From assembly GCF_019649055.1 (NCBI RefSeq), contig NW_026570328.1:372001-436000 (forward strand): 64,000 nucleotides of DNA, given 5' to 3'. The notes beneath the pieces were generated by a model. That model was given only the letters and a program-made list of their open reading frames with translations, made no database searches and had not been told where the DNA came from. Of this stretch, positions 1 through 64,000 are shown piece after piece; position 1 is the stretch's first letter; each line of letters starts with the position of its first letter. This stretch comes from Paramacrobiotus metropolitanus (Eukaryota > Tardigrada > Eutardigrada > Parachela > Macrobiotidae). Both the position numbers and the translations under genes were made by a program.

Positions 1-1570
1 TGCTCCACAATACAATCAAGTAACACAAAATTTAATGCACATCGTACACAATACATCAGAAATTTGAAACGATTTTCAGTGCAGTGCGCTAAACTGGTAC
101 GTAGAGCACTTCATCGCGGATAAAACACGTTTTCGTTTATTAGTCATAACAGTGATTTATTTTTGCGAACGAAAAGAAAGCCTGTTGAATGGATTGAACC
201 ACCATTACTTCATAGGTATCGTCCCAACAACCATCTGATCATCAAGCGAAAACTTGTGGCTTTCTATCGCATAATGGATTTTCCGAATCATTAGCTGCCA
301 GTATGCGGAAGCGTCAATCTGGCCATTTTAAAATTTAATGCATTTCGCCAGCCACAAAACTATTACTACCCTCCTCCATAATTACAACAGTTTGTGCCGC
401 AAGACTACAAAAGTGCATCGCATACCCTTCTGCCTGCTTGCACATTGAGTCATTCATCACGGGAATGAATCGCCGTTTCATGTCCAGCATTTTCAAACCG
501 GGAGACAGACAAAACTGACAAGTACAGGGAATCCGAGATGGGGACGAATTATATTATCGGCTGACAGTGGCGGCCAGAAATACGCACGCACACACATACC
601 CGCTAAAAGTCAGGCGGAAAGTCGCCCGGCTCGCACACAAGGGGCGACGACGGTACCCCACCCAGATCGTTAGTACAAGCTGTGCCTGCTGTCTAATGAT
701 AGCCAATTGATGCGGCCACATGCTGAGCCGCCACTCGACAGGTACCACAACTTTGCGGGGATAACAATTCAGCTGTCGCCAGACAAATGAGCAACAATAA
801 GACAGCCCAGCCGCGAGAGCTGTCTGCCCACCAGATTTTCCTTTTCCGACCACATTTTCCCTCCGACACAGTACGTCATGCCTAGTGCTTTTTTAATTCG
901 CCTCATTATCTCTGACTTTCCATTCCTGCATGCAGTTGCACACTGTCCCTGATTAAAACTACACAGACACTGCGCCGAATAAGCACAGCTGGTCAAGTCC
1001 GACCCCGGCGATCATTAAACCCTAAATTATCGTCACCATTACCACTGCAGTCAGAGCGAGGAGATCCGAGTCAATACCATAAATCAATTATGCCGAATAA
1101 ATACTTTCCCCACAACCGGCAACTTAAAATCTCTTACCAAACCAGAAAATTTTACGCGACAGTTACATCGGAGTAAAACTGGTCATAAAAATTAATCGAC
1201 TGAATCAGACGTTTTAAATCATCTTATCTCAACCACAAATATTCAGCCACTTGTATAAACATTACGTCAACATTATTACTTTGCTTTGTGAAATGATTAA
1301 ATAAGGGGGTAAAAAAATTCTTAACAAAAAGTATAAAAAAATTTACGTAGCAGACATAACAAAAAGGTGCACAATAGCACCGCTGCGTTTTTTTTCAAAT
1401 AGAGGAAAACTGACAGCTTTTTCTAACAGATACGCGCCCACCCAGACACAACGCAGCGTGCCGAATACACAAAGCGACATTTGCCAGTCGGTGGCTGACG
1501 TCCTTATTGGCGACTACTGCACTAACTACACCGTCAACCCCGTGTGTTGATGGATGGAAAAACAACTTAC
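1..1570. other. Downstream/intronic flank of the GATA gene; no gene recognised
   Basis: The GATA gene on the minus strand should continue here, because its carboxy-terminal finger exon ends in a clean GTAAGT donor at 1570 and the basic tail that follows the finger in this family has not yet been encoded. I looked on the minus strand for a splice acceptor followed by an RP-x-x-x-KK type basic tail and did not find a convincing one. The open frames in this stretch look like chance. The last exon is either outside the window or too diverged for me to see. Confidence 0.5.
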
Positions 1571-4500
1571 CCCATGCAGTTTGAAGTAGAGACCACAAGC
1601 ATTGCAGACCGGATTGCCTTTGGAATCTCTGCGCCACAAGGTGGTTTTGTCGGTTTTGCAGTTGGCGCACGCCGTTCCTGTGCGTTTGGATGCCACCTGA
1701 AATGCAGACCGGCAGACTGTCAAAGCAAAGCGCATAAAAGGTTACCGCATATCTCGCGCACAAAACGCTATGGCGACTTATTTCCTTGGCTCACTCATGA
1801 TGGCCCGGGTAAACTTACCAAGCGACGTTTCGGCTTGATCAACGGCCGACTTGAGCCTGCAGGGGAAACGTGCGTCAAATTATGGATTTTGGCATTTAGT
1901 CAGCTCAAGTATTATGACGATAATACATATGATGCCTACCATTCATTTTATGGTAAAGTCCACATGCATTACACAAGTATTGTCCATTCCCGTCGCGACG
2001 CCAAAGCGGTGTCTGCTCGCAACCACAATTGACACATTGTCGGCCTTCTATGAACAGCACAAATCATTATTACAGCAGGAGATTTATGGATTTATTCTAA
2101 ATAAGCGGATCAAAACGTGTAAAGTCATTATTCTACGGCTGACCTCGCTGCTAACAGAAATTTTTGTGGATGGAGTATAAGCTTTACACAGGTTTTCAAA
2201 ACCAAAAAATGTTAAGATGTCAAGAATAAATAGGCAGAGAAGTTACGATTGGTAATTTCCTAAACGAGAAATTAATCAATGCATCAATTAACAGTCCATT
2301 AGCGTTAATCGACTTTTAATGATACTTTTATATGCCCTTATAAAAACCGTGGCAAAATTACAGTCGTCTCCACCTGCGGCTATCTGAAGCATCTGAATGA
2401 AAACAGAACCGCGTATGTAAACTGAAAAGGCAGGAACCAAGCACGGCTTCTCCAAAAGACATTATTATACAGATACTGCATAAGGATTCTGCTAATTTGG
2501 CAATAATGAAGCTAATCATGTATTCTGGTGCAATAATTATATCAGTCTATCTCGCGCTAAGCCTGATCCGATCTATATACGAGCACCGTCCATTGTACGG
2601 CTACTCTGGGTAATTCGAGAGCGCCGATGCTAACGTTAACGCAAGCGACAATTATTTACCCGATACTGTCCTGCCACGACCTCGGCGACTATTTTGACTG
2701 GTTGAGTTGATGTTTGGCGTCGGTACGGCATTATTGCTCTCAGGGGTAGGATAATTGGGCATGTAGCGCAGTGAACTGGCCGATTGTGCCGCATAAGGTG
2801 AATGTCGCAATGGAATATGCGAAATCCGCTGGGAATGTGACTGGACATTATCGTGCTCGTAGGACATACTGGCCTCATCCGACGCGGCCACCGGTATACC
2901 ACCTTGTTCGTCTTCTGATCCGCCGACAACTGCAAATTATTACCCTGATCAGGTACAAACTTTTAGGTAATCGTAACGGCCACCAATTAGTGGAAGTCGC
3001 TGAGCTTATGTAACACTAAAAGCAGACAGACAGCTGATTGCTACTGTCGCAGGATGCAACAAATAACAAACGGCCAATCGGCATATCGCACAGATCATAA
3101 AATAGTGGTTGTTTGGCGGCGCAGATCTCACGCCGATTGGGCTCGTTAAATGTTTTTTTATGATGCCTGCCAGCGGAACTCCGTTCTGACAGTTGGAGTG
3201 TATGCGGCATTTTGAGCATAGCAGCTGCCGCGTCAACCTAGATAGACCTGCCATCCAACTTGATTGCTAATTTGTCCGATATGGTTTCTTCGGGCGGAAA
3301 CCCAACACAAGCCGCACCAACGTCGCTGCGCGCCTCATTAAATTAGCAATATACACAATGCGGCATGTACCGGCCTGGGTAAGCGATTAATTCATAAATG
3401 AGGCGCCAAGTGCACTAAACCGCGCTGACTTTAATTAGTCTTCCTTACCTACAAGCCCTCCTTCAGCCGCCTGCAGGGATGCTGCGAGGATATTCGATCC
3501 CTGTGTTGATGTTGTGTCTTGCTGCTCCGCCGGCGACAGGCCCGTGTCCGCTGCTGTGCCGGCATCCATCGGCGCCAGCCGGCTAACCTGCTCAGCGTCA
3601 TCCTCCTGGGATTCCGGCATCTTGTCGAGAAGGGGACTGCCCTCTTTGTGGCGGTCAATGTCCCCGGAATTGGGCTCGTCTTCGCTCTTCACTTTGGCAT
3701 CGTCCGCACGGGATGGAATATCGCTGGCGGTCTTGTGGGTGTGCAGTTTCGGCACGGTACCGGCCGTCTGGATAACCGAGGTCTGCGGGCTGATGTGGGT
3801 GGGGGAGGAATGAGGTTTGGTGGCGTAACCTACACTGGGACAGGCCCACACCGAAGTGCCGGCAGCCGACATCATGCACGAAGTGTTGGGATACGTGGGC
3901 TTGCTGTCCGGGGAAAAATATGGATTCAAGGTGGACGCCGGGGAATGGAATGAAGTGGGATATACATGATGGGTTGTTGAAAAGGCTTGATCTGCACAGA
4001 TAGGCAACAAACACTGTTTATCCTGATAGGCAAACCACAGGGTTACACTGTTTATCCCATTCTATCGTAACAACGACGAATTTTGATTAGCTTTTACGTA
4101 TGCAGATACGTACTGTAATTTCACTTGCAGAAGCATGGTCTAATAATTAACTATTAAGTAATTTTACAGCCCCCTGAATTACTTCAAAGAAAATTCAAAC
4201 AGCAACTGTAATCATGCTGGCGTTGTAAATATTAAATTTTCTTCGCCATTTTTAGCTGCAACAAAATAAATCCACATGGATTGTCTGATAAAACCTATGA
4301 CTGTACTGTAACATAGTGCCCAACTGCCCATAATCTACATGTACAAGCCAGACTTTCGTGTGAATACCATGACAGGTAAACACTAAAAATAATAATACAC
4401 CTTGCACTTTGATTTTACTAACAGAATTAATAAGAAGAACAATATTTCAGTTAAATGGTTAATGCACTTGCAGCGCCGTGTTATTATCGAGAGCGGTGTC

Positions 4501-5534
4501 TATAATTTCGACACATTCACAATCTCGTGCAGCCCACCCTTTAGATAGTTTTGACACAGATCTGGCGGAATCTGCGCCATATCAAATATCGTTTACAGAA
4601 TCTGACACTGCTATTAACATAACCTACACTGATTATGCAGGCATCAGCTGCCCAGTGCGCATTGTAAAAGCAAAACAGCTAAAAACTGTTTTCTTTAATT
4701 GACAGATACTTCTCCTGGCCACACGATCTTCTCTGACTTTGTCAAACAAAACGGAATAATAAGGAAAACGGTTGTCTGTGCTCAAGTCTACCAAGACTGC
4801 TGCACAACTGACAGGGTCAAAATAATTATGCACAACACAAAAGACTACCTAATCAGCGCGACCAGCAACAGCACGCTATCGTTTCTCACCTTCTCGCTAA
4901 AGTAACATCGATTCGATGAAATCAAGTCGCGACGCGCGACAGACTTGTTTTGCATTAATTTTGTGCTGGAAAAAATTCAGTCATGATAATTGTGAAGAAT
5001 CTGACATGTAAACAACCTGCAGCAAACGTGTGCGATTCTAGCTCTCCAAATACGTATCTATCTTGTGATTACAGAGCCTACGTAGAGTACAAAAAACAAA
5101 GCAAGTGATTTTTTAATTAATTTTAAGTACAATACCATGTTCAGCTTTTAAAGTTTGCGTAACGGCGCAGCGAGTACTAGCGTCAGTGTCGGCGGTACGT
5201 ACGGCGGTTAAATACAGTCGTACACAAAACCGTAAAGTACGTACAAAAAAAAGCGGTGACCTATGGGTATCTAGTGTACAGCGTGTACGGTGCAATACTG
5301 GTGCGGTACAACTCGTACATGACTCACTCGGAACGCAAGAGCGATAACCGGCAGAATGCATGGCGTGTGTGTTGAAGCGCAGATAATTCTGATCCAAACC
5401 GGGATGGGAAAAGGAGTACATTTCGCTCATCAGGTCGGGGTCCATGTTCAGCGGCGCGCCATGCATTGACATACCGCTCTGCTGATAGTTGTCCGCGTAC
5501 CAACGATCCATTTCACCAGGAAGAGCAGTGTTTT
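1571..5534 (-). CDS. GATA-type zinc-finger transcription factor, two fingers, 3' end missing
   Basis: Nuclear DNA-binding regulator that recognises WGATAR sites. Six exons on the minus strand join in compatible phases: 5534-5328, 3991-3449, 2929-2660, 2047-1940, 1856-1819 and 1696-1571. The first in-frame ATG is at 5511, and 423 codons can be read before the last visible donor. The amino-terminal part is rich in S, T, P, H, Y and Q. The N-finger (2047-1940) has [12 protein letters not shown] and [14 protein letters not shown] tiny 38-bp exon encodes the linker [11 protein letters not shown], typical of GATA4/5/6 and pannier. The C-finger (1696-1571) has [14 protein letters not shown] and [13 protein letters not shown]. 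The zinc-binding cysteines of both fingers are present. The frame stays open upstream of the ATG to an acceptor at 5535-5537, so another 5' exon is possible. The basic tail after the C-finger is not in view. Family is certain; the exact orthologue is not. Confidence 0.93.
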
Positions 5535-8500
5535 CTGTAGAACAGCAAAAAGTAAATAAAAATACGCCATTAAGATTTTCTATGCCCTCATGTTGAATCG
5601 TGCAAAACGATCATGGATGAATCAGCGGCAAGATGCGGTCGTTTGTCGATTATGGCACAGATTGCCATCACCTATTTATTCTTTTATGAATGATACCTGT
5701 GGTTAATCAATTATCCATCAAATGATCAATGATAATCATACCATCAGCAATAAAAATATCAAGATTTACTATTAGCGCCTTTTATCGTACAGACGTAATT
5801 CGGAGCAGTTAAGATCGCGCTGTTCCGAATCGCGTACAATATGGCTTCATGAATCATTGCAAGAACCCATTTCTTATCAATCTTATCGCCCAAGGATTCA
5901 TTAATAAAATGTACAAAGTTAGACGAAGTTTGTTGGATTCTTATTAGGAATAATGAAAATATCGTGGTGAATGTACGCTGGCAAAAGAGTGCTTAAGTAG
6001 TTAAGTTAAAAGCGTGAAAAAAACACGTAGTAACAAACGTCCTTAGGAACATTTTAAAAAAGATACAGTAACGCATCTAGTGAATGCGATCAATCTTACC
6101 GATCAATAAACATCCTGCAAAAAGTATCAACTGATATCATCAGTCCATCAACAATAAATATTATAAATTTGCAAAAAAATCAAAATAAATAGATTCTTTA
6201 AAAAAAAAGGGAGAACGCTCCAGTCACACTGAAAATAAGGTCGGGTTCCGTGTTCAGTGCAAAATCAAACTTAACAAATGATGTGCGGCATCTGCTGTAG
6301 CGTCTACGAATAAAAGGATCTTTGGCCTGAATATTGCTTGCATGCGCGCTGCATCAACTTGCAACTGTAGCTGGCAGCCTGTACGAATAGGTACACAGAT
6401 GCGACTCTTATCATCACTCTGGTAGGCCTAGACTTATGTTTGTGACTAATCGTAACGAATCACGTACAAACTTATTAAGCACAGTACGTACTGTACGCAC
6501 ATGAAATTGTATGTATCTGCTGTCAGTTTTGTAATTATTTAATTAAATACTTCTAATAATTCCTTGATTTTTCAGTGGAAAGTTTTTATTAAAATATGCT
6601 TATAGAGCTGACTAAATTTTGCAAACATAAAACACGATATAAAAACTGAGTAGTAGCAAATTAGATCAGAATGGCGACTTAATTTCAGAACAAAGAAGTT
6701 GCAAAAAATTGATCAAACCCATACGCGTACCGATACTGTGGCATAAATTACTGCATCCGTGTGTTCTTTTAATCATAAGTTGAAAAAAATACATCGACCA
6801 TGTACATGCTAAACACTTTAACACTTTTTAACAGCATGGATCGACTTAGTATGCTAATAAAAATTACGTGCTTCACATGACCTTTATTCCTATTACGAAT
6901 TGCAAGCAACACGTCGCCAGCAATTATCTGAAGCCACTATATAGCCTTTCGTAATCCCATTTATATCTATATAATACCTGTGCTTACCATGTGTACACAT
7001 CGTTCGTGTTTATTTTAAGAAACCTCACTACTTTTGTAGATAAAGTGAACTAATACCCATTTTTATTTTAGAGGAACACATACAAAGCGGCCGAAAAAGC
7101 TAATGACCTTTCACTGATGTACCAGTAAGCAACGGCCATGGATAACATAAGGCCTGCTGTGTGACGAAGTATGGTTAGGGAATTGTCAGATGTTTGCCGG
7201 AATCGCAGGTATACTAATAATATAAAATTGCAGACTGATGCACTAAAATTCTGCTGTGTAGAGAGTAAATTTTGTTTGCGTAGCCAGATTTGCATGATGG
7301 CCATAAGCATGATTTCGATACGCAATGTTATGAGTTCTTGACGGTGCGCTTGCCTGCTGAATTGGCTAGTAAACCGTATTATTTTCAAAGGTCATGGTTT
7401 TGATGTATTGTATCACGAAGATAACTATTATAGAGCTAAACTGTTGAAGTACCGCAAGGCTACAAACTTACAGTTCAAGTTCGGCATGATAAATCGTAGC
7501 CCGTCTTTTTGTCATAAAGCTTATGACGTATGATACTGTAACGGTATCATAATATTTTTATTACGTATAACTGGCAATTGGGTTTCGGATCAACATTGTT
7601 GTACCGGTATGTTTCTATAAAGGATGAAGCATCAAGACAAATATCTTGGTCCTGAGTTACGAACTTTCACTTTGGAAATATTGCTCAAGAAACTTTGGGG
7701 ATTGCTTTAGTATCACTGCGTGCTATGTTTTTTGAGCCGTTCTTGTATACACAGCATTGGGCAATTGGGCAATTGGGCATAGAAGTATAATTATATATGT
7801 GGATTCATAAACATACATAGAATACAGCATAAGTCAAATAGCATATAATGCGCTATACAGCAGCATTCAATATTACCGTACGTTACTTATTAACGGTAAT
7901 TACAAGTTAGTAGTGAATTGCTACCAGATTTGTCTCTATGGATTTTATTAGCTACGTAGGCGTGCTAACTAGATAATTAGCTGATTAGTAAAAATAAGCT
8001 GAGATTCTGCTGATGGCGGCAATCTCCGCCTTCATCTTACCTGATAATATGCTATCGCGGATCTTGTGAAGATTGAGATAGGATACTTGATTGCCAGTAA
8101 AATTTGCGTGCCGAACCAGATACCATATGATTAAAATAACCTCGTAGAGATATGGAGGTCGTTACGCGTAGCCGGCGAAGCCAAATATACGGCAAGATGA
8201 ATATATACAGATTGCAAGCTGTAAAATTGCTAGATCTCCCGTTAATTTTAAAGGCAGAAAGAATGTTGTAGCACGATATTCGACGGCGATGCGATCGGAT
8301 CTTAACTGTTGTTCGTTATGGCTGGACGAGATGTGATGAGATTTGGATGAGCGACGAAAGATAGCGCAGTACTTAATTCATCTAACACTATATCTCACCC
8401 CAAAGTATAACAAAACATTTCTGATTTCGTAAATACAGATGGACGAATAAGAAACGCGTACGTCGGCCACGGCTGCCGTTTGGCGGATCCGCTACCGTTT

Positions 8501-11500
8501 TAGATTACGCCCACGCGCAACGCCGGACCGGGAATATGTGTCCGCTGCGTATATTGAGTAACCCGGCACATGACCGGAATAAGGAGTGGTCTACTCTGTG
8601 AATAAGGGAGAGCAGTAAATCGTGACCATTTTCTGATTCGTCATTACTGCGAAGCAGCCTGTACATGCGGTCCACAAGCTACAGTACACAACACTAACGG
8701 AAATTGTACTTTGTTTTCGCCGCATTTTTGTGCTAACTTTCCGCCACTTGTTGTGCACGATAAAATGCTTTTCTGATTTGAGCCACAGATTTCGAAAAAG
8801 AGATCGGTTGATTAAGTCTGCGCTTCCTTTCTGTACTATCTGGAAAATTCATCTGGATATCTCTTGCAGCATATATCACACAAATTGGTCCGCTTTGTAG
8901 TTAGTCTGGCAAAAGTTAACGTTGGCCAAGTTACGTCTGGCCAATGGTTAATGGTGATGATAACAACTTACTAAATACAATTTAACTACAAAAATATTCT
9001 CGCAATCGCGCATGTGATTATTTTGCAGTAATAACGAACAACAAAACAGAAATCGATCTGACATTTTACATGCATTGACGATGCCGAAATTGGCAGTTAG
9101 CGGTTTTCGGGAAGCTCCGGATAAGCGTTAAACACCAGAGTGATGCCCGCGTAATAACCTATCGACTAATAAGTAATCAGCTGACCAACATTTCCGGCGC
9201 TGCTAACGTGAGTAACATCGAGGCACAAATATCTGCGTCAAATTCCTTTTTTGCTTTCACTATCGATGTGGGAATCTAAAATTTGCTCTTTTATTCACTT
9301 ACCAACAGCAATGCAACAGCCACAGCACCCCGGACAAAGAATAAAAATAAAGATTTCGGTTGCCCGAAGTGATTAAGCACGGCGTGCGTCATAATTCAAA
9401 TACTAATAACTTATCAGTCAATTGATAGTTTGTACCGACGAATGCCATTGTACCGGTTTAAATATTTTTTAAAATTTTTGTGATATACGACAGTTAAAAA
9501 AATACTTGAGAACCTATACAAAAGTTGATTTGTACTAAGGACGCAGGACACTGCAAATAGTGGACAAAAAACTGACCAGTGCAGAAAATAAAAATATTCA
9601 GCATTGAGGACCTATCTCGCTCTGCACGGATCGAGTTTCCACGCGTTCCGTAGGCAAGACAATCAAAGCAAGCTTCAGCTTACGGTTACGTGCATAATTT
9701 AAAAGGGATTCTGAAATACGTATGAAGGGCTGTTTGAATAAACAAAAATATTATACTACAGCAACATGAACAGTTTTTCATATTTGAAAAAATCTCGATT
9801 AAAGGCACATACATGTACTGTTTTTTTTGTATACTATCAAAGATAGATGATTTAATGAACGTGACCTTTGCGGGTAGAAAAGTCGCTCTGACTTGATTTA
9901 CATAAACAGGACTACAGCCGGAAACGCCCATACTACGTATATAGGTATCTGTAAATATCTAATACACAACGTGCATCCCGCAATTCGTGAATCAATGTGT
10001 CGAATATCAGCAGATAATGATATCAGCAGCTTTGTGTCTGGAAGTTTTCATATCTACATCTCTGCATCCTGATGGCGACTGCTTAGCGTTCACCCCGATC
10101 ACCACAAAGCAATAACATTATGAATGTTACAAAGAAACGCGCGCCGATCAAAAGTTGCGGTTTTATCTGGCTTGTACAGCGTTCCACATTCTGATTCTCA
10201 TTACGATATCATAGGGCATTATAAAGTCATTGATAGCCATTCCATAGAAATTGTGGTATCATAAAATCAGGCAATTTGGATAAATCGTCCATGAAAATTG
10301 TGGGACACAGAAGTTTGCATTGCCCAAATGTAAATCACGACAGCCATTTCAGTCGGATTCACTGCGTTAGTCTATGGGATCTTAGCAGCCGAACAGCTGA
10401 AGCATATTCTAAGTGGATCAGATGAATCGGGAATACATGACCGAGCGACGCTTATTTTGCTCGACATTTCGACAGGGGAATAAAGCGAACTGTACAGCAT
10501 TATAATCTTTCTTTTCATTCAGCAGTAACATATTCTGCTCGATTCTTTTGACTCTTATGAGAATGGATTAATCGATGACACTTTCATTGACTTTGTTGGC
10601 GGTGTTTGTATAACAACAGCGGAATCGCATTCGGATGTAAAGGATCCTTCTTGACTCACAATCAGCCCAATATTTATCTGGATACGCAGATTAAAGATGA
10701 ACCATGCGGCACGCGACAGCGCGATGCTCGTTTGGAGGGAAGGCCACTTGCCATTTCGCCACTACACTACTGCGACACGTTGCTCCTTTATCATCGTTAA
10801 TGACCTATGATAAGCATTGTTAATAACCACTACAAGAAGTGCCGTGCATAAAAAATAATCGTGAAGTCATCTTCATAAAAGCATTATTCTATCAGCTGAT
10901 GCAGTGTACATTGTACATGTTCATGCAACCAGTGCTGGTTTGGTATGCTTTATTGGTCCATAAATGCTGTTAAGTTGTAGTATTTTCGTATTTAATTGAG
11001 CTCGCCAACTTTCTTCGGCGTAATTAGATGCAAAGTTTCGTGCTGTTTGTAAAAGAATTTCAGTAATTTATAATGCTGTAGACGAAAAACCTTTTGAAGC
11101 CTCGAAAATGGCTATGCCAAGTGTCTGCCAGATATACGAATACTGTTTTTACCAGATACTGTCTTTACCAGATATATGAATACTGTAGTTTGCTGTAGGC
11201 AAAAGCATTCCTCCTTAATGTAAGCGAATTCATTCGGACTAAGTCCGTGTAATAATTATGTCAAGCGTAAATATGTACTTGTACATGTACGCCGTAGCAA
11301 CAATTTACTGATATATATAAAGTACAACTGATATAAGTACAAAATTTTCTATGGAATCAGAACCAATTATACTAATTTTATTTCATTCAGTGTCAAGTTT
11401 ATTAGTTTTTATCTCTATTTTTTGTATTCGCTACGGACGATCGGGGCATTCAACTTTCTATTTCCTATATACTTATTTTTCACCTATTATACTATTATTA

Positions 11501-13067
11501 TTATATCCAGTCGAAGCGTCAGGCGCTAGCTAGAATTCGGTTTTGGCCATGCTAAATTCATAAAACGTCTGCTAGGAAACCGCACTGTTACTAGTCATAA
11601 TTACACTACTTGACTTTACTTCACTTATTTTACTTTATCTTTCTTTATTTATTTTATTTGTTACCGTGAAATATCAACGACGTCGACATTTCAGCTTTAA
11701 CAATAAACAATACATCTATAATTATAAAGTTATGTTTTTATGTATGCGGTATATACGGCTGCCTTTTCGATTCGTAGCTTACAATTTATAACCAAATAAT
11801 TTGGTTTATGAATACACAAAAGCACATCAGCAATTTTGCAGTCTCAGAGTCAGTTAGCAATTTCTGGCATAAATATTGCTGTTGCCACTCTCCAGTAGGT
11901 AGATATCGAATTCGTGACACTCAGGTTGTTTAGGCCAGTTGTTTAGCGCCAGGTTGTTTAGGCCAGATTTAAAACGAACGAACTTATACGAAGTTTACCA
12001 TCTTGATGCTGTTGGAAATTGGAGTCAAGACAACTCGCAATACCCTGGTAACGGCAAATCGAACGAAATCGAAAACATCGTTACATGATTATTAAAAACA
12101 TCACCACATCACCCAAAAAAACCCTACAATAAAAACACGTCTTCGATGCTATCTTGGTCGGGTAGAGTTCCCATATAAGACAAACAGCGTTTCCTCGTTG
12201 GATTCGGCTGGCGAAGAAAAATCATTTGCGCGCTTTTGGTCAGTTGCGGCTGTGATGCCGCTTCTTTTCCACGAGCTTCTTGGTCCCGTCTCCCTAAGGT
12301 CCATAACTTTCAAATGCTGCGGCGACAAGGTTATATCTGGGCTGCAGCCAGCTATGTTATGTTAACTTGCCCCTTTCGGCCTGTTCCGCTGGAGACCCGG
12401 CGTTCACCGTGGTGAGGCCAAGTTATGGAGTCGCCAAATTAAGTGTCCACTGTCCACATTGTTAACGTCCGCAGCTACTGTGGCTTCCCTAGCTCCCCGG
12501 ACACGAGTGTGATAACGTCCGGCATCTTGCTACTCCTCATAGACAAGCCATTCCTAGGCCCCATTCTGGCTGGGAAACCGTTAGTTTTCGATCCGCGGGT
12601 GGACTCTTCACTGATTCCATACACGACTTACAAGCCGCAAATTATGGTGGATCGATTTTCTCTGCATTTCTGGGTGCTGCAGTTCTCTGTGCATGCTGTC
12701 CAAGTTCTTACAGTTCATCAAAGGTAAATTAACGTCACGACGGTTTTTATAGCGTGAAGTTTGTATAGAATGTGCCGTAAAATATTTTCAATGCACCCAG
12801 TGGTCAGTTGCATGCAATCCGCATGCACAGTACTCGGTAGGTTCCGCGGTCGTACGTATGAACGGTCCGATTCGCGCACATATACCAAAATGTAGATTAT
12901 CTAAATCATATAAACTGTATAAACTAAAAATATGAAAAACAAACCCGCGTACGGCGGTAAGTATGTACAATAAAGTGCAAAACGTTCCGCAGATAACACT
13001 ATGTCAATATGACGTAGAGAACAATATCAGCTTCGAGAAACGAAATAAGCCGTCTAAAGCACAACAA
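5535..13067. other. Long AT-rich stretch without a recognisable gene
   Basis: This 7.5-kb stretch lies upstream of both the GATA gene (minus) and beyond the 3' end of the Kelch gene (minus). The open frames are short, lack recognisable motifs and are not supported by good splice sites. Two small local duplications are visible: a short TACCAGATA-containing repeat near 11145-11185 and GTTGTTTAGGCCAG repeated near 11927-11967. It may hold 5' exons or enhancers of the GATA gene, but nothing in the sequence lets me name one. Confidence 0.4.
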
Positions 13068-15562
13068 TTACTCATCCAAACCGGCCGGCCATGTGCTTCT
13101 GCCAGTGTACGGGGGGTCGTCAGGATCGTCGGATTCCCCATAATAATATTCATACTCGTCGCCCTCGTAACGACGCTGGCACTCACGGCCGTCGCACACC
13201 TTAGGAGTGTGATACTGCAGTGGCAAACACACGGTTTTCTGTGCGAAATTCCCTCCGGCCACTTCCGTCTGCAGCTCCTTCGACATGGCCACCTCCACCA
13301 CTTTCCACTCGTTATCCTCGATATTGTACGCTTCAAAAGACGTCAACGCCCGTTTCCGCTGATTGTTCCCGCCGACGTGGGTCGTTCCACCGTACACCCA
13401 AATCTGGCCGTCCTTGATGAAAACACAATGATTATAACGGGCGACGTTCAGGTCCGCGATGCGCTCATGTTCCCAGGAGCGGTCTAGCGGGACGCGATAG
13501 CAAGCAGTCACTGCCTTTCCATTTTCCTCCCAGTCGTGCGGATCCTTAGTATCCACGCATCCACCCGTGTAGTACAGATCTCCTTGGAATACAACCGTAC
13601 CGCAGCGATGATGGAACCTTCCTTCATCCATCCACTGCGTAAGCTCCCTCCATTTGTTCGTGTGGATGTCGTACATCTCCACCATGCTCACCGTATGATG
13701 ATCGTGCTTTCGAAAATAGGAGCCGACGGACTGGAACCAGATCCTGCCGTGAGGAAGGGGGTAGGCCTCCATCGACGCGCTGTAAACCGAAACTCAGCAT
13801 AAGAACACTTAAAATGTACAAAACTGGAACAAACTTTGCTGCACACAATCTTACCGGTTGTAATGACTTGTCATGGTATATTTCTCAAAACTGTGTAAGG
13901 GCAACTGGGAAGCTCGGTGAATTCTTCCGGAGGCGACATCCAAGCAGTACCAGTTGAAAGGATGATTACCCGCAGCCCCGTACACTTCGCTGCCCACCGC
14001 CACCACACAGATGCAGCCGTTGAAAGGTGAGTTCACCATGAGAGTGCGGGTGGCGCCATTGGTGCAGTCCATGGCAATCATCTCATTCTTATCCGTATCC
14101 GGCTCCGTATCAGTATTCTTATCCGCATCCGTGGTACCGACGATCAGCTCCCGGCCGACGGCCACTGCAAATCCGCTGGCTTTGATCTTCCACCAACACT
14201 TGGCCAGCGTCGCCTGCAGCGGGGAATCCAACTTGGTCAGTTCGTTACGGGTGAAGTCGAAGCGGAGGAGCAGATGCGGGTGTCCTTCGCGCATATGGTA
14301 AAAAATAGTGTCTTTGGGAATCGCACGCTTCAGCAACGCTCCACCGCCCGTCAAGCCGATACGTCGATCGTCCAGAATCTGAGTTAATTCCTCATGCAAA
14401 GGCCCAGTAGTGGAACTGGAAGTTATCAACGCTTCAATGTCAATGGAACCCCAAACCACGCATCGATCCAACAGTTGTTGTAGGTGCTGCTTGCGTTCGG
14501 TTTCAGCGTGCATATACCAGCGCACTACCGCCTGCAAAAAAAAGAAAATTATAAAATTATATACGAGTGGAGGGTGATTATGACGATATTGCTACCATTA
14601 GCCATCCTTTCAGTATTACATACAACACTACTTCATCCTGTCAAATTTTCCTCAACGGGAGTAGTTATTATTAAACTTCAATATTATTAATTTTATTGAT
14701 ATTATTAGGAAACTGGTCATTGTAAATTATTAAACCAAATAATTCACGTTAAACAGCTAATGATCCACAAATAAAAAACAATGTTACTATTTAAATATAT
14801 AATAATTCAATAAAGATATCAAATTTAAGCAGATAATAATTCAATCAAATATTACAATATTAAGCAGATGATCATTCAATAAAAATAATGAGTAGTACGA
14901 ATTCGGACAGGTGGCTGCTTCGAAGATTTGCTTCTTGTTAGAAAGAAAACGCACCAACCTGATAAACCGCGGTTTCTGATTGTGGAGTGTACGCTTCATG
15001 TGTTAAAATGTCAGTGACCTAGCTCTTCCACAGTGCTTTGGAGAAACATCTCGGAATTGGCAAACTCGGAGCGACGGGGAAGCTGCTGGAGAATCCCTTC
15101 AAAGGCCAGTCTCTCCACATCCGGGAGCTTGTCACGACGAGCCAGACGCCACAGACGGTACACGTTCTCCGGTAGGGCCATTATCTCGCGCAGGATCGTC
15201 TCCGCCTTGGCGACGGCTTCATCCATCTGCAGATATTTGGCGGCGATCCACATTTTGAGGGCGTCTTTGCGTTCAATGGGCAAATGGTAAATGTGGCGTC
15301 CACTGCTCAGGTGTTTCACCAATTTGACCAGCGTTTCTAGATGGACGTTCTCAGGTTGCCGTAGCTCGATACTGGAAGAGTCGCTCTCCTGAAAATTTCT
15401 TCCCAACATGGCGGCGAAGTAGGGTGATCCTTCGATGAGGGCATCTTTGTCCACGGACAGTGTTGTGCCACCGATTCGCAGCTGCAGCTGGATTTCCGTT
15501 GGATTCTCCCCTTCCTGATGCGATGTCTTCAGCTTTTTGGTCTTCATGCCATCCGCATCCAT
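13068..15562 (-). CDS. BTB-BACK-Kelch protein (probable CUL3 ubiquitin-ligase adaptor), one frame break
   Basis: Three coding exons on the minus strand: 15562-14959, 14531-13855 and 13779-13068. I chose the ATG at 15562 because it has a good context (CCAAAATGG) and lies just after a likely 5'UTR splice acceptor near 15604. The first exon encodes a BTB fold (LRIGGTTLSVDKDALIEGSP, then YFAAMLGRNF) followed by the BACK helices. Exons 2 and 3 carry diverged Kelch repeats with paired glycines (YYTGG, WVYGG) and spaced W/Y residues. The carboxy end is acidic and tyrosine-rich (EGDEYEYYYGESDDPDD). BTB-Kelch proteins usually bring substrates to cullin-3, and that role is inferred here. The reading frame stops at a TGA at 15011-15013 within BACK, while the homologous reading resumes one base later and runs cleanly into the splice donor at 14959. 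The exon total is 1 nt over a multiple of three. I do not recognise a specific orthologue. Confidence 0.85.
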
Positions 15563-16995
15563 TTTGGCGAAATCAATAAAAATAATATCAGGCCAACGTC
15601 GTATACACTGCAAACGAAAATACGAACAAAAATGCTAAAACTCAGAATTAACTGAAATTAATAGCTATAATTCAAGCGATGAAAACAAGACCGCAACTGA
15701 AAAGTTGAAATTAGTTGAGAAGCGAGAAGCGACTGACTTGCAAGAACTGGATAGCTTGAATTGCTACAACTTGCATGTCATCGCACGGAGGCTGTCCGGC
15801 GTCCGTACGTTGTGCAAAACATATCCGGCTATCTGGACTGGTACTTAACACGTACTTTATAGCCGGCAGTCTGCCGACTGAAAGGTTAAAGCCGGTTGCG
15901 CGAGCAAAATATGAAGCGTGCAAGCGGCGAAATACGAAAAGTTTTCTCGAGCGAGAACTATTGTTTCTACGTACGTACCTGGGGCTCAGGAACATAGTTA
16001 TTTTTCTGAATCTTCTTGGATGGAGGGAAAATAAGAGGCACTGCGCATGCTCAAAATGGGTACTTGTACATACTACTTTGTACTTCGAGCATTATCCTCT
16101 GTTTTGTTCAAAACCACGTTATATATATTGGTGCAGTGACAACAATGTGTTTTAAGTTTTAACACAAAGGATTCACACTACGAAGCATGGTTGACTAAGA
16201 GGAAGTATGAAAATTCTTAGTGTGTTTGAACGAACATTTATAATTAATCCACGTGTAAAGGTCATTTGGTCAGCTGTGGTGGCTTTTTAAGCTTTTCCTA
16301 TCAGTAAAGATTTGATTTGAGTACAGCTGAGTACTCGTTACAAAATTTAATGATTCCACAAAAATTCAATGGCGGTTGCCACAAGTACAGGTAAATAACT
16401 TGACAAACGCCTCAGAGTCGACAGTCAAGGAAATAACAAATTACGGTATTTCCATGCTACAGCGGACGGTTTATGAAGAGGCAGCAGACCGTAGCACACT
16501 GGCTACGCAGAGGCAACAAAATACAGTCTCATGGATGATCGATTCAAGATTACTGTACTCGTAGTGCAGTTTGCTGTTTTAGAAAGTTTGATTGTTTACC
16601 TTGTTGTTTTTCTCCGTCTTAATTTCTTCCAAAATCATAAAACCGTTTAAAACAATTCTGCGACCTTTTATCATTCGTTACCCTTAGTGTCCTTACAGTA
16701 ATACGGTTAGGTGAGTCGTAATATGTGGTTTATAGTGTGATATAAATGATAAAACAAGGCCCGTGCGATTACCAGAAACTACTAATCCGGAATCCATACT
16801 CTTTCGCTGAACATCTTGGGCTTTGGACTTGTGTAATATTGAATTCGTTGTGGGTGTTTTCTTTTGACAGTTCTCTGGTTGTTTTAGAGCTTCTTAGCTG
16901 GATTGTGTTGGCTGTGTGTTTGTGGGAAACTCGAAGAGACAACACTTGGCTACAGCTTTTAGCGAATCACAGCATTACAACTAGCTGCTAGCATC
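15563..16995. promoter_or_regulatory. Divergent upstream region shared by the Kelch gene and TOM1
   Basis: About 1.4 kb separates two start codons that point away from each other. It must hold both promoters and both 5' leaders. A splice acceptor (TTTCGTTTGCAG) near 15604 on the minus strand suggests a non-coding first exon for the Kelch gene. I see no clear TATA box. The open frames here have no recognisable domain. Confidence 0.5.
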
Positions 16996-19900
16996 ATGTC
17001 TGTTGCTGGTTTGAAAGATACAGTTACAGACCTCTTCTCGGGGAACCCATTTGCCACCGAAGTGGGACATAGGATCGGTAAGAAACTTTCAGTTGTGTTG
17101 TCTCGTAATGGATAACTCTGTACTCAGTATACTGTCTGGGTTAGCATCGAACTTTCAGCGTCGCTTTTGTTACATCTAAACTGTCGTCGTCGATTTTGAA
17201 TATTGAGTTTCACAATACTTGTGTTTTCATTTGTTGTTCATTAGTGTATTCGCTGGTACTTCTATGTTGTTTCATCCTCAAAATTTACTCTTAAAATTTA
17301 CTCTTAACAACGTGTAAATACATTGTTCAGCTACTGTGTACTGGAATACGTACCTTTGAACATTGGTATACAGTATGTTTTAAATGCTTATTTATTTATT
17401 TGAAAAATAACGTACGGTATCGATTTAAGTATTTAAATCTTAAAAATAAGGTTAATCCGTTACCGGTTTGCGTGTAACCAAAAATGAATTCAAATATTTT
17501 GAGCGCACCGATTCGCGATCGGCAAACGTTCGATCTATTGGGATGCTCTTGCAGAACAAGCGACAGATCCAAAATTGGGAGCCGAAAACTGGGCCCTCTT
17601 TATGGAAATATGCGACCTTGTCAACGAAAACGAAGAATCGTGAGCATTATTTTTTAATTCGCTTTCTTCTTTATTTGACCTTTTTTCCAATTTAACCAGG
17701 GCAAAAGATGCTGCCAGAGCCATTAAAAAGAGACTTAACAATACTGTGCAAACCAAGGATTTCGAGGCGACTCTGCTAACTTTAACGGTAAACATAACAT
17801 GTCTACCCATTTATAAAGCTTTATGTTATTAGTTATACTTCTATAAGTAGTTAGATTTGAAAAATGCCATATTTTTTTAGCAGTAACCCGTCTTTATCTT
17901 ACTAGGTGTTGGAAACGTGTGTCAAAAACTGTGGAAAGCGTTTCCATGTTCTTATCTGCAGCAAAGACTACATTTCGGAGATTGTCAAACTTATTGGGCC
18001 AAAATTCGAGCCACCGGTGATTCTGCAGGAGCGGGTGCTGGGATTAATACAGGTTTGGAAGTGAGGCTGTTTTCTGCCTTTTGGACGTTATCTGCAAGAA
18101 TTCCCTATTGTTTTAGAACTGGGCAGAGACTTTTCGCAATTCTCCAGACCTGCATGGTGTTACTGAAGTGTATAACGAGTTGAAAGGTAAAGGCGTGGAA
18201 TTCCCGGTGTTAGATCTGGAAACCATGGCCCCGATAATTACGCCACAGCGGGTAAATAATTTTCTATCAGTCTCTTTCCACTATAATAATTGCCGCAGAA
18301 ACTGCGCTTTAACCACTTGTGTTTTTGTCAGACCGTTGCCCCACAACCACAGACCGTTCAAACACCGCGCAGGACGTCGCTCAATACGCAACAGCAACAA
18401 CAAATGCAACCGCAAGGCCCGCAGCAAACCCGACTCCAAGAAAGTGCAGCAGTATCGTTCAGTGCTGGACCGGTCAATATGACGCCCGAACAACTGGCTA
18501 AACTGCGAGGAGAAGTGGATATTGTTAAAAGCAACATGCAGGTCTTTTCGGAAATGTTGGGTGAAATGAAACCAGGCCAAGAAGAACCCGAGGATCTGCA
18601 GTTACTTATGGTATTATTTTTGATTTTGTGTTTTTGTTTAGTTCTGCGTTTTGTGTTTATGGATGTTGACCAACTTTAATATTGTTTAGGATCTCCATAC
18701 GACATTGCGTTCTATGCAGGATCGCGTCGTCCAGTTGCTGACTTCGGTTAGCAACGAGGAAGTGACCGGTAAAGATAGTACATACTGTACTTACCAGTTT
18801 TGGGAGTTTGTAGGGACTGCAGCTGTTTTCCTTTTTATCACAATGTTGTAAATTAAGTACAGTAAAACTATTTGGTACTGTTTACCTTATTGGTAATCCG
18901 ATTTCCTTCTGCTTAAAAAATTTTGCTTTTTAGGCTTTTTATGCATTAGTGCTATCGCTTTTATACTTGACTGCGCCACTTGAGACGCTTATTTGGTATC
19001 ATATGTTTGTTTGTCTAGGAGAGTTGCTGGTCGTGAACGACGAGATGAATGCTTTATTCATGCGGTATGAGCGCTACGAACGCCAGCGCAAAGGAGCATC
19101 CTCTGTGCAGTCCCGTGCGTTGCCGCAGCCTCCGCAGCAGTCTTTTGAACCATCCACGCTTATTGACTTTGCGGAAGGCAACAGGAGCCAGTTGAATGAC
19201 ATGCAGAACCAGATGAGCTCAATGGGTGAGGAGAAGAAGTACTTTCTCGCGAACAGCGTTAGACAGTTGCTTTACGATCAGTTAGACAGTTGTTTTATGA
19301 TCAGAAACAAAATGTGCATTTGTTATGTTTTGATAATCAAAATCTTGGATAATACTTCAGTTTGAATGCGATTAAGTAATAACAGAGAATGTCAGTAATA
19401 TGGTATGCTTATGTTAAGTTAAGTCGGTTAGGCAAAGGTAAAACTGGTGTTAAGCTCACGATGCCTTTTTATTTTATAAATTTTATAAGCAATCAGTAGG
19501 TTCTTGCGTTTTTAGCGATTGGAAGAAAACCACAGCCGCAACCGCCGGCAACAGATCAAGATCCGGCTGCTGATTTTGGTGCTTTCGCTCAGAGCCGAGT
19601 TGCTGTTCATTCCCAACAAGCCACAACACCCACACCAACGTCCGAGTTGCCTAAAGACACTGAGTTGGAAGAAATGGAACACTGGCTAAAATCACAGCCC
19701 GAGGTAAACCTAAACTCTAGCCAACTACAGAAGCAGTTTTGTAGTTGCCGACAGGCGACAGTCAAAGGGACCAAAGCGCGTATAATCGCGTTGTTGTTTT
19801 CGCGTAATATGTACGTAATTCTGTATTAACCGATCTTTCATGAACAATGGATTCATTTTTGTACGCTTTTTGGAAGGCCCGGGCAAACTAAAATTTTATA

Positions 19901-20081
19901 GCAGGCAGCTCGCGGTCCTTCACAAGCTCCAGAACGCCCAACTTTGACCAGTGCGGAGTTTGACCGATTCCTTGAGTCCCGTGTGGCCGCGGCTGAACAA
20001 CTTCCCAGCATTAATACAAATAACAGAGCCACGAGTGAACAAGCCCCGAAGCACGAAACCTCCCACCTTTTGGATTCGTAA
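16996..20081 (+). CDS. TOM1: TOM1-family VHS/GAT endosomal sorting adaptor
   Basis: Adaptor of the target-of-Myb1 family, which binds ubiquitinated cargo, TOLLIP and clathrin on endosomes. Ten exons join with consistent phases to 489 aa: 16996-17077, 17555-17639, 17700-17787, 17906-18052, 18117-18251, 18332-18610, 18690-18768, 19019-19225, 19516-19703 and 19902-20081. The VHS domain covers about residues 10-179 ([47 protein letters not shown], ending ITPQR). A Q/P-rich linker follows. The GAT helices run from about residue 225 ([20 protein letters not shown]) to [25 protein letters not shown] shortly after resembles the LID clathrin-box motif of this family. The carboxy tail has EFDRFLESR. 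The VHS-GAT order without a FYVE or SH3 domain separates it from HRS and STAM. It is tail to tail with the eL40 gene. Confidence 0.95.
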
Positions 20082-20457
20082 TTCAAATATTGGATCAGCG
20101 AGTCTGACTCTGGTTGCAGTAATTATTCAAGTATCAGTTCTATTTCTGTAATTAATTTGATGACCCGTATGTGTGTTTTGCTCGATATCTTTCAGTTTTG
20201 CCCGTTGCCGCTTGGTAGATTAATTATCTTCAATTTTTACCATGTTTTAATTATTTTGACAACTTGGTCTAGACATTTCACTGCTCTTCCCTTTTTATCG
20301 TTTGCACATTGGCAGCTCTGAATTTCTGGCTCGTGACTGAAGAAAATGTAGATGTTTTTTATTCCTAATTCTTGCTAAATTCCGGTTTTCCGATTTCTCT
20401 ACTGCACCATGCATCCTAGATGATTCTTTTACCTACGCTATCGCGATTGTGAATACC

Positions 20458-20463
20458 AATAAA
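20458..20463 (+). other. AATAAA polyadenylation signal, probably of TOM1
   Basis: A canonical AATAAA lies about 380 bp after the TOM1 stop codon and is the first one I see on this strand. Cleavage would normally follow 10-30 bp downstream, which falls at or past the corresponding signal of the opposing gene. Confidence 0.55.
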
Positions 20464-20493
20464 ACAAGCTTGCACTACCGAACGTGTTCACCA

Positions 20494-20499
20494 TTTATT
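20494..20499 (-). other. AATAAA polyadenylation signal, probably of the eL40 gene
   Basis: TTTATT on the plus strand reads AATAAA on the minus strand, 80 bp beyond the stop codon of the ubiquitin-eL40 gene. Only 30 bp separate it from the opposing AATAAA of TOM1, so the two transcripts probably overlap at their 3' ends. Confidence 0.55.
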
Positions 20500-20579
20500 T
20501 TTGTGTTCTGTTAATCAGATGTTACAATTTTGCCCGTAGCAGGATACAACATTAGCGGTCCCGATGCAAAACCAAAAGT

Positions 20580-23176
<2,597 letters not shown>

Positions 23177-24416
23177 TTAGCAGCCGCACTGTTGACTGTT
23201 TTTTATTGGGCCGTCTTGTGGAGAAATGAAACTATTGTTGGGATCGCTCCCAACGGACTTCCGGTTTCCATTTTTCGGATGGATCTGGCCCGATACCATC
23301 CTGTTATAAATGTCTGTCACGGTGTTCAGAAATGCGTTTTCAACATTTGTCGAATCCAACGCCGAAGTCTCAATGAAGGAGAGTTTGTGCCTTTCTGCAA
23401 TATTCGTTTTCATGTTTATAGTGCTATTAAATTATGGACAAAGCAGTCGTAAAGCTCTGGTAAATTTACAGTACTAAGTCAGTTGGTTTATGAAGGTGGG
23501 AAATTAAAGTCTCACCAGCAAGCTGTTTCCCTTCTTCCTGTTGTACAGCTCTAAGGTGTCGCAAATCACTTTTATTTCCGACCAACATAATGGCGACATT
23601 TTGATCCGCATTGTCCCAAACCTCCTTTAACCATCGCTCTACGCTTTCAAAGCTTGTGCGTTTTGTAATATCATACACTAGCAGCGCTCCAGCTGCACCT
23701 CGATAATAGCTAAAGAAACAGAAAAATCGATATTATAATTATAGTATTAGGTACACGACAAATTGTGCCGACTAACCGATAAGTATATTACAATGACACC
23801 AACCCAGGTGAATTTAATAGCAGTTACACTGTTCCATAAAATTTTTCCATACCAGCGTAATTTCGTGCGTGCATTGCAACAGTTCCTTTTATACCGGATC
23901 TTACTTACGCATTGATAACTGCTCGAAAGCGTTCTTGACCGGCAGTATCCCAAATCTGCGCCTATATATCCAGAAAATCGCCGTAGTACACAGCTTTATT
24001 ACATTATTAATGATTCAACGTGGACAAGGCCAGCAAGTAACTGATGAAAAATGCCTTTATCACCTGGACGGATTTCCCGGCGATTTTAAGGGATCGTATT
24101 GAGAACTCCACACCAATAGTAACTTTGCTATCATGATTGAATTCGTTATGGCTAAACCGCGATAACAGATTCGTTTTCCCCACCCCGGAATCCCCCGACG
24201 AGTACAACTGCAATAAATGAAATATGTTACACAAATACCGTTGCTTCTCCTTTTTAACTGTAACTGTCTGTAAGTATCTCAAATGGAACTTCTTGAAAGG
24301 AATCAAAAATCTTCTGATTTATAAGCCTTTCTTGCATTAACGTTAAATGTTGCATGTTGAGTTTTCGCGCACTAACCTTTAAAAATAAAATCATGTCCAT
24401 CCTCTTCTCTGTTCAT
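23177..24416 (-). CDS. RAB11: Rab11-type small GTPase (one 1-nt frame break at the P-loop)
   Basis: Membrane-trafficking GTPase of recycling endosomes. Five exons: 24416-24377, 24207-24064, 23961-23909, 23709-23516 and 23394-23177. Nucleotide-binding motifs are all present: P-loop GDSGVGKT, switch [23 protein letters not shown] and [22 protein letters not shown] and SDLRHLRAV are typical of Rab11. The protein ends CGC, a double-geranylgeranylation motif. The first exon encodes only [13 protein letters not shown]. Joining it to exon 2 gives VVLVG and then the frame is lost: a run of five G (24192-24196, C on the plus strand) has one base more than the conserved reading needs. Without that base the gene would be 215 aa, the normal size, so I favour an assembly indel over a pseudogene. 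A large mobile element lies 26 bp upstream of the ATG. Confidence 0.92.
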
Positions 24417-24436
24417 ATTTACGGGAAAACTGATTC

Positions 24437-24442
24437 GACCTG
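24437..24442. repeat. 6-bp target-site duplication, left copy (GACCTG)
   Basis: GACCTG sits immediately before the left terminus (AGAAGAG...) of the big inverted repeat and recurs directly after the right terminus (...CTCTTCT) at 42994-42999. A 6-bp duplication is the size established for Polinton/Maverick elements. It shows the palindrome was inserted as one unit or formed from one inserted unit. Confidence 0.9.
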
Positions 24443-25516
24443 AGAAGAGTAACGGGTGATATGGAATAAAATCTATTTTACATATTTTATCTAATTTTTA
24501 TATTTATTACGTAAAATAACTATCTAACTTATATTTTATTACTACTTTTGCTCTTCTCTGAGTTAAGATTGTGTTTTAATATGAATGCTCGTGATTTGAC
24601 ATATGTCTTTTACATAGGCATCTCATTATGCGCAAGTTTGGGTGAAGATTGTGTTTTAATGATTCTCGTACACATGTTTCCTTGGCGTCTGATCTGTCAA
24701 AACATGCTCATTCCTTAATAACTCACAACACACAGTTTCTTTAGATATCTAACTGCTGGTATACTCTCATGTCGTATCCTAGGGGGTACAGATTACTTAC
24801 AAACATCTGAACATTTTGTTTCTACCTACTCATATTATTCGTACAGTTCTGCAACATACTCATTTCTAAGATACATCTGACTGTTGTATGTATGCCAGTT
24901 TCCATAAACATCTCATTGTCCGCAAGTGTGTAAGGCCCAAAACGTTTTTACAGTGCGTATCTTTCACAAACATCTGACGAGCTGCGTGCACTTTTGTTGC
25001 ACGTTATTTGTTTGATTGTGCACAATTTTCATGAACTTTGCGATTTTAGCACACGTATCGCAATTGTCATCTGTGATCTGTCAGTTTCTGTAGACATTTA
25101 ACCACGCACACGTCCATACGCTATTCTTCGTGCCTCTAAGTCTCGACATTTCTGTCGACAACTGCATTTCTATCTGAACGGGCGTCGTACAATTGCCATA
25201 TTAAACAGTACACTTGCACTGAAGACTCTAAAACCATCCATCAAACTGCATGTTCTGCCCTTTGGCAACTTAGACTACACAATTTTTCATAGGAAACTGT
25301 AAAAAAGTTGCAGTAGATGTGAAGCTGCATAGCTTATAGTAAAAGGTATTTAGCACGCTTTGTATTCCATTCTCGTCTCATTGATTGTTTTGTTCCTAAA
25401 GGTTTTCTTTTTTTGTTTTCGAGCTAAGCATTTATGTGTTAACTGGATTACTGGCCGTTACCCGCCATTTGCTATTGTTGTGCTTGCGGATTACTAATCG
25501 CAGGTAAGCAGAAACC
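24443..25516 (+). other. Terminal non-coding segment of the left arm, upstream of the polymerase
   Basis: AT-rich leader between the element terminus and the polymerase start. AAGATTGTGTTTTAAT occurs twice (near 24566 and 24647) and ACATCTGA-type words recur. It should hold the polymerase promoter and any terminal replication origin. I cannot identify either by sequence. A mirror copy occupies 41920-42993. Confidence 0.5.
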
Positions 25517-25819
25517 ATGTTTAACTTGGATGAAGTTTTGCGCTTTTATGCCGAGTTTCTGCAACAATGGTTGCATGAAAACTGGCCAGAAAAGGCAGAA
25601 GGGCTGTTTTCTCTCGATGCAATTGCCAATCTGTACGGGAAACAAAAGCTCATTCGTGAATACCGGGAAGCTAACGCCATACAGAGCGGTGGATCAAGGG
25701 ACTGGAATCCACAGACTGGACAAAGTACTTTACTCTGGAAAAGATCAACGAAAAGCAAACAAAGAAATTTTCAACATCGGAAATCACGTATCGCGTTAAA
25801 ATCGAAAACCTCAATATGA
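25517..25819 (+). pseudogene. Amino-terminal segment of the left polymerase, out of frame with the rest
   Basis: This frame begins MFNLDEVLRFYAEFL and stops at 25819. The mirror copy in the right arm reads the same beginning straight on into the polymerase domain, because it has four G where the left arm has three (25698-25700 versus 41735-41738). The natural start of the gene is therefore probably this ATG, and the left copy has a one-base loss here. Confidence 0.75.
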
Positions 25820-28800
25820 AATTCGATCCTGTCACCTCAATGGAAGCAATGCCCAAAGTGTTCGAAGCTATATTCAGTGTCATTACGAAAGAATTCGGAC
25901 CAGACGACAGAATCGTCATCCTTCTCTCCAGTCATACACTCAACCGCAAAGCTGATCTTCATATGAAAAGGTTACAAGATTTCAAGATTGACGACCTTAT
26001 GGATATGATGGTCATGATTAATTCAAGCAACTCATTCTGCATCGACGAAAGTTTTCAAATTACAATTGTTCGGACCGTAATACCGGCTGGTGGAAGAAGA
26101 AGAAAACATATCCATACTACGGTTGACCGAAAACGATTCAGCTCGTCTATTGTTACAGTGACAACAGGAAACAACCTTTGCTTACCTGCAGCATTGGCGC
26201 TCGGTCATTTCAGAAACACTCATGATGTCAGCGGCAAAGACAAGATGAAATGGAAAGCTTTAACTAATCCTAGAGGGCGTAAGTTGGAAAAACTCGCGTG
26301 TCAGTTGGTCCAAGATGCGGGTCTCACTATTGGAAAAATGTTTGGGTTGGAAGATTTGCCGGCTTTTCAACGCGTTTTAAAGTGTCAAGTCAAGGTTATT
26401 TCTGTGCAGGAAGGAAACACTCTTATCGCTCAAGTGCCGGAGAAGAAGAAACCGGGAATGAAGCAGATTTACTTAATGTACGATAAAAATCATTTCGATC
26501 TGATAACTAAACCATCTGGATACCACATGCAGAGTTATTATTGCACAAACTGCGATCAAGGATACGGCCGAAAGACAGATCATCGCTGTGAACAGAGATG
26601 CAACATGTGTTATCGCAGTAAAAGCGATTGCAAGGCCAGTGACCCAAAGTTATGCCCCGATTGTGGACGAACTTTCACCAACAAAGAGTGCTTTGATGTG
26701 CACAAGACTTTACGAAAAAATGGAAGGACGCTTTGCGAGGATCTTTTCATCTGCTCCAAGTGCAACAAGTTTGTGAATATGCTCAATCGCCCGGATCAGG
26801 TTCATAACTGTGACGAAATGTACTGCTCAACCTGCAAAGACTGGGTGCCTCAAAATTCGCATAAATGTTACTTCCAACCTCTTGAACCAGAAGAATTGGA
26901 TGCTAATCCGAAGTACATTTTCTTTGATTTCGAAACTTACACGTCGGTCGATGGTACTCACATTCCAAACTACGTCGTCGCGCAGTATTGCTGCGGAAAG
27001 GAATATCGTTTTCCTCCTGATGGTACTCCTCTAGCCGGTTATGATGTCATCGCAAACTTTTGCAAATGGCTTTTCCGTGAAGAGCATCGTGGCTACACGA
27101 TAATTGCGCACAATCTGCGAGGATACGATGGACATTTCATTTTGGCCCACATGATAGACAATAACTTGAAGCCGGACATTCTTTGCCGTGGTAGTCAGCT
27201 GCTGAATATTCGCTACAAAGCTTTGGACATGAACGCCGTGGATACGCTTAACTTTGTGCAGCTGGCTTTGTCTAAATTTCCTAAAGCGGTCGGTCTTAAA
27301 TCTGATGAGAAGAAAGGTGACTTCCCTCACAAAATTAATCAGCCGGAAAATTGGGATAAAATTATTCCCTTCCCAAACCCGTCTTCTTACGGTATCGAAG
27401 CAATGTGTGCCGCCAAGCAGGTCGAATTCTTTAAATGGTATACAGGCGAAAAAACAAGAAGCAAGGACGTTTTTGACTTTCGGCAGCAGTTAACCAGCTA
27501 CTGTTCAATGGACGTGTCAGTTTTGCGGAAATGTGCCTTAAAATTCCGAGATGATTTTATGGCTCTAGCGTGCATTGATCCCTTTAAATCCGTAACCATT
27601 GCTTCAGCTTGTTTGAAATTTTTTCGAACTTTTAATCTCCGGAAGGAAGAAATCGGAGTCATTTCAGCTCACGGTTACCAAACCAACAGAATAACCAGCA
27701 TGGAAGCAACTCAGTGGCTGACCTGGGTTAACAAAACAGAAGCTGATTGGCGAATCGAGCATGGGCGAAATGGAAAAGAGAAACGTATTAATGATTATTT
27801 TGTGGACGGCTACGATCAAGTTACCAACACGGTTTACGAATACAACGGATGCGTTTTTCATGGACATCCGGACTGCACCAACGCAAATGACCGTTCACCT
27901 TTTTCAAACAAGACTATGCAAGAAGTTTACGAAGAATACCGGATCAAAGTTTGTTCTATAAAAGCTCGGGGCTTCAACTTTGTGGAAATGTGGTCATGCC
28001 AGTGGCGCGAGCAGTTAAAAGATCCAAGCATTCGGCAGTATATGAACGATATGTCCCTCCGCAGTCCTCTTCAACCAAAAGAAGCATTTAAAGGCGGCCG
28101 TACTAACGCAAACAGGCTACTTTACGAATGCGGTCCGAATGAGAAGATCCATCACTATGATATCGTCTCTTTGTATTCTTATGTCAACAAGAATTGTGTG
28201 TATCCAATCGGGCATCCGAAAATTATAACAGCAGACTTTAAGGATATAAGCGAATATTTTGGATTTGTAAAGTGTACAGTGCTTGCGCCGGGACAGTGCT
28301 TATTTCCTGTTTTGCCTGCAACTATAAATGGAAAGTTAATCTTCGCACTCTGCAGTAAATGTGCAGAGCTTCGGCAAAACGATTTTTGCACGCATGGCGA
28401 CAAGGAGCGATTGCTGGAAGGTGTGTGGACTACTCCCGAACTGCATCATGCGATTTTACGTGGGTACAAAGTTGTTGCTGTTCATGAAGTCTGGCATTGG
28501 GAAATACGGAAAGAAAAATTGTTTGAAGACTTTGTTAACACATTCCTCAAAGAAAAAATTCAGGCAAGTGGATGGCCAAGTAACTGCACCACTGAAGCGG
28601 AACGGTTGGAGTTTGTCATAAAAGTGAAGGACGTGGAAGGTATTGAACTGGATTCCTCGCAAATCGAAGACAATCCAGGCCGAAAAGCAGTTGCAAAGTT
28701 GATGCTGAACTCATTCTGGGGCAAATTCGGACAAAATGACAATCTTCATCAGACGAAAATTTTCTTCAAGCCGAAAGATTACTATGACTTCCTCGTATCA

Positions 28801-29448
28801 AAATCTACCTGGATCCACAATGTCCATATCTTCAGTCCTGAATGTGTCATGGCAACTATTTCCAAAATCGACGACTATCTAGAAGGATCGTACACCGCCA
28901 ATATCCCTATCGCAGCCTTTACGACGAGTTATGCCCGGCTGAAACTTTTGGATATGCTTGAGAAGTTAGGTGAACGAGTACTTTATTTTGACACAGATTC
29001 CGTTATTTTTGTTCAGCGGTCAGGCGAGTGGCAGCCACCAACAGGTACGATGCTTGGAGAATGGAGCAATCAGTTAGAATCGGGAGAGAGTCATATTGTC
29101 AAGTTTATTTCTCTGGGGCCCAAAGTTTATTATTACGAAACAGATACAGGAAGGATAGAAAGTAAAATTAAAGGCTTTACTCAAAATGGATATACGGAGA
29201 ATATCCTAGCCGATTCTGGGGAAGGGCTGGTTCAAACAGGCCAGAGTATGGACTACAACCTTTGGAAATCGCTCTTGAAGAATGATGGCCAAACGGTGCG
29301 CGTTGTCTATCCCGAAACCATCAAAAGAAATGTCAACACTCATGAAATCAGCACCGTTCAACTGACGAAAACTCTCAGGCGAGTATACGATAAACGGATG
29401 CTGTTGGATGATTATAGTACTTTACCGTTTGGAACTCGCATGGAGTAA
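25816..29448 (+). CDS. Protein-primed family-B DNA polymerase, left copy (main open frame)
   Basis: Predicted replicase of the element, open for 1210 codons. A cysteine cluster (about residues 240-355: CTNC, CNMC, CPDCG, CSKC, CSTC) precedes the 3'-5' exonuclease, which has Exo I FDFET (Asp at 371), Exo II HNLRGYDGHF (Asp at 438) and Exo III YCSMD (Asp at 566). A segment with EYNGCVFHGHPDC near residue 675 matches the nuclease-like YEFxGCxxHGC block seen in Polinton and adintovirus polymerases. Polymerase motif A is DIVSLYSYV (Asp at 782), motif B is KLMLNSFWGKFG (Lys at 961) and motif C is YFDTDSV (DTD at 1059-1061). All catalytic acidic residues are present. The frame given starts at an internal Met; the likely true start at 25517 is separated by a one-base break. 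Protein priming is inferred from the family, since I could not identify the terminal protein. Confidence 0.92.
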   Translation: MKFDPVTSMEAMPKVFEAIFSVITKEFGPDDRIVILLSSHTLNRKADLHMKRLQDFKIDDLMDMMVMINSSNSFCIDESFQITIVRTVIPAGGRRRKHIHTTVDRKRFSSSIVTVTTGNNLCLPAALALGHFRNTHDVSGKDKMKWKALTNPRGRKLEKLACQLVQDAGLTIGKMFGLEDLPAFQRVLKCQVKVISVQEGNTLIAQVPEKKKPGMKQIYLMYDKNHFDLITKPSGYHMQSYYCTNCDQGYGRKTDHRCEQRCNMCYRSKSDCKASDPKLCPDCGRTFTNKECFDVHKTLRKNGRTLCEDLFICSKCNKFVNMLNRPDQVHNCDEMYCSTCKDWVPQNSHKCYFQPLEPEELDANPKYIFFDFETYTSVDGTHIPNYVVAQYCCGKEYRFPPDGTPLAGYDVIANFCKWLFREEHRGYTIIAHNLRGYDGHFILAHMIDNNLKPDILCRGSQLLNIRYKALDMNAVDTLNFVQLALSKFPKAVGLKSDEKKGDFPHKINQPENWDKIIPFPNPSSYGIEAMCAAKQVEFFKWYTGEKTRSKDVFDFRQQLTSYCSMDVSVLRKCALKFRDDFMALACIDPFKSVTIASACLKFFRTFNLRKEEIGVISAHGYQTNRITSMEATQWLTWVNKTEADWRIEHGRNGKEKRINDYFVDGYDQVTNTVYEYNGCVFHGHPDCTNANDRSPFSNKTMQEVYEEYRIKVCSIKARGFNFVEMWSCQWREQLKDPSIRQYMNDMSLRSPLQPKEAFKGGRTNANRLLYECGPNEKIHHYDIVSLYSYVNKNCVYPIGHPKIITADFKDISEYFGFVKCTVLAPGQCLFPVLPATINGKLIFALCSKCAELRQNDFCTHGDKERLLEGVWTTPELHHAILRGYKVVAVHEVWHWEIRKEKLFEDFVNTFLKEKIQASGWPSNCTTEAERLEFVIKVKDVEGIELDSSQIEDNPGRKAVAKLMLNSFWGKFGQNDNLHQTKIFFKPKDYYDFLVSKSTWIHNVHIFSPECVMATISKIDDYLEGSYTANIPIAAFTTSYARLKLLDMLEKLGERVLYFDTDSVIFVQRSGEWQPPTGTMLGEWSNQLESGESHIVKFISLGPKVYYYETDTGRIESKIKGFTQNGYTENILADSGEGLVQTGQSMDYNLWKSLLKNDGQTVRVVYPETIKRNVNTHEISTVQLTKTLRRVYDKRMLLDDYSTLPFGTRME

Positions 29449-30244
29449 GTTAGAGTGTTCTTTCTGTACTTGTACAAAAAAAAAATTCGCACTATTTTTT
29501 TTTGCCAGCTAGCGCGCCATATTCGAAGGGATGCGCAGGGACATGATGTCGTTGGAGCAAGTGTCGTAGTTTTCGATTTTGCAGTTTGTAACTGTTAGCA
29601 TATAATAGAAGCCAAAAAAAAAACATTTACATAAAAAAAGCAAAAAAAAAAGAGGGCGAATGCCCCAAATCTGTACCGGCTTTAGCTTGTCTGCGGCCAG
29701 GTTGAAATCGTTATGGCTTTGGGCTTCGTCGCTGAAACAAAAGCCGCTAGCGGTAATATTTGGTGCTGCTGTATTATGGTGTTATATAACTGCATGGAAG
29801 CAACCACAAAATATGATGAAACGGGGAGTAAATTGGCAGTGCAAGGTACTGCATCGAATATACTAGAAGAATAATGTGAGATACCAAAATCGGAAGAATG
29901 GTTAGCAAATGCGACCAGATGATGCGCGTTCCGTTCATTGAGCTTGTATTCAAATCGAAACATATGTAAAAATCTACGGAAACTCATATGAAAAACTTCC
30001 GTTTTGCAACATTTCGCTGCAAAAACTTGTAGTTTTCCGTAGTCAAAAAAAACGGAGGCTTTCGTTTTGGGATTCTCATTGACTTAACATACATTTTCGT
30101 AACTTTTAGGGAGTTTTTCGTTTTCACTTTTGGGAGTTTTTTGCTTCAGTTTCTTTGTTTTGTAAAACTTCCATTTCCGCACTAGCAAAAGAAATAAATA
30201 TATTGACTTACTTTCACGCTTTTTGAAGAACGACAATCCATCTT
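29449..30244 (+). other. Post-polymerase spacer with homopolymer runs and a weak small frame
   Basis: Downstream of the polymerase stop there are A and T runs (29477, 29492, 29618-29651), then a mirrored pair of overlapping small open frames on opposite strands (29660-29866 plus, 68 aa with a hydrophobic stretch LAVIFGAAVLWCYITAW; 29682-29987 minus, 101 aa). Both recur unchanged in the right arm, apart from the start of the 101-aa frame. I recognise neither, and their conservation only reflects the identity of the arms. Confidence 0.35.
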
Positions 30245-30246
30245 AC

Positions 30247-31013
30247 GCACATGTTCAAAGTGGCATTTCTAACTTGCATGTTTGCCGTGACATTTTCCAA
30301 CTTCGTTGCATGTTTGCCGTTACATTTCCAACTTTGTTGCATGTTTGACATGACATTTTCAACTTTCTTGCATGTTTGACGTGACGTTTCTAACTTTATT
30401 GCATGTTTGCCGTGACATTTCCAACTTTCTTGTATGTTTCACGTGACAGTTCTAACTTCCCTGCATATTTGCCGTGACATTCCTAACTTTCTTAGATGTT
30501 TCACGTGACATTTCTAACTTTGTTTCATATTTGACATGACAATCCCAACTTTCTTGCATGTTTGCCGTGACATTTCCAACTTTTCTGCATGTTTCCCGTG
30601 ACATTTCTAACTTCACTGCATGTTTGCCGTGACATTCCTAAATTTTCTGCATATTTGGCGTGACATTTCTAACTTCACTGCATGTTTGCGTTTGCCGTGA
30701 CATTTCTAACTTCACTGCATGTTTGCCGTGACATTTCTAACTTCACTGCATGTTTGCCGTGACATTCCTAAATTTTCTGCATGTTTGGCATTTCTAACTT
30801 TCGCGTTGCATTTCAACTTTGTTGCATGTTTGACGTGACATTCCCAACTTTTTTGCATATTTGCCGTGACATTCCCAACATTGTTGCATGTTTGCCGTGA
30901 AATTTCCAACTTTGTTGCATGTTTGCCATGACATTTCCAACTATGTAGCACTTGTGACGTGACATTCCCAAGTCCCTTGCATATGTGACACGACATTTTA
31001 TGCTTTCCCACAA
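30247..31013 (+). repeat. Short minisatellite, left arm (about 30-35 bp units)
   Basis: About two dozen imperfect units of the type GCATGTTTGCCGTGACATTT followed by CYAACTTTNTT. Units vary between GCCGTGAC, GACGTGAC and GACATGAC. The mirror array is at about 36400-37195 and is longer, so the arms differ in copy number here. Apparent reading frames across it are by-products of a unit length divisible by three in places. Confidence 0.9.
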
Positions 31014-31139
31014 GTCAAGTATAATATTTTTGGCTTCTTTAAATGTTTTGGTACGGCACTCTGAACTTCCAACAGGTTTAGTGTGATATGCTCAAGTTTT
31101 GCAATCGTTTCTTTTTTCGATATGAATTAAATGCATGTT

Positions 31140-32330
31140 TGGCGCAAGTCAGCTGATTACACATCAGTAGGTTACACTAATGATGGGAACGGAATGCACA
31201 CCTGGCGTCAGTTAGACGTTGGAATGCGGTGATTATCGCAAATGTAAGGGGACACCGACAGTAATCATGGGAACGGAATGCATGTTTGGCGCAAGTCAGC
31301 TAATTACACATCAGTAGGTTACACTAATGATGGGAACGGAATGCACACTTGGCGCCAGTTAGAAGTTGGAATGTGGTAATTATCGCAAATGTAAGGGGGC
31401 ACCGACAGTAATCATGGGAACGGAATGCACGTTTGGCGTCAGTCAGACAATTACACATCGTTAAGTTACACTAATGATGGGAACAGAATGCACACCTGGC
31501 GTCAGTTAGACGTTGGAATGCGGTGTTTATCGCAAATGTAAGGGGACACCGACAGTAATCATGGGAACGGAATGCATGTTTGGCGCAAGTCAGCTAATTA
31601 CACATCAGTAGGTTACACTAATGATGGGAACGGAATGCACACTTGGCGCCAGTTAGAAGTTGGAATGTGGTAATTATCGCAAATGTAAGGGGGCACCGAC
31701 AGTAATCATGGGAACGGAATGCACGTTTGGCGTCAGTCAGACAATTACACATCGTTAAGTTACACTAATGATGGGAACGGAATGCACACCTGGCGTCAGT
31801 TAGACGTTGGAATGCGGTGATTATCGCAAATGTAAGGGGACACCGACAGTAATCATGGGAACGGAATGCATGTTTGGCGTCAGTCAGATAATTACACATC
31901 GTTAAGTTACACTAATGATGGGAACGGAATGCACACCTGGCGTCAGTTAGACGTTGGAATGCGGTGATTATCGTAAATGTAAGGGGGGCACCGACAATAA
32001 ACATGAGAACGCAATGCATGTTTGGCGCAAGTCAGCTAATTATACATCAGCAGGTTACACTAATGATGGGAACGGAATGCACACCTGGCGTCAGTTAGAA
32101 GTTGGAATGTGGTAATTATCGCAGTTGTATGGTTACACCGACATTAATCATGGGAACGGAATGCATGTTTGGCGCCAGTCATATAATTGCACATCGTTAA
32201 GTTACACTAATCATGGGAACGGAATGCACACCTGGCGTCAGTTAGACGTTAGAATCTGGTAATTATCGCAAATGTAAGAAGACACCGACAGTAATCATGG
32301 AAACGGAATGCTTGTTTTGCGCAAGTCAGG
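31140..32330 (+). repeat. 147-bp tandem repeat, left arm, about eight units
   Basis: The landmark GATGGGAACGGAATGCAC starts at 31182, 31329, 31476, 31623, 31770, 31917 and 32065, giving spacings of 147, 147, 147, 147, 147 and 148 bp. A further unit starts at 32212. Each unit is itself two related halves: one begins GATGGGAACGGAATGCACAC and the other CATGGGAACGGAATGCATG, each followed by a TGGCG-C-AGT block. The mirror array is at about 35085-36275. Confidence 0.93.
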
Positions 32331-32339
32331 TGCATTCCC

Positions 32340-33060
32340 GCTCACTTTTCCTTATGCCTGATGCGACATTTTAGACTTTCTTACAAGTTTGGCGTGACAT
32401 TCTCAAGAGTTTCGAAGTTATGCTATCATGTCTGGCACCAGTGCAGGTGCACTCCCATTCTCTTGCTTATGCTTGACAAAGCTTTCTTAACTTTCTTACG
32501 TGGTCGACGCGACATTCACAACTCTCGTACATGTTTGACGTGGCACTCCCAACTTTCTTACATGATTGATTGCTTTCTTGCATGTTTGACAAGGCATTCA
32601 CCACTTTCTTGCTTTTTGACATGGCATTCTTAATAATTTTGTTATACATGACGCCAGCGTAGTTACATCCACAACTTTCCCGCATGATTGACGCGACATT
32701 CTCGGGAATTTCGTTGCTATGTCAACATCCCAGTAAAGGCATTCCCACTCACTTTTCTTTATGCCTGGCGCGTCTCCACAAGAGTGGCGCGACAGCTTGA
32801 AGTCTTTTGTCGTTATGTCAATAAGCTTGGCGTTAGTTCAGATGCATTCCCACTGTCTTTGTTATGTCTGACGCGGCATTCTCAGCTTTATCATAGGCTT
32901 GACGCAACATTAATAAATTTCTCACACGTTTTCGCGCGTTATTCTCGACTTTCTTATCACTGTGACGCGATATTCTAATCTTTATACATGTATGACTCGA
33001 CATTCTCAATTTTATCTCGTGCTGGGCACTGCAATTTCACATGTTTTGACACGACATTCA
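32340..33060 (+). repeat. Degenerate 40-50 bp repeats, left arm
   Basis: Loosely repeated phrases such as TTGACGCGACATTC, followed by an ACTTTCTTACATG-like block, run through this stretch. They resemble a decayed relative of the short minisatellite at 30247. The mirror copy lies at about 34340-35070. There is no plausible gene. Confidence 0.6.
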
Positions 33061-33318
33061 ACTTTCCAGTTTGTGCATTATGTTTCGGAAACGTTCAGGA
33101 TGATGCATACTGTGTACAACTTTGCCATTCCTGAAGCAAATTTTTTTTTTTGACCTTTCATGACCTTTTTTGCATGATGTCTGAAGTCGCAACCGATTGA
33201 GCATTTGGCACAACTTTGCATTCTCAACATTTCTACACAAAAATGTATAGGTGACCTTTCCGTGACCTTTCTGCATGGTGCCTGAAGTCGGAACCCATTG
33301 GGTATTTGGCACAACTTT

Positions 33319-33481
33319 GCATGTGAGTTAACTCTTTGTTCAAAAGGATTCAGACGTTGTCGTAATCATCCATTGCTTCCATTCAGTACTGTCGCGTTTT
33401 CAGCAGGACAGTACTGAATGGAAGCAATGGATGATTACGGCAACGTCTGAATCCTTTTGAACAAAGAGTTAACTCACATGC
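33319..33481. repeat. Perfect-looking local hairpin near the centre of the element (75-bp arms, 13-nt loop)
   Basis: 33319-33393 is the reverse complement of 33407-33481 with a single mismatch that I could see; the loop is GCGTTTTCAGCAG. It sits exactly where the left arm's match to the right arm ends. A diverged third copy of part of this sequence (GCCGTAATCATCCATTG) occurs at 33530-33546. Confidence 0.9.
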
Positions 33482-34082
33482 TTTAGTGTCAACATCTTCC
33501 TGGCCCATAGCATCGCAGACTTTGACGTTGCCGTAATCATCCATTGTTTCGATTCAGTGCTGGCCTCTCGATCTTTTTGATAATTATGACCAGAGGCAAA
33601 TTTTGAACAAAGTTCGAATTGAAAATAATAAAAAACGCAAATAATTTGGTTTGAGAGTGTTACTTTGGCTTGTTCAAGATGCAAAGTTGTACTGAATACC
33701 CCAACAAAACCGACTTCAGACATGAAAAAAAAAATTTAGGAAAGGTCGCACAAAAATTTTACTACAGGATTGTCGAGGAGGCAAAATTATACTGAATGCA
33801 CAAACAAAACCGACTTCAGACACAATGCAGAAAGGTTAAAAAAAGGTCACAAAAAAAAAAGTTCTGCATAAAAATTTTCTGGATGCAAAGTTGTACCAAT
33901 GCCTAATCGGTTGCGACTTCAGAAACCATGTTCAAAGGTCACGGAAAGGTCACCTGTGGATTTTTGTGTAGAAATGTTTAGGATGCAAAGTTGTGCCAAT
34001 TGTCCAATGGGTTCCGACTTCAGACATCATGCAGAAAGGTCACAAAAAGGTCACCTATAAATTGTGTGTAGAAAGGTTGAGG
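33482..34082. other. Asymmetric centre of the palindrome
   Basis: About 600 bp with no partner in the left arm. It contains further decayed copies of the phrase ATGCAAAGTTGT followed by a GACTTCAGAC block, i.e. more units of the 100-bp repeat that starts the right arm, and A-rich tracts. No gene is visible. Confidence 0.6.
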
Positions 34083-34255
34083 ATGCAAAGTTGTGCCAAA
34101 TACCCAATGGGTTCCGACTTCAGGCACCATGCAGAAAGGTCACGGAAAGGTCACCTATACATTTTTGTGTAGAAATGTTGAGGATGCAAAGTTGTGCCAA
34201 ATGCTCAATCGGTTGCGACTTCAGACATCATGCAAAAAGGGTCATGAAAGGTCAA
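33890..34255 (+). repeat. About 100-bp tandem repeat at the inner end of the right arm
   Basis: Units beginning GCAAAGTTGTGCCAA start near 33895, 33987, 34085 and 34186, each followed by GACTTCAGA and paired AAAGGTCAC words. The left arm has only about two reverse-complement units (about 33150-33320), so units have been lost on that side or gained on this one. Paired GGTCAC/GGTCA words resemble nuclear-receptor half sites, but in a repeat this is probably coincidence. Confidence 0.8.
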
Positions 34256-35084
34256 AAAAAAAAATTTGCTACAGGAATGGCAAAGTTGTACACAGTATGC
34301 ATCATCATGAACGTTTCCAAAACATAATGCACAAACTGGAAAGTTGAATGTCGTGGCAAAACATGTGAAATTGCAGTGCCCAGCACGAGATAAAATTGAG
34401 AATGTCGAGTCATACATGTATAAAGATTAGAATATCGCGTCACAGTGATAAGAAAGTCGAGAATAACGCGCGAAAACGTGTGAGAAATTTATTAATGTTG
34501 CGTCAAGCCTATGATAAAGCTGAGAATGCCGCGTCAGACATAACAAAGACAGTGGGAATGCATCTGAACTAACGCCAAGCTTATTGACATAACGACAAAA
34601 GACTTCAAGCTGTCGCGCCACTCTTGTGGAGACGCGCCAGGCATAAAGAAAAGTGAGTGGGAATGCCTTTACTGGGATGTTGACATAGCAACGAAATTCC
34701 CGAGAATGTCGCGTCAATCATGCGGGAAAGTTGTGGATGTAACTACGCTGGCGTCATGTATAACAAAATTATTAAGAATGCCATGTCAAAAGCAAGAAAG
34801 TGGTGAATGCCTTGTCAAACATGCAAGAAAGCAATCAATCATGTAAGAAAGTTGGGAGTGCCACGTCAAACATGTACGAGAGTTGTGAATGTCGCGTCGA
34901 CCACGTAAGAAAGTTAAGAAAGCTTTGTCAAGCATAAGCAAGAGAATGGGAGTGCACCTGCACTGGTGCCAGACATGATAGCATAACTTCGAAACTCTTG
35001 AGAATGTCACGCCAAACTTGTAAGAAAGTCTAAAATGTCGCATCAGGCATAAGGAAAAGTGAGCGGAATGCACCTGACTTGCGC

Positions 35085-36275
35085 AAAACAAGCATTCCGT
35101 TTCCATGATTACTGTCGGTGTCTTCTTACATTTGCGATAATTACCAGATTCTAACGTCTAACTGACGCCAGGTGTGCATTCCGTTCCCATGATTAGTGTA
35201 ACTTAACGATGTGCAATTATATGACTGGCGCCAAACATGCATTCCGTTCCCATGATTAATGTCGGTGTAACCATACAACTGCGATAATTACCACATTCCA
35301 ACTTCTAACTGACGCCAGGTGTGCATTCCGTTCCCATCATTAGTGTAACCTGCTGATGTATAATTAGCTGACTTGCGCCAAACATGCATTGCGTTCTCAT
35401 GTTTATTGTCGGTGCCCCCCTTACATTTACGATAATCACCGCATTCCAACGTCTAACTGACGCCAGGTGTGCATTCCGTTCCCATCATTAGTGTAACTTA
35501 ACGATGTGTAATTATCTGACTGACGCCAACCGTGCATTCCGTTCCCATGATTACTGTCGGTGTCCCCTTACATTTGCGATAATCACCGCATTCCAACGTC
35601 TAACTGACGCCAGGTGTGCATTCCGTTCCCATCATTAGTGTAACTTAACGATGTGTAATTGTCTGACTGACGCCAACCGTGCATTCCGTTCCCATGATTA
35701 CTGTCGGTGCCCCCCTTACATTTGCGATAATTACCACATTCCAACTTCTAACTGGCGCCAAGTGTGCATTCCGTTCCCATCATTAGTGTAACCTACTGAT
35801 GTGTAATTAGCTGACTTGCGCCAAACATGCATTCCGTTCCCATGATTACTGTCGGTGTCCCCTTACATTTGCGATAAACACCGCATTCCAACGTCTAACT
35901 GACGCCAGGTGTGCATTCTGTTCCCATCATTAGTGTAACTTAACGATGTGTAATTGTCTGACTGACGCCAAACGTGCATTCCGTTCCCATGATTACTGTC
36001 GGTGCCCCCTTACATTTGCGATAATTACCACATTCCAACTTCTAACTGGCGCCAGTGTGCATTCCGTTCCCATCATTAGTGTAACCTACTGATGTGTAAT
36101 TAGCTGACTTGCGCCAAACATGCATTCCGTTCCCATGATTACTGTCGGTGTCCCCTTACATTTGCGATAATCACCGCATTCCAACGTCTAACTGACGCCA
36201 GGTGTGCATTCCGTTCCCATCATTAGTGTAACCTACTGATGTGTAATCAGCTGACTTGCGCCAAACATGCATTTA
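35085..36275 (-). repeat. 147-bp tandem repeat, right arm
   Basis: Reverse-complement copy of the left array, with the landmark GTGCATTCCGTTCCCATCAT. A few units differ from their mirror partners by single bases or by a 1-bp loss (for example GGCGCCAGTGTGC near 36050). Confidence 0.9.
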
Positions 36276-36399
36276 ATTCATATCGAAAAAAGAAACGATT
36301 GCAAAACTTGAGCATATCACACTAAACCTGTTGGAAGTTCAGAGTGCCGTACCAAAACATTTAAAGAAGCCAAAAATATTATACTTGACTTGTGGGAAA

Positions 36400-37195
36400 G
36401 CATAAAATGTCGTGTCACATATGCAAGGGACTTGGGAATGTCACGTCACAAGTGCTACATAGTTGGAAATGTCATGCCAAACATGCAACAAAGTTGGAAA
36501 TATCACGGCAAACATGCAACAATGTTGGAAATGTAACGGTAAACATGCAAGAAAGTTGGGATTGTCATGTCAAATATGCAACAAAAGTTAGAAATGCAAC
36601 GCCAAACATGCAGAAAATTTGGGAATGTCACGCCAAACATGCAGAAAATTTAGGAATGTCACGGCAAACATGCAGTGAAGTTAGAAATGTCACGGCAAAC
36701 ATGCAGTGAAGTTAGAAATGTCACGCCAAACATGCAGAAAATTTAGGAATGTCACGGCAAACATGCAGTGAAGTTAGAAATGTCACGCCAAACATGCAGA
36801 AAATTTAGGAATGTCACGGCAAACATGCAGTGAAGTTAGAAATGTCACGGGAAACATGCAGAAAAGTTGGAAATGTCACGGCAAACATGCAAGAAAGTTG
36901 GGATTGTCATGTCAAATATGAAACAAAGTTAGAAATGTCACGTGAAACATCTAAGAAAGTTAGGAATGTCACGGCAAATATGCAGGGAAGTTAGAACTGT
37001 CACGTGAAACATACAAGAAAGTTGGAAATGTCACGGCAAACATGCAATAAAGTTGAAACGTCACGTCAAACATGCAAGAAAGTTGAAAATGTCATGTCAA
37101 ACATGCAACAAAGTTGGAAATGTAACGGCAAACATGCAACGAAGTTGGAAAATGTCACGGCAAACATGCAAGTTAGAAATGTCACTTTGAACATG
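36400..37195 (-). repeat. Short minisatellite, right arm
   Basis: Reverse-complement copy of the left short minisatellite, about 30 bp longer. The units ATGTCACGGCAAACATGCAG and the AGAAAATTTAGGA variant alternate in an order that does not match the left arm exactly, as expected of unit gain and loss. Confidence 0.85.
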
Positions 37196-37995
37196 TGCGT
37201 AAGATGGATTGTCGTTCTTCAAAAAGCGTGAAAGTAAGTCAATATATTTATTTCTTTGCTAGTGCGGAAATGGAAGTTTTACAAAACAAAGAAACTGAAG
37301 CAAAAAACTCCCAAAAGTGAAAACGAAAAACTCCCTAAAAGTTACGAAAATGTATGTTAAGTCAATGAGAATCCCAAAACGAAAGCCTCCGTTTTTTTTG
37401 ACTACGGAAAACTACAAGTTTTTGCAGCGAAATGTTGCAAAACGGAAGTTTTTCATATGAGTTTCCCGTAGATTTTTACATATGTTTCGATTTGAATACA
37501 AGCTCAATGAACGGAACGCGCATCATCTGGTCGCATTTGCTAACCATTCTTCCGATTTTGGTATCTCACATTATTCTTCTAGTATATTCGATGCAGTACC
37601 TTGCACTGCCAATTTACTCCCCGTTTCATCATATTTTGTGGTTGCTTCCATGCAGTTATATAACACCATAATACAGCAGCACCAAATATTACCGCTAGCG
37701 GCTTTTGTTTCAGCGACGAAGCCCAAAGCCATAACGATTTCAACCTGGCCGCAGACAAGCTAAAGCCGGTACAGATTTGGGGCATTCGCCCTCTTTTTTT
37801 TTGCTTTTTTTATGTAAATGTTTTTTTTTTGGCTTCCTATTATATGCTAACAGTTACAAACTGCAAAATCGAAAACTACGACACTTGCTCCAACGACATC
37901 ATGTCCCTGCGCATCCCTTCGAATATGGCGCGCTAGCTGGCAAAAAAAAATAGTGCGAATTTTTTTTTGTACAAGTACAGAAAGAACACTCTAAC

Positions 37996-40900
37996 TTACT
38001 CCATGCGAGTTCCAAACGGTAAAGTACTATAATCATCCAACAGCATCCGTTTATCGTATACTCGCCTGAGAGTTTTCGTCAGTTGAACGGTGCTGATTTC
38101 ATGAGTGTTGACATTTCTTTTGATGGTTTCGGGATAGACAACGCGCACCGTTTGGCCATCATTCTTCAAGAGCGATTTCCAAAGGTTGTAGTCCATACTC
38201 TGGCCTGTTTGAACCAGCCCTTCCCCAGAATCGGCTAGGATATTCTCCGTATATCCATTTTGAGTAAAGCCTTTAATTTTACTTTCTATCCTTCCTGTAT
38301 CTGTTTCGTAATAATAAACTTTGGGCCCCAGAGAAATAAACTTGACAATATGACTCTCTCCCGATTCTAACTGATTGCTCCATTCTCCAAGCATCGTACC
38401 TGTTGGTGGCTGCCACTCGCCTGACCGCTGAACAAAAATAACGGAATCTGTGTCAAAATAAAGTACTCGTTCACCTAACTTCTCAAGCATATCCAAAAGT
38501 TTCAGCCGGGCATAACTCGTCGTAAAGGCTGCGATAGGGATATTGGCGGTGTACGATCCTTCTAGATAGTCGTCGATTTTGGAAATAGTTGCCATGACAC
38601 ATTCAGGACTGAAGATATGGACATTGTGGATCCAGGTAGATTTTGATACGAGGAAGTCATAGTAATCTTTCGGCTTGAAGAAAATTTTCGTCTGATGAAG
38701 ATTGTCATTTTGTCCGAATTTGCCCCAGAATGAGTTCAGCATCAACTTTGCAACTGCTTTTCGGCCTGGATTGTCTTCGATTTGCGAGGAATCCAGTTCA
38801 ATACCCTCCACGTCCTTCACTTTTATGACAAACTCCAACCGTTCCGCTTCAGTGGTGCAGTTACTTGGCCATCCACTTGCCTGAATTTTTTCTTTGAGGA
38901 ATGTGTTAACAAAGTCTTCAAACAATTTTTCTTTCCGTATTTCCCAATGCCAGACTTCATGAACAGCAACAACTTTGTACCCACGTAAAATCGCATGATG
39001 CAGTTCGGGAGTAGTCCACACACCTTCCAGCAATCGCTCCTTGTCGCCATGCGTGCAAAAATCGTTTTGCCGAAGCTCTGCACATTTACTGCAGAGTGCG
39101 AAGATTAACTTTCCATTTATAGTTGCAGGCAAAACAGGAAATAAGCACTGTCCCGGCGCAAGCACTGTACACTTTACAAATCCAAAATATTCGCTTATAT
39201 CCTTAAAGTCTGCTGTTATAATTTTCGGATGCCCGATTGGATACACACAATTCTTGTTGACATAAGAATACAAAGAGACGATATCATAGTGATGGATCTT
39301 CTCATTCGGACCGCATTCGTAAAGTAGCCTGTTTGCGTTAGTACGGCCGCCTTTAAATGCTTCTTTTGGTTGAAGAGGACTGCGGAGGGACATATCGTTC
39401 ATATACTGCCGAATGCTTGGATCTTTTAACTGCTCGCGCCACTGGCATGACCACATTTCCACAAAGTTGTTTTTATAGAACAAACTTTGATCCGGTATTC
39501 TTCGTAAACTTCTTGCATAGTCTTGTTTGAAAAAGGTGAACGGTCATTTGCGTTGGTGCAGTCCGGATGTCCATGAAAAACGCATCCGTTGTATTCGTAA
39601 ACCGTGTTGGTAACTTGATCGTAGCCGTCCACAAAATAATCATTAATACGTTTCTCTTTTCCATTTCGCCCATGCTCGATTCGCCAATCAGCTTCTGTTT
39701 TGTTAACCCAGGTCAGCCACTGAGTTGCTTCCATGCTGGTTATTCTGTTGGTTTGGTAACCGTGAGCTGAAATGACTCCTGATTTCTTCCTTCCGGAGAT
39801 TAAAAGTTCGAAAAATTTCAAACAAGCTGAAGCAATGGTTACGGATTTAAAGGGATCAATGCACGCTAGAGCCATAAAATCATCTCGGAATTTTAAGGCA
39901 CATTTCCGCAAAACTGACACGTCCATTGAACAGTAGCTGGTTAACTGCTGCCGAAAGTCAAAACGTCCTTGCTTCTTGTTTTTTCGCCTGTATACCATTT
40001 AAAGAATTCGACCTGCTTGGCGGCACACATTGCTTCGATACCGTAAGAAGACGGGTTTGGGAAGGGAATAATTTTATCCCAATTTTCCGGCTGATTAATT
40101 TTGTGAGGGAAGTCACCTTTCTTCTCATCAGATTTAAGACCGACCGCTTTAGGAAATTTAGACAAAGCCAGCTGCACAAAGTTAAGCGTATCCACGGCGT
40201 TCATGTCCAAAGCTTTGTAGCGAATATTCAGCAGCTGACTACCACGGCAAAGAATGTCCGGCTTCAAGTTATTGTCTATCATGTGGGCCAAAATGAAATG
40301 TCCATCGTATCCTCGCAGATTGTGCGCAATTATCGTGTAGCCACGATGCTCTTCACGGAAAAGCCATTTGCAAAAGTTTGCGATGACATCATAACCGGCT
40401 AGAGGAGTACCATCAGGAGGAAAACGATATTCCTTTCCGCAGCAATACTGCGCGACGACGTAGTTTGGAATGTGAGTACCATCGACCGACGTGTAAGTTT
40501 CGAAATCAAAGAAAATGTACTTCGGATTAGCATCCAATTCTTCTGGTTCAAGAGGTTGGAAGTAACATTTATGCGAATTTTGAGGCACCCAGTCTTTGCA
40601 GGTTGAGCAGTACATTTCGTCACAGTTATGAACCTGATCCGGGCGATTGAGCATATTCACAAACTTGTTGCACTTGGAGCAGATGAAAAGATCCTCGCAA
40701 AGCGTCCTTCCATTTTTTCGTAAAGTCTTGTGCACATCAAAGCACTCTTTGTTGGTGAAAGTTCGTCCACAATCGGGGCATAACTTTGGGTCACTGGCCT
40801 TGCAATCGCTTTTACTGCGATAACACATGTTGCATCTCTGTTCACAGCGATGATCTGTCTTTCGGCCGTATCCTTGATCGCAGTTTGTGCAATAATAACT

Positions 40901-41919
40901 CTGCATGTGGTATCCAGATGGTTTAGTTATCAGATCGAAATGATTTTTATCGTACATTAAGTAAATCTGCTTCATTCCCGGTTTCTTCTTCTCCGGCACT
41001 TGAGCGATAAGAGTGTTTCCTTCCTGCACAGAAATAACCTTGACTTGACACTTTAAAACGCGTTGAAAAGCCGGCAAATCTTCCAACCCAAACATTTTTC
41101 CAATAGTGAGACCCGCATCTTGGACCAACTGACACGCGAGTTTTTTTCCAACTTACGCCCTCTAGGATTAGTTAAAGCTTTCCATTTCATCTTGTCTTTG
41201 CCGCTGACATCATGAGTGTTTCTGAAATGACCGAGCGCCAATGCTGCAGGTAAGCAAAGGTTGTTTCCTGTTGTCACTGTAACAATAGACGAGCTGAATC
41301 GTTTTCGGTCAACCGTAGTATGGATATGTTTTCTTCTTCTTCCACCAGCCGGTATTACGGTCCGAACAATTGTAATTTGAAAACTTTCGTCGATGCAGAA
41401 TGAGTTGCTTGAATTAATCATGACCATCATATCCATAAGGTCGTCAATCTTGAAATCTTGTAACCTTTTCATATGAAGATCAGCTTTGCGGTTGAGTGTA
41501 TGACTGGAGAGAAGGATGACGATTCTGTCGTCTGGTCCGAATTCTTTCGTAATGACACTGAATATAGCTTCGAACACTTTGGGCATTGCTTCCATTGAGG
41601 TGACAGGATCGAATTTCATATTGAGGTTTTCGATTTTAACGCGATACGTGATTTCCGATGTTGAAAATTTCTTTGTTTGCTTTTCGTTGATCTTTTCCAG
41701 AGTAAAGTACTTTGTCCAGTCTGTGGATTCCAGTCCCCTTGATCCACCGCTCTGTATGGCGTTAGCTTCCCGGTATTCACGAATGAGCTTTTGTTTCCCG
41801 TACAGATTGGCAATTGCATCGAGAGAAAACAGCCCTTCTGCCTTTTCTGGCCAGTTTTCATGCAACCATTGTTGCAGAAACTCGGCATAAAAGCGCAAAA
41901 CTTCATCCAAGTTAAACAT
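37996..41919 (-). pseudogene. Protein-primed family-B DNA polymerase, right copy, broken by small indels
   Basis: Mirror copy of the left polymerase. It is open from its ATG at 41919 through the amino-terminal region, then breaks at a seven-T run (41141-41147; the left copy has five A). Further differences are four A for five T (39960-39963 versus 27470-27474), a locally compensated pair near 39780 and 39811-39815, and a 10-bp loss near 39464-39479. The last 490 or so residues, with motifs A, B and C, are open and match the left copy. All but the 10-bp loss and the one-base insertion near 39780 fall in homopolymers. As assembled it cannot make a full enzyme. The pattern leaves open whether the breaks exist in the genome. 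Confidence 0.88.
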
Positions 41920-42993
41920 GGTTTCTGCTTACCTGCGATTAGTAATCCGCAAGCACAACAATAGCAAATGGCGGGTAACGGCCAGTAATCCAGTTAACAC
42001 ATAAATGCTTAGCTCGAAAACAAAAAAAGAAAACCTTTAGGAACAAAACAATCAATGAGACGAGAATGGAATACAAAGCGTGCTAAATACCTTTTACTAT
42101 AAGCTATGCAGCTTCACATCTACTGCAACTTTTTTACAGTTTCCTATGAAAAATTGTGTAGTCTAAGTTGCCAAAGGGCAGAACATGCAGTTTGATGGAT
42201 GGTTTTAGAGTCTTCAGTGCAAGTGTACTGTTTAATATGGCAATTGTACGACGCCCGTTCAGATAGAAATGCAGTTGTCGACAGAAATGTCGAGACTTAG
42301 AGGCACGAAGAATAGCGTATGGACGTGTGCGTGGTTAAATGTCTACAGAAACTGACAGATCACAGATGACAATTGCGATACGTGTGCTAAAATCGCAAAG
42401 TTCATGAAAATTGTGCACAATCAAACAAATAACGTGCAACAAAAGTGCACGCAGCTCGTCAGATGTTTGTGAAAGATACGCACTGTAAAAACGTTTTGGG
42501 CCTTACACACTTGCGGACAATGAGATGTTTATGGAAACTGGCATACATACAACAGTCAGATGTATCTTAGAAATGAGTATGTTGCAGAACTGTACGAATA
42601 ATATGAGTAGGTAGAAACAAAATGTTCAGATGTTTGTAAGTAATCTGTACCCCCTAGGATACGACATGAGAGTATACCAGCAGTTAGATATCTAAAGAAA
42701 CTGTGTGTTGTGAGTTATTAAGGAATGAGCATGTTTTGACAGATCAGACGCCAAGGAAACATGTGTACGAGAATCATTAAAACACAATCTTCACCCAAAC
42801 TTGCGCATAATGAGATGCCTATGTAAAAGACATATGTCAAATCACGAGCATTCATATTAAAACACAATCTTAACTCAGAGAAGAGCAAAAGTAGTAATAA
42901 AATATAAGTTAGATAGTTATTTTACGTAATAAATATAAAAATTAGATAAAATATGTAAAATAGATTTTATTCCATATCACCCGTTACTCTTCT

Positions 42994-42999
42994 GACCTG
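42994..42999. repeat. 6-bp target-site duplication, right copy (GACCTG)
   Basis: Direct repeat of 24437-24442, immediately after the right terminus. The sequence from here rightward is the original upstream flank of Rab11. Confidence 0.9.
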
Positions 43000-44159
43000 T
43001 TTAAATAAAACGCAGAACGTGTTTGCAATTCTGCTTTAGTAAAAACCCATCAGCTGCAGTAATTTGACTCTGGACACTGCACTAGCCAGTGTCTGTTGAG
43101 TATAAAATTACTTTATTACAACAAGCACAAGCCATGTATTTGTTATCCTTTAATGTACATTTTCAACCAAGAAGGCAATTATCTGTAAATCAGTTTCTGC
43201 ACTTAGAAAATTTGGTAGACCGTACAGACAGATGCATTCTAATTAGACTGTACGCATTACTACGCAAGGTTATTTGCTGCAGACGTCGGTAGTTTAAAGA
43301 ACAGTGTTTTTACTGATTACACGAAAAAATGATAAGATAAGGATTTTTCCAATCGGCCAAAGGAGTTCGATGTGAGCTCTTGAGCTGCTAACTCGCTCAT
43401 CATAAACAGATACTGCGTATGGCGATTAGACGAACAGCTATGACGTTTGTCGTTGAATCACTGGTAATTATGGTATATCGCACATTTACTAATTGTGGCG
43501 GCACGATGCGTATTTGTTGAGTTAGGTAACACATACTGTATCCACATAACTATAAGATCGTTAGCACTAGGTATACGATGCCAAAAAAACTCGTGCATGT
43601 CGAAATGCGTGTTGTAATTATACTCGTATAATTATCACTGCATGTCTACAGGAGGCTAAAAGGAAGTTGTAATACGAAGATTGTTTTAGGTCCTGTTGTT
43701 TGGCTGTTTTGGTTTTTTTTGTAGCGGTTGTTATATCTATATTATGTATGGTTCATGCTGTCTCGAGGAGTACAAAAGCAGCTTAACCCGTTAGTACGCA
43801 TAAAAAACAGCAACCAGTTGACCTTTACAGCCTCTGTATATTTCATCATCGACTTCTATCAAGTCAATGAGTCAACTTCTGTCTGTTTTAAGCATTAAAT
43901 TATTAATTTTTACAAATACATATCACCTCAAAGCTATATATGATACAGAAGTACGTGGTTGCGTATTAAGAAAATGCAAGCATATTATAATATATGACAA
44001 CAAGCCATTAACCGCACAAACACAAAAAGTAATACCGACTCTAGATGTTTTGCCTTCAGTTATGTACTCTCTTTTAAATTTGAATACTTTATAGGTATAT
44101 CCGTTTTGCAGTTCTTTGGTGACGCCGTGACGGACCACAATAGCGTGTTCACTACCGTT
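43000..44159. other. Displaced upstream region of Rab11 and 3' flank of the SLC26 gene
   Basis: Reading leftward across the element, this stretch was contiguous with the Rab11 leader before insertion, so it probably holds the ancestral Rab11 promoter. It also takes the 3' end of the SLC26 transcript. No convincing gene is present; the frames at 43089-43292 and 43867-44094 have no recognisable motif. Confidence 0.5.
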
Positions 44160-46958
44160 TTAAACCGGCGCCGCGTCTTTCGCATCGCTTTCCAGTGCAC
44201 CCCGACGAACATGTGCATATTTCTGTCTCCATTCTGATAATTCCCGGAGTTCGTTCGGGAAAATGAAAGCTAATTCTTTGGCGGGTGTATTGACGAATCG
44301 AACAATGGTATTGGGCTCTTTGCAGCAACCGGTGACGGCAAACTGCATTGCTTTCAACGTTGAATAATCAGAATCTTTCAGGTGGGCTCCGTCTATTACC
44401 ACTTCGTTAATGTACGAAGATTGTTCCGAAGAACCTGTCCGCTGTGGTCTTCCTCGTCGGAACATTTTTGGCTCGGTCCGGTTTACTTTAAAGACATCAT
44501 TCTGAATAAAATCGCAGAGAGTGTCAGCACCCGGAAACAAAACTGGACTTTTAATGGCGATGTCCACATTCAGGTACTGCTTTTCCCGCGAGGTCATGGG
44601 CCAGCCATATCGCGATTTTACCACGTGCGCTAACACGCGTGGACGAGCCATGGGATAAAACAGAACCAGAAAAGACGCTGCTACCCCACAAAGTATACCG
44701 AATCCCAGGCTGACAAAACAGCAGACACTGATGGTGGTTATTAACGGGAATAGTTCCGCTTTCCGATATAGCCATAAATCCTTGAATATTTTGAAGTCAA
44801 ATAAAACCAAAATACTGGCAATGAGCATAGCCGATAATGATGCGCGTGGTACTAGATGAAACGGAAAAATAAGCGTGAGCAGTAAGAGGTAAGGTTAAAC
44901 ATTTTGAGAGATTATAGTATACGTACACATTTACTAACTTGTAAATGTTAAGTAATTAAATTCTTTTTTTGCTTTACCATACTTTAGAGCCGGCGAAAAT
45001 AGTGTTATGGTAAACAGTACACATACGCCGGTCCAAGTGCTTCCCATGGTTGTCCGAACACCCAACTGCGCTTTGAAGGCTGACCGAGCGAAACTTCCCG
45101 ACACCGGCATTCCATGAAAAAATGCACAGCACATATTAGACGCGCCCAGTGCAACGAATTCCTGCGTGGAATCGATTCGGTAGTGAAAATGCAGTGCCAG
45201 TGCTCTGGCTACCGCAATGCATTCCAGGCTGCCTACTAGGACGATCATCGGGATGCCGGGCAAAGCGGTTAAGAACGTCTCCATGACGGTGTGATTCCCC
45301 CAAGCGAATTCGGGCATTTTCAGCATGGGCACGCCACCGCGAACTTCCCGGGTTACACTGAGAACGTTGCGGCCATTTACACTGAGAAGATAACTAACGC
45401 CGGTGGCTATCACAATTACTTGAACGTAACGCGTCTCGGCAATTATCCGTATTGCTTTACGAACAATTTGCCATGTGCGATATGAAATCTTCCATTGTGG
45501 AGTGCGAGGAAGCCGTGAACCTTGACTACACAATAGCAACCAGCTCAATGAAATCACCCCGACGAGGACATCCCATCCGCTAAAACAATAAAAAACAGAA
45601 AGTTTGTTTCCATATTCAAGCGACACTTCCGATATTTGTAATTAAATGCAGGTTACACTTTGCGATATTAAAACTGTAAAAAAAATTTGAAGCCACCAAC
45701 TGAACAAATATCAGCGGTCCGAAATCAATCTGTTTTGCCGACGCGGTAAAAGTACGAGGACAAAATTAAATCGACTGGTAAGGTCGATAGAGTCCATGCA
45801 GCTTACGTACTTGATTTTGCTGACAGTGAAATCTGTCGACATTCCAAGAAGGTTATCCGACGACACAGACCGAAATCCTGTAATAGTTCTGACTTGGCTA
45901 AAAACTACGAGGAAGGCTGAGGCCGTAGTAAATCCGCTTATGACAGGATCAGAAATGTAATTTATGAGGAACCCTGGAATGAAGAATTTTTAAAAACATT
46001 ACTTATATGCTCCAAACGCAAACGGCGCTCGCACTGGGGTCATCAACGTCGTGTAATCTGCTTACACTGTAATTTACCCAAAGCCCACGATGTGTTTATA
46101 ATTTACCGAGATTAAGAAAGCCTAGAATAAGCTGAAATAATCCTCCAAAAAAGCAGAACAGAATGGAATATCGTGCTCGCTCCGAAATCGTAATGCCAGC
46201 CGGCATCGAAACACCTGTCACTAGTGCTAGGAGACTGGTTGGTCCAAGAGATACGTCCTTCGCCGTCCCGAAGATGGTATACATAAAACACCCGATGAAA
46301 GCCGCATTTAATCCATACTAAAACGACGTTTTGTTTTCTGCGTTTTGTTTTGCATTAAAGCGCAAATAATGTTCATTTTACTAACTAACGTACGTACTTC
46401 TAAAGGAACATCGGCGATGGCAGCATACGCCAATGACATTGGCACAACGCACAACCCAAGGGTCACGCCAGCAATGATATCACCACTGAAGTCTCGCAAA
46501 GAGTACTTCGGTAACCACAGTGTTATGGGAAAACGCCGTCGCCATGCTTTCATATTACACTTCCTCAACAGAATGGCTTTAATAGCCGCGAATGTCAGGG
46601 GATCACCAGCGGAGATGACAAGTTCTTCTGTGCTCTTCAGGGTCCATTCCAGTTCGGCGCTGGGATTATCTGAATGTGACGATCGACGTCTCACGGATTC
46701 GAGTTCTGCCGTTGAACTGGCACTAGTGCCTGCACTCTCCAGGACGACTATGGTATTTTCGCACGGCGTTCCTCCACCGAATGAATTATCTGCTTTTTCA
46801 TCGGTTCTAGTACGATCCGGTTCATTCGCATCATCTATGTTCAAAGATGACAGAGAAAGCGCTCGGCAGATTTCTCGAAAAGGGACGCTTCCGGCTTGTT
46901 TATCAACATGGACGTCTCGCTGGTTCGCAGTAGCAGGGTCACCGACGACCGAAAACAT
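44160..46958 (-). CDS. SLC26-family sulfate/anion transporter (SLC26A11-like) with STAS domain
   Basis: Multi-pass membrane anion exchanger. Five exons join in phase to 742 aa: 46958-46398, 46317-46107, 45973-45811, 45579-44978 and 44851-44160. A soluble serine-rich amino tail is followed by LWLPKYSLRDFSGDIIAGVT, VPMSLAYAAIADVP, YGLNAAFIGCFMYTIFGTAKDVSLGP, INYISDPVISGFTTASAF and GASNMCCAFFHGMPVSGSFARSA, all classic SulP/SLC26 blocks. The STAS domain is in the last exon (YINEVVIDGAHLKDSDYSTL). I used the ATG at 46958; the frame is open to an earlier ATG at 47081. The loop between LLGM and GWDVLVG is about 15 residues shorter than usual, so a short exon in 45580-45810 may have been missed. SLC26A11 is the closest match from memory; the substrate is inferred only. 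Confidence 0.9.
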
Positions 46959-51170
<4,212 letters not shown>

Positions 51171-51342
51171 CGAAGTTGCATAAATACGTACAATAGAAAA
51201 CCATTATCAGCTCCAAGTAAATTGTGGGCCGTGGCATTTAAAAATTAACTTTTTTTACAGCGGGAATTGTCAAACTGGTTACATATTAAAAGAACAAAAT
51301 GTTTTTTTCTGCTAAAAAATAGCCAGCATACAATGTTCAAGT

Positions 51343-53886
<2,544 letters not shown>

Positions 53887-54672
53887 TTTGTTGTCGTGTA
53901 TGCAGCAGTGGAATGAAAGGTGTAAATATTAATTTAAAACAGGAGGATCGAGCTCTCCTAAAGTTTCGTAAAAAAGATCGCTATAAAATAATTCAAACTC
54001 AAAGCATGGCCATTTTTTGGTAAACATACCTTGACTGCGGCAGCTTAGCCGGCCTGCGTATTTCCAACTCACATTTACGTGGCCGATGTCAGCATCGATA
54101 GCCGATTGGCTGAGAAGAAAGAAACTAAATCCTCTAGTGGCTGCTTGTTCAACTGGTAACCACGCCTTCAAGGGTAGACTTTGCCCTGAAAGACACGCGC
54201 ATTGCGGAACTGATTTGTCGGGTGCTGTCATGTTGTTGCTATTCCGACCGCCTAGGTGGATGAGTAGGAACGGAAGGTGAAACAATCCTAGGCAACCGCC
54301 CGCAGAGCGAAGCGAAACGACAATTTCGACGCAACTTCCGGCGTTGTATTACAATTTTGCATTTTGCAGTTTGCTGTTTGCAAAACCAATTTTTGCGTTT
54401 GACTTTTAAAAATATTTTTATTTTTTAGTACAGCTGTAAAATTTATTCAAAAATCATAATATTGTCATTATATTGGTTTACCCTAACGGATCTTTTCGAT
54501 TCTTCTTGTTTTACTTTTGCAGGAATTGAGCTTGAATCTTGTGGCTGTCCTTAGTCATTGAACAGTAAACTGTAAACCAGTTTCTGTCTGAGCCCTGATA
54601 TTAGAAAGTTTTCGCGGTTTCCTGTTTTTGTTTTGCTAATGCTGTAAGACAGTAAGTCGCAGCAAAGAAGAG
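53887..54672. promoter_or_regulatory. Bidirectional upstream region of SEC61 alpha and the dehydrogenase
   Basis: The two start codons diverge with 786 bp between them. The left half (to about 54310) is GC-richer and the right half contains T-rich tracts (54395-54430). No TATA box is obvious. The open frames here overlap one another and have no known motif. Confidence 0.5.
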
Positions 54673-57600
54673 ATGTCTCCCGTTCCAAATAAGACACTGC
54701 GTTGGGGTATAGCTGGTTCTGGACGCATTTGCAATGATTTTGTGGTGGCGATGATGACACTTCCTAAGGATGAGCACGAGGTAGGTAAAGGTTTGATCGT
54801 CTCTAATCGGTGTGTGCTGCAGTTTCGAGTCCATTTGTTGGATTAACAATTTGCAGTTCTTTTCCGGTAACACTGGAGTTGTTCAAGCTGAATAAAAAAA
54901 TTTTGTCCTGAGCTTCTTTACAAGTAATTAACGCCTGTTTGCGAGGTTTTGAGAGTATTCTGGATAGCAGTAATTAAGGATACAAAATAGCATGTTTGCG
55001 TGGTGGGCCACTGGGCACTGGTGTTCTTGTTTTGCTCATCTATTTTGTTTATCTTTTTAGGTCGTTGCGGTAGCCTCGCGGCATGAATTCAAAGCGCAAG
55101 AATTCGCATCTAGATTGAGTATTCGAAAATTTTATGGTTCATATGAAGCGTTGGCAAAAGATCCGGAAGTCGGTATGTTCGTTCTGTTTGGTTAGATTTG
55201 GAATTTTCAAGTTTGCGGTTGGCGCATACACTTGCACCTGTAAAGATTTAGTCTTGTTTTATAGCTCATACAACAGATTTTATTCTGACTAATAAAATGG
55301 ACCGTGTCGATCGTGTTCTCCCCTTGATAAAATTAATTTTTGGTTTTTGGAGCTGTGCAGTCAGTACCCATGTTGTACCTATGTCTATTGACTGTATTTT
55401 TATTTTTTCTTCGCAGATGTTGTTTATATCGGCGCCATTAACACGGAACACAAGAAGTTATGCCTGATGATGCTGCAGCATGACAAGCATGTGCTGTGTG
55501 AAAAGCCGTTGACTTTGAGATTGGCTGAAAGCAAAGAGCTTTTTGATTATGCACGGAAAAAGGGCAAATTTCTAATGGAGGTATGAAAAAATAGCACTGG
55601 TGCAGTGGTACTTGAATTTGGTAAATGTACTGTGGAGATATGTATGCGGTAAGTACTCTCCTTTTTGTTCTGCGCTCATAACAAAACTTGCAGGAAGCGG
55701 CATATCGTTTTTTGTTACATTTTATACTGAATTTTCTTTGTTGTTTCTAAACAAGAATTTATCAGTTCTGTCTGCACAAAACACTCATTCCCGTTTATAT
55801 GGTAGGCGATTTGGACAAGGTGTTTTCCCGCCTACAAGCAGCTGCGTGAAGAAATCTTGAAACAGTCTATCGGTCCTGTCCAGTTATTGACGGCTAACTT
55901 TGGATTTCATGCTCCAAACGTCCCGAACCTGGCAGAACGCGACCTTGGCGGAGGAATTCTGTTGAATGTCGGCTGCTACGTCGTGCAGCTGGCTAATTTA
56001 GTTTTTCAAGACCGGAAACCAGCTACCGTAAAAGCAGTGGCGACCTTTAACGAGTCGGGTGAGCGACGTCTTTACCGCATATATATCGATTTTCAGAGAG
56101 TTAATTCATGCTTTAATAGTTGTAATACATTTTGCTATCGAAAATATTTCGCTGGATATATGCTTCTAGTAGTCATTTTAACGTATTGCAATAAAATGAC
56201 GTTATTCTTTGGGCAGCAAGAAACTTGATTTCGTCACAGTTTTCGTGCACTCTCGTCACCATAAAATGACGCCATAAAATAACGCTCTCCATAAAATGTT
56301 GATTCAGGAACTGTAATTACATGAAATAAATGACCATTCATAATATACGGTATGATTGCAGGCGTGGATCACACTACAGCCATCACGCTCCAGTACGATG
56401 ATGGCGCAATCGCTCAGTTTTTGGTGTCGATGCTGACGGACTTGGAGTCCACTGCAAGAATAGTTGGAAAGGAGGGTTTAGTTATTGAGGTGCGTAAGTA
56501 ACCAGTGCACATTGTTCGGGCTCGCAGACCGCTGTTGAGCCATTAGGTTTATTTTGCACTTTTATAAAACTAGATGCGGAGTTGCTGTAAGAGGGATGTT
56601 TCGTGCCATCGGTCCACTTTTATCTGCTTTGCCTTCAGAAACTTTAGCGTAAATTTTTTTAAGACATGTTGATCGTAGATGTATTTTGTTTCTGATGGCA
56701 CAGAAACTGCAAAAAAATATCCACTGGTAAAAAATAGCCTGTGGATGATTACTTTGAGCAAGATATATGACAGCTTTTCGTTCCGGCACGAAATTTACTT
56801 TGGAAAATGCTGTTAAATTTCCCCGGAGGTAATCGGCTTACTGGTTCGAACAATCTGTGCTTTAGAAGTTATAATTGTGTATTTTGTCGCTATTTCTAAG
56901 AAAACACTGCCATGATCGTCAAATACACGTCGGGTAATAGTTTTGTTTTGCTTGATGTTGTGACTGAGTAGATTTTTTAACTATCTGCCTGTATTTGTTT
57001 TATTATTTTTTCGGATGAAGTGTAAACAAGAAAGACGATGGCGGTTGAAACTGCAGAATAAAAATATTATCACTGTAAAAGTCAGAACCGGCAGTCGAAC
57101 CCGCAGAGTTCTCTCTATTGCATAGTATAATAAGGCAAACATGCGATAAGCATGTTCCATTTCAAACTAGCGCAAATCTGATATTGTTTGATTTTGAGTA
57201 TAACTGAGGATGTGTTATTAACTGGAAGCTGCAAACAAAAATTATTTTCCTGTACGCTCCCATTTGAACACCAGTGCTCGTTCATTTCAGTTGTAAACCG
57301 ATTGTAGCACGTTTCTTGAAATGAAGCTAATTTGCTATCTGCTTAATTGTATAATTAAATTTCCAATTCCTGTTGCAGATTGGCGCTCCTTTTCTGGCTC
57401 CAACACAACTTAAAACACCATCAGAAGAATTTCACTACAAACTTCCTTTTGTGGATGAGAAGTTTCCGCTTAATTTCATCAATTCGTCGGGTTTGGCATT
57501 TGAAGCTGATGAAGTTCGTCGGTGCATTTTAGCAGGTAAAGTGTTGAGCGGTTTGGCCAATCAATCGGCAAGATTTCATCTGCTGTGTAATAGTTTTTGG

Positions 57601-57775
57601 TTTTTCCTAGCGGGCTCATTACTGAAGAGCGATACCGTTTTCAGTTTTATTCTCCTGTTAATCCGACTTGTTTGCAGGCAAAACAGAAAGTCCTCTCATG
57701 TCCGAAGCTGATTCCTTATTGAGTGCCGAAATTATTGATGCCATTTGCAAAGAGATAAGGTTGAATTATGATTAA
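54673..57775 (+). CDS. DHDH: Gfo/Idh/MocA oxidoreductase, trans-1,2-dihydrobenzene-1,2-diol dehydrogenase type
   Basis: NADP-dependent cytosolic dehydrogenase of the dimeric dihydrodiol / D-xylose 1-dehydrogenase family. Seven exons join to 339 aa (family about 330-340): 54673-54780, 55061-55172, 55417-55580, 55806-56058, 56362-56489, 57379-57535 and 57678-57775. The Rossmann dinucleotide motif GIAGSGRICNDF is near residue 13, the cofactor-discriminating end is VVAVASRH, and the catalytic-lysine motif is CEKPLT. KFLMEAIWTRCFPAYKQL is the hallmark of this subfamily, and GGGILLNVGCYVVQLANLVF matches its dimer-interface block. All splice junctions are GT-AG and in phase. Exon 6 is preceded by an unusually long intron (890 bp). 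Substrate is inferred from family only. Confidence 0.94.
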
Positions 57776-59670
57776 TGAACTTGCTCCATTCTTGCCTTCC
57801 TTAGAGCACACACAGAATCCGGAATATTTTCTATAAAAGCGGACTGATTTTTTATTTGCAGAATTTGTTTTCTGATTTTTTTGGGAAATCGGATTGGGTT
57901 GCAGACTGTGTATTCTTGATTTGTTTTTATAGAACTGATTTTTCTGCATTTTTATTTGATTGCGATTGGTAAATTTGATGTGACCACATACAGTACTGTG
58001 CGTTAAAGATTTAGTTACATTAAAATATTAAATGGTGACGTAATGGTGTTAGCGGCTTATCAGAGATACTGCCGAGTAGGCTTTATACATATATATACAG
58101 TTTTTCTTTCGATTTTTAACATCGTATTCAGATACTGCAGTTCTGAGCATATTAAATTAAGAAACTTACAAAGATGACAACAGAGCAGAGAAGCGCTATG
58201 GCCTTTTTTGTTCTGCTTAAAGCTTTAATAACTTATACAGTAAATTTTCCGCTTTGCGTTACACCATGGAATGTGGATTATGGGAGCATAATTTAGTTCA
58301 TTCCTTGGAAATAGCATGGCGTTACTTGCACGTTAGCTTTTGATAATGGAGTCGTGCCAATGTAGGGGTGAAGAATCTGTTACAAAATGGCTCAATTCAC
58401 TCGACCACAGCCTGATAAGGTGCCCTTTGTTATCGTTCATTTTATCTTGTCGGCAACAAGGTGAACTTGCCTCGTGGACCTGCCGCTGTTTACGACGACT
58501 TCTTTCGTCGTATGCGAACCATTACTTAAGACATTACACCACACGTTTCAAGCTGTCTGAAAATTTACTTGTAAGGTGAAGGCTCCTTGCCCGCAACGTG
58601 ATACGGTGTACTTCCGACACCAGTGTACGGCGTGATCGGAGCAATGTCGCCGGTACAAAAGTTGTCGTCGAGCCGGCTCGATGGCAGCCAGCACGACGAG
58701 TGTTTCACTGCTGATCAGCGCCGACAGTCTACCGCATGTGCAATAAAACTATTCTGCGTAGTCGTGCCATATTTTTGCCAAATGCACATATTCGTGTCGG
58801 CTACTCGAAACTTGTTCCAGAACACAAACAGTAATTGCTGGCGTAATTCAAAACGCTAAAATTATATCTGGGTCTCCCACGCCTCGCCAGCCTGAACGCT
58901 GCATGATCATGCGATTATGAAAGAAGTTCGGTAAACATTTTTTGACGCTCATCCACAATTTGCACAGAACACCAAGCCAATTGACGATGTCTTTTGATTC
59001 ATCCAATAATGCTCATGGTGAGTTATTATTAGAACATAATAACGTTAAAACAGAGTCACATATTAAAAACGCACAAACGTTATATTAAATAGTGGTACAA
59101 TCAGCCAAAGAAGCATGAAAACGTTCGGTATATCACAGAGCATCCAATCGCGAAAACACATCCGCAAAAAGTGCCAAAAATCAAGAATTTTATACAGCTA
59201 AAAGTCTTAAAGAGCAAAGACCTTGTGAAGGACAAAAGGTTATTCGCACTATTACTGTACAGTATTGCCAGCGAGGACAGCACCATTAGTTTGCATCTGC
59301 GATGTGCCGAAAGCAGAACGCATCCATTACACACGGATCCACCCCCGGGAGGAAATACTGTAACCGTTTTGAGCCAAATAATTTCTGCAGATTCCATGAA
59401 AGAGAACATCCGATGAGCAAGAACGGTCTTTGCCACACAGCAAACTCATTCCTGCTGTTTGAGTTGCAATGCCAATCATATTATGTAAAACGATAAATAC
59501 GTCAGTGTTTGAAAGATCCGAACAATTAAACGAGTACAACTTGAAAACTGTACAAAACATCCAAAACACATCCTTGGCCGATATAAAGAATAAATTACGA
59601 TCTGATCACCGAAAATCAATGCCGGCATTTCTATTCCGCTCCAGCTCCAAATGCGCACATAAACAGAAAA
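57776..59670. other. Intergenic region between convergent DHDH and PPP1R3 genes
   Basis: It takes both 3' ends. Between about 58380 and 58850 the base composition is more GC-rich than the surroundings and AATAAA occurs at 58743, so a small transcription unit is possible. The rest is AT-rich with no gene that I recognise. Confidence 0.4.
58387..58464 (+). CDS. Possible small open frame or first exon, unknown function
   Basis: ATG in a strong context (ACAAAATGG) opens a 25-codon frame beginning MAQFTRPQPDKVPF. A good donor-like AAG|GTGAAC lies at its end (58460), so it could be the first coding exon of a small gene. I do not recognise it and found no convincing next exon. It may be chance. Confidence 0.2.
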   Translation: MAQFTRPQPDKVPFVIVHFILSATR

Positions 59671-60651
59671 TCACCAATACGGTTGATGGTTTTCCAACTG
59701 GTTCCAGCTGGCGAATTCGCCCCAAGATTTGCTGGGCGATTCAATCCTGTACGCATCTGTATGCTTTTCCAGTGTGCGTTTGTGCTTCATGTGTCCCGTA
59801 ATCAACTGATAATTTTTTCCCTGATTGCTATCCCAGTACTCCTTTCCATCTGTTCGCAATGCCACACAAAATTCAATTAAATGACGCTGCTCGGCCTCTT
59901 CCGGAATTGCAATCTCGAAGCTAAACGTATCGTAGATGTCCGTGCTACTACTGCAATATTTCGCCGGGAAATCGGAGTATGTTTGCCAGCCGTTGAATGT
60001 GCATCGCACAAAGACATCCTTCTTGAAGGACACATTCTTCACCTTGATGGTGCCCAGAAAACTCTCTGACTTCTGCTTGATTATCACATTCTCCAGCGCG
60101 ACAACATTACTCTCCAGTTTCTCCCGAAAGCCCATATAATCAGCGGCCGGCTGGCTGAAATTCACCTGCCATTCGGATATCTCCACCACCAGATCATCAG
60201 CATTTTGTGGTTTGGCAGACGAGCCGAACAGGTCAACACGGGGCTCCGCTTCCGGTTCCCAGTAACCATCATCCTCCTCTTCAGCGAATTCAAACGTGTT
60301 AGTCAGATCCAGCCCGACATCATCGGCGAAGCGCACCGTCTTCCTCGCTCTGTTCTTGTTTTCGTAGTTTTTGAGGATGGGCGTGCTGGTGGTGGTGAGG
60401 TTCTTCCGCCGGAAACCCCGTCGCGGGGGCTCCCTGAGGATGAGGGTTATGGGGGGCACCTCATTATCGTCGGACTCCCCGGATGTCAAACCGTCCTCCA
60501 ACGAATCCAGCCGGTCCAGACGTTCGACACGCGGGCTCCTCCGGCCACTGAGGATCGACTGGGTGCTGTTGTTCGACTGGGCGACTACGGGAGATTTCTC
60601 CCCGGTTTGCGAGCGAAGTGGGTAAGGATTCCGGGCATTTGCAGATCCAAC
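59671..60651 (-). CDS. Glycogen-targeting regulatory subunit of protein phosphatase 1 (PPP1R3 family, CBM21), main exon
   Basis: Directs PP1 to glycogen particles to activate glycogen synthase. The large terminal exon has 326 codons before its stop. The PP1-docking RVxF motif is RKTVRFAD. Ahead of the CBM21 domain is FSQPAADYMGFREKL, matching the family's FxQPxxDYxxFR block; the domain itself has LENVIIKQKSESFLGTIKVK, NVSFKKDVFVRCTFNGWQTY, DTFSFEIAIP and EFCVALRTDGKEYWDSNQGK, including the WDNNxGxNY glycogen-binding block. The carboxy tail after it is about 40 residues. The amino part is arginine- and serine-rich. The frame is open upstream to an acceptor at 60652-60654. A matching first exon is 62038-62024, encoding MLDFQ with donor CAG|GTATTG in the same phase, for 331 aa in all; that link is inference. 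Confidence 0.93.
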   Translation of the reverse strand, partial: VGSANARNPYPLRSQTGEKSPVVAQSNNSTQSILSGRRSPRVERLDRLDSLEDGLTSGESDDNEVPPITLILREPPRRGFRRKNLTTTSTPILKNYENKNRARKTVRFADDVGLDLTNTFEFAEEEDDGYWEPEAEPRVDLFGSSAKPQNADDLVVEISEWQVNFSQPAADYMGFREKLESNVVALENVIIKQKSESFLGTIKVKNVSFKKDVFVRCTFNGWQTYSDFPAKYCSSSTDIYDTFSFEIAIPEEAEQRHLIEFCVALRTDGKEYWDSNQGKNYQLITGHMKHKRTLEKHTDAYRIESPSKSWGEFASWNQLENHQPYW

Positions 60652-63600
60652 CTAAATTAGAAAATCAATGTTTTCTTGAACTTGCATAATTGCATTAAGC
60701 AGTGTTTCGCTTTTAACATTCAGTCAAGAAGATTAATACAAGCAGCGGATAAAAAATAGACGTTTATTTTTTTAAAAACGGGGTGAGTTAGAAGCTAACA
60801 AGTACCAACATCTGCAGTTCCGTATCCCCGATGCGCTATCCAGCCTGGCCCTGTTCGGGGATTCCCCAACTGTTGTTTAGACACCCCCTAGTACACTACA
60901 GTGACGCTGCCGGTTTAAACTTGATTGCGGCTGCCAATATGTACAGTACAGGGAAAAATACCGCATCATTCATTCGGAGCGTGATCGTTATTTACGACTC
61001 CGAAGCCTGCACTCTACAGCCTACGCCTATGTCAGCAAATTCAAGCCATTAACCAGTACGGTTAACCGGCGTTCCTTCCGGTCGCTAAAATCAGATCCCG
61101 CGCGGATGTCCGGTCATTCCGGTGCAATTCCAGAGAAAAAAAGCCGGTAATCATAGACTCATGTATGGTACATTGGTACGTACTACGTAGCAACTTTCGC
61201 TCGAAGTCGACGCGTACAGTATGTGTTTGCCGGCGCCGACGATATCAAATGCAAACGGTGCAGTGGCTGACCAGTGACCAGTGACCATCACGTGCAAGCT
61301 CACGCCGCTTTTGCGCGTACATCAATGAGAACTGGTTAACTAGCAGTTTTGTGACGAACCAGACAGCCCATGGCCAGTGCAAGCTGCTTGCTACAAGCCA
61401 CAAGGTTGTTCTAGCTACGACCTCTTAACACGCTGAAAAGGCAATAACTGATCTTGAAGCACTTCATGACTTATGCTAAAATCGTGATCAATAAATAGGC
61501 TAGAGAATGCAGTAGTAAGCAGAATCCCACATCATGTAAAATCCAGAATCAAACAGAATGTTCTTACTTTTAAGCTACGTAATCGATGGTTACAATTATA
61601 TTTTCAGCTACGTATTCAGGGATTACCATTCTGACGAATTGTCACAATATTTTTCAACTTTTGCAACTATGAATTTTGAAAGGAATTTTGGAAATCACCT
61701 TACCATAATAAATTATACAAAGCCACACAAAACTACTTACGTTTTACAAAAAAAACCTGAAACTAAATGTAAAGTGTTGTCATATATCGCCAACGGTTTT
61801 CTACAAGATTTACCTGCTTACTAACTTACATTTAAAATGTAATAGTTTACAAACTGTAAAATGCACAGCAGCGTAGATATGCACGTGCCTATGTAATACA
61901 GATATGTGCCTATTGCACGAATACAGAATAACGAAAAAAATGACTGACACACATCAATTATGCAGAAATATGATTACAATTACTGAGTAGGTTTTCATTA
62001 ATAAAAGTGCTTTTTGCCAATACCTGGAAATCGAGCATGTAGTTGTAGTGGTGCGACGGAGGAAACTGAGCAGCAGTAGATGATTTTAGAGGACCGACCA
62101 TGTAAATATCGTAACCCGTTGCAGGGAATGGCATTCCCGTTACCCGAAAAACGGTAGACTTGGCACGGAAATTTCAACACCACCAGTCCCTGAGCAAGTG
62201 CAGTGCACAAATGCCACTACGCTTTTAGCGCCCAAATTATGTAATCAGGCAACAACACCGCATGCCGTTTATAGACACACTTATCTTTAAATTGAAAACG
62301 TTTTTAACTAAAAATTAAAACCACGATAAAACAAGTAGAAGGCTTCTTGGATACACTGAGAGAAAATCATGCCGTGTGGAATAAATAAAAGTCAAAGATA
62401 AGGATATTCACAGGCATAGGCCAAGGGTTCAAAATTAAGAAAGTCGCAGACAAATGATAGATTAAAGAATCCGTTTCGAGGAACACGGTCTTTTCAATGT
62501 GTCCGCATATTGTACAAGTTTATGCCACAGTTGAAACGAATGGTTTGACTCGTCTCTCGTCATAATAAAAATCCCTTTAGCGGATTCTCATCACCATATA
62601 GGCGCCCACCAATAAGCAGTTTTGTTGTGTCGACTGCTGCGGACTGCATATTGCGCACGTGAAACGATCGTGCATGCATCGTGATGCTGTTTGGTATGGC
62701 AGTGTCACTGAAGTGTGGCCGGGACATTTCAGCAGTAAACTGACCGGGCGTGATACGCTGTTATGGCCAAGATTCATTGCGCGTGTTCTGCGGGTTCAGC
62801 TTCCTGATTAGAAATGGTGTCCTGAAATGATTTGTGTTAGTCAATAAAGTAATGTTTCCCGTCTCTAATGAAAATTTGAAGTTTTCAATAACCTGACGCC
62901 ACTTTGTTGTACGTTACAAGATGGGGTCACGCTACAATCAGTAGTCAGTACACTACTCGTAGGAATACATGTACGGGCTGGTTGCATCCTGGGCGTGGAC
63001 TGATGGGAACCATGTGTATTTATCAGTTATGTAGTTTATCTAATAATTAAACCCTTTTTTGCGGATAAAGTCTTAATTACTTGTTTGCTGCTTTCAAAAC
63101 CAGGGAAATATTTTTGCTATCTTGTTAACGTTGTTTCCGTGATACGGCTTGCGTGCTACCTTTTACAGTAAGCACGTAAGTAGTAAGCACTTCAGTGCTG
63201 CAGTGCATGCTGCATCATTATAATTAATAAAAATCCTGAAATGTATTCAACCACTTTAATTATGCATCAATAAAAAAATGAATAAATGGCAGATGAACAT
63301 AGAATCTTGAAATTCGAGTACCAAGCTGTCAATACTAACACAGGTGAATGCTAACAGAGGTATTTTTTGCTAGAAATATCTGTAGTATGTATGATACGAG
63401 TACAGTAATACGGTAATACCATTAAATTGTGGTTGAGGTTGTTTAGCGAGTCTGGTTTACCCTGTCTATTGTACTTCCGAAACCGTTATCAGTGTTCGCC
63501 GCAACTTTGATAAACAGACGGAAAAGTGAACTAATGGTAAGCAAATGCAGTGCTTAAAATTACTTAAAAGTGGCTAGTTTTTTTAAGCAGCATCATCGTT

Positions 63601-64000
63601 TTAGCAGTAGTGCAGGGAAATATTGCATTTATACCAGCCCTGGATCATAAATTATCTATGTAAATAAGTTACCAACATAAGATCTACAGCAGTTTATCTT
63701 AATTTTGTCTGCTTGGTTTTAGGTTAAAAACTTGAAATGTTGTTATGGGGTCTTTAGAGCAATCACGGTGTTCTGCAGAGATCTGATAACACGGACCGGG
63801 ACAAAATTACTACTTCTAATATTTAAATGAAAATTCAATCAATGGAAAAAATAAAACTACTACGAGGGGCAATGGTATACAGCTAAAAAAACCATAATAA
63901 AATTTAGAATAAACTGCGCATTATATATAGTTATATACGCTGTTTAATCTTGCCTTGCGTTTTAGGAAGCAGATCACACGAGTATTCGTACGCAAGAAGT
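60652..64000. other. Long intron/upstream region of the PPP1R3 gene; otherwise no gene recognised
   Basis: If the short first exon at 62024-62038 is right, 60652-62023 is its intron and 62039 onward is promoter. The rest is AT-rich with scattered GTAC-rich words. The frames at 61558-61824 and 62577-62777 have no recognisable motif or splice support. Confidence 0.4.

Follow-up and report, generated by a model that had tools for sequence, protein, structure and literature searches.

A palindromic element in the genome of the tardigrade Paramacrobiotus metropolitanus, probably a snapback derivative of a Polinton-type element

The genome of Paramacrobiotus metropolitanus contains an element which is a palindrome over almost its whole length, and which probably arose from a reduced Polinton-type element as a self-complementary (snapback) form that is itself mobile. 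It lies in a stretch of 64,000 nt (contig C108, positions 372,001–436,000), which we call the window, and it covers window positions 24,443–42,993 (18,551 bp). Two more mirror-image copies are found elsewhere in the genome, which is why it may be seen as a folded-back virus-like genome turned transposon. As assembled, the mirrored anatomy is present at three insertions, and there are also relatives which are not palindromic. Elements are named by their contig (C108, C16, C6 and so on) and their arms as L and R. The genome searched amounts to 170 Mb in 533 contigs.

The features of the C108 element are collected in Table 1, together with one gene found in its non-palindromic relatives. The self-BLAST alignment of the two arms has 8,930 columns, 27 mismatches, and 27 gap openings, and its identity is 98.925%. 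This match scores 15,895 bits, while the best inverted match in five first-order Markov resamples of the window reaches 41 bits, and the inverted repeat in C108 is confirmed as real in the assembly. It stops at the ends of the element, the flanks lie outside it. The element begins with AGAAGAG and ends with CTCTTCT, an exact GACCTG abuts both ends, and the next flanking bases differ. The original prediction of an inverted repeat comprising nearly the whole element, with AG...CT ends and a clean 6-bp insertion, is borne out by these arms of 8,880 and 8,911 bp. The centre is not plain unique sequence: A 163-bp hairpin lies there, as does the larger part of a 101-bp tandem array. Fewer than two copies of this array (33,151–33,322) lie left of the C108 axis; in C16 the array is found on both sides. 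The frames surrounding the element match the kelch, BTB, sulfate-permease, and CBM21 families.

Table 1. Features of the palindromic C108 element (window positions) and RING-finger genes of the non-palindromic relatives (positions in the sequence named). TSD: target site duplication.
Feature	Position	Strand	Remarks
TSD, left copy	24437..24442	.	6 bp, GACCTG
Left arm	24443..33322	+	8,880 bp; self-BLAST 98.9% to right arm
Terminal AGAAGAG	24443..24449	+	
phi29-like family-B DNA polymerase	25816..29448	+	1,210 aa, open; stop-to-stop frame from 25,675
31-bp tandem arrays, left arm	30274..30998	+	
147-bp tandem array, left arm	31130..32329	+	8.2 copies
Near-perfect hairpin at axis	33319..33481	.	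163 bp, 93% self-complementary; axis ~33,400
Centre between arms	33323..34082	.	
101-bp tandem array	~33810..34254	+	mostly right of axis
Right arm	34083..42993	-	8,911 bp; self-BLAST
147-bp tandem array, right arm	35074..36273	-	
31-bp tandem array, right arm	36432..37172	-	
Polymerase gene, right-arm copy	37996..41619	-	frame-broken by small indels
TSD, right copy	42994..42999	.	6 bp, GACCTG
RING-finger gene, C36	L045:2005-3102		
RING-finger gene, C130	C130:299,778-300,962		
RING-finger gene, C159	C159:131,333-132,537		

A polymerase gene had been predicted in each arm. The left copy is indeed open, while the right copy is split over several frames. The left-arm protein matches Pfam DNA_pol_B_2 (E 7.7e-47), which supports its original description as a Polinton-type polymerase: It is a family-B polymerase whose fold resembles that of phi29 polymerase. 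As assembled, the gene is frame-broken or cut in five of the six arms of C108, C16, and C6. The dN/dS values of the C108 polymerase are 0.11 against C159, 0.10 against C130, 0.10 against C36, and 0.14 against C62. The assembled genes thus show purifying selection on the polymerase lineage, so the polymerase has probably been in use through most of the history of the lineage. A sequence search of the PDB gave four weak matches, three zinc-finger chains and BipA, and no relative of the element was found in a viral contig collection. Residues 659–733 of the polymerase (P0001) form a conserved segment (VDG...EYNGCVFHG) between the exonuclease and polymerase parts; it is matched by phrog_22677, a family of unknown function, and may be an inserted domain.

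Several features of Polintons are present in the C108 element: terminal inverted repeats with AG...CT ends, here 8.9 kb long, and the 6-bp TSD. Nevertheless, we consider it a Polinton derivative and do not class it as a Polinton, because no integrase, protease, ATPase, or capsid genes are found inside. The only frames of at least 150 amino acids in the palindrome are the polymerase copies and opposite-strand frames, and none of them is a capsid candidate; genes with short exons could escape this threshold. No rve-type integrase lies inside the palindrome among the matches listed (best 150 of 1,154 candidates), which are mostly apparent retrotransposons, and the single-polymerase relatives have no such frame in the sequence read. 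The only listed rve match about 15 kb from a PolB gene (in C25) was rejected as a Polinton integrase, it reads as a Gypsy-type integrase by eye. Thus no Polinton integrase was identified in the genome among the matches listed. Packaging ATPases are represented in the genome by 14 weak Pox_A32-type matches, none of them inside elements of the C108 lineage. Among the matches listed, an adenovirus-type protease is found inside none of the seven loci of this lineage, one match being 4.9 kb past the end of C62.

Protease matches are found within 15 kb of PolB in 23 of the 26 other PolB loci. The protease frame beside the PolB gene of C146 has at least 151 genome matches (best 150 of 348 candidates). 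Its identity as a protease is based on PF00770 matches in 4 of 68 relatives and on a match of a sister frame below the PF00770 cut-off, the query frame having no PF00770 match of its own. The genome seems rich in Polinton-type elements, and those combining PolB and protease are likely to be fuller Polintons, to judge from incomplete readings of them. In two of the PolB loci a BIR (inhibitor-of-apoptosis) frame adjoins the polymerase: C50 (L005:1008-1463, E 1.1e-8) and C84 (L007:1128-1427, below cut-off). These frames are perhaps anti-apoptotic genes carried by the elements.

Among the best 38 of 955 candidates in a genome search for PolB, matches at 89–100% identity are found in C108, C16, C6, C159, C36, C130, and C62; the remaining matches, short fragments aside, have 43–58% identity. 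The search for further copies, which had been suggested with the original prediction, yielded two more palindromes but no 9-kb single-arm element. C16 is complete and C6 is truncated, its right arm ends at arm position 2,383. Of the three palindromic insertions, C108 and C16 each have a complete 6-bp TSD of their own, GGTGAG in C16. Apart from C108, three copies have the TSDs GGTGAG (that of C16), ACTGGT, and GTTGGC, and C159 has GTCGCT, in a comparison from which C6 and C62 were left out because their far ends are cut or unread. The C108 centre is 99% conserved in C6, in reverse orientation, and 90% conserved over part of its length in C16, where it is rearranged; the genome search gave no other match to it. 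An internal flip of the C6 centre was considered and rejected, the reversal merely means that the element was inserted in the opposite orientation. Inner arm and centre were found only in C108, C16, and C6, and the genome search gave no non-palindromic or single-copy parent for them. Our impression, from the best 38 of 955 candidates, is that among the PolB families the palindromic form is confined to this lineage.

The other close relatives are organized differently. C36, C130, and C159 are not palindromic: They are 18–21 kb long, with a single polymerase at one end, 6-bp TSDs, and a gene for a proline-rich RING-finger protein at the opposite end. The only match of this protein in a protein search is LOC129599994 of the same species, located on C159. 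C62 also has a single polymerase in the sequence read, which stops short of its far end. The subterminal stretch of C108 (arm positions 23–112) is matched at 89–90% by that end of C36, C130, and C159 which has the RING-finger gene, and C130 and C36 have their subterminal repeat twice there. In C130, which was read in overlapping pieces, no convincing gene was found besides the polymerase and the RING-finger gene; for the other relatives, this reading covers C36 except its middle and part of C159. In Pfam searches, ten ORFs of the single-polymerase elements gave two matches, both under the curated cut-off and neither of them convincing. The left flank of C36 has a DDE_3-like frame (L045:2-736, E 0.0022, below cut-off).

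C130 (298,951–317,145) and C36 (744,435–764,605) are 99.4–99.7% identical over the ends compared; since they are found at unlinked sites with different TSDs, they have transposed recently. The C159 element (C159:112,845–133,791) has three extra bases between its right terminus and the TSD. Its first 2.4 kb differ by only 0.1–0.2% from C108 and C6, while the remainder of its polymerase is about 9% away. C159 is thus a recombinant: Its terminus and initial 2.4 kb are of the palindromic type, and they are joined to a polymerase of the C130/C36 type.

These relatives bear on the original reading of the element as a dimer of a 9-kb linear genome, which is modified here: No 9-kb single-arm element was found. 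The head-to-head structure of a fold-back kind which had also been proposed does agree with the data, as the mirrored arms place the polymerase half head to head. The copying step may have been an internal fold-back just as well as the hairpin end first suggested. Because the nearest non-palindromic relatives are 18–21 kb long and have the polymerase at one end and the RING-finger gene at the other, the element is better described as one half of a reduced Polinton-type element, duplicated in mirror image.

The six arms of the palindromes were compared with one another. Over the roughly 3.0 kb of the polymerase part, the two arms of an element are 6, 6, and 7 substitutions apart (about 0.2%), while arms of different elements are 10–21 apart. 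When the six arms are paired in all 15 possible ways, pairing by element gives the lowest summed distance (6.25e-3, the next being 10.2e-3); the share of the C108–C6 separation which is due to a poly-A-rich stretch should not be counted. Informative sites were taken from arm positions 2,383–5,000 and 7,888–8,748, with gapped columns dropped. Arms are grouped by element at 69 of these 71 sites (68 for C16 and one for C6), and the other two join C108L with C16. C108 and C6 are barely resolved, no informative site separates them in 2,383–5,000. The decisive part is the inner arm, with 64 of the sites: C16 is 8% apart from C108/C6 there, although its own arms are only 0.3% apart and arms within elements differ by less than 1%. 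The divergence from C108 rises along both C16 arms from less than 0.7% to about 8%. As both arms show the same shift, one recombinant arm has been copied onto the other side, and arm-to-arm copying is observed, in the sequences as assembled, in the C16 lineage as compared with C108/C6.

A few observations conflict with a simple pattern. The number of substitutions between left and right outer arms is 0 in C108 and 13 in C16, while inner arms have 6, 2, and 3 in the three insertions. The outer 2,382 bp of C16R are only 2 substitutions from C108 but 13 from C16L. C16L has a cluster of nine private substitutions at arm positions 201–557, which is either a conversion tract or an assembly error. 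Finally, C108L goes with C6R, and C108R with C6L, in two homopolymer indels, just as though the arms had kept their identity through transposition; one of these indels is a frameshift present in four of the six arms.

The axes of the palindromes also differ. The C16 centre is self-complementary, with an inverted self-match at 789,963–791,366 (76% over 1,535 columns, 79 gap openings) and a loop of about 36 nt, as judged by eye from the sequence; a gap-free symmetry scan did not pick out this axis. C108 and C6 have in common a tighter hairpin than C16, and their 101-bp array is mainly on one side. It is possible, if somewhat doubtful, that palindromes had two or more independent origins, one for the C16 type and one for the C108/C6 type, each by fold-back of a different parent, followed by exchange of the outer, polymerase-bearing part. 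This would be a variant of our preferred explanation, which it does not exclude. It would account for the different axis points and loops, for the nearly identical outer parts, and for inner arms which are 8% apart and yet near-identical within each element. On the other hand, all three palindromes have the 101-bp array, the arm order, and the axis-proximal unit in common, which fits a single origin followed by rearrangement near the axis.

According to another explanation, which we consider unlikely, the palindrome was formed once in some other way (end-to-end joining, or inverted duplication of a circle) and spread as a transposon, with chromosomal gene conversion keeping its arms alike. The grouping of arms by element suits any kind of arm-to-arm copying, and both the patchy left outer arm of C16 and the unequal array lengths might be due to local conversion or slippage. 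Nevertheless, the arm divergence of the polymerase part is similar in all three insertions, though it varies elsewhere, and the self-complementary sequence of C16 reaches nearly up to its axis, which would be expected from a fold-back but not from the joining of complete copies.

It is highly improbable that the structure is an artefact of assembly, be it through a fold-back read with a missed adapter or through a collapsed repeat. Some long-read error does seem to be left uncorrected: The arms show 11 single-base indels ahead of the poly-A/T-rich stretch, and 9 of them are in homopolymers. However, a fold-back read would mirror the flank too, and the C108 flanks differ and yet have the same 6-bp TSD. 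Other sites contain the C16 palindrome, with a different hexamer as TSD, and the truncated C6, and the 8% between inner arms of C16 and C108/C6, against less than 1% within elements, also speaks against an artefact. Although a proper element terminus begins each arm, an insertion of two adjacent elements head to head, or an inverted duplication in place after insertion, is hardly credible, since the palindrome as a whole stands between the two copies of one 6-bp TSD, and the same centre is found at two unlinked sites.

We therefore return to the snapback derivative. Protein-primed strand-displacing polymerases, as in phi29-type systems, leave long single strands, and extrachromosomal replication of Polintons has been inferred from their polymerase. 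We infer a similar, protein-primed replication here. The parent would be an element of about 20 kb, with a polymerase of the protein-primed type and the RING-finger gene at opposite ends. While this linear parent was replicated by strand displacement, the nascent or displaced strand would fold back near the middle of the element, at a short inverted repeat, and would be copied to its own start; this would mirror the polymerase half, and the RING half would drop out. The resulting molecule would have the same polymerase end twice, and it could replicate with polymerase from one arm. Replication through a folded single strand would rewrite one arm from the other. The element would re-enter the chromosome as a unit, with 6-bp TSDs, by means of an integrase presumably provided in trans, which we assume to come from the fuller Polintons of the genome. 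There is a mirrored polymerase half with identical termini, and there are relatives which are not mirrored; the inner arm and centre were found in no non-palindromic relative, so that these relatives give no position for the parental fold point. It is quite possible, if short of probable, that these palindromes form a stably palindromic satellite lineage derived from Polintons, with one hairpin as single-stranded DNA, one type of end, second-strand synthesis by self-folding, and arms rewritten in each cycle: a snapback parasite of fuller Polintons.

Similar structures are found in other systems. In the Foldback/Galileo elements of Drosophila, which are DNA transposons, the inverted repeats are very long and contain many tandem arrays, a feature also found here; to our knowledge, these elements have no polymerase gene and their transposase class differs. 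Inverted dimers of adenovirus-like and linear-plasmid DNA are helper-dependent fold-back palindromes. In RNA viruses, copyback defective genomes are described as helper-dependent palindromes which result from a fold-back in terminal-initiated replication. We know of no case in which these dimers or copyback genomes are integrated transposons.

The C108 element resembles Polinton/Maverick elements in its protein-primed-type family-B polymerase near one end, its AG...CT termini, and its 6-bp TSD. It differs from them in that the inverted repeat takes up nearly all of the element, with only polymerase copies found inside. Vertebrate Mavericks are reported to have 6-bp duplications and (AG)3//(CT)3 end motifs (PMC8097293), and a single-stranded, protein-primed route has been suggested for Polintons (PMC4061559). 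The snapback subgenomes of AAV (5'-SBG and 3'-SBG) are described as self-complementary, with half of the linear genome mirrored and one kind of terminus; they may be symmetric or asymmetric, and replicate with Rep and adenovirus helper functions (PMC8235507). The C108 element likewise has half a genome mirrored and keeps one kind of terminus, but the AAV molecules are genomes of parvovirus particles, whereas here we have a family fixed in a nuclear genome, with TSDs of its own, whose mirrored half includes a polymerase gene. In yeast, ODIRA is outlined as an error at a short interrupted inverted repeat, which gives a self-complementary intermediate and then an integrable inverted dimer; it involves segments of host chromosomes and homologous recombination, in contrast to the 6-bp TSDs of our elements (PMC4689423). 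No palindromic Polinton was met among the titles and abstract openings listed in literature searches, which does not establish its absence from print.

The copies in this genome look young, since the arms diverge by only about 0.2% in the polymerase part. The polymerase genes face inwards; if they are read through, they would give a long hairpin RNA, a possible trigger of RNA silencing. A palindromic derivative which keeps only the polymerase half, is found at three sites, and shows arm-to-arm copying would lend independent support, from the genome, to fold-back replication of an end-initiated, strand-displacing kind and to integration in trans. Snapback genomes, known as viral by-products, would become a heritable type of transposon. 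As far as we know, replication intermediates of Polintons have never been directly observed: If the stably palindromic satellite is real, its insertions would be chromosomal records of them.
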